From Solwaraspora sp. WMMA2056 (GTDB lineage: Bacteria; Actinomycetota; Actinomycetes; Mycobacteriales; Micromonosporaceae): DNA of 64,000 nucleotides. The position numbers were made by a program, and so were the translations under genes. Shown in pieces: positions 1 to 64,000 of this stretch. The notes below the pieces were generated by a model that saw only the letters and a program-made list of their open reading frames with translations, searched no databases and was not told the origin of the DNA. Where the stretch lies: positions 1,364,001-1,428,000 of the forward strand of contig NZ_CP128360.1 of assembly GCF_030345095.1 (NCBI RefSeq), in the 5' to 3' direction. Numbering within the stretch: position 1 is the first letter of the stretch; every line of letters starts with the position of its first letter.

Positions 1-258
1 CGGCGGGTCGGTGCGCGACAGCGGCGGCCCCGTCGGGTCGGCGGACCTGGTCGGGGTCTCGCCTGGCTCCGTCGGGGTCTCGCCGGGCTCAGTGGGCATC
101 GTGTCTCCCGGCTGCGGGGTGGCCGACGTCGTGTCTCCCGGCGGTGGGGCGCAGGCCGCGGCGGTGAGGGCGAGGGCGCAGACGCCGACGGCCAGCCACC
201 CGGCGCGGGTCGGACGACGCCGGATGGCTGACCGATGAATCAGCTGCGGAGGTGTCAT
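1..258 (-). CDS. Putative lipoprotein, N-terminal part (truncated by window edge)
   Basis: The first 86 codons of a minus-strand gene run off the left edge without a stop. The start has a basic N-terminus (RRRPTR), a hydrophobic stretch and a lipobox-like LTAAAC with Cys36, so export and lipidation are likely. After the Cys comes a Pro/Gly/Thr/Glu-rich low-complexity linker with repeats of PGDT and EPGETPT, typical of the spacer that lifts a lipoprotein domain off the membrane. The functional domain lies outside the window. It follows the M6 protease on the same strand by about 59 bp, so co-transcription is possible. No clear ribosome binding site precedes the ATG. Function unknown. Confidence 0.6.
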   Translation of the reverse strand, partial: MTPPQLIHRSAIRRRPTRAGWLAVGVCALALTAAACAPPPGDTTSATPQPGDTMPTEPGETPTEPGETPTRSADPTGPPLSRTDPP

Positions 259-317
259 GTCGGGTTGGACGCCGCCCGGCCGGCCGACGTTGCATCCGCC
301 GGCCGGGCAGCACCGGC

Positions 318-2702
318 TCAGGAGATCCTGATCTTCATGGTGGTGCCGTCGACATCCACCACCCGGATCTTGACGCCGACGGCCGGCAGCTTGACCCCGT
401 GGTTCGGCAACTCCTCGAAGAAGTACTTCTTGGTGTCGTCGAACACTGGTTGGGCCGCCTGGCCACGGATGTACTGCGGCTGGCTGTTGATGTGCAGGGT
501 GAACGAGTCGGCCTTCTCCAAGCTGAACGGCGCGTCGTACACCTGGACCCGGGCCCGCCACGGCGCGCCGGTCAGGTTGTACATCGGCCGTGGCCGGGAG
601 TCGATGTAGAGGTTGCGACCCTCACCCGGGTGCACGTTGGTGTTGTTGTCGGCCTGGGAGGTGTCCCAGTACGAGATCAGCAGACCCTCCTGGTAGGCGT
701 AGTGGTCCACCCAGTCCGGCTTGCTGTCGGCGTAACCGAAGTAGTACGGACCGGTCTCGAGGTACCGGTCGTAGGAGACGTACGAGCGGTGCCCGGCGAT
801 GTAGTAGTTGTCGAACTCGCCGGTGGCGCTGGCGCCGACCGCCGACCAGCCGGTCAGGGTCCAGTCGCCGTCGCCTTCCGCGCCGTCGGTGAAGATCGGC
901 GATCCGTCGGCGGTGACGACGATCTCGTCACCGAAGAAGCCGCCGTACGCCACCGCGCCGTCGGTGCGGTAGAGCAGCCGCACCAGCACCTCGTCACCGG
1001 CGTACGCGTCGAGCGGTACGGCGATGTCCACCCACTGGCCACCGGTCGAGCTGTCGATCGCCGGGGTGCCGCTGCCGTCGGTGCCGAACGGGTCGCCGTT
1101 GATGGTGCCGTCCAGCGACGTCCAGCTCGCGCCGCCGTCGGTGGACGCCTGGTAGTACAGGTAGTCGTAGTCGTCCTCGATGTCGTAGCGGGCCTTCATC
1201 GACAGGGCGGCGGTGGCGGCCCCGGTCAGATCGAACTCGCGGGTCATCGTGTTGTTCAGGTCGTCGGAGTTGCCGGAGAAGTACTGCAGGTCACCGGCGT
1301 ACGGTTCGCCGAGCTCGGTGGTGACCTCCTTCTTCGGCAGGACCACCACGACCGCCTGCGCCCGCTTGGTGTTGTACTCCTGCGGTCCGAGGTGCAGGGT
1401 CCGCTTCTGGCCGGCGACCACCACCTCGTAGTCCAGCCAGCCGAGCTGCAGCTTGTTCCAGGCACCGAGGTCGCCGGGGCGCTCGCCGATTCCTTCGTCG
1501 GTGGCGGCACCGAGTCGGCTCTGCGCCATCAACGTCCAGTGCTCGTTGTTGTTGTCGCCACCGCCGGAGGTGTCGTAGTCGTCCGGCAGGCCCAGGTCGT
1601 GGGCGTACTCGTGGACGAAGACGCTCAGGCCGCCGTTCTCCGGCTGGATGGTGTAGTCACCGATCCACAGTCCGGTGTCGGCGATCTGGGTGCCGCCCAA
1701 CAGGTTGTCGGCGGGGCCGGTCAGGCCGGCGTCGCTGGCGAAGGCGTACCAGCGGTGGCTCCAGATGGCGTCCTCACCCTGCCACGGGTCGCCGTCCTCC
1801 TGGCCGTGACCGGCGTGGACGATCTGGAAGTGGTCGAGGTAGCCGTCGGGCTCGTTGAAGTCGCCGTCGCCGTCGAAGTCGTACCGGTCCCACTTGTCGA
1901 ACTCGCGCAGCTCGGCGGTGATCTCGGCGTCGGTGCGCCCGAGCGCCCGCTGGTCGGCGACCCACTGGTTGGCGGCGTCACGGACCAGCTGCCAGACGTT
2001 GCTGCACACGTTGCTGCCGCACAGGTCGCGGCCGTAGCGGGCGCCGTTGTAGCGGACCTTCACCCAGTCGGTGACGGTGCCGTCGACGCTGTACCGGCCG
2101 GAGGACTGCGTCTCGAAGTACGTCTTGACCGACTCGACGCCCTCGCCGGCGCCGAAGTACAGCTGCCGGTAGTGCTCGGCGGAGTAGTCGGCCTGCCAGA
2201 CGGTGCTGTTGTTGACCGACCGGTCCGGCTCGGGGATCTGGTTGTGCAGCGGTCCGTCGAAGCTGACCGGGCCGGGCCAGCCGGGGTTGCTGTCCACGTC
2301 CGGGTAGCTGGGGTGCCGTTCGTCGCCGTACTCGGCCAGGATCACGAAGATCCGGTCGGTGGTCTCCCGGGAGAGCTCGACGTACTGGTCCTTGCCGGCG
2401 GCGGCGGTGCCCCGCCCGGCGAGGCCGGTGCCGGCTGTCTCACCGATCTTCGCGACGGTGCTGGCACCCCGGCGCTGCGGGGCGATCCGTCCGCTGACGA
2501 CCTCGCTGACCGCACGTTCACGCAGCTCACGCCGCTTTTCGCCGAGCGGGTTGGGCAGGTCGTCGATGCTGGGGGCTACGGCCTGGGAGGGCGCTGCCGC
2601 CGGTGTGTCCACCGGCGGTGCCGCCCCCGCTGACGCGGGGAGAGCGACACCCATTCCCGAGGCAAGCGACACGGTGAGCATTCCCACCATGACTTTGCGC
2701 AC
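318..2702 (-). CDS. Secreted M6-family (immune inhibitor A-like) metalloprotease
   Basis: This is a 794-residue secreted zinc protease. The N-terminus is a signal peptide (MRKVMVGM, then a hydrophobic run ending near ASAGAAPP). The catalytic zinc motif HEYAHDLGLPDDYD (HExxHxxGxPD, about residues 364-377) is characteristic of peptidase family M6 (immune inhibitor A). An Asp/Gly-rich stretch before it (DFDGDGDFNEPDGYLDHF) looks like a metal-binding loop. The region after about residue 480 is beta-rich, like the accessory domains of InhA-type enzymes. Such proteases degrade extracellular proteins, and the specific substrate cannot be read here. The start is an ATG 262 bp downstream of the acs terminator, so the gene probably has its own promoter. 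Confidence 0.9.
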   Translation of the reverse strand: MRKVMVGMLTVSLASGMGVALPASAGAAPPVDTPAAAPSQAVAPSIDDLPNPLGEKRRELRERAVSEVVSGRIAPQRRGASTVAKIGETAGTGLAGRGTAAAGKDQYVELSRETTDRIFVILAEYGDERHPSYPDVDSNPGWPGPVSFDGPLHNQIPEPDRSVNNSTVWQADYSAEHYRQLYFGAGEGVESVKTYFETQSSGRYSVDGTVTDWVKVRYNGARYGRDLCGSNVCSNVWQLVRDAANQWVADQRALGRTDAEITAELREFDKWDRYDFDGDGDFNEPDGYLDHFQIVHAGHGQEDGDPWQGEDAIWSHRWYAFASDAGLTGPADNLLGGTQIADTGLWIGDYTIQPENGGLSVFVHEYAHDLGLPDDYDTSGGGDNNNEHWTLMAQSRLGAATDEGIGERPGDLGAWNKLQLGWLDYEVVVAGQKRTLHLGPQEYNTKRAQAVVVVLPKKEVTTELGEPYAGDLQYFSGNSDDLNNTMTREFDLTGAATAALSMKARYDIEDDYDYLYYQASTDGGASWTSLDGTINGDPFGTDGSGTPAIDSSTGGQWVDIAVPLDAYAGDEVLVRLLYRTDGAVAYGGFFGDEIVVTADGSPIFTDGAEGDGDWTLTGWSAVGASATGEFDNYYIAGHRSYVSYDRYLETGPYYFGYADSKPDWVDHYAYQEGLLISYWDTSQADNNTNVHPGEGRNLYIDSRPRPMYNLTGAPWRARVQVYDAPFSLEKADSFTLHINSQPQYIRGQAAQPVFDDTKKYFFEELPNHGVKLPAVGVKIRVVDVDGTTMKIRIS

Positions 2703-2899
2703 GTGGTTACCTCCGGTTCGGGGGATACCGAGCCGCCACTTGGGTGAGTGGGGCTGGGGGTTCCGGATGATCCGGCCTCGTGTTGCGGGGCCATCGTGAA
2801 CCTAGTCACCCGAGGGAACTTCTGTGAAGGTCCATGCGTCGATTTGTTTCACGATCATGGTTGGAACGCCCTGATATGTCACAACGCTCAGGGCACGCG

Positions 2900-2936
2900 A
2901 AAAAGCCGGTCCGGCCGCCGAAGCGGCCGAACCGGC
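2900..2936 (-). terminator. Rho-independent terminator of acs
   Basis: Read on the minus strand, a 14-bp GC stem (one mismatch) with a TTCG tetraloop (arms 2923-2936 and 2905-2918) is followed directly by five T (2904-2900). It lies 28 bp past the acs stop and is a textbook intrinsic terminator. Confidence 0.9.
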
Positions 2937-2964
2937 CAGAGTGTCCAGCCCAGCGGGTACGCTG

Positions 2965-4929
2965 TCAGTCCTCGTCGGACTTGCCGCCCTGCATGCCGGA
3001 GGAGATCAGCTCCATCACGGTGGAGTCCTGCAGGGTCGTGACGTCACCGAGGGAACGGTTCTCGGCGACGTCCCGCAGCAACCGGCGCATGATCTTGCCG
3101 GACCGGGTCTTCGGCAGCTCCGGCACCAGCATGATCTGCCGGGGCTTGGCGATCGGCCCGAGCGTACGGGCGACGTGGTTGCGCAGCTCCTGGATCAACG
3201 CCTCGCCCGCGTCGCCGGCCGTGTCGGCGCTGCCCCGGGGGATCGCGAACGCGACGATCGCCTGACCGGTCGTCGGATCGGTCGCGCCGACCACCGCCGC
3301 CTCCGCCACCGACGGGTGCGACACCAGCGCCGACTCCACTTCGGTGGTCGAGATGTTGTGCCCGGACACCAGCATCACGTCGTCGACCCGGCCGAGCAGC
3401 CAGACGTGCCCGTCGGCGTCCTTCTTGGCCCCGTCACCGGCGAAGTACATCGTGTCGAACCGCGACCAGTAGGTGTCGATGAACCGCTGGTCGTCACCCC
3501 AGATGGTGCGCAACATCGACGGCCACGGCTCGCGCAGCACCAGGTAGCCGCCGCCCCCGTCGGGCACCGACGCACCCTGGTCGTCGACCACGTCGGCGCT
3601 GATCCCCGGCAGCGGGGTCATCGCCGAACCCGGCTTGGTCGCGGTCACGCCGGGCAGCGGCGAGATCATGATCGCCCCGGTCTCGGTCTGCCACCAGGTG
3701 TCCACGATCGGACACCGGCCGGCACCGATGTGCTCCCGGTACCACATCCAGGCCTCCGGGTTGATCGGCTCACCGACGCTGCCGAGCAGCCGCAGCGAAC
3801 CCAGGTCGTACTTGGCGGGGATGTCCTCGCCCCACTTCATCATGGTGCGGATCAGCGTCGGCGCGGTGTACAGGATGCTCACCTTGTACTTCTGCACCAG
3901 CTCCCAGAACCGGCCCTTGTGCGGGGTGTCCGGGGTTCCCTCGTACATCAACTGGGTGGCACCGTTGGACAGCGGCCCGTACACGATGTAGGAATGCCCG
4001 GTGACCCAGCCGATGTCGGCGGTGCACCAGTAGACGTCCGTCTCCGGCTTGAGGTCGAAGACCGCGTGGTGGGTGTACGACGCCTGGGTGAGGTAGCCGC
4101 CGGTGGTGTGCAGGATGCCCTTCGGCTTGGCCGTGGTGCCGCTGGTGTAGAGGATGAACAGCGGGTGCTCGGCGTCGAACGGCTGCGCCTCGTGCGTGCT
4201 GCTCGCCGTCTCGACCGTCTCGTGCCACCAGTGGTCCTTGTCGGTCCAGGCGACATCTTCACCGGTACGCCGTACCACCAGCACGTTCTCCACCGACGGA
4301 CACTGCGCGACCGCCTCGTCGACGGTCGGCTTGAGCGCCGACGGCTTGCCCCGGCGGTAGCCGCCGTCCGCCGTGACGATCACCTTGGCGCTGGCGTCGC
4401 GGACCCGGCCGGAGAGCGCGTCGACGGAGAACCCGCCGAAGACCACGTTGTGGGTGGCGCCGATCCGGGCGCAGGCCAGCATCGCGACCGCGGCCTCCGG
4501 GATCATCGGCAGGTAGATCGCCACCCGGTCGCCGGCGGTGACGCCGAGGTCGGTCAACGCGTTCGCCGCCTGGCAGGTCATCCGGTGCAGTTCGGCGTAG
4601 GTGATGGTGCGGGTGTCACCCGGCTCGCCCTCCCAGTGGATGGCGACCCGGTCACCGGCGCCGGCGGCCACGTGGCGGTCCAGACAGTTGTACGCGACGT
4701 TGAGCTGACCGCCGACGAACCACTTGGCGAACGGCGGGTTGGACCAGTCCAGCACCTGGTCCCACTCCTTGGCCCAGTGCAGCCGGCGGGCCTGGTCCGC
4801 CCAGAAGCCGAGCCGGTCGGCGGCCGCGGTGTCGTAGGCGGCCGCAGTGACGTTGGCCGCCCCGGCCAGTTCGGCCGGCGGCTCGAACCGCCGATTCTCC
4901 TGAAGTAGGTTCTCCAGCGTTTCGCTCAT
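2965..4929 (-). CDS. acs: Acetyl-CoA synthetase (AMP-forming)
   Basis: The 654-residue length is normal for Acs. The enzyme activates acetate with ATP and CoA in the cytoplasm, by way of acetyl-AMP. The adenylate-forming signature YTSGTTAKPKG lies near residues 258-268. The WWQTETG motif and the C-terminal PKTRSGKIMRRLLR are present, and the Lys in SGK is the catalytic residue known in this family to be controlled by reversible acylation. The ATG is preceded by GTGAGGAG about 8 nt upstream. In Mycobacterium acs also sits near the HAD/ssd locus, so this is conserved backbone. Confidence 0.96.
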   Translation of the reverse strand: MSETLENLLQENRRFEPPAELAGAANVTAAAYDTAAADRLGFWADQARRLHWAKEWDQVLDWSNPPFAKWFVGGQLNVAYNCLDRHVAAGAGDRVAIHWEGEPGDTRTITYAELHRMTCQAANALTDLGVTAGDRVAIYLPMIPEAAVAMLACARIGATHNVVFGGFSVDALSGRVRDASAKVIVTADGGYRRGKPSALKPTVDEAVAQCPSVENVLVVRRTGEDVAWTDKDHWWHETVETASSTHEAQPFDAEHPLFILYTSGTTAKPKGILHTTGGYLTQASYTHHAVFDLKPETDVYWCTADIGWVTGHSYIVYGPLSNGATQLMYEGTPDTPHKGRFWELVQKYKVSILYTAPTLIRTMMKWGEDIPAKYDLGSLRLLGSVGEPINPEAWMWYREHIGAGRCPIVDTWWQTETGAIMISPLPGVTATKPGSAMTPLPGISADVVDDQGASVPDGGGGYLVLREPWPSMLRTIWGDDQRFIDTYWSRFDTMYFAGDGAKKDADGHVWLLGRVDDVMLVSGHNISTTEVESALVSHPSVAEAAVVGATDPTTGQAIVAFAIPRGSADTAGDAGEALIQELRNHVARTLGPIAKPRQIMLVPELPKTRSGKIMRRLLRDVAENRSLGDVTTLQDSTVMELISSGMQGGKSDED

Positions 4930-5072
4930 CCGTGGGGCTCCTCACACGTCGCTTGACTTGCTCCGAGGTTAGTGTCGCGGTCCAGCCGGCACGAGAGTTG
5001 TCGGATACCGGGGTACCCACCACGCGCCGAAAGGCCACACCCGCGCGGCGGGCGGTTGCTCGCGCCGGCTTG

Positions 5073-5078
5073 TACCGT
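5073..5078 (+). promoter_or_regulatory. -10 element of a leaderless transcript
   Basis: TACCGT (TANNNT) lies 7 nt before GTG 5086. The same spacing recurs before other starts in this window, which supports GTG 5086 as start for the Fic-like gene. Confidence 0.5.
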
Positions 5079-5085
5079 GGCCGAC

Positions 5086-5838
5086 GTGACAAGGACCGAT
5101 CCGCTCGCCCCGCTGCTGGACCTCGCCGACGTGGCACCGGCGCTGGCCGCCGCCCGCGAACAGGTCGACGCCGCGCTGCGGCACCGCGCCCTGCGCCGCC
5201 ACGGCGGAGCGGTCGCGGCCGAGGTCAGCCTGCGTTCGGCGGTCGCCAGCGCCGCGCTGGAAGGCCACCCGCACCCGGTCGCCGACGTCCGCGCCGGCAC
5301 GGTGACGGACCCGGTGACGCAGGGGGCGCTGCGGGTGGCCGAGGCGGTGCCCGGGCTGGCCGACCGGTGGCCCCGTACCCCCCGTCAGGTCCTGGCCAGG
5401 TTGCACGTGCTCGCCGCCCGCGACCAGGTCCCGGCCGACCAGCTGGGGCGTCCGATCAGCGGTACGCCGGCCGTCGCCGCCCGGCTGGACGGGCTCGCGG
5501 AGCTGGTCGGCGGCGGTACGTCGGCACCGGCGCTGCTGGTGGCCGCGGTGGTGCACGCCGAACTGCTCGCGCTGCGCCCGTTCGCCGGCCCGAGCGGGCT
5601 GGTCGCCCGGGGTGCCGGGCGGCTCACCCTGGTCGCGGCCGGGGTGGATCCCCGTGGCCTGCTCGCCGTCGAGGTCGGCCACCGCGAGCGCGAACCGGAG
5701 TACGTCGGCGCGGCCGGTGCCTTCGCGACCGGTACGCCGGACGGCATCCGCTCCTGGCTGCGGCACTACCTCACCGCTGTCGAGTTGGCCGCGCGGGAGC
5801 TGACGACCGTCGCCGACGAGGTGCTGGCCACAGCCTGA
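5086..5838 (+). CDS. Fic-like protein lacking the catalytic motif
   Basis: A protein of about 250 residues, mostly helical and Ala/Leu-rich. The segment HAELLALRPFAGPSGLVAR matches the Fic motif layout (H-x-x-L-L-x-I-H-P-F-x-D/E-G-N-G-R). The catalytic His is replaced by Arg (RPF), and the GNGR anion-hole loop is degenerate (PSGL). AMP-transferase activity is therefore unlikely, and a binding or scaffold role is my inference. Relatives annotated as Fic-like or oxidoreductase occur between acs and the HAD gene in other actinomycetes. I chose GTG 5086 because of the leaderless -10 box. GTG 5077 and an upstream in-frame start at 4972 are also possible. It converges with the HAD gene. Confidence 0.7.
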   Translation: MTRTDPLAPLLDLADVAPALAAAREQVDAALRHRALRRHGGAVAAEVSLRSAVASAALEGHPHPVADVRAGTVTDPVTQGALRVAEAVPGLADRWPRTPRQVLARLHVLAARDQVPADQLGRPISGTPAVAARLDGLAELVGGGTSAPALLVAAVVHAELLALRPFAGPSGLVARGAGRLTLVAAGVDPRGLLAVEVGHREREPEYVGAAGAFATGTPDGIRSWLRHYLTAVELAARELTTVADEVLATA

Positions 5839-5883
5839 CCCGCCGGTCCGGTCCTCCTGGTGCGGCGGGTCTCGTCGGTGTCG

Positions 5884-6684
5884 TCAGACCGAGGTGGCCC
5901 GGGTGCGGCGGTGCCGGCCGTACCAGGCGATGCCGATCGCGACCCCGACCCCGACGCTGAGCGCGGCGGCGGCGACCGGCACGGCCGGACGTTCCCGCAG
6001 CCGACGCCCGAGCGGTACGGGGTGGCGGAACGCCAGCACCGGCCAGCCCTGCTCGGCGGCGATCCGACGCAGTTGCCGGTCCGGGTTCACCGCGCTGGGG
6101 TGCCCGACGCATTCCAGCATCGGCACGTCAGTGTAGGAATCGGAATAGGCGTAGCACTCCGCCAGGTCGTAGCCACGCTGCTCGGCCAGCTCGACGATGC
6201 CCGTCGCCTTGGCCGGACCGGCGGCATAGAACTCGATGTCGCCACTGTAGCGGCCGTCCTCGACCGCCATCCGGGTGGCGATGACGTCGGTGATCCCGAG
6301 CAGCTCGCCGATCGGCCGGACCATCTCCTCGCCGGAGGCGGAAACGAGCACCACGTCCCTGCCTGCGGCCTGGTGTTCCTCGATGAGCGCGGCGGCCTCG
6401 GCGTACACGTACGGGTTGATCAGCTCGTGCAGGGTCTCGGCGACGAGCTGGCGGACCTGCTCCACCGGCCAGCCCTTGCACAGCGCGGCGAGGTAGTCCC
6501 GGGTGCGGGCCATGGTCTGCTCGTCGGTGCCGCCGAGGCGGAACATCAACTGCGCGTACGCCGATTTGACCACGTCCCGGCGGGTGATCAGCCCATCGCG
6601 GTAGAAAGGCCGGCCGAACGCCAAGGCGCTGGACTTGGCGATGACGGTCTTGTCGAGATCAAAAAAAGCGGCGCTGCGGCCCAC
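5884..6684 (-). CDS. HAD-IB family phosphatase with C-terminal membrane anchor
   Basis: This 266-residue protein begins with FFDLDKTV (Asp9 and Asp11 of HAD motif I). Motif II is VLVSASGEEMV, and the acidic motif IV region is YAYSDSYTDVPMLE. That is the SerB-like HAD-IB subfamily, which acts on small phosphomonoesters; the substrate is unknown. Residues about 232-252 form one hydrophobic segment, followed by a basic tail. The Mycobacterium counterpart is the gene next to ssd and the 6C/B11 RNA (Rv3661). Start GTG 6684 has a TAGACT box 8 nt upstream (6693-6698) and no ribosome binding site, so the transcript is probably leaderless. Confidence 0.9.
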   Translation of the reverse strand: MGRSAAFFDLDKTVIAKSSALAFGRPFYRDGLITRRDVVKSAYAQLMFRLGGTDEQTMARTRDYLAALCKGWPVEQVRQLVAETLHELINPYVYAEAAALIEEHQAAGRDVVLVSASGEEMVRPIGELLGITDVIATRMAVEDGRYSGDIEFYAAGPAKATGIVELAEQRGYDLAECYAYSDSYTDVPMLECVGHPSAVNPDRQLRRIAAEQGWPVLAFRHPVPLGRRLRERPAVPVAAAALSVGVGVAIGIAWYGRHRRTRATSV

Positions 6685-6692
6685 GACGCTGA

Positions 6693-6698
6693 AGTCTA
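6693..6698 (-). promoter_or_regulatory. -10 element of the HAD phosphatase gene
   Basis: TAGACT on the minus strand, 8 nt before GTG 6684, fits a leaderless TANNNT promoter. Confidence 0.45.
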
Positions 6699-6950
6699 GC
6701 CGTACCGCGCCGCTGTCGGCGGTCCCCGGGGTGGCCCCCGGGCGGGACCAGCGGGCAGCCCCGGTTACTGACCGTTGGATCAGCGGCCGGGCGGCTGCGG
6801 CCGCTGCTCGGGTCGGCTGCCGTTACGCGACTCGCCGGAAACACCACTCGACGTGTGGCGGTCCGCTCAGGCATGCTTGTTTGTGACACGGTTTCATCTC
6901 CCGGGTCGCGGCATCCAACAGACGCTCGGCGGTTGCACCCCCCGTGACCG

Positions 6951-7028
6951 CTGAGAGGGTTCGGCTCGACCCCCCCGGAGCCGAACCCCAGACGACCCCC
7001 GCCATCCCCCCGGCGGGGGTCGTCGCTA
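6951..7028 (+). ncRNA. 6C small RNA (B11-type)
   Basis: Two adjacent perfect hairpins carry C-runs in their loops. Hairpin 1 has arms 6957-6967 and 6978-6988 (11 bp) with loop GACCCCCCCG. Hairpin 2 has arms 6991-7003 and 7012-7024 (13 bp) with loop ATCCCCCC. Two stem-loops each exposing at least six C are the definition of the actinobacterial 6C RNA. In M. tuberculosis the homologous RNA (B11) lies between the ssd and HAD genes, exactly as here. The known role is base-pairing of the C-rich loops with G-rich mRNA regions. The second hairpin may double as terminator. The 5' end is not determined. Confidence 0.88.
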
Positions 7029-7070
7029 TCTCCAGGTCGGTGCCCGGCGGTTCGCATGCGGCACTCGCTG

Positions 7071-7216
7071 TAGCAGATCAACTGGCTGTCGACGGCGTTG
7101 TCCACAGGCGGCCCGGTTGTCCACAGGCCGCCGGGTCGACAGCGCGTTGGGCCCAGATCTGCACCCACAGTTACGGCATCCCTCACCGACCGCAGGAGGT
7201 CCGGATGCCGCCGCGT
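7071..7216 (+). repeat. Direct repeat block A with paired DnaA-box-like sites (ssd leader)
   Basis: This block aligns almost without gaps to 12127-12273, upstream of cpaF. Both begin TAGCAGATCA and contain two DnaA-box-like 9-mers with starts 19 bp apart (here TTGTCCACA at 7098-7106 and 7117-7125). Both have CCACAGTT 37 nt after the second box plus GG, then CGGCATC, then AGGAGG, then ATGCCGCCG. TTGTCCACA is the preferred DnaA box of Streptomyces and mycobacteria. It is unknown whether DnaA binds here. Confidence 0.75.
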
Positions 7217-8296
7217 ACCAGCACCGTCGTACCCCGCCGGCTGCCGCTGGTCGTCACCGCCGACGAACGGCTCCTCGACGACCTGCTGCGCCTCGCGGCG
7301 CTCGCCGGCACCGAGGTCGACCTGGCCGCCGACCCGGTGGCCGCCCGCTCCCGGCAGGCCGTCGCCCCACTCGTCCTGGTCGGCGCCGACCAGGCCGACG
7401 CCTACCTGCGGGCCCGGCTGCCCCGCCGACCCCGGCTGGTCCTGGTCGGCCGCGCGGACCAGGAGCCGCCCTGGCAGATCGCCGAGGTGCTCGGTGCCGA
7501 GCACATCGCGATCCTGCCGGCCGCCGAGCCGTGGCTGGTCGACCGGTTCACCGACGACGGCGACGCCGAGCGACCAGCGGCGGCGGTCGTCGGGGTGATC
7601 GGCGGCCGGGGCGGGGCCGGTGCCAGCGTGCTGGCCGGTGCCCTGTCGGTCACCGCCGCCCGGCGTGGCCTGCGCAGCCTGCTGGTCGACGCCGACCCGC
7701 TCGGCGGCGGCCTCGACCTGGTCCTCGGCTGGGAGCAGATCGACGGCCTGCGCTGGCCGGCCCTGGCCGACAGCGACGGCCGGATCGACCCGGCCGCCCT
7801 CGCCGTCGCCCTGCCCTGCCGGGGCGACCTCGGCCTGCTCTCCTGGGACCGGGGCGAGCCGCTGCCACTGCCGGCCGCGACGATGACCGCCGCGCTCGAC
7901 GCCGCCCGGCGGGAGCGGGACCTGATCGTCGTCGACCTGCCCCGCCGGCCCGACGACGCCGCCGTCGCCGCGATGCACCTTACCGACCGGGTCCTCGTCC
8001 TGGTCCCGGCCGAGTTGCGGGCCACCGCCGCGACCGCCCGGGTGATCGCCCGCATCCACCGGCACTGCTCCGACCTGTCGCTGGTCGTGCGCGGGCCGGC
8101 ACCGGGCCGGCTGCGGGCCCGGGAGATCGGGCGGACCCTCGGGCTGCCGGTGACCGGGGTGCTGCAGCCTGAGCCACGGGTCAGCCGTGGGCTGGAGCGC
8201 GGCGAAGCGCCGGGTGCGTCGGGTCGCGGCCCGTTGGCCGAGTTGTGTCAGCGGATCGTCGCCGGCCTGGTCGACCGTACGGCGGCAGCGTCGTGA
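7205..8296 (+). CDS. ssd: Septum site-determining protein / CpaE-like ATPase (Ssd)
   Basis: The protein has 363 residues. An N-terminal receiver-like part (about 1-125) is followed by a MinD/ParA-type domain with a deviant P-loop, GVIGGRGGAGASVLAG (about 131-146), that lacks the usual Lys. LLVDADPLGGGLD and LIVVDLPRR match the later ParA-family motifs. This is the actinobacterial CpaE homologue called Ssd in mycobacteria, linked there to septum placement. In tad loci, CpaE-type proteins help position the pilus machine. ATG 7205 has a strong AGGAGG ribosome binding site. Normally cpaF follows at once; here about 3.97 kb intervene. Confidence 0.88.
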   Translation: MPPRTSTVVPRRLPLVVTADERLLDDLLRLAALAGTEVDLAADPVAARSRQAVAPLVLVGADQADAYLRARLPRRPRLVLVGRADQEPPWQIAEVLGAEHIAILPAAEPWLVDRFTDDGDAERPAAAVVGVIGGRGGAGASVLAGALSVTAARRGLRSLLVDADPLGGGLDLVLGWEQIDGLRWPALADSDGRIDPAALAVALPCRGDLGLLSWDRGEPLPLPAATMTAALDAARRERDLIVVDLPRRPDDAAVAAMHLTDRVLVLVPAELRATAATARVIARIHRHCSDLSLVVRGPAPGRLRAREIGRTLGLPVTGVLQPEPRVSRGLERGEAPGASGRGPLAELCQRIVAGLVDRTAAAS

Positions 8297-8727
8297 CGAC
8301 CGGTCCGGCTCGTTCGGACGCGGGCGACCGACGTTCCGGTGATGCGGCCTCCAGGCACACGCCGTTATCGCAGTTCTGCTATATTGGCCAGGCGTCGTGG
8401 CCTGTCTACTACCACCCCGAGGCGGAAGCGGAGTTGCGTGAGTTGCGAGCCGCTGAGCGTGTGGCGATCGGCCATGCAGTAGACAAACTGGTAGCAATCG
8501 GGCCAAACCTTGGGTACCCGCACTCGAGCGACATCAAGACAGCCACAAACCTTCGGGAGCTACGCCCACGAGCCGGCCGTAGCCGCTGGCGAGCCCTCTA
8601 TCGCCAGGTCGGCAACGCCTATGTCATCGGAGCCATCGCCCCCGAGGTGAGCGTCAACCAACGAGCCTTCCGAAAGGCAATCGCGGTAGCTGAGAAGCGC
8701 ATCGACGAAGTGAGGGGCGACGAGTGA
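8293..8727 (+). CDS. HigB/RelE-like toxin (Gp49 family) of a toxin-antitoxin pair
   Basis: The core runs from WPVYYHPEAEAELREL to RAFRKAIAVAEKRI, with ELRPRAGRSRWRALYR in the middle. This is the phage-derived Gp49-like/HigB toxin family, ribosome-associated or free mRNA endonucleases of about 110 residues. The antitoxin gene follows with overlapping ends, as usual for the higBA order. The start is unclear. GTG 8293 overlaps the ssd stop and adds about 35 residues with no family counterpart. No ATG/GTG/TTG lies just before the WPVYYHP core, although a TATATT box (8380-8385) sits right there. The start codon may be non-canonical or lost. Confidence 0.75.
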   Translation: MTTGPARSDAGDRRSGDAASRHTPLSQFCYIGQASWPVYYHPEAEAELRELRAAERVAIGHAVDKLVAIGPNLGYPHSSDIKTATNLRELRPRAGRSRWRALYRQVGNAYVIGAIAPEVSVNQRAFRKAIAVAEKRIDEVRGDE

Positions 8728-9041
8728 TGAACCTGTCCGATCTGAAGACCTCGGCCCAAGTCCACGACGAGCAGCGCCACGACCCAGAGTTCAGCTCGGA
8801 GTGGAACCGCACAGCGTTCGCTAACGATGTCGCACTGCGCATCTTGCGCTACCGCCGGGAGCATGGCCTCACTCAGACGGCGCTCGCCCGCGAGGTCGGG
8901 ATGACCCAGTCGGTGATCGCGCGCCTTGAGTCGGGCGACCAGCCGCCGTCGATCGCGACCCTGGCCAAGCTGTCGAAGGGTACTGGCATGGACTTCAATA
9001 TCAAGGTCAGCAGTGGTGCTGTCGAGTTCATCGCAGCCTGA
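8727..9041 (+). CDS. XRE-family antitoxin (HigA-like)
   Basis: This protein has about 104 residues with a helix-turn-helix in the middle (HGLTQTALAREVGMTQSVIARLESGDQPPS), the classic Cro/C1 fold with its conserved Gln/Ser pattern. It is predicted to neutralise the toxin encoded just upstream and to repress the operon. ATG 8727 overlaps the toxin stop as TGATG; GTG 8724 is one codon earlier. A GTGAGGGG ribosome binding site lies within the end of the toxin gene. A hairpin at 9066-9095 ends the transcript. Confidence 0.88.
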   Translation: MNLSDLKTSAQVHDEQRHDPEFSSEWNRTAFANDVALRILRYRREHGLTQTALAREVGMTQSVIARLESGDQPPSIATLAKLSKGTGMDFNIKVSSGAVEFIAA

Positions 9042-9065
9042 CCGCCTGCCCTGACGCCAGCGTAT

Positions 9066-9095
9066 GCCCCTGGTCCCGTTCATGGGATCAGGGGC
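9066..9095. terminator. Bidirectional hairpin terminator
   Basis: A 12-bp stem with one mismatch (9066-9077 and 9084-9095) and loop GTTCAT lies between the convergent antitoxin and DUF397 genes. A related hairpin follows the second DUF397 gene at 10203-10234. Confidence 0.6.
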
Positions 9096-9110
9096 AGGCG
9101 TTCAGTGAGT

Positions 9111-9296
9111 TCAGAGGTCGAACTGGCCGACCTTGATTCCCTGGACGAAGCCGGTCCAGGTGCCGGCGGTGAACGACAGGATCGGCCCGGCCTGGTCCTT
9201 GCTGTCACGGACCTGGGCGGCTTGGGCGACGAACCGGGCTTCTACACAGTCACCGGACGAACCAGACCGGGTGCTCTTGCGCCACGCCGAGTCCAC
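9111..9296 (-). CDS. DUF397 domain protein (orphan copy)
   Basis: A 61-residue protein with the DUF397 pattern: WRKSTRSGSSGDCVE near the start, VRDSKD in the middle and GTWTGFVQGIK near the end. DUF397 proteins are small actinobacterial partners of XRE/DUF5753 regulators (WhiJ-type pairs) and are thought to modulate them. This copy has no intact regulator upstream. Its last two thirds and the following terminator are nearly identical to the copy at 10249-10437, which points to a local duplication. GTG 9296 is preceded by AAGGAG at suitable spacing. Confidence 0.85.
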   Translation of the reverse strand: MDSAWRKSTRSGSSGDCVEARFVAQAAQVRDSKDQAGPILSFTAGTWTGFVQGIKVGQFDL

Positions 9297-9980
9297 GTCA
9301 TGCTCCTTCTGCTGAGTCGGCTGCCGATGCCAGACCTCGTAGTAGCCCTGAGGGCTGACACGCGCCTCGCTCGTCGCGCGTCGGTCGGCCCTTGGGCCCT
9401 GGCAAATCCGTTGATCGTCGTGACGGCAGCATCCGCGATCATGTTTCTGGTGCCCTGCGCGATGCGCCGATAGTACGGTGCCCGGACATTATCAAGGCCT
9501 TGGCCGAGCTCATGCGAGCCATCCGCTCTGAAGGTCGAGGCGAGGCGACGTGACCAGCAATCGGGCAGTTGGTGTACATCTCGCCCGTCACGCTGAGTGT
9601 TCGTACATGTGTCGGAGGTGCAGTGCTGGGCATGGAGTCGCCGACGTACACGACTCTCTAAAATCACACAACATCTTGTGTGTAGGTCTCGCCTAGACGG
9701 CACATGTAGACAGTTGGTCGAACTATGCGAGTGTGTGATCAACTTGACGGGGTCTGGCTTGGCCCCTACGCTTCGTGACCGGGACAGAAAAAGGACCCCA
9801 GACCCAGATGGTCGAAGGTCCGACATTTCCGGGCTGGGGTCCACTGCAACTTTGCCGCTGCAGTGTGACCTTACAACGGGTGTGCCCTGACGCGCACGGC
9901 GAGTCGGGCACAGTTGTCCGGGATGGCTCTGCCTCGCTGTGCGCTGCCGACAGACGGCAGGCGCCCCGGAAGGTGAGCAA
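9297..9980. other. Gene-poor stretch in the accessory segment
   Basis: I see no confident gene here. The part around 9590-9760 is visibly less GC-rich than the surroundings. A minus-strand frame around 9370-9560 (reading LGQGLDNVRAPYYRRIAQG) has protein-like composition and could be a remnant, but I cannot assign it. The only clear structure is the hairpin at 9793-9842. Confidence 0.4.
9788..9842 (-). terminator. Hairpin with T-run, minus strand
   Basis: A perfect 9-bp outer stem (GGACCCCAG at 9793-9801, CTGGGGTCC at 9834-9842) encloses smaller inverted repeats. On the minus strand it is followed by TTTTT. It looks like an intrinsic terminator, yet no gene reads into it from the right before the DUF397 gene at 10249. 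Confidence 0.55.
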
Positions 9981-10187
9981 GTGGAAATCCAGATCCATTA
10001 CTCGAGCAACCCGACGCAGCAGTACTACTGGCAGATCGTTGCCAGCAACGGCCGGATCCTCGCCACGTCGGAGACGTACTACAACAAGAGCGACGCGATG
10101 AGCGCCGCCCGGTCCGTCAAGTACCAGGCGGGCTCCGCTCCGATCGTGGACCACACCGTCGGGTCGTCGTCGTACGGCCGTTGGTGA
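9981..10187 (+). CDS. DUF1508 (YegP-like) small protein
   Basis: This 68-residue protein matches the short DUF1508 repeat: YYWQIVASNGRILATSETY followed by a Ser/Ala segment and SVK. That is the single-copy form of the YegP fold, an alpha/beta element of unknown biochemical role. GTG 9981 has GGAAGGTGAG upstream. A terminator-like hairpin follows at 10203-10234. It stands alone on the plus strand between two minus-strand DUF397 genes. Confidence 0.75.
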   Translation: MEIQIHYSSNPTQQYYWQIVASNGRILATSETYYNKSDAMSAARSVKYQAGSAPIVDHTVGSSSYGRW

Positions 10188-10202
10188 TCTGACGCCCCGA
10201 TC

Positions 10203-10234
10203 TGCCCTCGGTCCCATGCCTGGGATCGGGGGCA
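10203..10234. terminator. Bidirectional hairpin, copy of 9066-9095
   Basis: A 13-bp stem with two mismatches (10203-10215 and 10222-10234) around loop ATGCCT. It lies between the convergent DUF1508 and second DUF397 genes and belongs to the duplicated DUF397 3' block. Confidence 0.55.
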
Positions 10235-10248
10235 GCCGGTCAGCGAGT

Positions 10249-10437
10249 TCAGAGGTCGAACTGTCCGACCTTGATCCCTCGGACGAAGCCGGTCCAGGTG
10301 CCGGCGGTGAACGACAGGATTGGTCCGGCCTGGTCCTTGCTGTCACGGACCAGGACTGCTCGGTTGGGGCTGGCGACCTCGACGCAGTCCCCGCCGGCGT
10401 TGCTGCGGGTGCTCTTCTTCCACACGAGTTCGGTCAT
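10249..10437 (-). CDS. DUF397 domain protein (regulator-linked copy)
   Basis: A 62-residue protein with VWKKSTRSNAGGDCVEVA, LVRDSKDQAGP and GTWTGFVRGIKVGQFDL, the full DUF397 pattern. Its ATG overlaps the stop of the upstream XRE/DUF5753 regulator as ATGA, so the two are translationally coupled. Pairs of this kind (WhiJ-like) control development and antibiotic genes in Streptomyces. The 3' half is nearly the same as the orphan copy at 9111-9296. Confidence 0.88.
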   Translation of the reverse strand: MTELVWKKSTRSNAGGDCVEVASPNRAVLVRDSKDQAGPILSFTAGTWTGFVRGIKVGQFDL

Positions 10438-11288
10438 GTCAGTTCCTCCGCGATCGATGAGATGAGTTTGCGAGACTGCGCCTCGCTCAGTGCCGTGGAC
10501 TCGACGGTTGACCAGACCTCCTCGTACGCCGCCGCCTCGGCGGGCTTGTCGAGGTAGAGCGCACCGGTCAGCCCGTCGGCGTAGACGATCGTCGGTTCGT
10601 CGGAACCGTCGAAATCCAGGATGGTGAACGCGCCGTTCGCCAACGTAGCGCGGTGCAGGCCCGCGCTGAACGGCACCACCCGGACGGAGACGTTGGGTTG
10701 GCGGCTGACGGTGACGATCTGGTTCAGCTGCTCAGCGTCGATGTCGCGCCGGAGCACGGCCTCGTCGAGGATGATGTCGACCTGCGGCGCGGGTGGCGTG
10801 GCTCGGGTCAGTAGCGCCTGACGGTCGAGCCGCAAGGCAACCCCTCGGTCGACGTCCTCGCGCTTCATGTCGGGGCGTCCGGCCTCATATACCCGGGTCG
10901 CGTACGCCTTGGTCTGCAGGAGGCCGGGGATCAGGTGTGCCTCGTACTTGCGCAGCCGGGTCGCGCCTGACTCAAGGCCGACGTACAGCTCGAACCACTC
11001 AGGGATGGCATCGCCGTACGAGTGCCACCAGCCACGGGCCCTGGTTTCCTTGGCGAGACCCATCAACGCCTCGGTGATTTCTGGTGACGCTCCGTACACC
11101 TTGCACATGGCTTCGACGTCGAGGGACCGCATCGACGTCGCACCGGTTTCGATGCGCCAGATCTTGGGCGTGGACCATTCCAGCGCGGTGGCCGCAGCCT
11201 TCACGGTCATGCGGGCCTCCTCGCGGAGCTGCCGTAGATGCCTGCCGAGCTGTCGCCTCGGGACGGTCGAGCCGGTGTCGGTCGTCAC
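10434..11288 (-). CDS. XRE-family regulator with DUF5753 domain
   Basis: A protein of about 284 residues. The N-terminal helix-turn-helix (LRQLREEARMTVKAAATALEWSTPKIWRIE, about residues 15-45) is followed by the DUF5753 sensor-like domain, with LIPGLLQTKAYATRV and IILDEAVLRR as its hallmarks. It is a WhiJ-type regulator predicted to work with the DUF397 protein downstream. Start GTG 11288 is chosen for the GGAGAGGAG ribosome binding site 6 nt upstream. The region between this gene and the divergent small-gene operon is AT-rich and holds two palindromes (11365-11403, 11427-11446), likely operators. Confidence 0.88.
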   Translation of the reverse strand: MTTDTGSTVPRRQLGRHLRQLREEARMTVKAAATALEWSTPKIWRIETGATSMRSLDVEAMCKVYGASPEITEALMGLAKETRARGWWHSYGDAIPEWFELYVGLESGATRLRKYEAHLIPGLLQTKAYATRVYEAGRPDMKREDVDRGVALRLDRQALLTRATPPAPQVDIILDEAVLRRDIDAEQLNQIVTVSRQPNVSVRVVPFSAGLHRATLANGAFTILDFDGSDEPTIVYADGLTGALYLDKPAEAAAYEEVWSTVESTALSEAQSRKLISSIAEELT

Positions 11289-11364
11289 TGGATTCTCCTC
11301 TCCGCGACTACACACCGGGCGACATTCGCACTCGATATGTAGCACCCATCGACCACGCTCGACA

Positions 11365-11403
11365 ATGAAACATCACTATATGAAGTATCGTCAAGTGTTT
11401 CAT
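11365..11403. promoter_or_regulatory. Inverted repeat in divergent promoter region
   Basis: Perfect 8-bp arms ATGAAACA (11365-11372) and TGTTTCAT (11396-11403) surround an AT-rich core. Read on the minus strand the core contains TTGACG, a good -35 hexamer for the XRE gene. A candidate autoregulatory operator. Confidence 0.45.
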
Positions 11404-11426
11404 CTAGAATGTAATATTGCATTGAT

Positions 11427-11446
11427 CATGGTTCGTGAGAACCATG
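11427..11446. promoter_or_regulatory. 20-bp palindrome upstream of the small-gene operon
   Basis: CATGGTTC, gtga, GAACCATG: perfect 8-bp arms with a 4-nt spacer. It lies between the divergent XRE gene and the 11516 operon. Candidate operator for the XRE/DUF397 pair. Confidence 0.45.
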
Positions 11447-11515
11447 GTTGCTGGGTGTGGCGGTCGGATGACCGATAGGCCCGGCCGTCACATCCCCTCA
11501 CTGAAGGAGGGGCTC

Positions 11516-11701
11516 ATGACCCAGCGCGTCACCTACGAGGCGTACGTCGTCGCGGTCGCACGGACTCTGGCCAGGCGACATCGGCCGGTGTGGTCCTGGA
11601 GCAAGTGGCAGCAGGTCTGTCGGTGCGGGTCGGCGTTGCCCTGCCGGGCGCGGCACCGGATTCCGATCAACCGGGGTCACTGGCCGGAGGATGGCGAGTG
11701 A
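11516..11701 (+). CDS. Small Cys-containing hypothetical protein
   Basis: A 61-residue protein I do not recognise. It is Arg/Trp-rich, with Cys35, Cys37, Cys43 and His47 (CRCGSALPCRARH) arranged like a small metal site. The first gene of a three-gene overlapping operon, it has a strong GAAGGAGGGG ribosome binding site before ATG 11516. Its stop overlaps the next gene's GTG (GTGA). The operon is divergent from the XRE/DUF397 pair, an arrangement common for WhiJ-type loci. Zinc binding is inferred from spacing only. Confidence 0.65.
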   Translation: MTQRVTYEAYVVAVARTLARRHRPVWSWSKWQQVCRCGSALPCRARHRIPINRGHWPEDGE

Positions 11702-11916
11702 GCGTCCACATTCCGATCCAGCCGGCGTGGACCTGCGCGGGATGCGCGGATCCCTGGCCCTGTCACAGCCGTCGTCAGGAACTGCTGGCGGAGTACGCGG
11801 GGGCGACGGTGTCGCTGTCGGTCTACATGGCGACGTGCCTGCTCGACGCGATGATCGACCTGGCCGACGACCGCAGCGGCTACCTGTACTGGCGCTTCAT
11901 GGGGTGGTGGCGCTGA
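11698..11916 (+). CDS. Small Cys-containing hypothetical protein
   Basis: A 72-residue protein. WTCAGCADPWPCHSRR near residues 11-26 (Cys13, Cys16, Cys22, His23) resembles the C-x-C-x5-C pattern of the preceding small protein and suggests a metal knuckle. A helical part follows (ELLAEYAG, then SVYMATCLLDAMIDLA) and the end is aromatic (YLYWRFMGWWR). GTG 11698 overlaps the upstream stop; the stop overlaps the next ATG (TGATG). No known function; similar small proteins accompany XRE/DUF397 pairs in actinomycetes. Confidence 0.65.
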   Translation: MSVHIPIQPAWTCAGCADPWPCHSRRQELLAEYAGATVSLSVYMATCLLDAMIDLADDRSGYLYWRFMGWWR

Positions 11917-12098
11917 TGTCGGTCATCCGGCCCGGCGACGAGGACATGCACTTCGAGGATGGTTCCCACCGCTGGTACCCGTTCGATCCCGCCGACGACG
12001 ACCAGCAGGCATGGGAAGACCGGGTGCGCGAGCACCAGCGCCAACACCGCGAGGAGGAGCCGCGCCCACGCCGGCGCTGGCCACGCCGTTCGATCTGA
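11916..12098 (+). CDS. Small charged hypothetical protein
   Basis: A 60-residue protein, acidic in the middle (DDDQQAWEDRVREHQRQ) and strongly basic at the end (RPRRRWPRRSI). The N-terminus has GDEDMHFEDGSHRWYPFD. ATG 11916 overlaps the previous stop as TGATG, so translation is coupled. It is the last gene of the three-gene operon and ends just before repeat block B. Function unknown. Confidence 0.55.
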   Translation: MSVIRPGDEDMHFEDGSHRWYPFDPADDDQQAWEDRVREHQRQHREEEPRPRRRWPRRSI

Positions 12099-12126
12099 CC
12101 CGGTCGATTCGGTGCCCCGGTTGCCA

Positions 12127-12273
12127 TAGCAGATCACCTGCGCCGGGAGGAGTTATCCACAGGCAGGTCGGTTGTCCACAGGCTGTCTGATCGGCCAGGC
12201 GTGGACGCCGTGTCGACGTCCACAGTTTCGGCATCGCTTCCTGATCTGTAGGAGGGCTCAGATGCCGCCGCCG
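12127..12273 (+). repeat. Direct repeat block B with paired DnaA-box-like sites (cpaF leader)
   Basis: Homologue of block A (7071-7216). TTATCCACA (12153-12161) and TTGTCCACA (12172-12180) start 19 bp apart as in block A. The 37-nt spacing to CCACAGTT is also kept, and similarity runs through the ribosome binding site into the first codons (ATGCCGCC). The copies differ at many positions, so the duplication is not recent. Confidence 0.75.
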
Positions 12274-13536
12274 TACCCCACCGCGATGCACCGCACCAAC
12301 CCGCCGCTCGTCACCGCCGAGGGGCGACCCCGGGGTGACGTCGCGGGCCAGGTCGATCGTGCGGCGGTGGCGGCCCGGGTGCGGGAGCGGTTCGTCGCGG
12401 ACGGTACGCCGGTGACGCCGGCGTCGGTGGTCAGTGCGGTGCGGGCCGAGCCGGGGGCGGCGTTGCGCGGTGACGCCGGGTTGTTGCGGCTGGCCGACCG
12501 GGTGCACGGGGAGTTGGCCGGCGCTGGGCCGTTGGCGCCGTTGCTGGCCGACGTACGGGTGACCGATGTGCTGGTCAACGGCGTGCAGGTGTGGGTGGAC
12601 CGGGGTGGCGGGCTGGAGCGGGCTGCGGTGGCGTTGCGGTCGGTCGACGAGGTACGGCGGTTGGCGCAGCGGCTGGCGGCTGCGTGTGGGCGTCGGCTCG
12701 ACGACGGTTGCCCGTACGTCGACGCCCGGTTGCCGGACGGGACGCGGTTGCACGCGGTGTTGCCGCCGGTGGCGGCGACGGGGCCGTACCTGTCGTTGCG
12801 GACGTTCCGGCAGCGGCCGTTCCAGTTGGCGGAGCTGGTGGCCAACGGCATGGTCGACGACGGGGTGGCGCAGCTGCTGCGGGCGGTGGTGGCCGGCCGG
12901 TTGGCGTACCTGATCGCGGGCGGGACGGGGTCGGGCAAGACGACCCTGTTGAACACGATGCTCGGGCTGGTGCCGGCCGGTGAGCGGATCGTGATGGTGG
13001 AGGACGCGGCGGAGTTGCGGCCGGAGCATCCGCATGTGGTGACGCTGCAGGCGCGGACGGCCAACGTGGAGGGTGTCGGGTCGGTCGGGCTGGGGGAGCT
13101 GGTCCGGCAGGCGTTGCGGATGCGGCCGGACCGGCTGGTCGTCGGCGAGTGTCGGGGCGCCGAGGTCGTCGATCTGCTGGCCGCGCTCAACACCGGCCAC
13201 GACGGCGGCGCCGGCACCCTGCACGCCAACGCGGCCAGCGACGTACCGGCCCGGCTGGAGGCGTTGGGGCTGCTCGGCGGGCTGCCGCGCGCCGCACTGC
13301 ACGCGCAGATCGCCGCCGCGATCCAGGTCGTCGTCCAGCTGCGCCGGATCGGCGGGCGGCGGGTGGTCGACGCGGTGTGCCTGCTCACTCCGCAGGGCCC
13401 GGACCAGCTGATCACGGTCACCTCGGCCTGGCGGCGCGGTGCGGGCCCGCAACCGGCCGGGCCGGCCCTGGCCCGGTTGCTCACCGAACGCGGCGTACCG
13501 GTGCCGGCGGTGCTCGACGGCGGGGGACCGCGATGA
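12262..13536 (+). CDS. cpaF: TadA/CpaF-family secretion ATPase
   Basis: The 424 residues fit the helicase/secretion-neighbourhood ATPases of actinobacteria. The Walker A motif GGTGSGKTTLLN lies near residues 219-230. The Asp box includes MVEDAAELR, the Walker B region is LRMRPDRLVVGECRGAE, and the His box is NTGHDGGAGTLHAN. The enzyme is predicted to power assembly of Flp-type pili or secretion at the membrane, with TadB/TadC as platform. ATG 12262 has GTAGGAGGG upstream. The next gene starts by ATGA overlap. Its usual neighbour ssd is displaced by the accessory segment. Confidence 0.93.
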   Translation: MPPPYPTAMHRTNPPLVTAEGRPRGDVAGQVDRAAVAARVRERFVADGTPVTPASVVSAVRAEPGAALRGDAGLLRLADRVHGELAGAGPLAPLLADVRVTDVLVNGVQVWVDRGGGLERAAVALRSVDEVRRLAQRLAAACGRRLDDGCPYVDARLPDGTRLHAVLPPVAATGPYLSLRTFRQRPFQLAELVANGMVDDGVAQLLRAVVAGRLAYLIAGGTGSGKTTLLNTMLGLVPAGERIVMVEDAAELRPEHPHVVTLQARTANVEGVGSVGLGELVRQALRMRPDRLVVGECRGAEVVDLLAALNTGHDGGAGTLHANAASDVPARLEALGLLGGLPRAALHAQIAAAIQVVVQLRRIGGRRVVDAVCLLTPQGPDQLITVTSAWRRGAGPQPAGPALARLLTERGVPVPAVLDGGGPR

Positions 13537-14342
13537 CCCGGGCCGACCCGCCGCGCCGGCGTCCCGGTCCGCTACTTCGGCGCTGGCCTGGCCCGTTGCG
13601 GCCACGGAGTTACCGCCGTCGGCTGCTGGCGGTGACCGGCCCGGCCCCGACGTTGCCGGCACCGAGCGCACCGGCGAGCACCCAGGTCGGCGTCCGGCTG
13701 CGCGCCGGGGCGCGGTGGCTCGGCGACGCCGCCCGCAGGCATCCACGCTGGACGCTGGTCGCGGTGGCCGGCGGCGGTGGGCTGGCCGCTGGCTGGCTGG
13801 GCGGGCCGGTGGCGGCGGTGGTCGCCGCCGCGTACCTGGGGCTCGGCCTGCGGACGGCGGTGGTCCGCGCGGCCGGCAAGGCCCGACGGGACGGGCGGGT
13901 ACGGCAGGTGGACGCACTGGCCGCGCACGCCGCTGACCTGCGGGCCGGTCTTCCGGTGCAGCCGGTGACGCTGACGGCCGCACCGGCGGACGCCGCCGCG
14001 ACGCGGCTCGCGCACCTGTCGGCCGCCGCCGTACGGCTGGCGGAACGCACCGGCGCGCCACTGGCCGACCTGATCGAACGGATCGAAGCCGACGCCCGGG
14101 CGGTGGACCGGTCACGGGAGGCGGTGGCCGCGCAGGCCGCCGGGGCGCAGATGACGGCCTGGCTGTTGGCCGGGCTGCCGGTCGGCGGTCTGGCGCTCGG
14201 CTACAGCATCGGAGTGGACCCGTTGGCGGTGCTGCTGCGGACCCCGACCGGTGCCGGCTGCGCGGTGGCCGCCGTCGCCTTGCAGGTCGCCGGGCTGGCC
14301 TGGACCGAGCGGCTGAACCGGGCACCGGAGGCGACCAGCTGA
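13533..14342 (+). CDS. tadB: TadB-like type II secretion F-domain protein
   Basis: A 269-residue membrane protein with a basic N-terminus, a hydrophobic pair near residues 75-110, a cytoplasmic domain, and two more membrane segments after about residue 205. The middle (VDALAAHAADLRAGLPVQPVTL) resembles the GspF/TadB domain of actinobacterial tad loci. It should form the inner-membrane platform together with the TadC-like protein. Its ATG overlaps the cpaF stop and its stop overlaps the tadC ATG (TGATG). Confidence 0.82.
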   Translation: MTRADPPRRRPGPLLRRWPGPLRPRSYRRRLLAVTGPAPTLPAPSAPASTQVGVRLRAGARWLGDAARRHPRWTLVAVAGGGGLAAGWLGGPVAAVVAAAYLGLGLRTAVVRAAGKARRDGRVRQVDALAAHAADLRAGLPVQPVTLTAAPADAAATRLAHLSAAAVRLAERTGAPLADLIERIEADARAVDRSREAVAAQAAGAQMTAWLLAGLPVGGLALGYSIGVDPLAVLLRTPTGAGCAVAAVALQVAGLAWTERLNRAPEATS

Positions 14343-15046
14343 TGGCGACCAGCATCCGTGCGCCGCTGCGGACCGCCGCCGGGCCGGTCACGGCGCGTGC
14401 TGCCCGCCGCCGGCTGGCCCGCCTCGGCGGGGAACCGGCACCGGAGTTCGATCTGTCCCGGCTGGTGCGGCCGGTCGCGGCACTGTCCGGCTTGGCGGTG
14501 CTGGTGATCGGCGGCAGCGGGTGGTACCTGCCGGTGGCTGTCGGGGTCGCTGTCGGGGTCGACCGGTCGCTGCGGCGGATCGAACCCCCGTCGGTACGCC
14601 GTCGACGGCTGCGCGCCGCCGCTGACCTGCCGTTGGCCGCCGACCTGCTAGCGGCGGCGTTGCGCGCCGGAGCGCCGGTGGATCAGGCGGTGGTCGCCGT
14701 GGCCGACGCCGTCGCCGGGCCGCTCGGTGCCCGGCTGGGCCGGGTGGCGCGGGCGTTGCGGCTCGGGGCGGAGCCGGTCGAGGCGTGGCGGCAGCTCGAC
14801 GCGGTGCCGGGCGGCGACCGGCTGGCCGCCGCCGCGGTGCGCTCCGCCGCCAGCGGAGCGGCTCTCGCCGGTGCGGCGATCCGGCTCGCCGACGACCTGC
14901 GGGCCGGCCGTTCGGCGGCGGCCGAGGCGGCGGCCCGTCGCGCCGGGGTGCTGATCGTGCTTCCACTCGGGCTGTGTTTCCTGCCCGCCTTCATTCTCGC
15001 CGGCCTGGTGCCGGTGATCGTCGCCGTCCTCGGCGACGTCCTCTGA
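14342..15046 (+). CDS. tadC: TadC-like type II secretion F-domain protein
   Basis: A 234-residue membrane protein with paired hydrophobic segments near residues 45-75 and a last one near 200-232 (VLIVLPLGLCFLPAFILAGLVPVIVAVL). Between them lies the GspF-type helical domain (ADLLAAALRAGAPVDQAV, then LRLGAEPVEAWRQL). It pairs with the TadB-like protein as the platform of the pilus or secretion machine. The start overlaps the tadB stop. A ribosome binding site (GAGGAAAGGAA) for the pilin gene follows its stop. Confidence 0.85.
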   Translation: MATSIRAPLRTAAGPVTARAARRRLARLGGEPAPEFDLSRLVRPVAALSGLAVLVIGGSGWYLPVAVGVAVGVDRSLRRIEPPSVRRRRLRAAADLPLAADLLAAALRAGAPVDQAVVAVADAVAGPLGARLGRVARALRLGAEPVEAWRQLDAVPGGDRLAAAAVRSAASGAALAGAAIRLADDLRAGRSAAAEAAARRAGVLIVLPLGLCFLPAFILAGLVPVIVAVLGDVL

Positions 15047-15060
15047 GGAAAGGAACGACC

Positions 15061-15339
15061 ATGCGGTTGACGAAGGTTCCGCTCGACGCGGCGACGACGA
15101 CAGCGGAGGTGACGACGACAGCGGAGGTGACGGCGGCCGGCGCGTCCGGCCGGCCCTCGGGTGGCCGGTGGCGTGCCCGGTTGGCCAACCGGCTACGCGA
15201 CGACGCCGGGATGAACACCGCCGAGTACGCCGTCGGCACCCTGGCCGCCGTCGCCTTCGCCGGGATCCTGCTGAAGGTGCTGACCAGCGACGGTGTGCAG
15301 GCAGCCCTCGCCTCGGTGATCGATCGGGCGCTCGGATGA
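15061..15339 (+). CDS. DUF4244 pilin-like protein
   Basis: A 92-residue protein. DDAGMNTAEYAVGTLAAVAFAGILLKVL is the DUF4244 signature: a short hydrophilic leader, an AEYA motif like the Glu of type IV/Flp prepilins, then one membrane helix. It is the likely Flp-type pilin of this tad locus. The N-terminal extension contains an 18-bp tandem repeat coding TTTAEV twice, which is unusual and may be variable in length. ATG 15061 follows tadC by 14 bp. Confidence 0.85.
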   Translation: MRLTKVPLDAATTTAEVTTTAEVTAAGASGRPSGGRWRARLANRLRDDAGMNTAEYAVGTLAAVAFAGILLKVLTSDGVQAALASVIDRALG

Positions 15340-15767
15340 GGCCGCGCCGGCGGACCGGCGGTGACCGGGGTTCGTTCACCGCCGAGTTGGCCGCCGGTCT
15401 GCCGGCGCTGGTCCTGCTGCTGGCGGTCGGGCTCTCGGCCGTCGCCGCCGTGGTCACCAAGGCCGAGTGCCTCGACCTGGCCCGGTCGGTCGCGTTGGCC
15501 ACCGCCCGTGGCGACCGTACGGCGGCCCCGCCCGGCCCGGCCGGGGCCGAGGTCCGCGTCGTCGTGGACGGTGACCTGGTCACGGTGACCGTCCGGGCAC
15601 CGTTGCGGGCGTTGGGTGCCCGACTCGGGCCGGCGGCGGTCACCGCCTCGGCGACCGCCGCCCTCGAACCCGGTACCACCGACGCGCCGGGGAGGGCCGA
15701 CCAGCCCAGCTCCACCGACGTGCCCGGCTCCACCGACGGCACCGACGCCCCGGTGGAGCACCGGTGA
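15336..15767 (+). CDS. TadE-family pseudopilin-like protein
   Basis: A 143-residue protein. GDRGSFTAELAAGLPALVLLLAVGLSAVAAVV is the TadE signature (short basic leader, Thr-Ala-Glu, then a membrane helix). The remainder is a small extracellular domain, and the tail is rich in Thr, Asp and Pro (TDAPGRADQPSSTDVPGSTDG). Predicted minor pilin or pilus assembly factor. ATG 15336 overlaps the stop of the pilin gene and its end overlaps the next GTG. Confidence 0.82.
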   Translation: MRPRRRTGGDRGSFTAELAAGLPALVLLLAVGLSAVAAVVTKAECLDLARSVALATARGDRTAAPPGPAGAEVRVVVDGDLVTVTVRAPLRALGARLGPAAVTASATAALEPGTTDAPGRADQPSSTDVPGSTDGTDAPVEHR

Positions 15768-16177
15768 CCGTGGGCCAGCGTCGGTCGGATCCTGCAGCCG
15801 GCGACCGGCAGCGGGGCAGTGCCAGCCTGTGGCTGCTCGCGGTCGGGTTGACGCTGGTCGCCGCCGGTACGGCCGGCGCGCTGATCGGTGCGGTCCGCCT
15901 CGCCCGCCAGCAGGCCTCGGTGGCGGCCGACCTGGCCGCCCTGGCCGGTGCCGCCCGGGTGTTCGCCGGCCCCGACGTCGCCTGTGCCCGGGCGGCCGAG
16001 GTCGCCGGGCGCAACGGCGGACGGCTGCGGGTCTGCACCGTCGACGGGCTGGAGGTCGTCGTCACTGTCGCGGTGACGCTGCCACCGGCCACCGGCCTCG
16101 ACCTGCCGGTGACCGCCACCGCCCGTGCCGGGCCGCTGCGGGCCGATCCATGGGGAGGCGCCGACGCGCAGGACTGA
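15764..16177 (+). CDS. Rv3654c-type TadE/TadG-like protein
   Basis: A 137-residue protein. RQRGSASLWLLAVGLTLVAAGTAGALIGAV is a leader plus membrane helix, followed by a conserved Ala-rich part with two Cys (VACARAAEVAGRNGGRLRVCTVDG) likely bridged outside the cell. This is the TadE-like protein of the actinobacterial helicase/secretion neighbourhood. GTG 15764 overlaps the preceding stop. It is the last gene of the tad operon. Confidence 0.82.
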   Translation: MTVGQRRSDPAAGDRQRGSASLWLLAVGLTLVAAGTAGALIGAVRLARQQASVAADLAALAGAARVFAGPDVACARAAEVAGRNGGRLRVCTVDGLEVVVTVAVTLPPATGLDLPVTATARAGPLRADPWGGADAQD

Positions 16178-16185
16178 GCCGGAGA

Positions 16186-16398
16186 TCAGCGGGCCGGACC
16201 GTCGGCGGTGGTGGCGTGCATCGCCCAGCGGGAGATGACCTGATGGATGTTGTAGAGGCGTTGCTGGATCAGCTCGAGACGTTCGGCCTGGGCCAGGGAC
16301 GCGTACGCCTGGGCCAGGGCTATCTGCTGGTCGACGGTGAGGTTCTGCTGGTCGATCGAGTAGAGCAACTCGACGGTCTCGGTCACTGTGTCGGCCAC
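16186..16398 (-). CDS. Small conserved-looking orphan protein
   Basis: A 70-residue, Gln/Leu-rich, probably all-helical protein: ELLYSIDQQNLTVDQQIALAQAYASLAQAERLELIQQRLY. I do not recognise a family. It has a good ribosome binding site (GGAGGAGAA) before ATG 16398. A CebR/CelR-like operator sits 24-37 bp upstream, suggesting sugar-responsive control. It is transcribed against the tad operon, between it and the helicase, and converges with tad only 8 bp from that operon's last stop. Confidence 0.6.
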   Translation of the reverse strand: MADTVTETVELLYSIDQQNLTVDQQIALAQAYASLAQAERLELIQQRLYNIHQVISRWAMHATTADGPAR

Positions 16399-16421
16399 GG
16401 CGTTCTCCTCCGGCGACGTGC

Positions 16422-16435
16422 TGGAAGCGCTCCCA
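16422..16435. promoter_or_regulatory. CebR/CelR-like LacI-family operator
   Basis: TGGAAGCGCTCCCA differs at one position from TGGGAGCGCTCCCA, the binding site of cellobiose-responsive CebR/CelR in Streptomyces and Thermobifida. It lies just upstream of the 16398 start. Confidence 0.6.
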
Positions 16436-16477
16436 TGACCTAATCTATCCAGATCAGCTGAGATCTATGCCAGCAAA

Positions 16478-18949
16478 TCAACCAGGATCCGATGGTTGAT
16501 CGGCCGATGTCTGCGGCAGGTTCGTCAACACCACGTCCAGCACCCGCACCGCGTCGGCCTTGCCCAGCGGGTTGTTGCCGTTGCCGCACTTGGGTGACTG
16601 GACGCACGACGGGCAGCCGGTCTCGCAGCCGCAGGCGGCGATCAGGTCACGGGTGGCACCGAGCCAGGTGCGGGCCGCCCGGTACGCCCGTTCGGCGAAG
16701 CCGGCACCACCGGGGTGGCCGTCGTAGACGAACACGGTCGGTGCCTCGGTGTCGGCGTGCGACGCCGTGGACAGGCCGCCGATGTCCCACCGGTCGCAGG
16801 TGGCGACCAGCGGCAGCAGGCCGATCGCCGCGTGTTCGGCGGCGTGCAGCGCACCCGGTACGTCGGCCGGGTCGATCCCGGCGGCGGCGAGCGCGGCCGG
16901 CGACGCCGTGAACCACACCGCGACGGTACGCAGCTGCCGGGCCGGCAGGTCCAGCGGTCGGGTGTCCAGTACCTCGCCCGAGCCGATCCGCCGCCGCTGA
17001 TAGGAGACGATCTGGCTGGTCACGTCGACGTCACCGACGAACAGGCCGACCGGTCCGGCGTCGCGGTACTCGCGTACCGACACGACCGACAGTGAGGTCA
17101 CCTCGCGGGCGTGGGTCGACCAGTCCGGCTCCTCGGCGTGCACCAGGGCGTAGGCGTCGGCCAGGTCGAGGTCGTCGACGACGTACGACACGCCCTGGTG
17201 CAGGTAGACCGCGCCGGGGTGGACCAGAAAGTGCGACGAGCCGGGGTCGACGGTGCCCAGCAGCCGCCCGGTGGCCTCCTCCACCACCTGGACCGGCGCG
17301 CCGCCCTCACCGCGCAGGTCCACGTCGGGTCGACCCGCCGCCGTCCAGTACCAGCCGGTCGGCCGACGGCGCAGCAGCCCGGCCGCGACCAGTTCGTCCA
17401 GCGTCTGCTTGACCACCGCGCCGCCGAACAGTTCGACGTCGGCCGAGGTGAGCGCCCCTTCGGCGGCGGCGCAGCACAGTTGCGGCCCGAGCACGTACGG
17501 GTTCGTGGGGTCGAGCACGGTGGCTTCGACCGGCCGGCCGAAGACCGCCTCCGGGTGGTGCACGAGGTACGTGTCGAGCGGGTCGTCGCGGGCGATCAGC
17601 ACCGCGAGGGCCTCCCGTCCGGCCCGGCCGGCGCGCCCCGCCTGCTGCCACAGCGACGCCCGGGTGCCGGGGTAGCCGCAGATCAGCACCGCGTCCAGAC
17701 CGACCAGGTCCACGCCGAGTTCCAGCGCGTTGGTGGTGGCCATCCCGAGCAGTTCGCCGCTGGCCAGGGAGCGTTCCAGCGCGCGACGCTCCTCGGCGAG
17801 AAACCCGGCCCGGTACGCCGCCACCCGCGCGCCCAGCCCGGGGACCGCCTCGTCCAGGGCCCGGCGGGCGGTGGTGGCGACCACCTCGGCACCCCGCCGG
17901 GAACGGACGAACGCCAGCGTCCGTACCCCGGCGGAGACGGCGTCGGCGAGCAGGTCGGCGCTTTCCCGCAGGGCGGAGCGGCGGGCCGGGGTGAGGTCCT
18001 CGGTGTCGGCGCGGGCGCCGGGCAGCAACGGCGGCTCCCACAGGGCGAACGTCACCGCGCCCCGAGGCGCCCCGTCCTCGGTCACCGCCGTCACCGGCAG
18101 CCCGGTCAGCTGCCCGGCGGACTGCTCCGGCGCACCGGAGGTGGCCGACGCGAGAACGAACGTCGGCCCGGCCCGGCCGTCGACCCCGGCCCGGCCGGCA
18201 GCGCCAGTCCGGCCGTCGACCCCGCCCCGGCGGGCAGCGGGTACGCCGGCCTGCTGGCGGACCCGGCCGTACCGCTCGGTCTGTCGGCGCAGCCGACGCA
18301 GTACGTGTGCCACGTGGGAGCCGAAGACCCCCCGGTAGCTGTGGCATTCGTCGACGATCACGTACGTCAGCCGGCGCAGGAACTGCGACCAGCCGTTGTG
18401 CCCCGGCAGGATGCCCCGGTGCAGCATGTCCGGGTTGGTCAGCACGAAGCGGGCGTGCTGGCGGATCCAGGCCCGTTCGCTCTGCGGGGTGTCGCCGTCG
18501 TAGCAGGCCGGTCGGACGCCGTCCAGACCGAGCCCGGCGACGGTCCGCAGCTGGTCGGCCGCGAGTGCCTTGGTCGGTGCCAGGTAGAGCACGGTGGCCC
18601 GGGGGTCGGCCAGCAGCGTCGCCAGCGCCGGCAGCAGGTACGCCAACGATTTTCCCGAACCGGTGCCGGTGGCGACGACGACGTGGCGTCCGGCGCGGGC
18701 CAGCTCGGCGGCGTACGCCTGATGTTGCCAGGGCCGGTCGACCCCACGGGCCGCCAGCGCCGCGCGCAGCTGGTCCGGCACCCAGTCGGGCCACGGCACG
18801 CTCACCCCGTCCCGGGCCGGCAGCCGCTCGACATGGGTGACCGCGTCCGGCCCCTGCCGGGGCAGCTGCCCGCCGGCCCGCCAGCGGCGCAGCAACCCCG
18901 CCGGGTCCGGTGCCGGCCCAGGCGTTACGGTGGCGGGTGAGGTCACCAC
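16478..18949 (-). CDS. DECH-box helicase of the secretion neighbourhood
   Basis: A superfamily 2 helicase of about 823 residues. Walker A is [17 protein letters not shown] and motif Ia is [11 protein letters not shown]. Motif II is [11 protein letters not shown] (DECH rather than DEAH), motif III is VLASATS, and motif VI is [11 protein letters not shown]. The C-terminus has a four-Cys cluster ([16 protein letters not shown]), a probable metal site of the MrfA/YprA-like group, which acts in DNA repair. The position between tad genes and bldG matches Mycobacterium and Streptomyces. The start is uncertain: GTG 18949 gives the family-like N-terminus. The segment around 18150-18240 repeats [10 protein letters not shown]-type residues, a low-complexity insertion. 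Confidence 0.9.
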
Positions 18950-19084
18950 TGCACTCTCGCACTGGTGTGCGGACGTCGGCACCCCGGGGGCGCACGCGGT
19001 CGACGGACCGGCAGCCGCGCGGCGCGGGTGTGCCGGTCGGTGGTTAGATGCCAACAGCACGCGTCGCAGCCGAGGAGGAGACCG

Positions 19085-19456
19085 ATGGAGCTGTCGTTGT
19101 CGACTCGCACGGCGGGCGAGCACACGGTGCTGGAAGTCGGCGGCGAGGTGGACGTCTACACCGCTCCACGCCTGCGGGAGCGGCTGATCGAGCTGATCGA
19201 CGCCGGCAGTCGCAAGATCGTGGTGGATCTGCGGCGGGTCGACTTCCTCGACTCCACCGGACTCGGTGTGCTGGTCGGCGCGCTCAAGCGGCTGCGCCCC
19301 GCTGGCGGCACCTTCGGGCTGGTCTGCGACAAGGAGCCGCTGTTGAAGATCTTCCGGATCACCGCGCTGGACCAGGTCTTCCCGATCTTCCCGACGGTCG
19401 AGGCCGCCACCGGCGACGGACCGGACGGCCCACTCGGCGTAGCTCCGACGGCGTGA
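19085..19456 (+). CDS. bldG: Anti-sigma factor antagonist, BldG-type
   Basis: A 123-residue STAS-domain protein: [17 protein letters not shown], then the phosphorylation loop [19 protein letters not shown] in which Ser in DST is the known phosphoacceptor of SpoIIAA/BldG proteins. The N-terminus MELSLSTRT and the end of the domain ([16 protein letters not shown]) are very close to Streptomyces BldG, which controls development and stress sigma factors. ATG 19085 follows GAGGAGGAG. The partner anti-sigma gene starts inside its stop (TGATG), and the helicase gene lies divergently upstream, as in Streptomyces. Confidence 0.93.
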
Positions 19457-19890
19457 TGGCCACGGTCCGCCTGTCGTTCTCCCCGGCACCGGTGCACGTG
19501 CGCACCGCGCGCCTGGTCGGCGTCGCTGTCGCGCGTCGTGCCGGTGTCGCCGAGGAGCTGCTCGACGAGGTGCGGTTGGCGATCGGTGAGGCGTGCACCC
19601 GGGCGGTCGCCCTGCACCGCCAGTACGGGCTGGCCGACCTGGTGCAGGTCGAGATGTCCGATGAGGAGACGTACACCGTACGGGTGATCGACCGGGCGCC
19701 GATCGAGGCCGGTCTGGGGCTCAGTGCGTTGCCGCCGGACGAGCTGGCCGACGAGTCGCTGACCGACGAGGCGTTGACCGTCGGCGTGGGCTTCGCGCTG
19801 CTGGCCGGCTTCGTCGAGGATCTGCAGGTGCGCCCGGTCGACGAGGGCATCGGCACCGAGGTACGGATGGTCTGGCCGGTCGGCCGCTGA
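19456..19890 (+). CDS. Anti-sigma factor (RsbW/HATPase-like), BldG partner
   Basis: A 144-residue protein. LDEVRLAIGEACTRAVALH is the N-box of the GHKL kinase fold used by SpoIIAB/RsbW anti-sigma factors (Glu-Ala-Cys in place of Glu-Ala-x-x-Asn). TVRVIDRAP fits the G1 region (DxGxG), degenerate here. By position it corresponds to ApgA of Streptomyces. The degenerate ATP site suggests weak kinase activity, which is inference. ATG 19456 is coupled to bldG. Confidence 0.85.
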   Translation: MATVRLSFSPAPVHVRTARLVGVAVARRAGVAEELLDEVRLAIGEACTRAVALHRQYGLADLVQVEMSDEETYTVRVIDRAPIEAGLGLSALPPDELADESLTDEALTVGVGFALLAGFVEDLQVRPVDEGIGTEVRMVWPVGR

Positions 19891-20032
19891 TCCCGCTGAT
19901 CCCGTTGCACGCAGCCGCTGGATCGTGCCGTTGGGCGGTCCATCGATGCCACCCACCGCAGCGTCGATGCCACTGAGCGCAATGTCGGCGAGTGCCCCCA
20001 AACCGACGAAGATCAACATCGGTCGTCACATA

Positions 20033-20053
20033 ATTCTCGCTGCCTGCGAGAAT
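20033..20053. promoter_or_regulatory. 21-bp inverted repeat upstream of hppA
   Basis: Perfect 8-bp arms ATTCTCGC and GCGAGAAT with a 5-nt spacer, about 27 bp before the predicted -35 element. A candidate operator. Confidence 0.4.
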
Positions 20054-20079
20054 GATCCACAACTCGGTGGGTAGACGGT

Positions 20080-20109
20080 GTGACCTGGCTTACCTCGGGC
20101 CGCTAGAGT
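20080..20109 (+). promoter_or_regulatory. Predicted hppA promoter
   Basis: -35 GTGACC (20080-20085) and -10 TAGAGT (20104-20109) are separated by 18 bp. About 125 nt of leader follow to the ATG. Confidence 0.4.
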
Positions 20110-20239
20110 ACGCGGGTTATCACCAACTGTCCTGGCCCCACAAACCGTGGGCGCCAGCAGACCTCGTTGCTCCCCGCGTGGAGTCGCCCCGACGGTTCGT
20201 CCACCGGCCGGGGCGAGCGTTCGGTACAGGAGGACACTG

Positions 20240-22630
20240 ATGTCCGGGACCACCTTGGCCGCCGAAGGCGGCGGGCTGTCCCTTACCGGCTCACACCTGA
20301 CGTATGTCGTCATCGCCGCGGTCATCGCGCTGGTGGCACTGGGTTTCGCCGCCGCCCTGGTACGGGCGGTGCTGGCGACCGGTAAGGGCACCACGAACAT
20401 GCAGGAGATCGCCGGCGCCGTGCAGGAAGGCGCGTCGGCGTACCTGTTCCGCCAATTCAAGACCCTCGGCGTGTTCGTCGTACTCGCCGTCGTACTGCTG
20501 TTCCTGCTGCCCGTCCACGAGACACAGGGCAGCGAGACGATGGTGAAGATCGGCCGGTCCGTCTTCTTCGTGGTGGGCGCGGTGTTCAGCGCCTTCATCG
20601 GCGGCGCCGGGATGGCCCTGGCCACCCGGGCGAACCTGCGGGTCGCCGCCGCCGCCGGGACCGGCCAGGGCGGCCGGGAGAACGCGATGAAGATCGCCTT
20701 CCGCACCGGCGGTGTGGTCGGCTTCCTGACCGTGGGTCTCGGCCTGTTCGGCGCGGCCCTGGTGGTGGTCATCTACCGGGTCGACGCGCCGACCGTCCTC
20801 GAGGGCTTCGGCTTCGGCGCCGCCCTGCTGGCCATGTTCATGCGGGTCGGCGGCGGCATCTTCACCAAGGCCGCCGACGTCGGCGCCGACCTGGTCGGCA
20901 AGGTGGAGCAGGGCATCCCGGAGGACGACGCCCGTAACCCGGCGACCATCGCCGACAACGTGGGCGACAACGTGGGTGACTGCGCCGGCATGGCCGCCGA
21001 CCTGTTCGAGTCGTACGCGGTGACCCTGGTCGCCGCCCTGATCCTGGGCCGGGCCGCGTTCGGCGAGGAGGGCCTGGTCTTCCCGCTGATCGTCTCCACC
21101 ATCGGCGCGGTGATCGCGCTGTTCGGCGTACTGATCACCCGGCTGCGCCCGTCGGACCGCAACGGCATGGTGGCGATCAACCGGGCCTTCTTCACCTCGG
21201 CGGTCCTCGCCGCCGTACTGGTCGCCATCGCCGCCTTCCTCTACCTGCCCGGCAGCTGGACCGACCTGCTCGGCGACGACTGGCGTACGCAACTCGGCGT
21301 CGACGACGGCGTGGACCTGCCGCTGTCCCCGGCCGGCCTGGCCATCGGCTCCGTGATCATCGGTATCGTGCTGGCCGCCGCGATCCAGCTGCTCACCGGC
21401 TACTTCACCGAGGTGCACCGCCGCCCGGTGCAGGACATCGGCAAGAGCTCGCTGACCGGCCCGGCCACCGTCATCCTGGCCGGCATCAGCGTCGGCCTGG
21501 AGTCGGCCGTCTACTCGGCGCTGCTGGTCGGCGCCGCCGTGTTCGGCGCGTTCCTGCTCGGCGGCGGCTCCATCACCCTGTCGCTGTTCGCCGTGGCGCT
21601 GGCCGGCACCGGTCTGCTCACCACGGTCGGCGTGATCGTGGCGATGGACACCTTCGGCCCGATCTCCGACAACGCGCAGGGCATCGCCGAGATGTCCGGC
21701 GACATCGACGAGGCCGGTGCCCGGACCCTCACCGAGCTGGACGCGGTCGGCAACACCACCAAGGCGATCACCAAGGGCATCGCGATCGCGACCGCCGTAC
21801 TCGCCGCGACCGCGCTGTTCGGCTCCTACACCGACACGGTCAGCATCGCCCTCAACGACGCCGGCATCGACGACGTACCGGCGTACCTCGCCGACTCGCT
21901 CAACGTCGCCAACCCGGGCAACCTGGTCGGTCTGATCATCGGTGCCGCGGTGGTCTTCCTCTTCTCCGGCCTGGCGATCAACGCGGTGTCGCGCTCCGCC
22001 GGCGCCGTCGTGATGGAGGTCCGTCGCCAGTTCCGGGAGCACCCCGGAATCATGGAACGGACCGAACGGCCGGAGTACGGCAAGGTCGTCGACATCTGCA
22101 CCCGCGACGCCCAGCGGGAACTGCTCACCCCGGGTCTGCTGGCGGTGCTGGCACCGATCGCGGTCGGCTTCGGCCTGGGCGCCGGTGCGCTCGCCGCGTA
22201 CCTGGCCGGTGCGATCGGCACCGGTGTGCTGATGGCGGTCTTCCTGGCCAACTCCGGTGGTGCCTGGGACAACGCCAAGAAGCTGGTCGAGGACGGCGCG
22301 CACGGCGGCAAGGGCTCCGAGGCGCACGCGGCGACGGTCATCGGCGACACCGTCGGCGACCCGTTCAAGGACACCGCCGGCCCGGCGATCAACCCGCTGC
22401 TGAAGGTGATGAACCTGGTGGCGCTGCTGATCGCGCCCGCCGTGATCATGTGGGGTGTCGGGACCGACCAGAACGACCCGCTGCGGATCACCATCGCCGT
22501 GGTGGCCACGCTGATCGTGGTGGCCGCCGTGGTGTTCACCAAGCGCAAGCCGATGGCGATGGGCGAGAACATCGGCGACGGCCCGGCCGGCGGCGCGACC
22601 GGCTCGGAGACGGAGCGGGTGAGCGTCTGA
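20240..22630 (+). CDS. hppA: Membrane-bound proton-pumping pyrophosphatase
   Basis: A 796-residue polytopic membrane enzyme that hydrolyses pyrophosphate and pumps H+. The PPi site is seen in GGGIFTKAADVGADLVGKVEQGIPEDDARNPATIADNVGDNVGD (broken here for citation: key parts are KAADVGADLVGK and DNVGDNVGD) and again in DTVGDPFKDTAGP near the C-terminus. GNTTKAITKG carries Lys where K+-dependent pumps have Ala, so this is predicted to be a K+-independent H+-PPase. ATG 20240 follows AGGAGGAC. A strong hairpin ends the gene. In Streptomyces it also lies between bldG and topA. Confidence 0.96.
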   Translation: MSGTTLAAEGGGLSLTGSHLTYVVIAAVIALVALGFAAALVRAVLATGKGTTNMQEIAGAVQEGASAYLFRQFKTLGVFVVLAVVLLFLLPVHETQGSETMVKIGRSVFFVVGAVFSAFIGGAGMALATRANLRVAAAAGTGQGGRENAMKIAFRTGGVVGFLTVGLGLFGAALVVVIYRVDAPTVLEGFGFGAALLAMFMRVGGGIFTKAADVGADLVGKVEQGIPEDDARNPATIADNVGDNVGDCAGMAADLFESYAVTLVAALILGRAAFGEEGLVFPLIVSTIGAVIALFGVLITRLRPSDRNGMVAINRAFFTSAVLAAVLVAIAAFLYLPGSWTDLLGDDWRTQLGVDDGVDLPLSPAGLAIGSVIIGIVLAAAIQLLTGYFTEVHRRPVQDIGKSSLTGPATVILAGISVGLESAVYSALLVGAAVFGAFLLGGGSITLSLFAVALAGTGLLTTVGVIVAMDTFGPISDNAQGIAEMSGDIDEAGARTLTELDAVGNTTKAITKGIAIATAVLAATALFGSYTDTVSIALNDAGIDDVPAYLADSLNVANPGNLVGLIIGAAVVFLFSGLAINAVSRSAGAVVMEVRRQFREHPGIMERTERPEYGKVVDICTRDAQRELLTPGLLAVLAPIAVGFGLGAGALAAYLAGAIGTGVLMAVFLANSGGAWDNAKKLVEDGAHGGKGSEAHAATVIGDTVGDPFKDTAGPAINPLLKVMNLVALLIAPAVIMWGVGTDQNDPLRITIAVVATLIVVAAVVFTKRKPMAMGENIGDGPAGGATGSETERVSV

Positions 22631-22635
22631 CCCGT

Positions 22636-22692
22636 CCGGTGGCCCCGGGCGGCCCGCGCACCCCTCGCGGGTGGGCCGCCCGGGGCCACCGG
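22636..22692 (+). terminator. Strong GC hairpin after hppA
   Basis: Perfect 20-bp arms (22636-22655 and 22673-22692) start 5 bp after the hppA stop. There is no T-run, common for actinomycete terminators. Confidence 0.75.
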
Positions 22693-22746
22693 CATCGACG
22701 TATCGTGCCACCGGCGGCGGGCCGTACGGCTGTCGGCGCCGGTGCG

Positions 22747-22752
22747 TACGCT
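22747..22752 (+). promoter_or_regulatory. -10 element of a leaderless transcript
   Basis: TACGCT, 7 nt before ATG 22760, supports that start for the lipoprotein gene. Confidence 0.5.
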
Positions 22753-22759
22753 GCACATC

Positions 22760-23305
22760 ATGGGAGCGCACCACGTGGGATCCACCGCCCGGACCACAGT
22801 GGTGCTCGTCGTCGCCGTACTGACTCTGGCCGCCTGCGGCGGTGGGCCGAGCCCGGTCATGTGGGCCGCCGAGGTCTGCACCGCGCTGCGCCCGTGGCGG
22901 GCGGAGATCAGCAACCTGACCAGCAGCACCCAGCAGCAGATGACGGCGCAGACCACCCCGGCGCAGGCCCAGGAGAACCTGGTGCGGCTGCTCGCCGGGG
23001 CGGAGGCCGCCACCGAGACCGCCCGGACCCGGGTGGCCGACGCCGGGATCCCCGACGCCGACCAGGGCGAGCAGGTCGCCGCCGGCTTCGTCGCGTCGCT
23101 GAGTGCGGTCCGGGACGCGTACGGCAAGGCCGAGGAAGGTATCGCCGGGCTGGACGCCAGCGGCCCGTCGGACACCTTCTACGACGGGGTCGAGGCGGTG
23201 CTGGCGACGCTCACCGACGACTACCAGCGCAGCGCGTTGGACACCAGCTCGTTGGATTCCGCCGAACTGAACCGGGCCTTCGACGAGGTCCCGGAGTGTC
23301 GCTGA
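22760..23305 (+). CDS. Small lipoprotein of unknown function
   Basis: A 181-residue lipoprotein. The signal peptide ends in the lipobox VLTLAAC (Cys26), so the protein is anchored on the outer face of the membrane. The mature part is helical and acidic, with an early Cys (AAEVCTALRPW) and a final Cys (VPECR) that may form a disulfide. No domain is recognised. I chose ATG 22760 over GTG 22742 because of the -10 box 7 nt upstream. The next gene overlaps its end by 10 bp. Confidence 0.78.
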   Translation: MGAHHVGSTARTTVVLVVAVLTLAACGGGPSPVMWAAEVCTALRPWRAEISNLTSSTQQQMTAQTTPAQAQENLVRLLAGAEAATETARTRVADAGIPDADQGEQVAAGFVASLSAVRDAYGKAEEGIAGLDASGPSDTFYDGVEAVLATLTDDYQRSALDTSSLDSAELNRAFDEVPECR

Positions 23306-23919
23306 CCCCGCCGGTCGAGCCGTCCGCCGGTGCCCTGACCGCGCGGCAGTTGTCCCTGTTCGGGGTGGCGGCGGTCGATCCGACGCCGGGCGATCTGGCG
23401 GGCCTGCTCGCCGGGCCGGGCCGGATCACCCGGATGGGCGGTACGGTCCGGGTGTCGGTGCGGGTCGACCATCCCTGGCGGGTGCACGTGCTGGTGGCCG
23501 AGCTGCGGCTGCGCGGGTTGACGCCGAGCTGGCGGCAGCTGCCGGAGGGCGGCGGCCTGGTGGTGCGGACCGCCTACACGGCGGTGCTGGCCCGGTTGGG
23601 CACCGACTGGCTGCGTCCACCGCTGCTGGTCAAGCGGCCACCGGCGGGCTTTCACCTGGCCGGGCAGCGGCTCCGGCTGTGGGCCGCCGCCGCTGGCCTG
23701 CGCGACCAGCTCGGCTACCGGCTCGGCCTGGACGCGGCGGACGCCGACAACTGGCCCCAGGTGGGTGCGGCGCTCGCCGCGATCGGCCTGCCGGCGGTGC
23801 TGCTCGACGCCGGGTCGGGTGGTCCGGCGTACCGGATCGTCGGCCGGCGGCGGCTGACCCGGCTGACGGAGCTGCTCGGCGACCGGCCCGCCGCCGCCCC
23901 GGTCGACGGCTGGGCGTGA
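23296..23919 (+). CDS. Hypothetical protein of the topA neighbourhood
   Basis: A 207-residue soluble protein of unknown function. RQLSLFGVAAVDPTPGDLAGLLAGPG at the start and LVKRPPAGFHLAGQRLRLWAAAAG in the middle are the most distinctive parts (each stretch shown in full is otherwise featureless). VRVDHPWRVHVLVAELRLRGL suggests an alpha/beta fold. Proteins with this layout lie upstream of topA in other actinomycetes. GTG 23296 overlaps the lipoprotein gene. A tandem repeat starting at its own stop codon follows. Confidence 0.7.
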   Translation: MSLTPPVEPSAGALTARQLSLFGVAAVDPTPGDLAGLLAGPGRITRMGGTVRVSVRVDHPWRVHVLVAELRLRGLTPSWRQLPEGGGLVVRTAYTAVLARLGTDWLRPPLLVKRPPAGFHLAGQRLRLWAAAAGLRDQLGYRLGLDAADADNWPQVGAALAAIGLPAVLLDAGSGGPAYRIVGRRRLTRLTELLGDRPAAAPVDGWA

Positions 23920-23968
23920 CGCGGGGAGAGCTGGGCGTGACGCGGGGAGCTGGGCGTGACGCGGGGGA
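23910..23968 (+). repeat. Short tandem repeat, three units
   Basis: Three copies of CTGGGCGTGACGCGGGGA (lengths 21, 19 and about 18 bp). The first contains the stop codon of the preceding gene, so slippage has copied the gene end. The palindromic element begins at once after it. Confidence 0.8.
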
Positions 23969-24044
23969 CAGGTACGGTTTTCGTCGGTATTCCTGTGAGG
24001 AATATTTATTCCCTACAGGAATACTGCTGGAAAGCAGTACCTGT
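23968..24044. repeat. Palindromic repeat element, copy 1
   Basis: The core is two 17-bp hairpins: TATTCCTGTGAGGAATA (23988-24004) and TATTCCCTACAGGAATA (24007-24023). An outer pair ACAGGTAC / GTACCTGT (23968-23975, 24037-24044) and a CTGCT-ggaa-AGCAG hairpin complete it. The first 17-mer is identical to one at 63090-63106. No coding function is visible. It lies about 300 bp upstream of topA. Confidence 0.8.
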
Positions 24045-24345
24045 ACGGTGGGCGGGCAGGTGCCGGCCAGAGTCACTGGCCGGGTTCGATCCGGTGCGGT
24101 GCGCCACGTCACGCCCACCGTTCGGTGTACCGTGTCGCCGTTGGTGCGGTGGGTACGAGCTGGTTCAGCGTCGGGCGGGCTGCTGGTCGGCTGCAACGGA
24201 ACAACCGGACGACCGAGGCGAATCGGGCGTACGGCTGGTGTGCGTGTGCCCCACTGGCCCCGGGTTCGCGTTACGTTGGACGTCGTGACTGTCGCCCGCC
24301 CGCCGTGGCGGGCGCCGGTCGATCTGGGCCGAGGTCAGGAGAGAA
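24045..24345. other. Upstream region of topA
   Basis: No gene seen. It contains a hairpin CCGGCCAG-agtca-CTGGCCGG (24063-24083) and a TACGTT box (24272-24277) that could start a topA transcript with about 60 nt leader. Confidence 0.4.
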
Positions 24346-27192
24346 GTGCCGAGCAACACCTCAAGCAGCCGTCTGGTCATCGTCGAATCGCCGGCGAAGG
24401 CCAAGACGATCTCGGGCTACCTAGGCCCGGGGTACGTCGTGGAGGCCAGCCTCGGGCACGTCCGGGACCTGCCGCGCAACGCAGCCGACGTGCCCGCCCG
24501 CTACAAGAAGGAGCCGTGGGCCCGGCTCGGCGTCGACGTGGACAACGGATTCTCCGCCCTGTACGTCGTCTCCCCCGACCGTAAGCAGCAGATCGCCAAA
24601 CTGACCAGGCTGGCCAAGGAGGTCGACGAGGTCTTTCTCGCCACGGACGAGGACCGCGAGGGCGAGGCGATCGCCTGGCATCTGGTGGAGACCCTCAAGC
24701 CGAAGGTGCCGGTCCGGCGGATGGTCTTCCACGAGATCACCCGGGCCGCCATCCAGGCCGCCGTGGCCAACCCCCGGGAGATCGACCGGGACCTGGTCGA
24801 CGCCCAGGAGGCACGGCGCATCCTGGACCGGCTGTACGGCTACGAGGTCTCGCCGGTGCTGTGGAAGAAGGTGATGCCCCGGCTCTCCGCTGGCCGGGTG
24901 CAGTCGGTCGCCACCCGGATCGTGGTGGAGCGGGAACGGCAGCGGATGGCTTTCCGTACCGCCGAATACTGGGACATCCAGGCCACCCTGGCGCTGACCG
25001 GCCGGACGGGCGCCGACGCGGACGGACCGCGCAGCTTCACCGCCACGCTGATCGCGCTGGGCGGGGACCGGATCGCCACCGGCAAGGACTTCGAGCCGAC
25101 CACCGGCCGGGTCCGCCCGGAGGCGTCGGTGGTGCACCTCGACGGCGACGGGGCCCGGGGTCTGGCGGCCCGCCTGGACGGCCGACCGTTCACCGTCACC
25201 CGGGTGGAGGAGAAGCCGTACCGGCGTCGGCCGTACGCCCCGTTCATCACCTCGACGCTGCAGCAGGAGGCGGCCCGCAAGCTGCGGTTCTCCTCGCAGC
25301 AGACGATGCGCACCGCGCAGCGGCTGTACGAGAACGGCTACATCACCTACATGCGTACCGACTCGGTCAACCTGTCGGAGACGGCGATCGCCGCCGCCCG
25401 CAGCCAGGTCGCCGAGCTGTACGGCGACCGGTTCGTGCCGCCGGAGCCGCGCCGCTACACCGGCAAGGTCAAGAACGCCCAGGAGGCGCACGAGGCGATC
25501 CGGCCCGCCGGGGACCAGTTCCGGACCCCCGGTGAGCTGGCCAACGAACTGTCCGGCGAGGAGTTCAAGCTCTACGAGCTGATCTGGCGGCGGACCATCG
25601 CCTCGCAGATGACCGACGCGGTCGGTTCCAGCGTCTCGGTGCGCATCCGGGCGGTCTCCACCGCCGGCGAGGAGTGCGACTTCGGCGCCACCGGCAAGAC
25701 GATCACCGACCCCGGGTTCCTGCGTGCCTACGTCGAGTCCTCCGACGACGAGTCGGCCGAGGCCGAGGACGCCGAGCGGCGGCTGCCGAACCTGACCAAG
25801 GACCAGCCGCTGACCGCCCAGGAGCTGGCCGCGGTCGGCCACAGCACCCAGCCGCCGGCGCGTTACACCGAGGCGTCGCTGGTCAAGGCGCTGGAGGAGC
25901 TGGGCATCGGCCGGCCGTCGACCTACGCGTCGATCATGCAGACGATCCAGGACCGGGGGTACGTCGCCAAACGCGGGCAGGCGCTGATCCCGTCGTTCCT
26001 GGCGTTCGCGGTGATCGGCCTGCTCGAGACGCACTACCCGCGGCTGGTCGACTACAACTTCACCGCCAGCATGGAGAACGAGCTGGACGAGATCGCCTCC
26101 GGCGACCACCAGGCGGTCGACTTCCTGACCTCGTTCTACTTCGGCAGCGACAGCGCCGGCGACCAGTCGGTCGCCCGCTCCGGCGGTCTGAAACGGCTGG
26201 TCACCGAGAAACTCGGCGAGATCGACGCGCGCAGCGTCAACTCGATCCCGCTGTTCGCCGACGACGACGGGCGGCAGGTCGTCGTCCGGGTCGGCCGGTA
26301 CGGCCCGTACCTGCAGCGGTTCCTGCCCGGTGCGGACGGTGCCGACGGCGCGGACGGTGCCGACGGCGCGGACAACGCCGAACGGCCGGCCGAGGACCGG
26401 GTGTCGCTGCCGGAAGGGATCGCCCCGGACGAGTTGACGCCGGAGAAGGTCAACGAGCTGTTCCTCGGCGGTGGTGGCGAGCGCAAGCTCGGCGAGCACC
26501 CGGAGACCGGCGAGCCGATCGTGCTGAAGTCCGGCCGGTTCGGCCCGTACGTCGCCAGCGGCGAACGTCGATCATCGCTGCTGCGCTCCCAGTCGCCGGA
26601 GTCGTTGAGCATCGCCGAGGCGCTGCAACTGCTCTCCCTGCCCCGGCTGGTCGGCACCGCACCCGACGGTGCCGAGGTGCTCGCCGCAGCCGGCCGGTAC
26701 GGCCCGTACGTGAAGAAGGGCGACGAGTTCCGGTCGCTGGAGTCCGAGGAGAAGATCTTCACCGTCTCGCTGGACGAGGCGCTGGCGTTGCTCGCCGCGC
26801 CGAAGACCCGGCAGCGGCGGGCCGCCGCGCCGCCGCTGCGCGAGATGGGCGTGGATCCGCTCACCGAACTGCCGCTGGTGATCAAGGACGGCCGGTTCGG
26901 TCCGTACGTCACCGACGGCGAGAGCAACGCCTCGTTGCGGCGGGGCCAGACCCCGGAGTCGCTGACCATCGAGCAGGCCTCGGAGATGCTCGCCGAGAAG
27001 CGGGCGAAGGGGCCGGCACCGCGCAAGAAGGCGGCTGCCAAGAAGGCCACGCCGGCGAAGAAGGCGACCGCGACGAAGTCGACCGCCGCGAAGAAGGCCA
27101 CTACCGCCAAGAAGGCCACCACCGCGAAGAAGGCCGCGCCCCGTAAGGCCACCACCGCCCGCAAGGCGACCGGCCAACCGGACGAGGGCTGA
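24346..27192 (+). CDS. topA: DNA topoisomerase I
   Basis: A 948-residue type IA topoisomerase that relaxes negative supercoils. The Toprim domain is at the N-terminus (RLVIVESPAKAKTI; DEDREGEAIAWH). The catalytic Tyr is about residue 335 in YITYMRTDS. After about residue 650 come repeats of the actinobacterial C-terminal type (GRYGPYL, GRFGPYV, GRYGPYV, GRFGPYV). They are followed by a Lys/Ala-rich tail (KKATTAKKATTAKKA) like those that aid processivity and DNA binding in Streptomyces and Mycobacterium. An Ala-Asp-Gly repeat (GADGADGAD) sits near residue 662. GTG 24346 has AGGAGAGAA upstream. Confidence 0.96.
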   Translation: MPSNTSSSRLVIVESPAKAKTISGYLGPGYVVEASLGHVRDLPRNAADVPARYKKEPWARLGVDVDNGFSALYVVSPDRKQQIAKLTRLAKEVDEVFLATDEDREGEAIAWHLVETLKPKVPVRRMVFHEITRAAIQAAVANPREIDRDLVDAQEARRILDRLYGYEVSPVLWKKVMPRLSAGRVQSVATRIVVERERQRMAFRTAEYWDIQATLALTGRTGADADGPRSFTATLIALGGDRIATGKDFEPTTGRVRPEASVVHLDGDGARGLAARLDGRPFTVTRVEEKPYRRRPYAPFITSTLQQEAARKLRFSSQQTMRTAQRLYENGYITYMRTDSVNLSETAIAAARSQVAELYGDRFVPPEPRRYTGKVKNAQEAHEAIRPAGDQFRTPGELANELSGEEFKLYELIWRRTIASQMTDAVGSSVSVRIRAVSTAGEECDFGATGKTITDPGFLRAYVESSDDESAEAEDAERRLPNLTKDQPLTAQELAAVGHSTQPPARYTEASLVKALEELGIGRPSTYASIMQTIQDRGYVAKRGQALIPSFLAFAVIGLLETHYPRLVDYNFTASMENELDEIASGDHQAVDFLTSFYFGSDSAGDQSVARSGGLKRLVTEKLGEIDARSVNSIPLFADDDGRQVVVRVGRYGPYLQRFLPGADGADGADGADGADNAERPAEDRVSLPEGIAPDELTPEKVNELFLGGGGERKLGEHPETGEPIVLKSGRFGPYVASGERRSSLLRSQSPESLSIAEALQLLSLPRLVGTAPDGAEVLAAAGRYGPYVKKGDEFRSLESEEKIFTVSLDEALALLAAPKTRQRRAAAPPLREMGVDPLTELPLVIKDGRFGPYVTDGESNASLRRGQTPESLTIEQASEMLAEKRAKGPAPRKKAAAKKATPAKKATATKSTAAKKATTAKKATTAKKAAPRKATTARKATGQPDEG

Positions 27193-27228
27193 ACCAGGGC
27201 CGGGCCGGGGCGGCTGATTGGGGCCGGG

Positions 27229-27251
27229 GCGGCTGACCGGCGGTCAGCCGC
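27229..27251. terminator. Bidirectional hairpin between topA and lactone oxidase
   Basis: Perfect 10-bp arms (27229-27238, 27242-27251) with a 3-nt centre, overlapping the stop codon of the convergent gene. Confidence 0.5.
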
Positions 27252-28572
27252 CGAGGACCCGCTCGGTGTAGTCGTTGGCGAAGACCCTGCCCGGGTCGAG
27301 CCGGTCGCGGACCGCCAGGAAATCGGCGAACCGTGGGTACGCCGACGCGAGCGTCTCGGCGGTCCGCCAGTGCAGTTTGCCCCAGTGCGGTCGCCCGCCC
27401 AGGTCGGTGGCGACCCGCTCGAACGCCTGGAAGTACTCCTCGTACGGCATCCCGGTGTACTGGTGGATCGCCACGTACCCGCAGTCCTGCCGGTGGCCCG
27501 GTGACAGCCAGCTGTCGTCGCCGGCGCTGAACCGTACCTCCACCGGCAGCATCACCCGGTGCGGCAGGCGGTCGACGATGTCGGCCAGGGCGGTCAACGC
27601 CGGGTCGAGTGCCGAGCGGGGCAGCGCGTACTCCATCTCGGCGAACCGCACCCGACGGGGGCTGCAGAAGACCTGGTCGGAGCGGCCGGTGTAGCTACGG
27701 GTGGCTGCGGCGCGGGCGGTGAGCGTGTTCAACGTCGGCACGACGCGGGGTATCGCCCGGCCGAGCCGGCAGACCCCGTCGAGCACGGTGTTGGCCATGA
27801 AGTCGTCGTCGAACCAGCCGCGCCAGGACGGCAGCGGCTGGTCGTCGACCGGGGTCCGGTTGTTGACCCGCAGCTGCACCCGGTCGGTGTACGGGAACCA
27901 GAAGAACTCGGCGTGGTCGTTGCCGTCGGCCAGCTCCGACAGGGTGGCGCGGACGTCGGCGAGGGTGCCGGGCCGTTCGGCGGCGCGCAGCACGAAAGCG
28001 TCCACGCAGCGCAGGGTCACGTCGACGAGTACGCCGAGTGCGCCGAGGCCGACCCGGGCGGCGGCGAACACGTCCGGGTGCTGCCGCTGCGAACAGTGCA
28101 GCACCTCGCCGGCGGCGGTGACCATGGTGAGGGAGTCGACGAACCCGGCGAGCCCGGGCAGCCCGGCGCCGGTGCCGTGGGTGCCGGTGGAGATCGCCCC
28201 GGCGATGGTCTGCGCATCGATGTCGCCGAGGTTCGGCAGGGCCAGCCGGTGGCTGGCGAGCAGGGCGTTGAGCCGGCGCAGCGTCATCCCGGCCGGTACG
28301 GTGACCAGCCGCGCCCCGGTGTTCACCGTCACCGCGGTGGTCAGGGCGCTCAGGTCGAGCTGCCGGTCGGGGGCGCTGGCGATGTCGGTGAACGAGTGCC
28401 CGCTGCCGACCGGCTTCACCCGGCCGCCGGCGTCGGTGGCGGCCCGCACCTGGGCGCAGAGCTCGTCGACGGTCGCCGGTCGCAGCACCTGTCGGACCGT
28501 GACCTGCTGGTTGCCGGCCCAGTTCGACCAGTGCACCGGGCCGGTCGGGGGCGACGCGGCAGTGGCTGACAT
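27244..28572 (-). CDS. FAD-linked sugar-1,4-lactone oxidase (ALO family)
   Basis: A 442-residue VAO-type flavoprotein. HWSNWAGNQ at the N-terminus and VGSGHSFTDIA near residue 55 are typical of D-arabinono-lactone/L-gulono-lactone and alditol oxidases. The His in GHSF is the residue usually linked covalently to FAD. The C-terminus HWGKLHW and DPGRVFANDY also match the family. The donor (lactone or alditol) cannot be decided. ATG 28572 is preferred over GTG 28596 because CGGGAGG precedes it. The divergent TetR gene 171 bp away probably controls it. Confidence 0.88.
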   Translation of the reverse strand: MSATAASPPTGPVHWSNWAGNQQVTVRQVLRPATVDELCAQVRAATDAGGRVKPVGSGHSFTDIASAPDRQLDLSALTTAVTVNTGARLVTVPAGMTLRRLNALLASHRLALPNLGDIDAQTIAGAISTGTHGTGAGLPGLAGFVDSLTMVTAAGEVLHCSQRQHPDVFAAARVGLGALGVLVDVTLRCVDAFVLRAAERPGTLADVRATLSELADGNDHAEFFWFPYTDRVQLRVNNRTPVDDQPLPSWRGWFDDDFMANTVLDGVCRLGRAIPRVVPTLNTLTARAAATRSYTGRSDQVFCSPRRVRFAEMEYALPRSALDPALTALADIVDRLPHRVMLPVEVRFSAGDDSWLSPGHRQDCGYVAIHQYTGMPYEEYFQAFERVATDLGGRPHWGKLHWRTAETLASAYPRFADFLAVRDRLDPGRVFANDYTERVLGG

Positions 28573-28640
28573 CCGGCCTCCCGGGCGCTGGGACACACGT
28601 GAATCATCTTCATATCAGCCCCATCCTGGGCAGGTAAATA

Positions 28641-28674
28641 CCGATATCGGGTTCGATCGTTAATCCGAGTAACG
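28641..28674. promoter_or_regulatory. Palindromes in the oxidase/TetR intergenic region
   Basis: CCGATATCGG (28641-28650) and CGTTA-atccgag-TAACG (28658-28674) lie side by side between the divergent genes. Candidate TetR operators. Confidence 0.4.
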
Positions 28675-28743
28675 TTTTCGATCTCGCTGCTGCTGACGTG
28701 CATCCGACGCGCGGGGGATCCTTCTCGGAAAGGAGTGGGACAA

Positions 28744-29409
28744 GTGTCGACACCGGCCGTCACCAGTGGCCCGCTGCGTCGGGTTCCGGTCCAGGGGCGA
28801 AGTCTCGCCCGGGTCCAACGGATGCTCGACGCGTGCGCCGAGATCGTCGACGAGGTGGGCTATGAGGGCCTGACCACCACCTTGCTGGCCGAACGGGCCG
28901 AGGTGGCCATCGGCTCGGTCTACCAGTTCTTCCCCGACAAGCGGGCGATCGTGCAGGCGTTGACGCTGCGCAACATCGAGGCCTATCTGCAACGGCTGAA
29001 CGACCGGTTCGCCGGGGGCGACTTCGCCCACTGGTGGGACGGTGTCGACGCCGGCATCGACGAGTACATCTGCATGCACCGTACGGTGCCCGGATTCCGG
29101 ACCCTGCACTTCGGCGACGTGGTGGACGTCCGGCTGCTGGACGACAGCCGGGACAACAACGCGGTGATCGCCGGGGAGCTGACCAGGGTGCTCGTGGAGC
29201 GGTTCGGCATCCCGGACGAACCGCGACTACGGTTCGCGTTGCAGATCGCGGTGGAGGCCGCCGACGCGCTGATCAAGCTGGCGTTCCGCCGCGACACCGA
29301 GGGCGACGACAGCGTGCTGCGCGAGGCCAAGGCGCTGATCCGGGAGTACCTGCACCGCCACGTCGACCCGGCGGACGCCCCCACGGCCCGTACCGCACCG
29401 CCGCAGTAG
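28744..29409 (+). CDS. TetR-family regulator
   Basis: A 221-residue protein. The N-terminal helix-turn-helix reads RMLDACAEIVDEVGYEGLTT then LLAERAEVAIGSVYQFFPDK (about residues 20-65), the TetR signature. The C-terminal ligand domain is helical and ends in ALIREYLHRH. GTG 28744 has AAAGGAG upstream. It is divergent from the lactone oxidase and likely represses it and itself; the ligand is unknown. Confidence 0.92.
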   Translation: MSTPAVTSGPLRRVPVQGRSLARVQRMLDACAEIVDEVGYEGLTTTLLAERAEVAIGSVYQFFPDKRAIVQALTLRNIEAYLQRLNDRFAGGDFAHWWDGVDAGIDEYICMHRTVPGFRTLHFGDVVDVRLLDDSRDNNAVIAGELTRVLVERFGIPDEPRLRFALQIAVEAADALIKLAFRRDTEGDDSVLREAKALIREYLHRHVDPADAPTARTAPPQ

Positions 29410-29442
29410 GGCACCGACGGACCAGCTGACGTCGCACCGGTT

Positions 29443-30654
29443 TCAGAGGAAGGCGAAACCCTCGCCACGGTAGGTGGGTGCCGCGCCGTCGAGCCGGTCA
29501 CCGGTCACCAGGTGCAGTTCGGTGACGTGTTCGCACAGTTCACCGGCTTTCGCGTGGCGGAACCAGACCCGGTCGCCGACCCGCAGCCCGGCGGCGTCCG
29601 GTCCGACCAGCGGGGTCTGCACCTCGCCGGCGCCCTCGGCACCGAGCAGCCGCAGCCGGCCCGGCAGCCAGGGGCTGGGCAGCCGGTCCCGCTGCGCCGG
29701 CCCGGAGGCGATCCACCCGCCGCCGAGCACCGTGGCGATGCCGGGCGCGGGACGACGTACCACCGGCAGGGCGAACAGCGCCGCCGGCTGCGGCTGCCAG
29801 GCCCGGTAGTGGTCGAACAGGGTCGGCCCGAACAGCCCCGATCCGGCGGTCACCTCGGTGACCGCCGGATCGGCGCTGGTGGCCGCGACACTGCCGGTAC
29901 CGCCACCGTTGACGAACTCCAGTTCGGCGTACCGGGAGACGGCCGCCACCGCCGCCGCCCGGCGGCGCAGCAGCTCCTGGTACGACCGTCGCTGCACCAC
30001 CCGGATCGCCGCCGCCCGCAGCGCCTGCCGGGCGGGCGCGTCGCCGAGCCCGGCGATCTGCGCCTCGTACGCCATCAGCCCGACCAGGCGGAAACCGGGC
30101 CGCCCGGCGATGACGGCGGCCAGGTCGGCGGCGGTCGTGGCGGCGTGCACCGGGGACCGGCGTACCCCGACGTGGGCGCGGTCGGTGCCGAACGGCCGCC
30201 AGGAGGCGTCCAGGTCGACACAGACCCGGACGACCGGCCGGTCGCCCGGTCGCCGGACCGCGTCGACGATGTCCAGCTGGGCCGGGTCGTCGACCATCAG
30301 GGTGACCCCGCCGGCCAGCGCTTCGCTGCTGGTCAGCGCGCCGAGCGCGGTGCGGTCGCAGGTCGGGTAGGCCACCAGTGCGTCGTCGGTGACGCCGGAG
30401 CGGACCAGCCAGTTCGCCTCGGCGAGGGTGTACGCCAGCACCCCGCGCCAGCCGTCGCCGGCCAGCACCCGCCGCAGCAGCTGCCGGGACCGGACGGATT
30501 TGCTGGCCACCCGCAGCGGCTTGCCGTCCGCGCGGCGGACCAGCGCGGCGGCGTTGGCGTCGAAAGCGGCCAGGTCGACGACGGCGAACGGCGGGTCCAG
30601 CTGGGCGGTGGCCCGGTCGAGTCGGGCGCGCAGACGCTGCCGGTCGGAATCCAC
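29443..30654 (-). CDS. PLP-dependent alanine racemase-fold amino acid deaminase/aldolase
   Basis: A 403-residue protein with the alanine racemase N-terminal barrel. KPLRVASKSVRSRQLL contains the probable PLP Lys (residues about 46-56). GGGTGS near the middle fits phosphate binding. The C-terminal domain ends with FRHAKAGELCEHV, whose His and Cys resemble the metal pair of D-serine dehydratase/D-threonine aldolase-like enzymes. The substrate is unknown, probably a D-amino or hydroxy-amino acid. Start GTG 30654 has TACCGT 6 nt upstream, so a leaderless transcript is likely. Confidence 0.82.
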   Translation of the reverse strand: MDSDRQRLRARLDRATAQLDPPFAVVDLAAFDANAAALVRRADGKPLRVASKSVRSRQLLRRVLAGDGWRGVLAYTLAEANWLVRSGVTDDALVAYPTCDRTALGALTSSEALAGGVTLMVDDPAQLDIVDAVRRPGDRPVVRVCVDLDASWRPFGTDRAHVGVRRSPVHAATTAADLAAVIAGRPGFRLVGLMAYEAQIAGLGDAPARQALRAAAIRVVQRRSYQELLRRRAAAVAAVSRYAELEFVNGGGTGSVAATSADPAVTEVTAGSGLFGPTLFDHYRAWQPQPAALFALPVVRRPAPGIATVLGGGWIASGPAQRDRLPSPWLPGRLRLLGAEGAGEVQTPLVGPDAAGLRVGDRVWFRHAKAGELCEHVTELHLVTGDRLDGAAPTYRGEGFAFL

Positions 30655-30660
30655 GTACGC

Positions 30661-30666
30661 ACGGTA
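30661..30666 (-). promoter_or_regulatory. -10 element of the PLP enzyme gene
   Basis: TACCGT on the minus strand, 6 nt before GTG 30654. Confidence 0.45.
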
Positions 30667-30736
30667 GCCGGTGCCGACGGAACGCGAAACAGGCTCGTAT
30701 CTTGCGGGTCGTGGGCGGGCCCGGTACGCCGCACGA

Positions 30737-33022
30737 ATGTCGGTCGGGGGCAGGTGCCGGCCACGATTAGAGTGTCAGCGGGGCCCGACGCCGGCCCGAC
30801 GGGGAGGAACGATCATCGACGACAACGTCAGCGGTCCGCGACGCGGTGGCGCGCCGGACGCGCCACCCGCCGACCAGGCCGCTGCGCCGGTCGACCTCTC
30901 CGGCCTGCCCGCGCTCCGCTCGGTACTGCGGATCCGGCCGTTCCGCCGGCTCTGGCTGGTGCTCAGCGTCGCCTCCTTCAGTGACTGGCTCGGCCTGCTC
31001 GCCACCTCGGTCTTCGCCGCCGCCCAGGTCTCCGGCAGCGCGGCGCAGGGTGCCGCGTTCGGCGGGGTCATCGCCGTACGGCTGCTGCCGGCGCTGGTGC
31101 TCGGCCCGGTCGCCGGGGTGCTGGCCGACCGGTTCGACCGCCGCTACACCATGGTCATCTGCGACCTGCTGCGGTTCGCCCTGTTCGCCTCCATCCCGCT
31201 GCTGCCGATGTTCGGGGCCAGCGGGGCCGCCACCGTGGCGTGGGCGGCGATCGCCATCTTCCTGATCGAGACGATCACCCTGATCTGGATCCCGGCGAAG
31301 GAAGCCGCCGTCCCCAACCTGATTCCCCGGGCCCGGCTGGAGATCGCCAACCAGTTGACCCTGATCGCCACGTACGGCATCACCCCGGTGCTGGCCGCGA
31401 TCAGCCTGGCGGTCCTCGACGGCGCGGTCCGGGCGGCCGGTGGCGGCGGCGAGCTGCCGTCCTGGGTGGAGCCGGCGCAGCTCGCGCTCTTCTTCAACGC
31501 CGCGTCCCGGCTGGCCACGGCGATCGTCGTCTTCTACGGCATCAAGGAGATCAGCGGCCGCGCCGGGGCGGCCGAGGCCAGCCAGCAGAGCATGCTGCGC
31601 CAGTTCGTCGACGGCTGGCGGTTCATCGGCAAGACCCCGCTGGTGCGCGGCCTGGTGCTGGGCATCTTCGGTGCCTTCGCCGGCGGCGGCATCGTCATCG
31701 GTACGGCCCAGTTCTTCACCGCCTCGCTCAGTGCCGGTGACGCCGCCTTCTACCTGCTTTTCGCGGCCCTGTTCGTGGGCCTGGGCGCCGGGATCGGGCT
31801 CGGCCCGACCATCGTGCGGGACCTGTCCCGGCGGCGCTGGTTCGGGTTGAGCATCATGCTGGCCAGCGGCTCGGTGCTGATCCTGGCCCTGTCGATCCAC
31901 CTGTCGATGGCGATCCTCGGCGCGGTGCTGGTCGGGGCGGCCGCCGGGATGGCGTTCCTGGCCGGCATCACCCTGCTCGGCGGGGAGATCGCCGACGACG
32001 TACGGGGCCGGGTGTTCGCCGTCGTGCAGACCGGCACCCGGGTGGTGCTGATGCTGGCCATCTCGCTGAGCAGCGTGCTGGTCGGGGTCGGCGGCTCCCG
32101 CCAGTTCCAGGTGGCGAACCTGGGCCTGTCGTTCTCGTCGACCCGACTGTTGCTGCTGCTCGCCGGGGCGGCCGGGATCTTCGCCGGGCTCAGCGCGTTC
32201 CGCCAGATGGACGACAAGCCGGGCGTGCCGATCCTGGCCGACCTGTGGGGGTCGGTCCGGGGTCGGCCGCTTGCGCCCGCCGAGCCGTTCACCTCCAGCG
32301 GGGTCTTCATCGTCTTCGAGGGCGGTGAGGGTGCCGGCAAGTCGACCCAGGTCGCCGAGCTCGCGCAGACGCTGCGGGAGCAGGGCCGCGACGTGGTGGT
32401 CACCCGCGAACCGGGGTCGAGCGGCCTCGGCGAGAAGATCCGCCGGCTGGTGCTGGAAGGCGGGGCGGACGCGCCGTCGCCCCGCGCGGAGGCCCTGCTG
32501 TACGCCGCCGACCGGGCCCATCACGTGGCGACCGTGGTCCGCCCGGCGCTCGCCCGGGGCGCGGTGGTGATCAGTGACCGGTACGTCGACTCGTCGCTGG
32601 CCTACCAGGGTGCCGGGCGGGTTCTGCCGGTGGAGGAGGTCACCTGGCTCTCCTCCTGGGCCACCGGTGGGCTCAAGCCGGACCTGGTGGTGCTGCTGGA
32701 CATCGAACCGGCGGCGGGGCTGACCCGGGCGCAGCGGCGCGGTGCGGGCGTGGACCGGCTGGAGAGCGAGTCGCTGGCCTTTCACGAGCGGGTCCGGTAC
32801 GCGTTCCTGGACCTGGCGGCCGCCGACCCGAAGCGTTACCTGGTGCTCGACGCCAGCCGGGCACCGGACGAGCTGCACGACGCGGTCCGTACCCGGGTCG
32901 CGCCACTGACCGGCCCGGCCGACCAAAGCCCAGCCGAGGGTGGCCGGGCGGACGCACCGGCGGCGGACGCGTCGGCGGCCGACGCACCGGCGGCCGACGC
33001 GGAAGCCGGCCGGCGCGGGTGA
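30737..33022 (+). CDS. tmk: MFS transporter fused to thymidylate kinase
   Basis: This is a two-part protein. The N-terminal two thirds form an MFS-type membrane domain (FRRLWLVLSVASFSDWLGLL, then many hydrophobic helices). The last part, from about 32300, is a complete dTMP kinase: FEGGEGAGKSTQ (P-loop), REPGSSGLGEKIR and SDRYVDSSLAYQG. The same fusion is known next to holB in Streptomyces. The tail is a low-complexity Ala-Asp-Pro repeat. The start is uncertain: ATG 30737 has no ribosome binding site, while GGGGAGG (30801-30807) sits just before two ATC codons (30812, 30815) in the same frame, which hints at a non-standard start. Confidence 0.9.
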   Translation: MSVGGRCRPRLECQRGPTPARRGGTIIDDNVSGPRRGGAPDAPPADQAAAPVDLSGLPALRSVLRIRPFRRLWLVLSVASFSDWLGLLATSVFAAAQVSGSAAQGAAFGGVIAVRLLPALVLGPVAGVLADRFDRRYTMVICDLLRFALFASIPLLPMFGASGAATVAWAAIAIFLIETITLIWIPAKEAAVPNLIPRARLEIANQLTLIATYGITPVLAAISLAVLDGAVRAAGGGGELPSWVEPAQLALFFNAASRLATAIVVFYGIKEISGRAGAAEASQQSMLRQFVDGWRFIGKTPLVRGLVLGIFGAFAGGGIVIGTAQFFTASLSAGDAAFYLLFAALFVGLGAGIGLGPTIVRDLSRRRWFGLSIMLASGSVLILALSIHLSMAILGAVLVGAAAGMAFLAGITLLGGEIADDVRGRVFAVVQTGTRVVLMLAISLSSVLVGVGGSRQFQVANLGLSFSSTRLLLLLAGAAGIFAGLSAFRQMDDKPGVPILADLWGSVRGRPLAPAEPFTSSGVFIVFEGGEGAGKSTQVAELAQTLREQGRDVVVTREPGSSGLGEKIRRLVLEGGADAPSPRAEALLYAADRAHHVATVVRPALARGAVVISDRYVDSSLAYQGAGRVLPVEEVTWLSSWATGGLKPDLVVLLDIEPAAGLTRAQRRGAGVDRLESESLAFHERVRYAFLDLAAADPKRYLVLDASRAPDELHDAVRTRVAPLTGPADQSPAEGGRADAPAADASAADAPAADAEAGRRG

Positions 33023-33027
33023 GCATC

Positions 33028-34236
33028 ATGGCGGACACCGACGTCTTCACCGAACTGGTCGGCCAGGACGAGGCGGTGCAGATCCTGCGCCGGGCCGCCG
33101 TAGCCGCCGCCGACCTGCTCGCCGCCGGCGACGGCGAGCCACCGCCGTCCGCCGCCGCGATGACCCACGCGTGGATCTTCACCGGGCCACCCGGTTCCGG
33201 CCGGTCGGTCGCCGCCCGCGCCCTCGCCGCCGCCCTGCAGTGCGTGCACGGCCGGGGTTGCGGCGAGTGCCCCGGCTGCCACACCACCCGGGCCGGCACC
33301 CACGCCGACGTCCGGTTCGTGGTGCCCGACGGGCTCTCCATCGGCGTCGGCGAGATGCGTGCCCTGGTGTTGCGCTCGGCCAGCACCCCGTCCGGCGGCC
33401 GCTGGCAGGTCCTGGTCATCGAGGACGCCGACCGGCTCACCGAAGCCGCCGGCAACGCACTGCTCAAAGCCGTCGAGGAGCCACCACCCCGGACGGTGTT
33501 CCTGCTCTGCACCCCGTCCACCCACCCGGACGACATCTCGGTCACCATCCGGTCCCGCTGCCGGGTGGTCGCCCTGCGCCAGCCGCCGGCCGACGCCGTC
33601 GCCCAGGTGCTGACCAGCCGCGACGGCGTACCGCAGGAGACCGCGATGTGGGCGGCGGCGGCCGCCCAGGGTCACGTCGGCCGCGCCCGACGGCTGGCCC
33701 GGGACCCGCAGGCGCGGCAGCGGCGGGAGGCGGTGCTGGCCGTACCGCGTCGGTTGACCAACGTCGGTGCCTGCTTCGACGCCGCCTCCGCGCTGATCGA
33801 GGCCGCCGAGGCCGAAGCCGAGGCGGCGGTCGCCGAGACCGACGCGGCGGAACGCGCCGCCCTGCAGACCGCGCTCGGCGCCGGCGGCACCGGCCGCGGC
33901 GCGGCCGGTGCCGCCCGGGGCTCCGCCGGCCAGCTCAAGGAGCTGGAACGGCGGCAGAAGTCACGGGCCACCCGGGCCCAGCGCGACGCCCTGGACCGGG
34001 CCCTGGTCGACCTCGCCGGCTTCTACCGCGACGTGCTGGTGGCGGCGCTGCGGGCACCGGTGGCGCCGGTGCACACCGACGTCGCGCCGCTGGCCGACGC
34101 GGCTGCCGAAAAGTGGACACCGGAGGCGACGCTGCGCCGGCTGGAAGCCGTACTGACCTGCCGGGACGCCATCGCCGGCAACGTCAAGCCACGCATCGCC
34201 GTCGAAGCGATGATGCTCAGCCTCTGGCGCGGCTAG
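33028..34236 (+). CDS. holB: DNA polymerase III subunit delta'
   Basis: A protein of about 402 residues from the clamp loader. The AAA+ domain has FTGPPGSGRSVAARAL where the P-loop Lys is Arg (GSGRS), fitting a subunit that does not hydrolyse ATP. The zinc module is CVHGRGCGECPGCHTT (four Cys). VLVIEDADRLTEAAGNALLKAVEEPP is the Walker B/sensor region (key part EDADRLTEAAGNALLK). It follows tmk, overlapping if GTG 33019 is used; ATG 33028 is chosen for the family-like N-terminus. An Ala/Glu-rich, probably coiled segment lies near residues 250-300. Confidence 0.93.
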   Translation: MADTDVFTELVGQDEAVQILRRAAVAAADLLAAGDGEPPPSAAAMTHAWIFTGPPGSGRSVAARALAAALQCVHGRGCGECPGCHTTRAGTHADVRFVVPDGLSIGVGEMRALVLRSASTPSGGRWQVLVIEDADRLTEAAGNALLKAVEEPPPRTVFLLCTPSTHPDDISVTIRSRCRVVALRQPPADAVAQVLTSRDGVPQETAMWAAAAAQGHVGRARRLARDPQARQRREAVLAVPRRLTNVGACFDAASALIEAAEAEAEAAVAETDAAERAALQTALGAGGTGRGAAGAARGSAGQLKELERRQKSRATRAQRDALDRALVDLAGFYRDVLVAALRAPVAPVHTDVAPLADAAAEKWTPEATLRRLEAVLTCRDAIAGNVKPRIAVEAMMLSLWRG

Positions 34237-34290
34237 ACCTCCGCCCGGTACGGTTCGGTGCCGTAGCGCAGCCCCATCCGTACGTTGGGT

Positions 34291-34305
34291 GCAGACGTCG
34301 TCTGC
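34291..34305. promoter_or_regulatory. 15-bp palindrome upstream of the YbaB-like operon
   Basis: GCAGACG-t-CGTCTGC, 35 bp before the first start codon. Candidate operator. Confidence 0.4.
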
Positions 34306-34339
34306 GTCCGTTCGCCGCGAACGATGGTGAGGGATCCCG

Positions 34340-34666
34340 GTGGTACGCGAGATCGACGAGGCGTGGATCGAGGACGCGGTCGAGCGGTACCGCGGCATCG
34401 AGGCCCGGCAGGCCGAGTTCGACAAGGCGGTACACACCGTCGAGGTCACCGTCCGCTCACCGGACGGGTCGGTCGAGATCGTGGTCAACGCCGCCGGCAC
34501 CGTGACCGACGTACGGATCCTCGGCCCGTTGCACTCCCGCAGCAACGCCGACCTGGCTGGCGCGGTGCGCTCCACCGTGGTCGCCGCCGCCGACGCCGCC
34601 CGCTGGGCCCGGGAGAAACTGTGGGCCGAGACCGTCGGCGGCCATCCGACCCTGCGGGGGGTCTGA
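34340..34666 (+). CDS. YbaB/EbfC-family protein
   Basis: A 108-residue protein with the YbaB/EbfC fold: a long N-terminal helix (DEAWIEDAVERYRGIEARQAE), then VEVTVRSPDGSVEIVVNAAGTVTDVRI and a C-terminal helix. It is not the recombination-linked YbaB beside dnaX. Divergent YbaB-like proteins (for example EspL) occur in type VII secretion loci, and the two following genes look like secreted substrates. GTG 34340 has GAGGGA upstream; the next gene follows its stop directly. Confidence 0.8.
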   Translation: MVREIDEAWIEDAVERYRGIEARQAEFDKAVHTVEVTVRSPDGSVEIVVNAAGTVTDVRILGPLHSRSNADLAGAVRSTVVAAADAARWAREKLWAETVGGHPTLRGV

Positions 34667-34975
34667 GTGGACGCCGTCACGCAGGTCGCCGCCGACCTGA
34701 CCCGCTGCGCCGACCAGCTGGCAGAGACCGCCCGTCGACTGCCTGACCTGGACAGCGCGGTCGACGCCGTACTTGGCGGGGACGCGCCGGGGCGGCTCGG
34801 GGAGCTGACCGCCACGCTGGTCGGGCACTGGCACGCCGCCACGGCGCAGCGGGCGGCCGAGGCGGCCGAGGCGGCGCGGCGGCTGACCGACACCGCCGCA
34901 GCGCTGCGCGCCGTGGCGCAGGCGTACCGGGACATCGACACGCAGGCCGGGCAGCACCACCCGGAGGCACCGTGA
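34667..34975 (+). CDS. Type VII secretion substrate-like (EspC/WXG100-type) protein
   Basis: A 102-residue, all-helical, Ala-rich protein. A helix-turn-helix hairpin is formed by VAADLTRCADQLAETARRL and AAEAAEAARRLTDTAAALRAVAQAYRD (positions about 6-24 and 62-88). GHWHAATAQ in the turn stands where WXG100 proteins have Trp-x-Gly. Size and layout resemble EspC-type targets of type VII secretion. GTG 34667 directly follows the YbaB-like stop. Secretion is inferred; no type VII machinery is visible in the window. Confidence 0.62.
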   Translation: MDAVTQVAADLTRCADQLAETARRLPDLDSAVDAVLGGDAPGRLGELTATLVGHWHAATAQRAAEAAEAARRLTDTAAALRAVAQAYRDIDTQAGQHHPEAP

Positions 34976-35673
34976 TGGACGCCCTGGACCGGGTCGCCGG
35001 GCCGGCGCTGACCCTGCTGACACTGGTGGACACCAGCCTGGCCCGCAACGGGGCCGCCGCCGACGACCCGGTCTGGCCGCTGGCGCGACGGCTGCGGGCG
35101 CTGCCGGGGGACGCGGTGGCCGCGTTCGTCGCGGTCCGACCCACGCCGCTGGTCGCCGCCGGCACCGCGATCGGACCGCACCTCGACCGGTACGCCGAGG
35201 CGGCCGACGCCCTGGCGGTGCACCGGGACTGGTCCGGTGCGGCGGCGCAGGCGTACGACGCAGGCCGGCAGGCGCTGGCGGCCCGGCTGGTCGGCGGTCC
35301 GGACCCGGGGGCGGTCAGTCACGCCGGCCGGTTGGCGGCGACCGCCGCGTACGCCGAGGCGACCGCCCGGTGGGTGTCGTTGAGCCGGGCGGCGTTGGCC
35401 CGCACCCTGGCCGAGGTGCTGGGCTCGGCCGATGCGGTCACCGTCACCACGGGCTCTCGTGCCGGCACCGGTGCCGATGGCCCGGGTGGCCCGGCCGGCG
35501 CGGACGCGGCGGCGCGCATCGCCGTACCGGTGCTGTCGGTCCTGGTGGAGATCGTCGAGCACGGCGAGAGTCTGGCGGCGTGGTGGGGGCCGCTGCTCGC
35601 GCCGACGGACGCCGCCGGCCCGGTCGACGAGGCACCCGTACGGCCCGACGGGTCGATCCGGCTGCGCTACTGA
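34975..35673 (+). CDS. Hypothetical protein, possible type VII partner
   Basis: A protein of about 232 residues, Ala-rich and mainly helical. HRDWSGAAAQAYDAGRQAL near the middle has the W-x-G core of WXG100 domains, followed by further helices and a Gly/Ala/Asp linker (GTGADGPGGPAGADAAAR). I read it as a larger substrate or partner of the preceding small protein. ATG 34975 overlaps the upstream stop (TGATG). GTG 34972 is one codon earlier and better spaced from GGAGG. Function unknown. Confidence 0.6.
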   Translation: MDALDRVAGPALTLLTLVDTSLARNGAAADDPVWPLARRLRALPGDAVAAFVAVRPTPLVAAGTAIGPHLDRYAEAADALAVHRDWSGAAAQAYDAGRQALAARLVGGPDPGAVSHAGRLAATAAYAEATARWVSLSRAALARTLAEVLGSADAVTVTTGSRAGTGADGPGGPAGADAAARIAVPVLSVLVEIVEHGESLAAWWGPLLAPTDAAGPVDEAPVRPDGSIRLRY

Positions 35674-35973
35674 CGCCGGCTGGCTGTCACCCGGCGCCGG
35701 ACATGGCGACGACGCCGGACATGGCGACGGCGCCGCGCTCAGGGAGCCAGGCTTCTCGCCTATTGCTCCCGGCTGCGACGCCGTGGCCCTTTCCCTGCAC
35801 CCCCCGCAGGCTTGTGACACCGGGTGGAACGCGGCCGGCCGTTGCGGGTTACGCCCTGCCCGCCGGATCCGGCCGTTCGGTCGGCCGGCACTACCGGATC
35901 GGGCAGCGCCGGGACGGCTGTTCGACGTACGGCGGCCTTCTCGGCGTGCCCGCGGGGACGTAGGGTGGGGGCC
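35674..35973. other. Intergenic region
   Basis: No gene seen. It contains a short direct repeat GCCGGACATGGCGAC (two copies near 35696 and 35714). The PSP1-gene promoter lies at its right end. Confidence 0.5.
35961..35966 (+). promoter_or_regulatory. -10 element of a leaderless transcript
   Basis: TAGGGT lies 7 nt before ATG 35974. Confidence 0.5.
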
Positions 35974-36810
35974 ATGGGGATGCTCTGCGCGGTCAGCTTC
36001 AACCGGTACGGGCGCCTCTTCTACCTCGACCCGGGCGACCTGCGACCGGCGGTCGGTGACAAGGTCCTGGTGCCGACCGACGACGGCACCGAGGTCGCCG
36101 AGTGCGTGTGGGCGCCGCAGTGGGTCGACGAGCCCACCGACGGGTTCCCCCGGCTCGCCGGCGTCGCCACCGACCAGGATCTGCGCCGCGACGAGGTGCA
36201 GCGCAAACGCAAGGCGGAGGCGAAGGTCGCCGCGAAGCGGCTGATCCGCGAGCACGGCCTGCCGATGAAGGTCGTCGCCGTCGACCACGTGCTGGAGCCC
36301 GGCACGTTGAACAGTTCCCGCGCCACCATCTACTTCACCGCGCCGCACCGGGTCGACTTCCGGTCCCTGGTGCGTGACCTCGGTGCCACCCTGCACTGCC
36401 GGGTGGAGCTGCGCCAGCTCTCCGCCCGTGACTCGGCGCGGGTGCAGGGCGGGATCGGGTCCTGTGGGCGGGACCTGTGCTGCGCCACGTTCCTGACCGA
36501 CTTCGAGCCGGTGACGATCCGGATGGCCAAGGACCAGGACCTGCCGCTGAACCCGCTGCGGATCTCCGGTGCCTGCGGCCGGCTGATGTGCTGCCTGAAG
36601 TACGAGCACCCGCTGTACGCCAAGTTCACCGAGTCCGCCCCGCCGATCGGTGCCCGGGTCTCGACCCCCGACGGTGACGGGCGGGTGGTCGGCCACAGCG
36701 TCCCCCGGGACGCGGTCGTGGTCCGGATGGACGCCGACGGCAGCCGGTGCAGCTGCAGCCGGGCGTCGGTCTGCGGCCCGCGAAAGGCCCACGACGAGGC
36801 GTACGGCTGA
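35974..36810 (+). CDS. PSP1-domain protein (RicT/YaaT-like)
   Basis: A 278-residue protein of the PSP1 family. The two CC clusters CGRDLCCATFL and CGRLMCCLKYEHP are the family's metal or Fe-S ligands. VKVVAVDHVLEPGTLNSSRATIYFTAPHRVDF-type residues (here starting MKVVAVDHVLEPG) form the conserved core. The B. subtilis homologue RicT (YaaT) acts with RicA/RicF in RNA processing and development. In actinomycetes the gene sits near holB, as here. ATG 35974 is supported by the -10 box 7 nt upstream. Confidence 0.9.
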   Translation: MGMLCAVSFNRYGRLFYLDPGDLRPAVGDKVLVPTDDGTEVAECVWAPQWVDEPTDGFPRLAGVATDQDLRRDEVQRKRKAEAKVAAKRLIREHGLPMKVVAVDHVLEPGTLNSSRATIYFTAPHRVDFRSLVRDLGATLHCRVELRQLSARDSARVQGGIGSCGRDLCCATFLTDFEPVTIRMAKDQDLPLNPLRISGACGRLMCCLKYEHPLYAKFTESAPPIGARVSTPDGDGRVVGHSVPRDAVVVRMDADGSRCSCSRASVCGPRKAHDEAYG

Positions 36811-36879
36811 CCGCCAGCGTTCGCTGCCGGCACCGCCGATGGTCGCTCGCTGCCGCTGGCACCGCCGCTGCGCGTCGCG

Positions 36880-38676
36880 TCACCGGACGGTGATCGGCTC
36901 CTCGGCGAGCCGGGCGGTCAGCGGCTGCTCCGGCACGATCCACGGGTCGTGCGGTGCGCCGGCCGGGTCGGCCCGCCAGCGCCGGCACACCCGGTCGACC
37001 GCCATCGGGTAGATGGTCAGCGCCCCGTCGGCGGTGATCCGCATCCGGACGAAACTCTTCGAGTCCTCGATGCCCTGCCCGGCGAAGAGCTCGTTGACGT
37101 TGACGTCGAAGGCACCGGCCAGCACCAGGTAGCCGGCGGTCAACTGGCTGGCGACCAGGCCGGCGACCGGCCCGTACACGACGGCGGCGGCGACCACCGG
37201 CAGCGGCCACGGCCAGTCGACGAACGGCAGCTGCAGCCAGATCAGCGCGCCGACCCAGGCCAGCGCGATGTGCGCGGCGCCGTGCCCGAGCCCGAGCAGC
37301 CAGTGCCGGGAATGTCGCACGCCGCTGGCGCTCGGTGGCTTGGCGAAGACCACCGACGCGCCGAGGGTGAGCACCACCATCGCGACCAGCGGGATGCTGA
37401 ACAGCCGCTGCCCGTTGGTGTCGGCCCAGGAGACGATGACGCCGGCGACGGCCAGCATCAGCAGGGTCTGCAGGGTGCCGAGCAGGGTGGCGAAGCCAGG
37501 GTTGCGGCGCGGCAGCCGGTGGAAGATGCCCCAGCTGTAGCGGCGGGACCGGTCGGCCTGCGGGTAACGCCCGGCCAGGGCGTACTGGCGGCGCGGGCTG
37601 GTGTTGCGGGTGATGGTGTCGACCGGCGGCACGGTGATCCGCTCCGGCAGCTTGTGGGTGGCCGACAGGTAGGCGCCACCCCCGCCGCAGGTGATCAACT
37701 CCCGCTCCGGGTGGGCGTACCGGGCGTAGTGGTGCTGGTCGCCGGAGATCATCAACGGCACCCGGGCACCGGTCGGTTTGATCACCGTACGCAGGAAGTA
37801 GTCGACGGCGTCGTATGCCTGGTGGTCGACGACGGCCTTGACCCAGGTCGGCTCCGGCACGGCCAGAATGATCCGGTCGTCCGGCCCGAGCTGCTCGGCC
37901 GCCTTCTCGAAGTAGATCAGCTGCGGGTCGTCCAGGTATGCGCCGAACTGCTCGTCGATGGCGAACAGCCACCAGTTGTGCGGCAGCCGGGCGGCGAAGT
38001 ACGACCGCTTCTGCTCGGTGCGCCAGCCGCCGATCGAGGCGTCCCGCCGTCGGGCGAACAGCCGCAGGAACGCGGTGAGCCCGTCGTACCAGTCGTGGTT
38101 GCCCGGGATGGCGTACAGCGTCGGCGGCGGCTGACCGGCCGGTGTCGTCGGCAGCGCCGCCTGGTACGGCCCCTTGCACCGGTCCTCGTACGCTTCGCCG
38201 CTGGCCGACGGGTAGACCTGGTCGCCCCCCATCACCAGCAGATCGCCGCGGCGCAGCCGGCCGGCGCCGTCGACCGCCAGCTCCGGCTGCGCCAGCAGGT
38301 ACGCCAACGAGTACGTGGCCGGGAAACCGTCACCGAGGTCGGCGACGTAGTCGATCCACAGCTCGCCGTCGACCGCGTCGTGCTGGTGCACGTCGTCGGG
38401 GAGCGCGCCCTGCAGTTCCCGTTTGTCGAGGTACGCTCCGAACAGCATCGCCAGCACCGTCCGCAGCCCGGTGCTGAGCAGCAGCATCGGGGCGAGCCAC
38501 GGCACCGGCGGTCGGGGCGTGAAGCCCAGCTCCGAAGGGTCGAGTGAGCGGGGCCGGGGGCGGCGGTCGCCGGTCGGATCGACGCTGCCCGTGCCGGTCT
38601 GGCCGGGGCCGGTCGGGGAGTCGGGCGGGGCGGTTCCGGTCGGATCGTCCACGTCTGGCAGCCTACTGTCGGTCAT
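36880..38676 (-). CDS. Membrane-associated metallophosphoesterase
   Basis: A 598-residue protein. Calcineurin-like motifs are present: VMGGDQVYP, YAIPGNHDWYDGL (GNHD) and MISGDQHHYARY, so a dinuclear metal site is expected. Membrane segments occur near residues 60-80 and again at about 400-520, where several hydrophobic stretches follow each other. The N-terminus is Pro/Gly/Thr-rich and disordered. The substrate is unknown. The ATG has AGAGG upstream. It stands alone, convergent with the PSP1 gene. Confidence 0.85.
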   Translation of the reverse strand: MTDSRLPDVDDPTGTAPPDSPTGPGQTGTGSVDPTGDRRPRPRSLDPSELGFTPRPPVPWLAPMLLLSTGLRTVLAMLFGAYLDKRELQGALPDDVHQHDAVDGELWIDYVADLGDGFPATYSLAYLLAQPELAVDGAGRLRRGDLLVMGGDQVYPSASGEAYEDRCKGPYQAALPTTPAGQPPPTLYAIPGNHDWYDGLTAFLRLFARRRDASIGGWRTEQKRSYFAARLPHNWWLFAIDEQFGAYLDDPQLIYFEKAAEQLGPDDRIILAVPEPTWVKAVVDHQAYDAVDYFLRTVIKPTGARVPLMISGDQHHYARYAHPERELITCGGGGAYLSATHKLPERITVPPVDTITRNTSPRRQYALAGRYPQADRSRRYSWGIFHRLPRRNPGFATLLGTLQTLLMLAVAGVIVSWADTNGQRLFSIPLVAMVVLTLGASVVFAKPPSASGVRHSRHWLLGLGHGAAHIALAWVGALIWLQLPFVDWPWPLPVVAAAVVYGPVAGLVASQLTAGYLVLAGAFDVNVNELFAGQGIEDSKSFVRMRITADGALTIYPMAVDRVCRRWRADPAGAPHDPWIVPEQPLTARLAEEPITVR

Positions 38677-38771
38677 CGACCTCTGTCATCCGCCGGCCTG
38701 GTGCCCGGTCGGGGCCGGCTTCCGGCCGGCGGGCGTACCGGCGGTGCGGTGCCGTACACTGGTTGATCGTT

Positions 38772-38844
38772 GCCGCCTTAGCTCAGTCGGCAGAGCGACG
38801 CACTCGTAATGCGTAGGTCGACGGTTCGATTCCGTCAGGCGGCT
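38772..38844 (+). tRNA. tRNA-Thr (anticodon CGT)
   Basis: A 73-nt cloverleaf: acceptor GCCGCCT pairs with AGGCGGC, D-stem GCTC/GAGC, anticodon loop CTCGTAA with CGT at 38805-38807, T-arm GACGGTTCGATTCCGTC, discriminator T. CCA is not encoded. Genomic islands often use such genes, but I found no repeated 3' end nearby. Confidence 0.95.
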
Positions 38845-38852
38845 CGGCAACC

Positions 38853-38897
38853 GGTGCCCCCGTCACCTCGGCGAACAGCCGAGGCGACGGGGGCACC
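38853..38897. terminator. Hairpin terminator after tRNA-Thr
   Basis: A 20-bp stem with one mismatch (38853-38872 and 38878-38897) around loop gaaca, between tRNA-Thr and the convergent response regulator gene. Confidence 0.75.
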
Positions 38898-38923
38898 CTC
38901 GCATCCGATCAAGCTGACCAAGG

Positions 38924-39574
38924 TCAGCGGGCGGCACCGTTGCGGTACGCCCAGATCACGACGTTGAGCCGGTCCCGGACCCCGAGCTTGGCCAGTATTC
39001 GGCCGACGTGGGTCTTGACGGTCACCTCGGCGAGATGGAGTCGCTGGGCGATTTCGGCGTTGCTGGCTCCGGCGAGGATGAGGTTGAAGACGTCGCGTTC
39101 CCGGGTGGTGAAGGTGTCCAGCGGCGCGGGGTCCCGGGGCGGGAGTGGTGGTGTGGTGCGGGCGGCGACCAGGTGGTGGGTGGTGGTCGGGGCGAGGACC
39201 GATCCGCCGTGGTGGACGGTGCGAATGGCGGCGGTGAGGCCCTCGCCGGTGGTGTCCTTCAGCAGGTAGCCGCTGGCACCAGCGGTGAGGATACGAGTGG
39301 CGTAGTCGCCGCTGTCGTATGTGGTGAGGGCGAGGATTTTCGGTGGGGGGTTGGCGCTGGCGAGGATGACGCGGGTGGCGGTGATGCCGTCGAGTTCGGG
39401 CATGCGGATGTCCATCAGAATGATGTGGGGTCGGTGTCGGGCGGCGAGGGCGATGGCTGCGGAACCGGTGGCTGCGGTGGCGACGACCCGCATGTCGGGA
39501 GCGGCGTCGACGACCATGGCGAAACCGGTACGGACGAGGTCCTGGTCGTCGGCGATGAGTACGTCGATCGTCAT
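38924..39574 (-). CDS. NarL/LuxR-type response regulator
   Basis: A 216-residue two-domain regulator. The receiver has IADDQDLVRTG, the phosphoacceptor in IILMDIRMPE, and Lys in GYLLKDT, so it is canonical. The C-terminal LuxR helix-turn-helix is FTTRERDVFNLILAGASNAEIAQ and so on. ATG 39574 overlaps the stop of the histidine kinase gene (ATGA), so the two form one operon. The likely target is the divergent ABC exporter, whose promoter region holds a GATACC palindrome. Confidence 0.93.
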   Translation of the reverse strand: MTIDVLIADDQDLVRTGFAMVVDAAPDMRVVATAATGSAAIALAARHRPHIILMDIRMPELDGITATRVILASANPPPKILALTTYDSGDYATRILTAGASGYLLKDTTGEGLTAAIRTVHHGGSVLAPTTTHHLVAARTTPPLPPRDPAPLDTFTTRERDVFNLILAGASNAEIAQRLHLAEVTVKTHVGRILAKLGVRDRLNVVIWAYRNGAAR

Positions 39575-40698
39575 ACCCGTGCTCCTTGGGCGGTCAGTGG
39601 CCAGGTCGTGGTGACGGTGAGGTCCTCGCCGGTGCTGATGGTGCAGGTGCCGTTGAAGAGCGCACACCGGTGGCGGATGCCGGTCAGGCCCCGGCCTGGG
39701 ATGGGTGGTTCGTTGTGGCTGGGCGACAGAGGGCTGCGCACCGTGACGGTGAGCAGGGTGGGTGTCCACTGCATGGCCAGGTGGGCGCGGCGTTCGTGGG
39801 TATGTTTCAGGACGTTGGTCAGGGACTCCTGGATCACCCGGTAGACGGCGAGGTCCATGCCTGCTGCCAAGGGCTGATCCTCCCCGCTGGACTGGGCGGT
39901 CAGGTCGAGGCCAGCGTCGATGAACCCGCCGAGGAGCTCCGGGAGCCGGCCGAGTCCTTCGCCTTGCCAGTCCTGGTTGCCGTCCTCGACGACGGTCAGC
40001 AGCCGTTTCACGTCGGTGAGGGCCTGCCGGCCGAGGTGCGCGATCCGGTCGAGAACGGGGCCGACGGCTCCGCTGTCGACCCTGGCGGTGGCGCGGCCAC
40101 CTTCGGCCTGGGCGATGATGGAGGCGAGGGAGTGCGCGATGATGTCGTGCATCTCCTGGCTGATTCGGATGCGTTCCTCCTGGGCGGCCAGTTGAGCCCG
40201 GATAGCGCTGTCCTGCTCGGCCAACCTCCGGCGGTGCTCGGCGTCGGCAACAGCGATCCGTTGCTGACGTTGCATCAGGCCGGTCGACCAGGCAGCCAGT
40301 ACGGTCGCCATGATCAGCACGGCGGGCAGGGCGGCACCGAGCCGCCGGTCATGCAGCGCTTGGGCGACGACCAGTATCGCGCTGGCGGCACCCGGCAGCA
40401 GTCCCGCGTGCCGCCAATGTCTGGGGGCGTAGGCTGCGGTGGCGTGCACGGCAACGAGGCTGACGAGGTCGCCGGGGAACATGAAACTCCGGGAGACGGC
40501 CAGGTGCGCGGCTGAGATGGCGGCGACTACCGCGAGAAACAGCAGCGGTGCGCTGCGGCGGATCAGCAGGGGCACGGCGATCATCGCCGACCAGTACCAC
40601 TCGGAAAGCCCGGCCAAGCCGAGCAGCAGGCAACAGATGACGGCTGCGGTGGCGATCGCGACATCGAGGGCGGGCACCGGTCTGCGTCGTAACCCCAC
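39571..40698 (-). CDS. Sensor histidine kinase (NarL-partner type)
   Basis: A 375-residue kinase. About five hydrophobic segments fill residues 10-135, followed by a coiled segment and the HisKA_3 box ISQEMHDIIAHSLASII with the phosphorylated His. The ATPase domain is short: the N-box lies in RVIQESLTNVLKHTH, and the G region is RGLTGIRHR. The compact membrane sensor resembles antibiotic or envelope-stress sensors. Start GTG 40698 has TAGCCT 6 nt upstream, so the transcript is probably leaderless. Confidence 0.92.
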   Translation of the reverse strand: MGLRRRPVPALDVAIATAAVICCLLLGLAGLSEWYWSAMIAVPLLIRRSAPLLFLAVVAAISAAHLAVSRSFMFPGDLVSLVAVHATAAYAPRHWRHAGLLPGAASAILVVAQALHDRRLGAALPAVLIMATVLAAWSTGLMQRQQRIAVADAEHRRRLAEQDSAIRAQLAAQEERIRISQEMHDIIAHSLASIIAQAEGGRATARVDSGAVGPVLDRIAHLGRQALTDVKRLLTVVEDGNQDWQGEGLGRLPELLGGFIDAGLDLTAQSSGEDQPLAAGMDLAVYRVIQESLTNVLKHTHERRAHLAMQWTPTLLTVTVRSPLSPSHNEPPIPGRGLTGIRHRCALFNGTCTISTGEDLTVTTTWPLTAQGARV

Positions 40699-40704
40699 AC
40701 GTCC

Positions 40705-40710
40705 AGGCTA
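40705..40710 (-). promoter_or_regulatory. -10 element of the histidine kinase operon
   Basis: TAGCCT on the minus strand, 6 nt before GTG 40698. Confidence 0.45.
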
Positions 40711-40762
40711 GGCAACGCCTGTCGTTCACGGAAACCTGCCGCAAAGATCGATACCTGCGCCT

Positions 40763-40776
40763 GATACCAAGGTATC
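40763..40776. promoter_or_regulatory. GATACC palindrome between kinase and ABC exporter
   Basis: GATACC-aa-GGTATC, with a further GATACC half-site at 40750-40755. It lies between the divergent operons and is a candidate site for the response regulator. Confidence 0.5.
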
Positions 40777-40831
40777 GGCTTTTTCCGGCAGACGGATTCC
40801 TTGGTGGGATGTGTCGGGATGCGCTGATTCC

Positions 40832-40837
40832 TACCGT
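40832..40837 (+). promoter_or_regulatory. -10 element of a leaderless transcript
   Basis: TACCGT, 7 nt before GTG 40845. Confidence 0.5.
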
Positions 40838-40844
40838 GGGTACG

Positions 40845-41588
40845 GTGACGACGCATACGACATTTGCCGAGATGGTGAGCTGCCGCGAGGTCCGGAAGAC
40901 CTACGGCACCGGTGCGGCAGCGGTGGTCGCGGTGGACGGCGTATCTGCGGATTTCCTGGCTGGGGAGTTCACCGCGATCATGGGCCCGTCCGGATCGGGC
41001 AAAACCACGTTGATGCACCTGATGGCCGGTCTGGACACCCCGACCCAGGGCACAGTGAGCCTGGCGGGAACGTCGCTGGCCGGCTTGAACGACCGCGCGT
41101 TGACTGACCTGCGCCGAGACCGGGTCGGCTTCATCTTCCAGGCGTTCAACCTGCTGCCGACGCTGACCGCCGAGCAGAACATCGTGCTGCCGTTGCGGCT
41201 GGCCGGGCGGCGTCCCGACCCGGACGAACTGCGCCGGGTCACAGGGGCGCTGCAGATCGGCGACCGGCTGGCACACCGGCCGGCCGAGCTATCCGGCGGC
41301 CAGCAGCAGCGGGTCGCGGTGGCCAGGGCGCTGCTGACCAGGCCCTCGGTTATCTTCGCCGACGAACCGACCGGCGCCCTGGACATCGCCACCGGGCGGG
41401 CCCTGCTGGGAACCCTGCGGGAGGCGGCCCGCCGGGAGGGACAGACGATCATCATGGTGACTCACGATCCGGGCGCGGCCACCTACGCCGACCGGGTCCT
41501 GGTAATGGCGGACGGTCGGATCCACGCCGAACTACGCAGCCCGACCCGGGAACAGATCCTGGTGGCGATGGCAGCGGTGGCGGTGTGA
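40845..41588 (+). CDS. ABC transporter ATP-binding protein (MacB/LolD type)
   Basis: A 247-residue ATPase. Walker A is [19 protein letters not shown], the signature is [16 protein letters not shown], Walker B is [12 protein letters not shown], and the His switch lies in MVTHD. It is the MacB/FtsE-like group that couples to FtsX-type permeases to move peptides or lipids out of the membrane. Its stop overlaps the start of the permease gene. GTG 40845 is supported by the -10 box. It is placed divergent from the two-component system. Confidence 0.95.
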
Positions 41589-44017
41589 CCATGATCTTCG
41601 CGTTTGCCTGGTCGCAGCTGCGGTCGTACCCGGCCCGCCTGCTCGCCATCGTCATGGCGGTGACCCTGGCTACCGGCTTCCTGACGGCGACCGCGACCTT
41701 CGCAGCGACCTCCAGCGAGGGACTACGCCGTACCGCCGCCGCACCCTTGACCACCGCCGACATAGTCTTGGAGGCCGACGACACGGTCAAGGACCCGGAG
41801 TGGTACCAGGCTGCAGCCTCCGTACCGGGGGTGCGCTCGGCCGACCCGCAGCACGCCCGTACGGTCACCGTCTTTGGTGGCTCCCGTCGCGGCGACGCCA
41901 ACGTGCAGAGCATCGCTGCTACCGAACGGGTGCGCTGGTTCGCCTTGGACGGGGGGCAGTGGCCTAGCCGTTCCAACCAGGTGGTGGCCGACCAGCGGAC
42001 CCTCGACGACCTCGGCGTGGAGGTCGGTGCCACCCTGACGTTCCGACAGGGCGACCTGGCACCGGTTCCGGTGACCGTGACCGGCGCGGCCGATCTGGGT
42101 TTCCAGCCGCTGACCGGTTCATCCTTCCGGTTTTACGCCCCGGCGTCGTTCTTCTCCGGGGACGTGCCGCCTGCCGCGCTGCTGACCGTCGCCGACCGGG
42201 CGCAGTTGGCCGCCACCCTCGACGCGCTCCGCGAAAGACTGGGCGACGGAATCACCGTCTCCGAGGCCTCGGTCGTCGCCGACCAGGCGGCTGCCCGCTT
42301 CGCCGGCGGCAACGGACAACTCGTCGTACTGATGCTGGCGTTCGCGGCGGTGGCGCTGCTGGCCGCCATGCTGGTCGTGGCCAACACCTTCCACGTGGTG
42401 ATCGTCGCGCGGGTTCGGCAGATCGCGCTGCTGCGCCTGGTCGGCGGCCACCGGTCGCAGGCCAGGCGCATGGTACTGGCGGAGGCTGCGATCGTCGGTG
42501 GGATCGGCGGTCTGGCTGGTGCCGCTGTCGGGGTGGGTCTCGGCTACCTCGGCGCGACTACCCTGGACATCGCTGGTGGCGGCCTACGGGTCTCACCGAC
42601 CGCCCTGGCCGGTTGCGTTGCCGTCGGAATGGTGGCCACGGTGGTGGCTGCCTGGACACCAGCCCGGCGGGCCACCCGGATCCCTCCCGTCCGGGCCCTG
42701 CAGACAGCTGAAGAGCCACCGGCCGGATCGGTCCGGATCGGTCGTCGTCTGGTCGTCGGCAGCATCATCACCGCCATCGGTGCGGTGGCGCTGGTCGTGG
42801 CCGCCGTCGGTGCCGCACTACCCCTGGCCCTGGTGGGCGGGCTGCTTCTGGCGACCGGCCTCCTGACGGGCCTGCCCTCACTGATCGGCCTGCTGCTGGC
42901 TCCGGTGGCCCGACTACTCGAACGCTTCGGGGTTGCCGCTGGTCTGGCCGGCACCAGTCTTAGCCAGAACGCCCGCCGCACTGCCTCGGCCGCGATGGTC
43001 GTGGTGGTCGGCGCCGCCCTGATCAGCAGCCTGGCGGTGGCCGCCACCACCGGACGTGCCACCGTGGCCGCGGACCTGGAGGCTCGGTACCCGATCGCGG
43101 CCAGCCTCCGCACCGACGGCTCGGCGATCAGCATCGACACAGTTGAGGCTCTGGCCCGGGTACCGCAGGTCACGACCACCGCGACGGTCGGCACCATCAC
43201 CGCACGCTTCCCCGACGGTGGCAGGGCCACACCCCGGCTGCTCGCGGCCACACCCGAGAACCTCGCTCCCCAGGCCCGGCCAGAAGGGACCGTCCTGCTC
43301 CCCGCCACCTACCTCACCGCCCTCGGACTGGCCGAGGGTGAGCCCATCACCGTGGCGGTGGGCGAGCGGGAACTCCGGTTGACCGCCCACGCCTCCCGGC
43401 TGGCCGACACCACGGGACAACTCCTCGGTGTGGTCAACCCGGCGACCCTGGCCGCGCATCAGATCACGACGACCCCGACCGCAGTGTGGGCAGCGGCGGC
43501 GGTGGGCTTCGACCGGGACGCCCTGACCGCCGACGTCAACGCGGTGGCTGCGCGCGACCCCAGAGTCCAGGTCGGCGGCGGCGTCACCGAGGGCGGCGAC
43601 ATCGCCAACGTCCTGTCCATCCTGCTCGGTCTCTCCCTGGCGATGTTGCTGGTGACCGTCGTGATCGCCCTGCTGGGCATCGCGAACCTGCTCGGCCTGT
43701 CGGTCATCGAACGGGCCCGGGAGATGGCGCTGCTGCGGGCTCTCGGCACCCGCCGGGGGCGACTGAGGTCGATGCTCACGGCTGAGGCCGTCACCATCAC
43801 CACCCTGGGCACCCTCATCGGAATCCTGATCGGGGTTCCCGTGGGCCTGGCCGGGGTCGCCGCAGCGGTGGGGCGCACCGCTGAGCCGGTGATCCGGCTG
43901 CCCTGGGGGCAACTCGTCCTAGTCCTCGTAGTTGCCATCCTGACCGGGGTGCTGGCGAGTGTGGCGCCGGCCCGCCGAGCGGCCAGGGTGGCACCCGCCG
44001 AGGGGCTGACTCGGTAG
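41585..44017 (+). CDS. FtsX-type ABC transporter permease
   Basis: An 810-residue permease with two FtsX cores. There is a first membrane helix (residues about 15-38), a large extracellular domain, three helices near 240-365, four more hydrophobic stretches between about 390 and 500, a second extracellular domain, then the last three helices near 680-800 ending in ARRAARVAPAEGLTR. The layout fits exporters for antimicrobial-peptide defence. With the adjacent lantibiotic cluster, a role in self-protection is plausible but not shown. GTG 41585 overlaps the ATPase stop; ATG 41591 also fits. Confidence 0.9.
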   Translation: MTMIFAFAWSQLRSYPARLLAIVMAVTLATGFLTATATFAATSSEGLRRTAAAPLTTADIVLEADDTVKDPEWYQAAASVPGVRSADPQHARTVTVFGGSRRGDANVQSIAATERVRWFALDGGQWPSRSNQVVADQRTLDDLGVEVGATLTFRQGDLAPVPVTVTGAADLGFQPLTGSSFRFYAPASFFSGDVPPAALLTVADRAQLAATLDALRERLGDGITVSEASVVADQAAARFAGGNGQLVVLMLAFAAVALLAAMLVVANTFHVVIVARVRQIALLRLVGGHRSQARRMVLAEAAIVGGIGGLAGAAVGVGLGYLGATTLDIAGGGLRVSPTALAGCVAVGMVATVVAAWTPARRATRIPPVRALQTAEEPPAGSVRIGRRLVVGSIITAIGAVALVVAAVGAALPLALVGGLLLATGLLTGLPSLIGLLLAPVARLLERFGVAAGLAGTSLSQNARRTASAAMVVVVGAALISSLAVAATTGRATVAADLEARYPIAASLRTDGSAISIDTVEALARVPQVTTTATVGTITARFPDGGRATPRLLAATPENLAPQARPEGTVLLPATYLTALGLAEGEPITVAVGERELRLTAHASRLADTTGQLLGVVNPATLAAHQITTTPTAVWAAAAVGFDRDALTADVNAVAARDPRVQVGGGVTEGGDIANVLSILLGLSLAMLLVTVVIALLGIANLLGLSVIERAREMALLRALGTRRGRLRSMLTAEAVTITTLGTLIGILIGVPVGLAGVAAAVGRTAEPVIRLPWGQLVLVLVVAILTGVLASVAPARRAARVAPAEGLTR

Positions 44018-44055
44018 CAAAATGTGCAACTTCGCATGCTGAAAGTGAACTTATA

Positions 44056-44084
44056 TTGACTTGATCAAATATGTCTATTACCGT
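44056..44084 (+). promoter_or_regulatory. Promoter of the lantibiotic-cluster regulator gene
   Basis: TTGACT (44056-44061), 17-bp spacer, TACCGT (44079-44084), within an AT-rich stretch that contrasts with the surrounding GC-rich DNA. Confidence 0.65.
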
Positions 44085-44129
44085 CCTTGCTGTCAGGTTG
44101 TTCAGACTCGGCTTGGCGGGGGACGGTTC

Positions 44130-44792
44130 GTGACGGATGTGCTGGTGGTAGGCGACGAGACCCTGATCAGTGTCGGAATCAAGATGATTCTGGAGAGCGG
44201 CGGAGGACTCGATGTCGCCACCACTGAGTGGAAGGACGCCCGATCCGCTGTCGAGCAGCGCCGGCCGGCCGTGGTGCTGCTCGCCGGCTTGCGGGAACAA
44301 ATCACTGTGCTCGACCAACTGCAGGCTCTGGGTGGAGTATCCGCCATCGCCGTCCTGACCACTCGGGCTGTGCCGGACCTTGTGCTCGATGCGTTACGAG
44401 GTGGGGCGTGCGGCTTTCTGCTGCGCGACACTCAACCTGAGCAGCTTGTCGCGGCAGTGCGGGCGCTTGCCCGGGGTAGCGTCGTGCTGGCGCCCGAGGC
44501 ATCCTCGGTGGTGATGCATGCGGCCATCCGGCCTGAGGTCGTTCCCACTTACGGTTCACGAGCGGTCGAGCGGCTCAAACAGCTTTCTGACCGAGACCAG
44601 AGCATCCTGCGGTTACTCACTGCAGGACTCACCAACTCCGAGATTAGCAAACAAGTCTTTCTCAGCACGGCGACCGTGAAGGAGCACGTCAGCCTCATAC
44701 TCGCAAAGTTGCACGTGAGAAACCGCGTACAGGCTGCGGTCCTGGCTTGCTCCGCTGGCCTTTGTGTCGACGAGGATGGCCGTCGCTGCTGA
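44130..44792 (+). CDS. LuxR-type regulator with Asp-less receiver (GarR-like)
   Basis: A 220-residue protein with the fold of a NarL response regulator. The receiver starts VLVVGDETLISVG. At the phosphoacceptor position it reads VVLLAGLRE, with Ala52 in place of Asp, and the conserved Lys is Arg (FLLRDT). Phosphorylation at the normal site is therefore not possible. The C-terminal helix-turn-helix is intact (SDRDQSILRLLTAGLTNSEIS, then VKEHVSLILAKL). It is the likely pathway regulator of the adjacent lantibiotic genes, perhaps acting without a kinase or sensing a ligand. GTG 44130 follows GGGGGACGG. Confidence 0.88.
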   Translation: MTDVLVVGDETLISVGIKMILESGGGLDVATTEWKDARSAVEQRRPAVVLLAGLREQITVLDQLQALGGVSAIAVLTTRAVPDLVLDALRGGACGFLLRDTQPEQLVAAVRALARGSVVLAPEASSVVMHAAIRPEVVPTYGSRAVERLKQLSDRDQSILRLLTAGLTNSEISKQVFLSTATVKEHVSLILAKLHVRNRVQAAVLACSAGLCVDEDGRRC

Positions 44793-45045
44793 ACGACCCT
44801 GGATCTTGTAGAGAACTTCCCCGCTTGGAAGGATCGAGAGATGGCGGGAACGAAGCAGTAACCGCAGGCGTTGCAGGATCCGGCGGTGCGTCGACTGATG
44901 CTGTGGTCTGCGCATGCATTCCGCCATATAAATATCGGATTACCCAAATGCGAATTACATCCTCTGTGCTCAAATCCAGCTCCGCGAGGTGGTTGGCGCC
45001 GGCAGCCGAGGTTTGCAGAACACTGCGGTTCACTGCCTGTTCTGA

Positions 45046-46068
45046 TTATTCCACTGACAGTCGAAATTCCTCCGCAAGCAGCTCGTATGAGCGCTGCCGC
45101 GCCCCAAGGCCGGGGCAGTTCGTCGTCAGCATCACCTCATGGACGTCGTAGAGGGTCTGCAGCCTGCGGATCTCCTTCCCCACCACGGCGGGTGTGCCTG
45201 CGATCTGCAGGTACGGGCGGGATTCGCGCAGTCTGCGATCCTCGTCCGTGAGCTGGTAACGGCGGGCATCATCGAGATTCGGCGCGCCCCCTCGGTACTC
45301 GTCGGTGCGCTGAACTTGCGCCCTCCACCCCGTGGTGCACGACATCCAGAAGCAGGCCGCCAACTCCTCGGCCTCAGCATCCGAATCAGCGCATAGCACC
45401 CGTAGAGCCAACATCGCCTGTGGCTGTTCCAGCCACGCCGAGGGGCGGAATTTTTCCCGGTACACCGCGAGGGCCTCCGGGCATTCGGCGGGGGCGATGA
45501 ACTGGGCGAGGCAGAAGGGTAGCCCGAGCATCCCAGCCATCTGGGCGCTGGATTTTCCAGAGCCGAGCATCCACGGTATCGGCGGCGTTGGTATCTCGGG
45601 CGTCACAGACACCCTGGTGATCGTCCGGCCATCGCCAAGGAATCCGAGCAATCCTCCGATCTGCTGTAGAAAAGCCTCGTCAGTGCGGATCGCGTAGGGA
45701 TTGAGTAGTTCCGCGAAGGCGGGCGGACCGCCGAGTCCACGCCCGAAACCGAGATCGATGCGTCCCGGGTGCAGAGCCGTGAGAACACGGAACGTTTCGG
45801 CCACCTTGAGGGGACTGTAATGAGGTAACAGCACGCCGCCGCTGCCAACCCGAATCCGGCTGGTGACTGCAGCCGCCGCAGCCGCGACCACCTCGGGCGC
45901 GGCGCACGCATGTGCCGCACTGCCGTGGTGTTCGGCAATCCAGTACCGGTGGTAGCCGTGCGACTCGACGCTGTGGGCCAACGTGACGCAGTCGCGGACC
46001 GCCTCAGCCGGGCTGCCGTCACGGAACACCGGAACCTGATCCAACACGCTGAGCACGATGTCTCCCAA
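45046..46068 (-). CDS. garO: LLM-family flavin monooxygenase of the lantibiotic cluster (GarO-like)
   Basis: A protein of about 340 residues of the bacterial luciferase-like family: LSVLDQVPVFRDG at the start, GYHRYWIAEHHG, and VGSGGVLLPHYSPLKVAE. In the actagardine cluster of Actinoplanes the luciferase-like GarO oxidises a thioether to the sulfoxide. Here the cluster has the same set of genes, so the same reaction is predicted. LLM proteins in other lanthipeptide clusters can instead reduce dehydroalanine, so this needs the product. I chose TTG 46068 because GAGGAGG precedes it. GTG 46092 lies further up without a site. It is the last gene of the operon. Confidence 0.85.
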   Translation of the reverse strand: MGDIVLSVLDQVPVFRDGSPAEAVRDCVTLAHSVESHGYHRYWIAEHHGSAAHACAAPEVVAAAAAAVTSRIRVGSGGVLLPHYSPLKVAETFRVLTALHPGRIDLGFGRGLGGPPAFAELLNPYAIRTDEAFLQQIGGLLGFLGDGRTITRVSVTPEIPTPPIPWMLGSGKSSAQMAGMLGLPFCLAQFIAPAECPEALAVYREKFRPSAWLEQPQAMLALRVLCADSDAEAEELAACFWMSCTTGWRAQVQRTDEYRGGAPNLDDARRYQLTDEDRRLRESRPYLQIAGTPAVVGKEIRRLQTLYDVHEVMLTTNCPGLGARQRSYELLAEEFRLSVE

Positions 46069-46103
46069 GGCTTCCTCCTCACGAGTGTTCACTCGATGAA
46101 CGC

Positions 46104-47828
46104 TCAGATCAGCAGCTGCCGACCCGCGAACTCCCGGTAGAGCTCGTTGTTGGTGAGCAGGTCATCGTGTTGTCCGACGGCTGTGGCGCGGCCCTCGTCG
46201 ATAACCACGATCCGGTCGGCGCGTACCACGGTGGCCAGCCGATGCGCGACGATCAGGACGGTGCGTCCGGCGGCGAGCGTTCCGAGACTGTCCTGCAGTA
46301 GCTGCTCGTTGCGGGCGTCCAGATGTGCGGTCGGTTCGTCGAAGAGCAGAACTGGCGACTTGGCGAGCAGCGCCCGGGCGACCGCCAACCGCTGCCGCTC
46401 CCCGCCGGAAAGCATGCCCCCACCCTCGCCGACCGGAGCTTGCAGGCCAGCTGGGTGCCGCGCGATCAGCAGGTCCAGGTTCACCGCTCGGGCAACTGCA
46501 TCGATCTCGAGATCGGATGCTTCCTGAGCCGCAAGGGTGAGGTTGTCCCGGACGGAGCCGGCCAGCACCGGCGCCTCCTGCTCCACGTATCCGAGAAGGG
46601 CGCGTAACTCGTCCAAGGGGTACTCGCGGATGTCACGACCGTACAACCGGATCTCTCCCTTGGAGACCTCGTACAGGCGAGCGATCAATGCCAGGATGGT
46701 GGACTTGCCAGCTCCGGACGGTCCCACCAGGGCGGTGGTACTGCCTTCAGGAATCTGGAAGCTGACGTTACGCAGCACCACGTCGCCGTGATAGCCGAAT
46801 GACACGTCATCGAACTCGATGGCGGGTACGGGGTGCCAGGTGGGGGAGATGGTCGACGACCGTGCCGGCATGACCTGTTTCTCGTCCGGCAAGGTGAGAA
46901 TCTCCTGGATTCGGCTCAATGCGCCCCGCCCGCTCTGTATCGTGGTCACGGCGTCGGCGACTTGGGCTAGCGGCAGTGCGAGGACGAACAGGAACAACAG
47001 GAACGCCACCAAGTCCCCAAGTTGCATGGCACCCTGTGCAACCCGCAGACCGCCGAATCCGATCACGGCGACGAACGCACCCTGCAGGGCAAGCCGCACG
47101 ATCGGGCCGATGTACGCGGAGACCTGCGCGAGCCGGACGCCTGCGCGTCGAGCCTGGTCGGCGCACTCGACCACTTTGGCGGTCTCAGAATCGGTGGCGC
47201 CTGCGATGCGGATCGTACGGACGGCACCGAGGGCGCGAGCCAACGCGGCGATCAGCCCCCCGACCGTCTCTTGGACGGTCCCACTCACGGCCGCCAGTCT
47301 CCGGCTGAGGAAGCGGACGCCCACCGCCCCCAGCAGCACCGGCAACAGGCTGACGCCGAGTAGTAGGGGGTCGATGATCGCCATTGCTATCAATGCTCCG
47401 GACACCAGGAGCAGTCCGCTGACCATATCGACCACACCGGAGGCGAACATCGAGCGGAGCAGCGGCGTGTCCGAGCCGACCCTGGCGATCAGGTCGCCGG
47501 ACTCGCGCCCATCGTAAACACTGACCGGCAGCCGTAGCAGGTGCACGACGAGGGCGCGTCGCGCGGCGAACACCACCGCCTCCCCGGTGCACTGCAAAAG
47601 GAACTGCTGTGCGGCACCCACACCCGCTCCAGCGACCATCACGGCCAGCACCAACGTCGCAGCCGTCCCATAGGGCTCGCCCGACTCAAGAGCGGTCAGT
47701 ACTCGACGTATGAGCAACGGTTGGCAGAGCTGTCCCGCGACCCCGACGAGCGCGAGCACCCCAGCTGCGATCAGCTTGCCCCGATGCGCGGACAGGCTAC
47801 GCCGCAGCACGCTCGAACGACTCAGCAC
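46104..47828 (-). CDS. garT: ABC exporter of the lantibiotic cluster (GarT-like)
   Basis: A 574-residue half-transporter with a six-helix membrane domain followed by an ATPase domain: GPSGAGKSTILALIARLY, LSGGERQRLAVARALL, VLLFDEPTAHLD. Unlike many type II LanT proteins it has no N-terminal C39 peptidase domain, so it exports but cannot cut the leader. It is expected to export the lantibiotic or protect the producer. GTG 47828 overlaps the end of lanM, which places it in the same operon. Confidence 0.9.
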   Translation of the reverse strand: MLSRSSVLRRSLSAHRGKLIAAGVLALVGVAGQLCQPLLIRRVLTALESGEPYGTAATLVLAVMVAGAGVGAAQQFLLQCTGEAVVFAARRALVVHLLRLPVSVYDGRESGDLIARVGSDTPLLRSMFASGVVDMVSGLLLVSGALIAMAIIDPLLLGVSLLPVLLGAVGVRFLSRRLAAVSGTVQETVGGLIAALARALGAVRTIRIAGATDSETAKVVECADQARRAGVRLAQVSAYIGPIVRLALQGAFVAVIGFGGLRVAQGAMQLGDLVAFLLFLFVLALPLAQVADAVTTIQSGRGALSRIQEILTLPDEKQVMPARSSTISPTWHPVPAIEFDDVSFGYHGDVVLRNVSFQIPEGSTTALVGPSGAGKSTILALIARLYEVSKGEIRLYGRDIREYPLDELRALLGYVEQEAPVLAGSVRDNLTLAAQEASDLEIDAVARAVNLDLLIARHPAGLQAPVGEGGGMLSGGERQRLAVARALLAKSPVLLFDEPTAHLDARNEQLLQDSLGTLAAGRTVLIVAHRLATVVRADRIVVIDEGRATAVGQHDDLLTNNELYREFAGRQLLI

Positions 47829-50800
47829 GTGCGTGGGCTGTCGGGCGTTTCCAGCCAGGCGATCGCAGGAACTTCGGCCGGGTACGCAAGTCGCAGCAGG
47901 CCCAGGCAAATGCCGGCGGCGCCCAACATCAGGCCCGGCATGTAGATGTCTCCGACCAGACCGCAACGCATTCCGTTCGTGGCGATGTCACCGACCACCG
48001 ATGCGGTCAGTCGTTCGTACCTGCCCGGTGCCGGTAGGACCCGCTCTGCGAGATCGAACAGCGACAAGGCACCGAAGTCACCGTGGCAGACGCTGTGATT
48101 CAGACCGAAACCCTTGGCAGCCACCAGGCTCAGGGCTGCGTCGGCCTCCGCGATCAACCCGCTGTCACCCTGACGGTGGTCTCGGAGGATGAGAAGCCGA
48201 GACAGCCCGATGCCGGCACCACCGTGGCACCACAGGGCAGGGTAGGAGCCAGTACCCGCCATCTCCGGGCGCAGGTCGCGCCAGGCGCCATCGGCAGGCA
48301 CGTACAGGGCGCGATCGAAATCGACCGCCCGGCTCGCCAGCTCGTGCAGCGACTGATCGTCAAACTCTGCGGCGAGCCGGTACAGCGGCCATGCGATACC
48401 GGCCGCGCCGTGTGAGAAGCCCCCCAGCAGCGGACCATCTGGGGTGGCTGGCCAGCCGGCTGCGCCGTTCACGTCGACCACGTTCGCCGCCAAGCGTTCA
48501 GCGCACACTGCCGCCACGTCCCGTACGCCGGGCATCTGATGTCGCCGGTGTAGATCCAGAGCGACCACTGCGCACCCGGCCAGTCCGGCGATGAGGTCGG
48601 GACACTCCTCGCGCGTGGCGCACTCGCGCCACCACGGGACCGCTTCGGAGATCGCCTCCCAGTATACCGGCTCGCCCGTCGCGTGTGCAACGTGGTCCAG
48701 GGCGTAGAGCAAGCCGGCGGTACCGCTGTAGGCACCGACCGTCTCGACGATACGATGCTCGGCGAGGTACCGCAGGTAGCCCACTACAGGGCGGGCGGCA
48801 CGGTGCGCGATCTCCAGGTACCGGTCGTCACCGAACACTCGGGCCGCATATGCGTACATCACCGCGAGCCCCGCGATACCGTCGTACAGTCCAGTCGCCA
48901 ACGGCTTGTAGCTGTAGGTTTCCTGCGTGATGCCCTCGATGCTGACGCCGATCCAGGATACGTCGTCGGTGCCGAGGATCGCCTCGTCCGCCAGCCGCCG
49001 CGCGATCCGGTTGGCGAGCACAGCGGGATCCGTCTCATGTCCACCAGGGCGGGCGACGGGCTGGCCGACGACCGGCCGCGGCCGCGGCAGGGTGCCCATC
49101 GAGTCCTCGATTATCCGGACCTGGGCAGCGCGGTGCGCCGGTCCGAACTCGGCCAGCCGCCCGGTCAACACCGAGATGGCTGAGGCACCGAAGTACCCCG
49201 GATGCAGCAGACGGGCTCCAGTGCGGATTTCGCGGCTCCCCGCGATGCTCTGGAAGCAGGGGATGTCACCGGCGAGCAGTTGACGTCGCTCGGATTCGAT
49301 GATCGGGACAAGTTCCGGACGGGCGTCGGCGGCGGCCCACAGCTTGTCAAGCAGCCTGTCCCGGTCGTTGGCATCGCGCAGATAATCCGGGTGGAAGCTC
49401 TCCGTCAGGAAGAGGCTGTACCGCCGGGTCGGACGAGCCAGATGGCGTACCTCGACGTCCCGGAACCCGTGTAGCAGCCGGTCGAAGTCGGAGCGGTGCG
49501 CAACCATCAGGTCGTACGCCTCGGTGAAGCCGGCGACCACCTCGGAGGTATGCGTCCAGGGCTGCACCTCCCCGCCGGTGACAACTGGACGGTTCAATGC
49601 GCCGGCCATGACTGCCTCGACTGCTTCGATGCGGGCAACGTCGGTGTAGGCGTCCACCACGCGGGGAATCGGGCGCGGAGCGGCCTGCGGTTCCCCGCCT
49701 CCGATGGCGCTGACGTCGACACTGTGGCGTTGCCGGCCACCGAAAGCGCGGGCCGGAAGGATACCGACCGCCAGCACACTACGGTTGAGCACGTCCAGCG
49801 CGCGCCCGTACGCATCTTCGGCCGAGCGGCCGAGTTCACCGCACTGCAGTACGGTCTCCAGGTCAATGGGCGTGAACGACGAACCGGCAGCGATCACGTT
49901 CTCCATGTGCATGTCCACGCCGCCGAGCAGCAGCATCACCGCCAGCACGGAACCTGCTCGCCGGTAGAAGTCGGATAGTTCGTCGGCGTCGACGCAGGGC
50001 GCGTGCCGGACGAACTCACACCAGCCATGCCCGCCGCAGTCGAGCACCCGTGGAGCGGTCACCGGCACACTCAGTCCTTGCCGGTCCAGAGCGGCGACTG
50101 TCTCGGCGTACGCCTTCTCGGCTGCTACCGACCGCGGCTTGTAGATCAGATCGGTGCCGTCGGAGAAGGTCACCTGCGCCACTGACCGTCCACCATGGTG
50201 TGGATCTCCAAGGTCAAGCCGGAAGGCGCTCACGACGGTCGCTGACGGGGGTAACAGTCCAACGCGCCGCAGTTGATGCTCATCCCCGGCTAAGCGCTCG
50301 AACAGTTCTGCTGTGTAGTCGACCCAACGCCGGCCGGCTTCGATGAGACACCGACCGAGCACGGGATACTCGCCGAACAACGCACGAAGGTAATCTGGGT
50401 CGGTGAGCAGCCGCCTGTCGTAGTCGTCGTACCTCTCCTGCGGGGTGTCGCCCATGAGCTTGCCGTGCAAGCGAGCGACGTTGAGTTCCAACAGCATGGT
50501 TCGGGTTGCGATCGACAGTAACCGGTTGGCGAGTGCCTCAAGCAGTGAATTGCGTAAGCCGGCGATGGACGTTCGCTCCGCTAGGCGCTCCCGTAGTCGC
50601 GCCTCGTAGAAAGCGAGAAACGGATGAATCAGGCCGCTGAAAAGTAGCCGGTCGAACCCTTGGGACCACAATCTGGTGGGCAGTTTGAGAAAGGCTACCT
50701 CGCTGGCGTCCGTGTCGAGCACCACTGCGAGTTCGTTCGCCCAGTCGAGCAGATGGTCGGGTGGGTCGAAATCCTCCCCCGAGATCATTTTCCCAAATGC

Positions 50801-50989
50801 AGCACGACTTATCGCCAACTCGCGTAACCGGATGTCGAGAATGCGGTCATCGAGGAAGGCGGAATCTCGCCACGAACAAACAAGATCATCGTGTCCCGGT
50901 GTCGGCTGGTCGTTCGTCGATGCCGGACGTTCGTGCAGGTAGGCACTTCGTCGAATATTGAAGGGATCAAGTGCAAGGGCCGGTGACAT
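47822..50989 (-). CDS. garM: Type II lanthipeptide synthetase LanM (GarM-like)
   Basis: A 1055-residue bifunctional enzyme. The N-terminal dehydratase half has LIYKPRSVAAEKAYAE, HMENVIAAG and PIDLETVLQ, the kinase-like residues that phosphorylate Ser/Thr before elimination. The C-terminal LanC half carries the zinc ligands in WCHGGAGIGL (about residue 918) and NHSVCHGD (about 967), which activate Cys for thioether rings. It modifies the precursor encoded 69 bp upstream. ATG 50989 has GCAGGAG upstream. A hairpin lies in the gap to the precursor gene. Confidence 0.96.
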   Translation of the reverse strand: MSPALALDPFNIRRSAYLHERPASTNDQPTPGHDDLVCSWRDSAFLDDRILDIRLRELAISRAAFGKMISGEDFDPPDHLLDWANELAVVLDTDASEVAFLKLPTRLWSQGFDRLLFSGLIHPFLAFYEARLRERLAERTSIAGLRNSLLEALANRLLSIATRTMLLELNVARLHGKLMGDTPQERYDDYDRRLLTDPDYLRALFGEYPVLGRCLIEAGRRWVDYTAELFERLAGDEHQLRRVGLLPPSATVVSAFRLDLGDPHHGGRSVAQVTFSDGTDLIYKPRSVAAEKAYAETVAALDRQGLSVPVTAPRVLDCGGHGWCEFVRHAPCVDADELSDFYRRAGSVLAVMLLLGGVDMHMENVIAAGSSFTPIDLETVLQCGELGRSAEDAYGRALDVLNRSVLAVGILPARAFGGRQRHSVDVSAIGGGEPQAAPRPIPRVVDAYTDVARIEAVEAVMAGALNRPVVTGGEVQPWTHTSEVVAGFTEAYDLMVAHRSDFDRLLHGFRDVEVRHLARPTRRYSLFLTESFHPDYLRDANDRDRLLDKLWAAADARPELVPIIESERRQLLAGDIPCFQSIAGSREIRTGARLLHPGYFGASAISVLTGRLAEFGPAHRAAQVRIIEDSMGTLPRPRPVVGQPVARPGGHETDPAVLANRIARRLADEAILGTDDVSWIGVSIEGITQETYSYKPLATGLYDGIAGLAVMYAYAARVFGDDRYLEIAHRAARPVVGYLRYLAEHRIVETVGAYSGTAGLLYALDHVAHATGEPVYWEAISEAVPWWRECATREECPDLIAGLAGCAVVALDLHRRHQMPGVRDVAAVCAERLAANVVDVNGAAGWPATPDGPLLGGFSHGAAGIAWPLYRLAAEFDDQSLHELASRAVDFDRALYVPADGAWRDLRPEMAGTGSYPALWCHGGAGIGLSRLLILRDHRQGDSGLIAEADAALSLVAAKGFGLNHSVCHGDFGALSLFDLAERVLPAPGRYERLTASVVGDIATNGMRCGLVGDIYMPGLMLGAAGICLGLLRLAYPAEVPAIAWLETPDSPRTC

Positions 50990-51012
50990 TGCTGCTCCTG
51001 CGGGGAAGGGGA

Positions 51013-51045
51013 GGCCCGGGAGGGTGCGCTGCACGCTCCCGGGCC
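51013..51045 (-). terminator. Hairpin between lanA and lanM (attenuator candidate)
   Basis: 10-bp arms GGCCCGGGAG (51013-51022) and CTCCCGGGCC (51036-51045) continue, after one mismatch, into GTGC/GCAC around a GCT loop. It lies 14 bp past the precursor gene stop. Partial termination here would give more precursor than synthetase mRNA. Confidence 0.6.
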
Positions 51046-51058
51046 CGATGGCCGGTCC

Positions 51059-51253
51059 TCAGCAGGCGCAGATCAGCGTGCCGCACTCGATGGTCAGGGT
51101 GCAGACCCAGCCGCTGCTGGCGGCGTAGACGGTCCGATCCTCGCGGAGGTCCTCGAACGTCAGTTCGCCGAAGCCGCTGCCTGCCGGGTCGACGGTGTCC
51201 CCGTCCCGCAGATCAGCGTTCTTCCAGGCCTTTTCGATGGCAAGAGTGGACAT
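51059..51253 (-). CDS. garA: Actagardine-type lantibiotic precursor peptide (LanA)
   Basis: A 64-residue precursor. Residues 1-45 form a leader with the conserved [14 protein letters not shown] region, ending in Ala-Ala. The predicted core is residues 46-64, [19 protein letters not shown]. Actagardine is, from memory, the same except Val at core position 15, and deoxyactagardine B has Leu15-Val16. Ring formation by analogy: Ser1-Cys6 lanthionine and methyllanthionines Thr7-Cys12, Thr9-Cys17, Thr14-Cys19. The last of these is the usual site of sulfoxidation. ATG 51253 follows GGAAGGAAGGAAA. Peptides of this group block cell wall synthesis by binding lipid II. Confidence 0.95.
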
Positions 51254-51459
51254 CTATTTCCTTCCTTCCTGTGAATCACCGGGCGATCGCCCAGGATCGA
51301 CCAAATGCAGCCACGGCGCCATGGCCGCAATTCCGTCCAACCTGAATTGGTAACCCGTCGTCAATTGAAACGACGCCGATCGACGATTCGCTACCCGCCA
51401 TGTGGGGGGTGGGTGGAGATGATCGGAGATGAAGAAACATCCAGCCGACGGTTGACCGA

Positions 51460-51476
51460 ATCTTGAATCTCAAGAT
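51460..51476. promoter_or_regulatory. 17-bp palindrome upstream of the precursor gene
   Basis: ATCTTGA-atc-TCAAGAT, about 207 bp upstream of the precursor start. A candidate binding site for the cluster regulator, though far from the start. Confidence 0.35.
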
Positions 51477-51717
51477 AGAAGGTGTCGGTAGCGCGTGGAA
51501 ACTGGCTCCGGCAAACGTTCTCTGATTGATCTTGGTGGCGGTTCGCGCGGATCGCGTGGGCTGGTCGGAGCGCGTTCGTGGGGAGGGCCGAGGTTCGCGC
51601 GGCCATACATCTGTCGCTTGCTCGCCTTGGTGCGGTTGGTGGCGAACCAGCGCGGTGAACCCGCAGGCGGGGCCAACGACAGTGTCGAAGAGCGGCGGGG
51701 GCGCCAGCGAGATCAAC

Positions 51718-51742
51718 GTCGCCAGGTGCTGCACCTGGCGAC
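51718..51742. repeat. Perfect 25-bp palindrome downstream of yaaA
   Basis: GTCGCCAGGTGC, one central T, GCACCTGGCGAC. It lies 24 bp past the yaaA stop, so it may be a terminator, but the 1-nt centre disfavours a stable hairpin loop; a protein-binding site is possible. Confidence 0.5.
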
Positions 51743-51765
51743 TCGGCTGGGCTGACGCCGAACGG

Positions 51766-52566
51766 TCAGGTGAGGCGGACGGACAGGCCCTTGCCGCCGA
51801 ACTCCTGGCAGATGAACGACGGGGCGTCGGGGGTGCTGGACGCCGGGTCGTACCGGTAGCCGATGTCGTCGAACGCGCGCAGCTCGGCGACCGGGTCGGC
51901 GGTGTCGGCGATCCGGCGCGACACCAGCCACCGGGCGAACGCGCCACGGGCGATCTTGGCGTGGACCACCACGAACTTCGGTTCGCCGGATGCCGGGTCG
52001 ACGGTGCGGAACCGTGGGGTGACCACCCGGCCGGGGTCGACGTGCGGCAGGACGGCCTTGCTGTACTCGTTGGCGGCGAGGTTGACGATCCGACCGGTCG
52101 CCGGCAGCTGCGCGGCGATCGAGTCCGCCCAGTACCGGTACAGGTTGGCGTACGGCTCGGCGGGCAGGCGGTAACCCATCTCCAGGCGGTACGGGCAGAC
52201 GCCGTCGAAGGGGCGCAGGATTCCGTACAGGCCGGAGAGGATGCGCAGGTGCGCGTCGGCGTGCGACCGGTCGGCCGGGCCGAACGTGTCGATCTGCAGC
52301 CCGCTGTAGATGTCACCGACGAACGTCGCCGCCGCGGGGCTCTGGTGCTGCGGCGTGGTGGTCCACTCGGCGTACTGCTGCCGGGTCCGCTGCGCCAGTT
52401 CGGTGGAGACGGCCATCATCCGGCGGAGCTGATCGGCCGAGAGGGTCCGCAGGTAGGTGATCAGCTCGGTGGACCGCGCCAGCAGCGCCGGTACGCCGGG
52501 CGTCGGGTGACCGTGGTCGCCCGTCGGTGGGCGCATCGTCTTGGAGCTGTGCATCAGGATGATCAT
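51766..52566 (-). CDS. yaaA: YaaA-family peroxide stress protein
   Basis: A 266-residue protein of the YaaA (DUF328) family: MIILMHSSKTM at the N-terminus, LRILSGLYGILRPFDGVCPYRLEMGYRL in the middle (key part SGLYGILRPFD) and VNLAANEYSKAV. E. coli YaaA lowers free iron and limits oxidative DNA damage. No partner gene is adjacent. ATG 52566 is chosen for the exact family N-terminus. Confidence 0.93.
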   Translation of the reverse strand: MIILMHSSKTMRPPTGDHGHPTPGVPALLARSTELITYLRTLSADQLRRMMAVSTELAQRTRQQYAEWTTTPQHQSPAAATFVGDIYSGLQIDTFGPADRSHADAHLRILSGLYGILRPFDGVCPYRLEMGYRLPAEPYANLYRYWADSIAAQLPATGRIVNLAANEYSKAVLPHVDPGRVVTPRFRTVDPASGEPKFVVVHAKIARGAFARWLVSRRIADTADPVAELRAFDDIGYRYDPASSTPDAPSFICQEFGGKGLSVRLT

Positions 52567-55396
<2,830 letters not shown>

Positions 55397-55435
55397 ACCA
55401 CCGGCACGGCCGCAACCACCGCACCACCTGACACC

Positions 55436-55474
55436 GTCTGCTCCGGCCCGGCACCCGTCCGGGTCGGAGCAGAC
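55436..55474 (+). terminator. Terminator of the xylanase gene
   Basis: GTCTGCTCCG (55436-55445) pairs with CGGAGCAGAC (55465-55474); an inner CCCGG/CCGGG stem extends it. Confidence 0.75.
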
Positions 55475-55598
55475 CCACAGGTCCGCCCCCCACGGTCGGG
55501 TTTGCCGTCCCTGTCCGTGGGTACGCGCCGGGGATGCTGCCCCCGCGACCGGGCGGGTCCACCCTCCCGCCCGGGGCGGGCCGTACGGGAGGTGCCGG

Positions 55599-56234
55599 AT
55601 GAGTCAACCCCGCGACCAGATGCAGGACCGTGGCTGGGATCCGATCGGCAATCTGCAGTCGCTCTGGTCGGAGCTGAACCGCGCCCTCGGCGGTGACGCG
55701 GGCCCGCCCGAGATGGAACTGCAGGACACCCACGACGGCTGGCGGGTGGTCGCCCGACTGGCCGGCGTCGCCCCGGAGGAGGTCGCCGTCGAGGTCGACG
55801 GCGCCGACCTGTGTGTGCGGGCGCGATCGGAGCAGGAAGTCAACATCGACAACGGGATGCCGGACACCGGTTCGACCGAGCGCGGCTTCGAGTACCGCCT
55901 GCGCCTGCCCAGCGGGGTCGACGTCCGACGGATGGACGCGGTGATGGACCACGGCCTGCTGACCGTCACGATGCCCCGGGCCGAGCCGGGCGGGCGCCGG
56001 TCGATCACCGTCGGTCGACCGCAGTACCAGCAGCCGACCGCCGGCTCGGCCGCCGCCCGGGCCAGTGGCGGCGCGAAGCAGGTGCGGATCGCCACCGACG
56101 CCGACGCGATCGGCGCCGCTGAAGCCGACGCGATCGCCGCCGACGAGGTCGACCCGGCCGCCGACCGGGAGATGCATCATCCGCACGTCGGCGAGGCGTC
56201 CATGCAGCGCCAGCAGGCCAGCACCGCCCGATGA
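55599..56234 (+). CDS. Hsp20/alpha-crystallin family small heat shock protein
   Basis: A 211-residue protein. The alpha-crystallin domain lies at about residues 45-145 (WRVVARLAGVAPEEVAVEVDGADLCVRA; then GLLTVTMPRAEPG as the late beta strands). The C-terminal extension is long, acidic and Ala-rich and lacks an obvious I-x-I motif. It should bind unfolding proteins. ATG 55599 has GGGAGG upstream. The GT9 gene overlaps its stop, so the two are coupled. No HspR box was seen. Confidence 0.88.
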   Translation: MSQPRDQMQDRGWDPIGNLQSLWSELNRALGGDAGPPEMELQDTHDGWRVVARLAGVAPEEVAVEVDGADLCVRARSEQEVNIDNGMPDTGSTERGFEYRLRLPSGVDVRRMDAVMDHGLLTVTMPRAEPGGRRSITVGRPQYQQPTAGSAAARASGGAKQVRIATDADAIGAAEADAIAADEVDPAADREMHHPHVGEASMQRQQASTAR

Positions 56235-57454
56235 CCGACGCCGTGCCGCCCGGTCCGCACGCCGTGCCGCCCGGTCCGTCCGCAGCGCCGCTGCTACTGG
56301 AGCATCCCGGGCTGGTGCCCGACGTGCGGCGGATCGCCGTACTGCGGGCCAACGCGCTCGGTGACTTCATTTTCGCCGTACCGGCGTTGACCGCGTTGCG
56401 GGCGGCGTACCCGCAGGCGGAGCTGGTGCTGCTCGGTGCCCCGTGGCACGCCCGGTGGCTGGACGCCCGAGCGGTGGCCGACCGGCCCGGCCCGGTCGAC
56501 CGGGTGCTGGTGGTGCCCGCCGCCGACGGGATCCGGGCCGCCACGACCGACGACGAGCCGACGACGATGGCGCAGTTCGTGCAGCGGGCCCGCCGCGAGC
56601 GGTTCGACCTGGCGGTGCAGCTGCACGGCGGCGGACGCAACAGCAACCCGCTGGTCACGGCGTTGGGCGCGCGGCTGACGGCCGGGTTGCGGGCGGTCGA
56701 CGCCCCGCCGTTGGACCGCTGGATCCGCTACGTCTACTACCAGCCGGAGGTGTTCCGCTACCTGGAGGTGGCGGGGCTGCTCGGGGCCGCGCCGGTGACG
56801 ATGCTGCCCCGGGTGCCGGTGACCGAGACCGACCGGGAAGAGGCCGGCGAGGTTCTCGGGCCGGCCCGGCGGCCCCGGGTGGTGCTGCACCCGGGGGCGA
56901 GCGACCCCCGGCGGCGCTGGCCGGCCGAGCGGTTCGCGGCGGTCGCCGACATCTGCGTCGACCGGGGGTTCGAGGTGCTGGTGACCGGTACCGGGCCGGA
57001 GCGGGCGGTGGTCGAGCAGGTCGCGGCGGCGGCGACCCGACCCGTGCGTACGGTGGTCGACGCGCTGAGCCTGGGCGGGCTGGCCGGGCTGCTCGCCGGC
57101 AGCGCCGTCCTGGTCGCCAACGACACCGGCCCGCTGCACCTGGCGGCGGCCGTCGGCACCCCGACGGTCGGCATCTACTGGATCGGCAACCTGCTCAACG
57201 GCGCCCCGCCGCTGCGTGGCCGACACCGGCCGCTGGCCGCGTTCACGATCCACTGTCCGGTGTGCGGGCAGGACGTCAGCCGGGTCGGTTTCCCGGCCCG
57301 GGGCGGCGGGCCGAGCTGCGGGCATCAGGAGTCGTTCGTCGTCGACGTGCCGGTGGCCGAGGTGCTGGAGGCGGTCGCCGAGTTAACCGGTGCCGACGGC
57401 GTGCACCCGGACCGGCTGCGGGAACAGGGCACGGACGTCGTCGGGCAGCGGTAG
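56231..57454 (+). CDS. Glycosyltransferase family 9 (heptosyltransferase-like)
   Basis: A 407-residue GT-B enzyme. RIAVLRANALGDFIFAVPALTALR is the GT9 start (key part LGDFIFAVPAL). VLHPGASDPRRRWPAERFA and ANDTGPLHLAAAVGTPTVGI are the nucleotide-sugar binding parts. The N-terminus has a short repeat (HAVPPGP, VPPGP). It presumably transfers heptose or a related sugar from an ADP-activated donor, fitting the nearby hldE. It overlaps the Hsp20 stop (ATGA). Its last 72 bp overlap the convergent DUF2267-like gene. Confidence 0.9.
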   Translation: MTDAVPPGPHAVPPGPSAAPLLLEHPGLVPDVRRIAVLRANALGDFIFAVPALTALRAAYPQAELVLLGAPWHARWLDARAVADRPGPVDRVLVVPAADGIRAATTDDEPTTMAQFVQRARRERFDLAVQLHGGGRNSNPLVTALGARLTAGLRAVDAPPLDRWIRYVYYQPEVFRYLEVAGLLGAAPVTMLPRVPVTETDREEAGEVLGPARRPRVVLHPGASDPRRRWPAERFAAVADICVDRGFEVLVTGTGPERAVVEQVAAAATRPVRTVVDALSLGGLAGLLAGSAVLVANDTGPLHLAAAVGTPTVGIYWIGNLLNGAPPLRGRHRPLAAFTIHCPVCGQDVSRVGFPARGGGPSCGHQESFVVDVPVAEVLEAVAELTGADGVHPDRLREQGTDVVGQR

Positions 57455-57793
57455 CTGCACCCGGTAGAGCAGCCCGGCCGGGCAGTGGCCGGCGACGCGG
57501 CCCAGCGCGGCGCGGATCTCCTCGCGTACCGCGTCGTCGTCGAGGTCGTAGGTCGCGGTGCGTCGCCGGACCCGGCGGACCAACTCGCCCTGGTCGCTCG
57601 GGTCGCTGCCCGGGTCGCCCCGGTCGTCAGGGCCGGCGTGGGCGTCGGGCCGGGCGGCGACCGCCAGCAGCGGCGGCAAGGCGTCGACCAGCAGCGCGGC
57701 CTCACCGGCGGGCAGGGTCTCGACGAGGGTACGCAGCACCGCCACGTCCCACTGCCAGATCGTGGTGGTCGGCCGGACCAGCCGTACCGTCAT
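57383..57793 (-). CDS. DUF2267-like small protein
   Basis: A 136-residue protein. Two helical halves each end in a Leu-Pro motif (VETLPAGEAALLVDALPPLLAVAA and AGLLYRVQLPLPDDVRALFP, each cited in part), the layout of DUF2267. The middle is an Asp/Gly/Pro-rich insert. It is the last gene of the hldE-GT2 operon: ATG 57793 overlaps the GT2 stop and has AGGAGG upstream. Function unknown. Confidence 0.7.
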   Translation of the reverse strand: MTVRLVRPTTTIWQWDVAVLRTLVETLPAGEAALLVDALPPLLAVAARPDAHAGPDDRGDPGSDPSDQGELVRRVRRRTATYDLDDDAVREEIRAALGRVAGHCPAGLLYRVQLPLPDDVRALFPQPVRVHAVGTG

Positions 57794-58707
57794 CGCTGTA
57801 CCTCCTGGTGTCGTCGCTGCTGCCGCTCGTCGGCCTCGCCGGCGTCGCCGGCGTCGTCGAGCAGCAGTTGCCAGCACTCGACCCGCCGTTCGGTGACGGT
57901 CGTCGGCGATTCGAGGTGGTAGGCGCCGCTGGGCACGATGCCGGCGCCGCCGTAGCGGCGCAGCACCGCGAGCTGGGCGGCGACGTCCTCGCCCTGGTGG
58001 TCGGGGGGCATCTGCCGCCAGAAGTCGAAGCCGCCGGCGGCGACCAGCTTGGCCCGGTCGAACAGCACGCAGCCGCCGATCCAGGAGATCCGGTACGCCC
58101 GCCACTCGTCGGCGCGCAGCCGCAGCCGTTCGGTGACGTGCAGCAGGTTGGCGGCGGAGTGCAGCCGGGCCCGCTGCCACTGCGGGGTGCCGGGCAGGAT
58201 CCGTTCCGGCTCCGGCCGGCCGTCCCACTCGACGTAGGCGTCGTGGTCCTGCGGCCGTACGTCGTCCAGGTACGACAATCCGTGTACGGCGTTGCCGACG
58301 AAGCCGCAGCGCAGCTCGCGCAGCGCGGTGACCAGCCGGTCCACGGTGCCGGGGGCCAGCCAGACGTCGTCGTCGAGCAGCAGCGTCAGCCGGGCGGTGG
58401 AGAGGCTGAGCAGGTACGCCCGGTGTTCGGCCAGCCCGCGTCGGGGCAGCCGGCGGGTGAGCAGCACCGGGTGACCGGTGTGCCGCAGCGCCCGGACCAT
58501 GCTCGCGGGGGCGGGTTGCGCCCACGCCGGCCCATCGTCGGACTGGTCGCTGACCACGACGCCGAACTCCGCCGGCAGCTCCTGGGCGGCCAGCCCGGCG
58601 AGCGTGGTGGCGAGCTCGGCGGGTCGGTTGCGGGTCGGGATCAGTACGTCGAGCAGCCGGTTGCGGCGGAACTCGGCCGGGTCGCCGGGGGACAGCGGCC
58701 GGTTCAT
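57790..58707 (-). CDS. Family 2 glycosyltransferase
   Basis: A 305-residue GT-A enzyme. DVLIPTRNRPAELATTLAGL is the N-terminal nucleotide-binding part. LTLLLDDDVWLAPGTVDRL carries the DDD metal site. ISWIGGCVLFDRAKL and HQGEDVAAQL are acceptor-side motifs. It lies between hldE and the DUF2267-like gene with ATGA overlaps on both sides, so it probably works in the same glycan pathway as GT9 and HldE. Confidence 0.9.
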   Translation of the reverse strand: MNRPLSPGDPAEFRRNRLLDVLIPTRNRPAELATTLAGLAAQELPAEFGVVVSDQSDDGPAWAQPAPASMVRALRHTGHPVLLTRRLPRRGLAEHRAYLLSLSTARLTLLLDDDVWLAPGTVDRLVTALRELRCGFVGNAVHGLSYLDDVRPQDHDAYVEWDGRPEPERILPGTPQWQRARLHSAANLLHVTERLRLRADEWRAYRISWIGGCVLFDRAKLVAAGGFDFWRQMPPDHQGEDVAAQLAVLRRYGGAGIVPSGAYHLESPTTVTERRVECWQLLLDDAGDAGEADERQQRRHQEVQR

Positions 58708-60227
58708 GCGCCGCCCCGTACGTCGACGTTCTCGGCCCGGATCTTGTCGATGATCGCCGAGGTGGAGCGGTCGGCGACGTAGCCGAGGATGTGCACCTCG
58801 CCGCCGAGCCGGCGGACCAGCGGCGCTTCGGGCACCATCTCCGGCGGGTAGTCGCCGCCCTTGACGTACACGTCGGGCCGGATCCGTTCGATCAGTGCCG
58901 CCGGCGAGTCCTCCTCGAAGGTCACGACGTGGTCGACGCAGGTCAGCGAGGTCAGGACGGCGACCCGGTCCTCGACCGGGTTGACCGGCCGGTCGGGCCC
59001 CTTCAGCCGGCGGACGCTGTCGTCGGAGTTGACGGCGACGATCAGCAGGTGACCGAGGGCGGCGGCCTCGGCCAGGTAGGTGACGTGGCCGCGGTGCAGG
59101 ACGTCGAAGCAGCCGTTGGTGAAGACGATCCGGGCGCCGGCGGCGCGGGCGGTGCGGACCTGGTCGACGAGGTCGGCCGGGGCGGTGCCGGCGTCGGTGA
59201 GGGTGGCGAGCAGGGTTTCCCGGTGGCAGACGCAGGTGCCGGTGTCGCGGACGGTGAGCGCGGCGGCGCGCTGGGCCAGTTCGGCGGCGGCCGGGCCGGC
59301 GGCACCGACGCTGACGGCGAGGGTGAGGGTGGCCAGGTAGGCGTCGCCGGCGCCGACGGCCCGGCTGGCCGGGACCGGCGTGGTCGGGCTGTGGTGCGCC
59401 GCGCCGTGGCCGTCGTCGACGACCGCGCCGTCGACGTCCAGGGTCACCGCGACCACCTCGGCGCCGGTGGCGGCCCGCAGCCGGGCCAGCAGCGACCGGG
59501 CCGCGTCGGCGCGGCGGTGATCCGGTACGGCGTACCCGATGGCCAGGGCTGCCTCGGCGATGCTGGGGGTGATCACGGTGGGCCGCAGTCCGGCCCACTG
59601 GCGCAGGTCGTGGGCGTCGAGGGCGACGGTGCCGTACCGGTGCCGGTTGTCGATCAGCCAGCGCCGGACCGGCTCCGCCAGGCCGCCGAGTCCGTAGTCG
59701 CAGATGACCAGGTCGGGGCGGTCGGGTCCGGCCGGGCCGGCGGCGGGGCCGAGGCGGATCTGCTCGGTGCTGGCGGCGATCGCGGCGAGCAGCCGTTCGG
59801 TGGCGGCGGCGGGCCGCGTACCGCCCAGGTCGCCTTCGTCCTCGCGCAGCAGGATCTGGTCGGCGGCGATCAGCCGGCGTTTCACCGGGGTACGGGCTCC
59901 CGGCTGGGCGACCATCCGGTCCTGGACGCCGGCCTGGTGCAGGCAGCGGGCCACCTGGTCGCCGATCGGGTCGACGCCGATCGGGGCGACCAGCAGCGGC
60001 CGGGCGCCGAGGGCGGCCAGGTTGACGGCGGTGTTGGCGGCGCCGCCGGCGGCGATCTGCCGGTGGTCGAGGGTGAGTACCGGGGCGGGTGCCTCCCGGC
60101 ACAGCCGGGTGGAGGTGGCGAAGCGCCATTCGTCGAGCATCGCGTCGCCGACGACGAGGACGGGCCGGCCGGCCCAGCGGTCGACGATGCCGGCCAGGTG
60201 CCGTGGGTCGGTGGACGAGGGCCCCAT
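58704..60227 (-). CDS. hldE: Bifunctional heptose 7-phosphate kinase / heptose 1-phosphate adenylyltransferase
   Basis: A 507-residue fusion. The N-terminal PfkB-type kinase has VVGDAMLDEW, AGGAANTAVNLAALG and the catalytic GAGDAYLATL. The C-terminal nucleotidyltransferase has FTNGCFDVLHRGHVTYL (HxGH) and VNSDDSVRRLKG. The pathway makes ADP-activated heptose, known mainly for LPS of Gram-negative bacteria. In this Gram-positive organism it should feed the adjacent GT9/GT2 for a surface glycan or a natural product. ATG 60227 is picked for domain completeness; the ribosome binding site is weak. Confidence 0.93.
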   Translation of the reverse strand: MGPSSTDPRHLAGIVDRWAGRPVLVVGDAMLDEWRFATSTRLCREAPAPVLTLDHRQIAAGGAANTAVNLAALGARPLLVAPIGVDPIGDQVARCLHQAGVQDRMVAQPGARTPVKRRLIAADQILLREDEGDLGGTRPAAATERLLAAIAASTEQIRLGPAAGPAGPDRPDLVICDYGLGGLAEPVRRWLIDNRHRYGTVALDAHDLRQWAGLRPTVITPSIAEAALAIGYAVPDHRRADAARSLLARLRAATGAEVVAVTLDVDGAVVDDGHGAAHHSPTTPVPASRAVGAGDAYLATLTLAVSVGAAGPAAAELAQRAAALTVRDTGTCVCHRETLLATLTDAGTAPADLVDQVRTARAAGARIVFTNGCFDVLHRGHVTYLAEAAALGHLLIVAVNSDDSVRRLKGPDRPVNPVEDRVAVLTSLTCVDHVVTFEEDSPAALIERIRPDVYVKGGDYPPEMVPEAPLVRRLGGEVHILGYVADRSTSAIIDKIRAENVDVRGGA

Positions 60228-60357
60228 GCGCTGCGGGTGCCCCGGTCGGTGCCGGCCAAACCTGTCGTCGACGGCGGGCCGGTCCGGGTGCGGGAAGTTG
60301 CGGTGTTGTCCGGGATCACAGGAAATCGGCTCGCCATCCGCTGCCGACGTGACAGAA

Positions 60358-60372
60358 TGCTTGTAGCAAGCA
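60358..60372. promoter_or_regulatory. MarR-type operator
   Basis: TGCTTG-tag-CAAGCA, a perfect inverted repeat 13 bp before the MarR start and within the divergent hldE/marR gap. Confidence 0.6.
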
Positions 60373-60385
60373 ACTATCGGATGGG

Positions 60386-60904
60386 GTGCAGGTGGCGACG
60401 CAGGCCGACCCACTGAGCGGATCCGACGCCGAACTGATCGCCCTGGGCAAGCAGTTCGGCGTCTTCCACCGCGCGGTGCACATGTTCTACCAACGGTTGC
60501 GCTTCGACCCGCCGTTGGAGCGGGCGGCGTACACCCTGCTGGTGCGGGTCGCCGGGGACCGGCCGGCGCGACTCAGCGTGCTCGCCGAGGACATGGCGTT
60601 GGACCTGTCCACGGTCAGCCGCCAGGTGGCCGCCCTGGAGGCCGCCGGCCTGGCCACCCGTACCCCCGATCCGACCGACCGGCGGGCCAGCGTGATCGCC
60701 CCGACGGCGCTCGGCCAGGAGGTCTTCACCCGCAACCGGGCCGTCTGGGTGAACGCGATGCGCGAGTTGCTGGCCGACTGGACCCCGGACGAGATGAGCG
60801 AGTTCAAACACCTGCTCACCCGGCTGAACGAGACGATCAACGCCCGCTACGGGGGGACCGATCCGGCGGACCGGTGTCCGCGGGTGGAAGAGGAGAAGCC
60901 GTGA
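60386..60904 (+). CDS. MarR-family regulator
   Basis: A 172-residue protein. The winged helix reads LSVLAEDMALDLSTVSRQVAALEAAGLATR with the wing DPTDRRASVIAPT, the MarR signature. The N- and C-terminal helices form the dimer. It precedes an EmrB-type exporter and overlaps its start, so it is the likely repressor of that pump, relieved by a drug-like ligand. Start GTG 60386 or 60392. Confidence 0.93.
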   Translation: MQVATQADPLSGSDAELIALGKQFGVFHRAVHMFYQRLRFDPPLERAAYTLLVRVAGDRPARLSVLAEDMALDLSTVSRQVAALEAAGLATRTPDPTDRRASVIAPTALGQEVFTRNRAVWVNAMRELLADWTPDEMSEFKHLLTRLNETINARYGGTDPADRCPRVEEEKP

Positions 60905-62484
60905 CAACCACCGAGGACCGGGTCGCGCCCGCCCTCAACAACCGGCAGATCATGCTGCTGATGGGCAGCCTGATGACCGGCATGCTGCTGGCCGCGCTGG
61001 ACCAGACCATCGTCGGCGTGGCGTTGCCGACGATCGTCGGCGAACTCGGCGGCATCAACCACTACTCGTGGGTGGTGACCGCGTACCTGCTGGCGTCGAC
61101 GGCCTCCACCCCGCTGTACGGCAAGACCGCCGACCTGCTCGGCCGCCGCCCGGTGTTCCTGTTCTCCATCGGCACGTTCCTGCTGGGCTCGCTGCTGGCC
61201 GGCATGTCCCAGGACATGACCCAGCTGATCGTCACCCGGGGTATCCAGGGCATCGGCGCCGGCGGCCTGATGACGCTGGCGTTCACCATCATCTCCGACG
61301 TGGTCTCGCCCCGTGAGCGGGGCCGCTACCAGGGGCTGTTCGGTGCGGTGTTCGGCCTGTCGTCGGTGGCCGGCCCACTGGTCGGCGGCTACTTCGCCGA
61401 GACCAACTGGCGGTGGATCTTCTACATCAACGTGCCGTTGGCGATCGTCGCGATGGTGATCTGCTGGTACGTGATGCGGCTGATCCCGTTCAAGCGGCGC
61501 GACCACGCGATCGACTGGCTCGGCGCGACCCTGCTCGTCGCCGGGGTCAGCTCGATCCTGCTGGCGTTGAGCTGGGGCGGCGGCGAGTACCCGTGGAGCT
61601 CCCCGCTGATCATCGGGCTGTTCGTCGCCGGTGCCGTGCTCGCCGTCCTGTTCCTGATGCAGGAGTCCCGGGTCGCCGAGCCGATCCTGCCGCTGGGGCT
61701 GTTCCGGGAACGGACCGTCGCGCTGGCCACCGCCGCCGGCTTCGTGCTCGGCCTGGTGATGTTCGGCTCGATCATCTTCATCCCGCTGTACCTGCAGATC
61801 GTCAAGGGCGCCTCGCCGACCGCCAGCGGTCTGCTGATGCTGCCGATGATGGCGGGCATCATCGTCACCTCGGTGGTCGCGGGCCGGGCGATGACCCGGT
61901 ACGGGCGGTACAAGTGGTTCCCGGTGGCCGGCTCGGTCTCGCTGGTCCTCGGCGGACTGCTGTTCACCCGGTTGGAGGTGGACACCTCACTGTGGCTGGC
62001 GTTCCTGATGATGGTGATCATCGGTGTCGGGCTGGGACTGTCGATGCAGTCGCTGGTGCTCGCCGTACAGAACGCGATCCCGCTGCGGGACCTGGGGGCC
62101 GGTACCTCGGCGGTGACCTTCTTCCGGTCGTTGGGCGGCTCGTTCGGCGTGGCGATCCTGGGCGCGGTGCTCAACGCCCGGTTGACCGGGGAGCTGGCCG
62201 ACCGGATGCCGGGCGCGGTCGCCCAGCTGCCGCCGGAGCAGGCGGCGTCGGTGGCCGCTGCCGGCGGCACCGAGATCTCGATCGACCAGCCGTCGGCGAT
62301 CCTGGCGCTGCCCGACCCGGTCCGGGAGGCCATCCAGTACGCCTTCGTCGAGTCGCTGCACACCGTGTTCCTGGTGACCGGGCTGGTCGGGCTGGTCGCG
62401 GTGCTGATCACCCTGGTGCTGCCGGACCGGGAGCTGCGCGGCGAGCTGGAGGAGTCGACGACCCCCGCCGACCTGGCCGGCTGA
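60901..62484 (+). CDS. EmrB/QacA-type (DHA2) multidrug exporter
   Basis: A 527-residue MFS transporter with about 14 membrane segments. Motif A is GKTADLLGRRPVF. LDQTIVGVALPTIVGELGG is the first-helix motif D1 typical of DHA2, and GPLVGGYFAETNWRWIFYIN is motif C (cited within 20 residues). It exports lipophilic compounds using the proton gradient. GTG 60901 overlaps the MarR stop (GTGA), giving a regulator-pump operon. Confidence 0.94.
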   Translation: MTTTEDRVAPALNNRQIMLLMGSLMTGMLLAALDQTIVGVALPTIVGELGGINHYSWVVTAYLLASTASTPLYGKTADLLGRRPVFLFSIGTFLLGSLLAGMSQDMTQLIVTRGIQGIGAGGLMTLAFTIISDVVSPRERGRYQGLFGAVFGLSSVAGPLVGGYFAETNWRWIFYINVPLAIVAMVICWYVMRLIPFKRRDHAIDWLGATLLVAGVSSILLALSWGGGEYPWSSPLIIGLFVAGAVLAVLFLMQESRVAEPILPLGLFRERTVALATAAGFVLGLVMFGSIIFIPLYLQIVKGASPTASGLLMLPMMAGIIVTSVVAGRAMTRYGRYKWFPVAGSVSLVLGGLLFTRLEVDTSLWLAFLMMVIIGVGLGLSMQSLVLAVQNAIPLRDLGAGTSAVTFFRSLGGSFGVAILGAVLNARLTGELADRMPGAVAQLPPEQAASVAAAGGTEISIDQPSAILALPDPVREAIQYAFVESLHTVFLVTGLVGLVAVLITLVLPDRELRGELEESTTPADLAG

Positions 62485-62485
62485 C

Positions 62486-62980
62486 CTACTTGAGGACGAG
62501 CTGGCCGGAGTGTTCGAAGGCGGCCAGGTCGGTCAGGGTCTCGCCGACGGTGCCGGCCAGCGGCGTCGGCAGCGCGTCGGGGTCGAAGAAGCCGGCGTCG
62601 GTGGTCTCGTCGGTGCTGGTCAACAGCTCGCCGCTGAAACCGTCGACCCGGAAGCAGGTCACGAAGAGCTGGTACGTGTCGCCGAACATGTTGGTGAAGG
62701 TGTAGTCGACGCCGGTGTGCATGGCGAACGGGGTCACGCCGGCTGCCCGCAGCCCGGTCTCCTCGAAGACCTCGCGGGCGGCGCAGCCGGCGATCGACTC
62801 ACCGAGCTCCATCGCACCGGCCGGCAGCGCCCACAGCCCGTTGTCGGAGCGCTGGATCAGCAGGACCCGGTCGTGGGCGTCGCGGACCACGCAGCGGGCG
62901 CCGACGAACATCAACGTACGGTCGCCGGCCAACGCCCGCAGCTGACCGAGGTACGACTCGGTCCAGGAGATACTCGTCAC
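62486..62980 (-). CDS. Nudix hydrolase
   Basis: A 164-residue protein. The Nudix box is GAMELGESIAGCAAREVFEETGL (Gx5Ex7REUxEExGU; cited core GESIAGCAAREVFEETG). It hydrolyses a nucleoside diphosphate linked to another group; the substrate is unknown. Start GTG 62980 has TAAGGT 6 nt upstream and no ribosome binding site. It ends 1 bp from the exporter stop, convergent. Confidence 0.92.
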   Translation of the reverse strand: MTSISWTESYLGQLRALAGDRTLMFVGARCVVRDAHDRVLLIQRSDNGLWALPAGAMELGESIAGCAAREVFEETGLRAAGVTPFAMHTGVDYTFTNMFGDTYQLFVTCFRVDGFSGELLTSTDETTDAGFFDPDALPTPLAGTVGETLTDLAAFEHSGQLVLK

Positions 62981-62986
62981 CGGTTC

Positions 62987-62992
62987 ACCTTA
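62987..62992 (-). promoter_or_regulatory. -10 element of the Nudix gene
   Basis: TAAGGT on the minus strand, 6 nt before GTG 62980. Confidence 0.45.
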
Positions 62993-63027
62993 GGCGGCGC
63001 GGGCCCACCTCTGCCGTCGCGCGGCCG

Positions 63028-63089
63028 AACCTGGCGGACACGTACTGCGGTGGACCGGAACCTGGCGGACACGTACTGCCGTAGACCAG
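63028..63089 (+). repeat. Tandem repeat, two 31-bp units
   Basis: Units 63028-63058 and 63059-63089 both start AACCTGGCGGACACGTACTG and differ at three places near their ends. The second abuts the palindrome at 63090. Confidence 0.85.
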
Positions 63090-63125
63090 TATTCCTGTGA
63101 GGAATAATTATTCCTCACAGGAATA
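63090..63125. repeat. Palindromic repeat element, copy 2 (perfect 36-bp palindrome)
   Basis: Two 17-bp hairpins, TATTCCTGTGAGGAATA (63090-63106) and TATTCCTCACAGGAATA (63109-63125), separated by AT. The whole is an exact palindrome. Copy 1 is at 23988-24023. GCGTACCTGT follows at 63136, much as GTACCTGT follows copy 1. Confidence 0.88.
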
Positions 63126-63150
63126 TCCGCTGAACGCGTACCTGTCTGCC

Positions 63151-63203
63151 GGACGGTGACCGTCCGTGACGTCACAGCCCCTGACGTCACAGCCCTGACG
63201 TCA
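63151..63203. repeat. Cluster of short palindromes
   Basis: GGACGG-tga-CCGTCC (63151-63165) and three copies of TGACGTCA (63167-63174, 63182-63189, 63196-63203). It lies just downstream of the ABC-2 permease gene. Confidence 0.7.
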
Positions 63204-63233
63204 CCGGGCGGTCCGTCGGCCGCGCGGCCCGCT

Positions 63234-63980
63234 TCAGTGGCCGGTACGGGACCGGAACAGCCAGCCGGCGGCGAGCATCGACGCGGCGGCGATCCCCGCG
63301 CACCAGGCCAGCGCCGGCCCCACGCTGTCCCCGACCGGCTGGTCCAGCAGCAGCCCACGCAGGGTTTCGATGACCGGGGTGGCGGGTTGGTGTTCGGCGA
63401 AGCCGTGCAGCCAGCTCGGCATGGTGTCGATCGGGACGAAGGCGCTGCTCGGGTAGGGCAGGAACAGCACGAAGAAGGTGAAGCCGCTGGCTGCCTCGGC
63501 GGACCTGGCGAGCAGCCCGACGGCCGCGGACAGCCAGGAGAGGGCGACGATGAAGGCGAGCAGTACGCCGCCGGCGGCGACCCACTGCACCGGTCCGGCG
63601 CTCGGCCGGAAACCGATCAGGTAGGCCACGGCGAGCACCAGGCCGGCGGAGGCGAGGTTGCGGGCGCTGCTGGCGGTGACGTGGCCGGCGAGGATCGCCG
63701 CGCCGGCCACGTCCATCGACCGGAACCGGTCGATGACCCCTTCGGCCATGTCGCTGGCCACCGCCACGGCGGTCATCGACGCGCCGTACGCGGCGCAGAG
63801 CAGGATCACGCCCGGCACGACGTAGGTGACGTACCGGGTGCCGGTCTGGATCGCGCCGCCGAACAGGTAGACGAACAGCAGCATCAGCATGACCGGCAGC
63901 ATCAGGGCGGTGATCAGCCCGTCGACGTTGCGCAGGCTGATCCGCAGACTGCGCCGGGACATCACGGCGACGTCAGACAT
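63234..63980 (-). CDS. ABC-2 type permease (DrrB-like)
   Basis: A 248-residue membrane protein with about six segments: LITALMLPVMLMLLFVYLFGG near the start, YVVPGVILLCAAYGAS, and FVVLFLPYPSSAFVPIDTMP-type residues (here FFVLFLPYPSSAFVP) near residue 175. MAEGVIDRFRSM between helices 2 and 3 is the contact loop of drug-resistance ABC-2 permeases such as DrrB. It should export an antibiotic-like molecule together with an ATPase encoded just upstream. ATG 63980 overlaps that gene's stop. Confidence 0.92.
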   Translation of the reverse strand: MSDVAVMSRRSLRISLRNVDGLITALMLPVMLMLLFVYLFGGAIQTGTRYVTYVVPGVILLCAAYGASMTAVAVASDMAEGVIDRFRSMDVAGAAILAGHVTASSARNLASAGLVLAVAYLIGFRPSAGPVQWVAAGGVLLAFIVALSWLSAAVGLLARSAEAASGFTFFVLFLPYPSSAFVPIDTMPSWLHGFAEHQPATPVIETLRGLLLDQPVGDSVGPALAWCAGIAAASMLAAGWLFRSRTGH

Positions 63981-64000
63981 GGGCGGGCTCGCTTCCGGTG
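63973..64000 (-). CDS. C-terminal end of an upstream gene, probably the ABC-2 ATPase (partial)
   Basis: Only the last codons are in the window, reading TGSEPAHV and a stop that overlaps the permease start. DrrA-type ATPases often end in a Leu-Thr-Gly segment plus a short tail, and they precede the permease gene, so an ATPase is likely. This is inferred from context. Confidence 0.45.

Follow-up and report, generated by a model that had tools for sequence, protein, structure and literature searches.

The window analysed here, a stretch of 64,000 nucleotides, very probably holds a full class II lanthipeptide cluster of the actagardine type (mersacidin group) that would make Leu15-actagardine, has immunity and regulatory genes of its own, and moved as one genomic island (Table 1). 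The core pattern and the genes for LanM, exporter, monooxygenase and regulator are all present, in agreement with the initial annotation, which had called the cluster actagardine-type. A more specific reading is put forward as a tentative proposal: a self-contained cassette that entered as a unit at a tRNA-Thr hotspot, with a phosphorylation-independent regulator, a peptide-sensing two-component system with a genome-unique operator, and an undescribed natural Leu15/Ile16 sulfoxide as its product. More useful than the change in the core are two results, the extension of the cluster by a probable immunity module with its operator and the location in a tRNA island.

Table 1. Features of the cluster and of its island, in window coordinates.
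Feature	Position	Strand	Remarks
tRNA-Thr (anticodon CGT), left edge of island	38772..38845	+	ARAGORN
Genomic island with whole cluster	38846..51741 (right end approximate)	.	absent from nearest congener G002
Response regulator, NarL type	38924..39574	-	Response_reg + GerE; receiver Asp present; start inferred
Sensor histidine kinase	39571..40698	-	DUF7134, HisKA_3
Palindrome GATACC-AA-GGTATC, predicted operator	40763..40776	.	gap between kinase and ABC genes
ABC transporter ATPase, likely self-immunity	40809..41588	+	ABC_tran
FtsX-type ABC permease, likely self-immunity	41585..44017	+	810 aa; two FtsX stretches
LuxR-type regulator	44130..44792	+	GerE + weak Response_reg; usual phospho-acceptor Asp missing
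Luciferase-like monooxygenase, GarO-type candidate S-oxidase	45046..46056	-	TIGR03558; start inferred from relatives
ABC exporter	46104..47828	-	ABC_membrane + ABC_tran; no C39 peptidase domain; start inferred
Class II lanthipeptide synthetase LanM	47822..50989	-	TIGR03897, DUF4135 + LANC_like; start inferred
Precursor LanA	51059..51253	-	64 aa; leader 51119-51253, core 51062-51118 (19 aa)
Near-palindrome CCATGGCGCCGTGG, possible regulatory element	51311..51324	-	upstream of lanA
CGGGTAG, possible promoter element	51391..51397	-	upstream of lanA; invariant in 6/6 aligned upstream regions

The precursor gene was the sole match to the LanA core in a scan of the 7.01-Mb genome. A Pfam scan of LanA gave no match, and LanA reached the cut-off of no curated family (22.1 bits for the plantaricin C family, where 29 are required); it is therefore identified by its likeness to other precursors. 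The core contains Ser1, Cys6-Thr7-x-Thr9-x-Glu11-Cys12, Thr14, Cys17 and Cys19, and has Leu15/Ile16. We aligned 12 of the 14 available precursors (the window and 13 related loci); the two omitted duplicate others, that of Salinispora cortesiana matching the 64 residues of S. mooreana and that of A. liguriensis matching Actinoplanes cyaneus. Although several of the aligned stretches are short by a few leader or C-terminal residues, 18 columns were invariant, including all four Cys, Ser1, the three ring-scaffold Thr and Glu11. This invariance of the ring residues argues that the likeness of the core is not due to chance. The leader is also related, with the window precursor 75% identical to that of A. 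liguriensis over 64 aa. Searches with the precursor gave no matches in 72,556 plasmid records and no meaningful match among solved structures (the top hit was one portal protein, E 0.16), in a structure library whose minimum length of 20 residues lies above the 19-residue peptide.

Excerpts of a review (PMC10676316) give Val15/Ile16 for actagardine and Leu15/Val16, without a sulfoxide, for deoxyactagardine B. These positions agree with the initial annotation, which had placed the difference from actagardine at residue 15 (Val to Leu) and the difference from deoxyactagardine B at residue 16, and had predicted a hybrid of the two known peptides; the window core has Leu15 as in deoxyactagardine B and Ile16 as in actagardine. 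The one extra CH2 that it expected is borne out by a computed difference of +14 Da relative to actagardine. To place residues 15 and 16 among relatives, 84,980 species genomes were scanned with a sequence pattern, a set from which the window's own or very near genomes are possibly missing. The scan returned 13 related loci with Val/Val (3), Leu/Val (2), Leu/Ile (2), Phe/Ile (4), Ile/Ile (1) or Arg/Val (1) at these positions. None of the 13 had a core identical to that of the window, and both Leu/Ile loci are from Microbacterium and have Leu5 and a C-terminal Arg. Within the host's family, the Micromonosporaceae, the precursor was found in 6 of 354 genomes, the window's own included; the other five are Val/Val or Leu/Val, and an identical core occurred in none of them. 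A class-wide search with the 12-precursor alignment in 394 genomes drawn from a larger group gave two matches, the window's own and one from another family with a 20-residue core. The core DNA differs from that of A. cyaneus at 1 of 57 bases, in codon 16 (ATC here, GTC there), despite which the whole precursors are 75% identical. Judged from these sequences, residues 15 and 16 vary within an otherwise fixed scaffold, and the predicted peptide adds a natural member to the actagardine group that differs by one conservative change and is a new mix of two known residue choices.

The comparison of the core with group members thus turned up no identical core in the 13 loci or in the five other family genomes, yet the novelty had been overstated at first. 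Residues 15 and 16 vary among relatives, and a published actagardine saturation library (cited in the excerpts of PMC10676316) may already include the Leu15 variant. A literature search by core string found no papers for the Leu15 core and none for actagardine's own string either, and hence had no power to show the core to be unpublished. According to the same excerpts (PMC10676316), deoxyactagardine B has given rise to semisynthetic derivatives that were taken into clinical trials, and given this clinical interest, natural congeners help to map the free positions of the scaffold.

Family scans agree with the earlier description of a GarM-like synthetase (TIGR03897) and a GarT-like exporter (ABC_membrane and ABC_tran). 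LanM scored 794.9 bits against the TIGR03897 lanti_2_LanM model (cut-off 304), matched over its length, and was the one LanM above the curated cut-off in the genome. It has both the dehydratase and the cyclase parts of a class II synthetase. Inspection by eye located the motifs YKPR, DMHMEN (DxHxxN), PIDLET, WCHG and VCHG. By eye, these are residue types that the literature on CylM names (PMC4550811), and LanM appears to have those expected in dehydration and at the zinc site. Both lanM and the precursor gene are open frames and look intact. The exporter is 64-66% identical to its counterparts in four of the five Micromonosporaceae relatives. No match to a peptidase domain was found in it by family scan, which suggests that the leader is removed by something else; family scans of nine cluster genes found no protease. 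The leader ends in VYA-A, an arrangement compatible with initial cleavage ahead of the final Ala and subsequent trimming. The leader would be cut after Ala-Ala, or one residue earlier to give an Ala(0) form, by a protease outside the genes found in the cluster.

For the rings, we assume that the pairing of actagardine applies to the window core (Ser1-Cys6, Thr7-Cys12, Thr9-Cys17 and Thr14-Cys19). LanM would dehydrate Ser1, Thr7, Thr9 and Thr14 and join them to Cys6, Cys12, Cys17 and Cys19, respectively. In the review excerpts, actagardine has three methyl-lanthionines besides a single lanthionine, and Ala(0)-actagardine is listed as a form that occurs naturally (PMC10676316). With four bridges, the computed monoisotopic mass of the window peptide is 1886.819 Da in the deoxy form and 1902.814 Da with one sulfoxide ([M+2H]2+ 952.414). 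The sulfoxide of actagardine comes to 1888.798 Da, a difference of 14.016, and Ala(0) forms would be heavier by 71.037. The same mass sum for actagardine gave 1890.24 (average) against 1890 Da in the review excerpts (PMC10676316); part of another source gives M 1889 and [M+H]+ 1890 (PMC4539421). The ABC exporter would then secrete the peptide, and Leu15-actagardine would be expected to bind lipid II and block cell-wall synthesis of Gram-positive bacteria, as its relatives do.

The GarO-like monooxygenase of the initial annotation was recovered as a match to the MsnO8 family (TIGR03558) at 332.7 bits, above the cut-off of 166.95, and a luciferase-like enzyme of the GarO type therefore lies within the cluster. 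In work on the gar cluster, GarO is said to have a role in sulfoxidation. The window enzyme is 72-76% identical to its relatives. Monooxygenase genes were present in 5 of the 13 related loci, all five of them Micromonosporaceae; in the 18-20 kb searched of each of the other eight, which include the michiganin-like loci, none was found. Michiganin A is described without a sulfoxide in the review excerpts (PMC10676316), and this, with the confinement of the gene to Micromonosporaceae loci, fits a role as S-oxidase. The best-scoring solved relative is 4us5, a match that leaves the chemistry here undecided. The enzyme is likely the S-oxidase of the cluster and probably oxidises one thioether to the sulfoxide, and the predicted product is Leu15-actagardine, sulfoxidised if the monooxygenase acts.

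Two other outcomes were weighed. The product could be deoxy-Leu15-actagardine only, if the monooxygenase goes unexpressed or does not act on this core. The genome of A. liguriensis, the species to which deoxyactagardine B is assigned, has the deoxyactagardine B core and at least 155 monooxygenase residues, 74% identical to those of the window, up to the end of its contig, and deoxyactagardine B has no sulfoxide; the presence of the gene alone is thus no proof of oxidation. We nonetheless consider a deoxy-only product unlikely. The window monooxygenase is full length and its body aligns without gaps to four complete relatives (the two Salinispora, Micromonospora sp. C31 and A. cyaneus), the gene tracks the actagardine clade, with none seen in michiganin-like loci, and the sequenced A. 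liguriensis strain is maybe not the deoxyactagardine B strain. It is very improbable that the luciferase-like enzyme is instead a dehydro-residue reductase that makes D-Ala, the role presumed for the luciferase-like monooxygenase of the birimositide cluster (excerpts of PMC10676316), since the one bridging Ser and three Thr use every dehydrated residue and leave none to reduce, the second Ser being the only spare hydroxyl residue.

The cluster had at first been bounded at 44130-51253. That span holds as a part of it, but the left limit does not, and the cluster runs on to 38924 to take in a transporter and a two-component system. The order and orientation of the ATPase, permease, kinase and response regulator are kept beside the core genes in 4/4 relatives, these being the Micromonosporaceae with enough contig (S. 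mooreana, S. cortesiana, A. cyaneus and Micromonospora sp. C31); in the fifth, A. liguriensis, the contig ends within the monooxygenase. The ABC ATPase is 77-82% identical to relatives in the same position and the permease 67-70% identical to those in the same place (4/4). In the six other genomes of the genus, the best-scoring match to the permease in each was only 31-34% identical, with short pieces of up to 42%. The permease is therefore nearer to those of the relatives' clusters than to those of its own genus, which suggests that its history follows the lantibiotic genes rather than the host genome.

Bce modules have a BceRS-like kinase with an OmpR-type regulator. We compared 38924-44017 with such a module and found an ABC ATPase with an FtsX-type permease; a BceRS-like kinase and an OmpR-type regulator were not found in this segment, where the kinase is of the HisKA_3/DUF7134 type and the regulator of the GerE type. 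On these types the segment was rejected as a Bce module and is likened to one in function only. BceAB of Bacillus subtilis, an ABC transporter, gives resistance to actagardine (excerpts of PMC7038271), which makes an immunity role of the FtsX-type transporter likely. By this analogy, the ATPase and permease are likely to serve self-immunity.

The palindrome between the kinase and the ABC genes lies in the same gap in 5/5 clusters, with one mismatch in both Salinispora, and this is its only exact occurrence in the 7.0-Mb genome. A terminator scan flagged it (8 sites in the scan against 4.4 expected), which counts against an operator. The T run behind the palindrome is present in the window and is not kept in the four relatives; because of this, the terminator hairpin was set aside and the operator reading preferred. 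We predict that the palindrome is a binding site through which the response regulator controls the immunity transporter. In the mechanism we propose, the two-component system would sense the peptide or its damage, and the response regulator, via GATACC-WW-GGTATC, would raise the FtsX-type ABC transporter and so protect the producer. This makes a testable prediction for producer self-protection that involves one ABC pair, one two-component system and one conserved operator.

The regulator that the initial annotation had placed in the cluster is an open LuxR-type frame with a GerE DNA-binding domain (62.8 bits). Its receiver is unusual. The protein as a whole aligns well to its counterparts in four relatives. 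The phospho-acceptor Asp is present in 4/4 of these and the window alone has Ala-Gly there, followed soon after by a three-residue gap at the receiver active site, also in the window regulator only. Expression may therefore differ from that in the relatives. At its strongest, the loss of the Asp and the adjacent gap could mean that the regulator has degenerated, leaving the cluster unexpressed or in decay in its present host. We regard this as improbable, although not negligible, because the genes are open, the DNA-binding domain still scores 62.8 bits and the second regulator, of the NarL type, retains its Asp. The receiver Lys is, moreover, already Arg in 3/4 relatives, and regulators of this family may therefore not depend on phosphorylation. 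The LuxR-type regulator may thus act without phosphorylation; the alternative is that the cluster may be poorly expressed.

Upstream of lanA, ATGGCGCCGTGG of the near-palindrome is invariant in 6/6 aligned upstream regions. Allowing two mismatches, its pattern gave as many matches in the window as in shuffles, so the case for this possible element is its conservation. A sigma-70-like promoter scan gave two sites against 1.3 expected. As a separate observation, the leader RNA gave a somewhat better fold than its shuffles (z -2.28).

The entire gene set lies in a genomic island. In the nearest congener, G002, the flanks match the window at 93.6-97.2% identity and enclose, in place of 38846-51741, about 0.7 kb of different sequence. 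The island has a G+C content of 0.668 against 0.737 and 0.717 on its sides. On the left, it borders exactly on the 3' end of the tRNA-Thr(CGT) gene, which is at the corresponding place in 7/7 genus genomes, the window's included; the segment thus adjoins a tRNA 3' end and is absent from a close relative, as a tRNA island is. Second copies of the last tRNA bases lie downstream in two congeners (34 bases at ~13 kb in G003; 40 bases at ~31 kb in G006), which marks the site as an integration hotspot. Among the matches listed (at most 40 candidates scored per genome), there was no second copy near the site in G001, G002, G004 or G005. For the window island, no second copy of the tRNA end was found within the window as a far-side direct repeat, and no integration repeats were found at its right edge. 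No tyrosine integrase (PF00589) was found in the window island or in those of G003 and G006. An inverted repeat at 51718-51742 was considered as the island end and rejected; it lies beyond the 3' end of yaaA and is more likely the yaaA terminator. This right-hand neighbour, yaaA, has a match in three of the seven genus genomes and none in the other four, and a two-sided empty site was seen in one congener only, G002. Because the precursor is present in 1/7 genus members, gain in the window's lineage appears more likely than loss elsewhere. The genes would have been transferred together, as a single island beside tRNA-Thr(CGT), in a direction that we infer.

Among known systems, the michiganin-type loci (Clavibacter, Microbacterium, Rathayibacter, Sinomonas and Actinomyces) have the CTLTIECGT motif in common with the window. 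They differ in their leader, in residue 5 and in a C-terminal Arg, their LanM is about 31-34% identical to that of the window, and no monooxygenase was found in them. The loci of S. mooreana, S. cortesiana and Micromonospora sp. C31 have the gene order of the window, as does that of A. cyaneus except that it lacks the exporter gene that would separate LanM from the monooxygenase. In these four loci, LanM, exporter, monooxygenase, ATPase and permease are 64-82% identical to those of the window, identities being taken from a listing of at most two matches per gene and locus. The S. mooreana LanM is in two frames in its record and was aligned as the first frame only; A. liguriensis was omitted from the protein alignments, as both LanM and the exporter are spread over several frames there, on a draft contig that ends inside the monooxygenase. 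The cores of the four loci have Val15/Val16 with a C-terminal Gln or Arg, or Leu15/Val16. The gar cluster of Actinoplanes garbadinensis reportedly has a LanM, an exporter, a monooxygenase and a regulator, as in the window; gar DNA was not among the loci found in our scans, and the likeness is one of gene content. Actagardine itself has the same residues as the window core at 18 of 19 positions, with Val15 where the window has Leu15 (excerpts of PMC10676316). Deoxyactagardine B, from Actinoplanes liguriae, likewise matches the window core at 18 of 19 residues. Leu15 is common to both, whereas deoxyactagardine B has Val16 in place of Ile16 and is without the sulfoxide that is expected in the window product.

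Islands at the same tRNA-Thr(CGT) site were identified in two other genomes of the genus. The G003 island (~13 kb) carries copies of the tRNA-Thr(CGT) 3' end at both bounds, and the G006 island (~31 kb) is likewise bounded by such copies. A search of these two islands found no tyrosine integrases. In the window, an open frame a little to the right of its own island is perhaps a xylanase/arabinofuranosidase fusion. Protein alignment with four relatives revealed that the LuxR-type regulator of the window lacks the receiver Asp, which is kept in all four, and has a gap of three residues shortly past this position.

Coordinates of features in the window and in related loci
Locus	Feature	Position	Strand
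Window	LuxR-type regulator	44130-44792	
Window	Open frame, GH10 + ricin-type lectin + GH62 domains	53036-55396	+
L044 (G003)	Island	343-13410	
G006:C1	Island	6021604-6052757	
L008 (Salinispora mooreana)	LanM split	about 12838	
L011 (Actinoplanes cyaneus)	LanM-monooxygenase spacer	13390-13487	
L020 (Propionicimonas MAG)	Further lanthipeptide-like precursor	frame from 15360	reverse complement
L020 (Propionicimonas MAG)	Second LanM match	1463-4156	

The Propionicimonas MAG locus holds a further lanthipeptide-like precursor with the C-terminal end YICTISWECTNPPTVCGF, and a second LanM match adjoins the actagardine-like one. This locus may represent a two-peptide system.

The LanM of Salinispora mooreana is split over two frames in its record, reflecting either a true frameshift or a sequencing error; the S. 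cortesiana copy, in contrast, is a single frame. In Actinoplanes cyaneus, merely ~100 bases separate LanM from the monooxygenase, with no exporter gene between them, whereas the other four Micromonosporaceae relatives have one there. In Actinoplanes liguriensis NRRL B-16723 (L009), LanM and the exporter are spread over several frames, probably owing to draft-sequence errors, and the monooxygenase is present as a fragment. The precursor core of this genome is that of deoxyactagardine B (Leu15/Val16). Ala(0)-actagardine is reported from this type strain, an origin that would not fit such a core.
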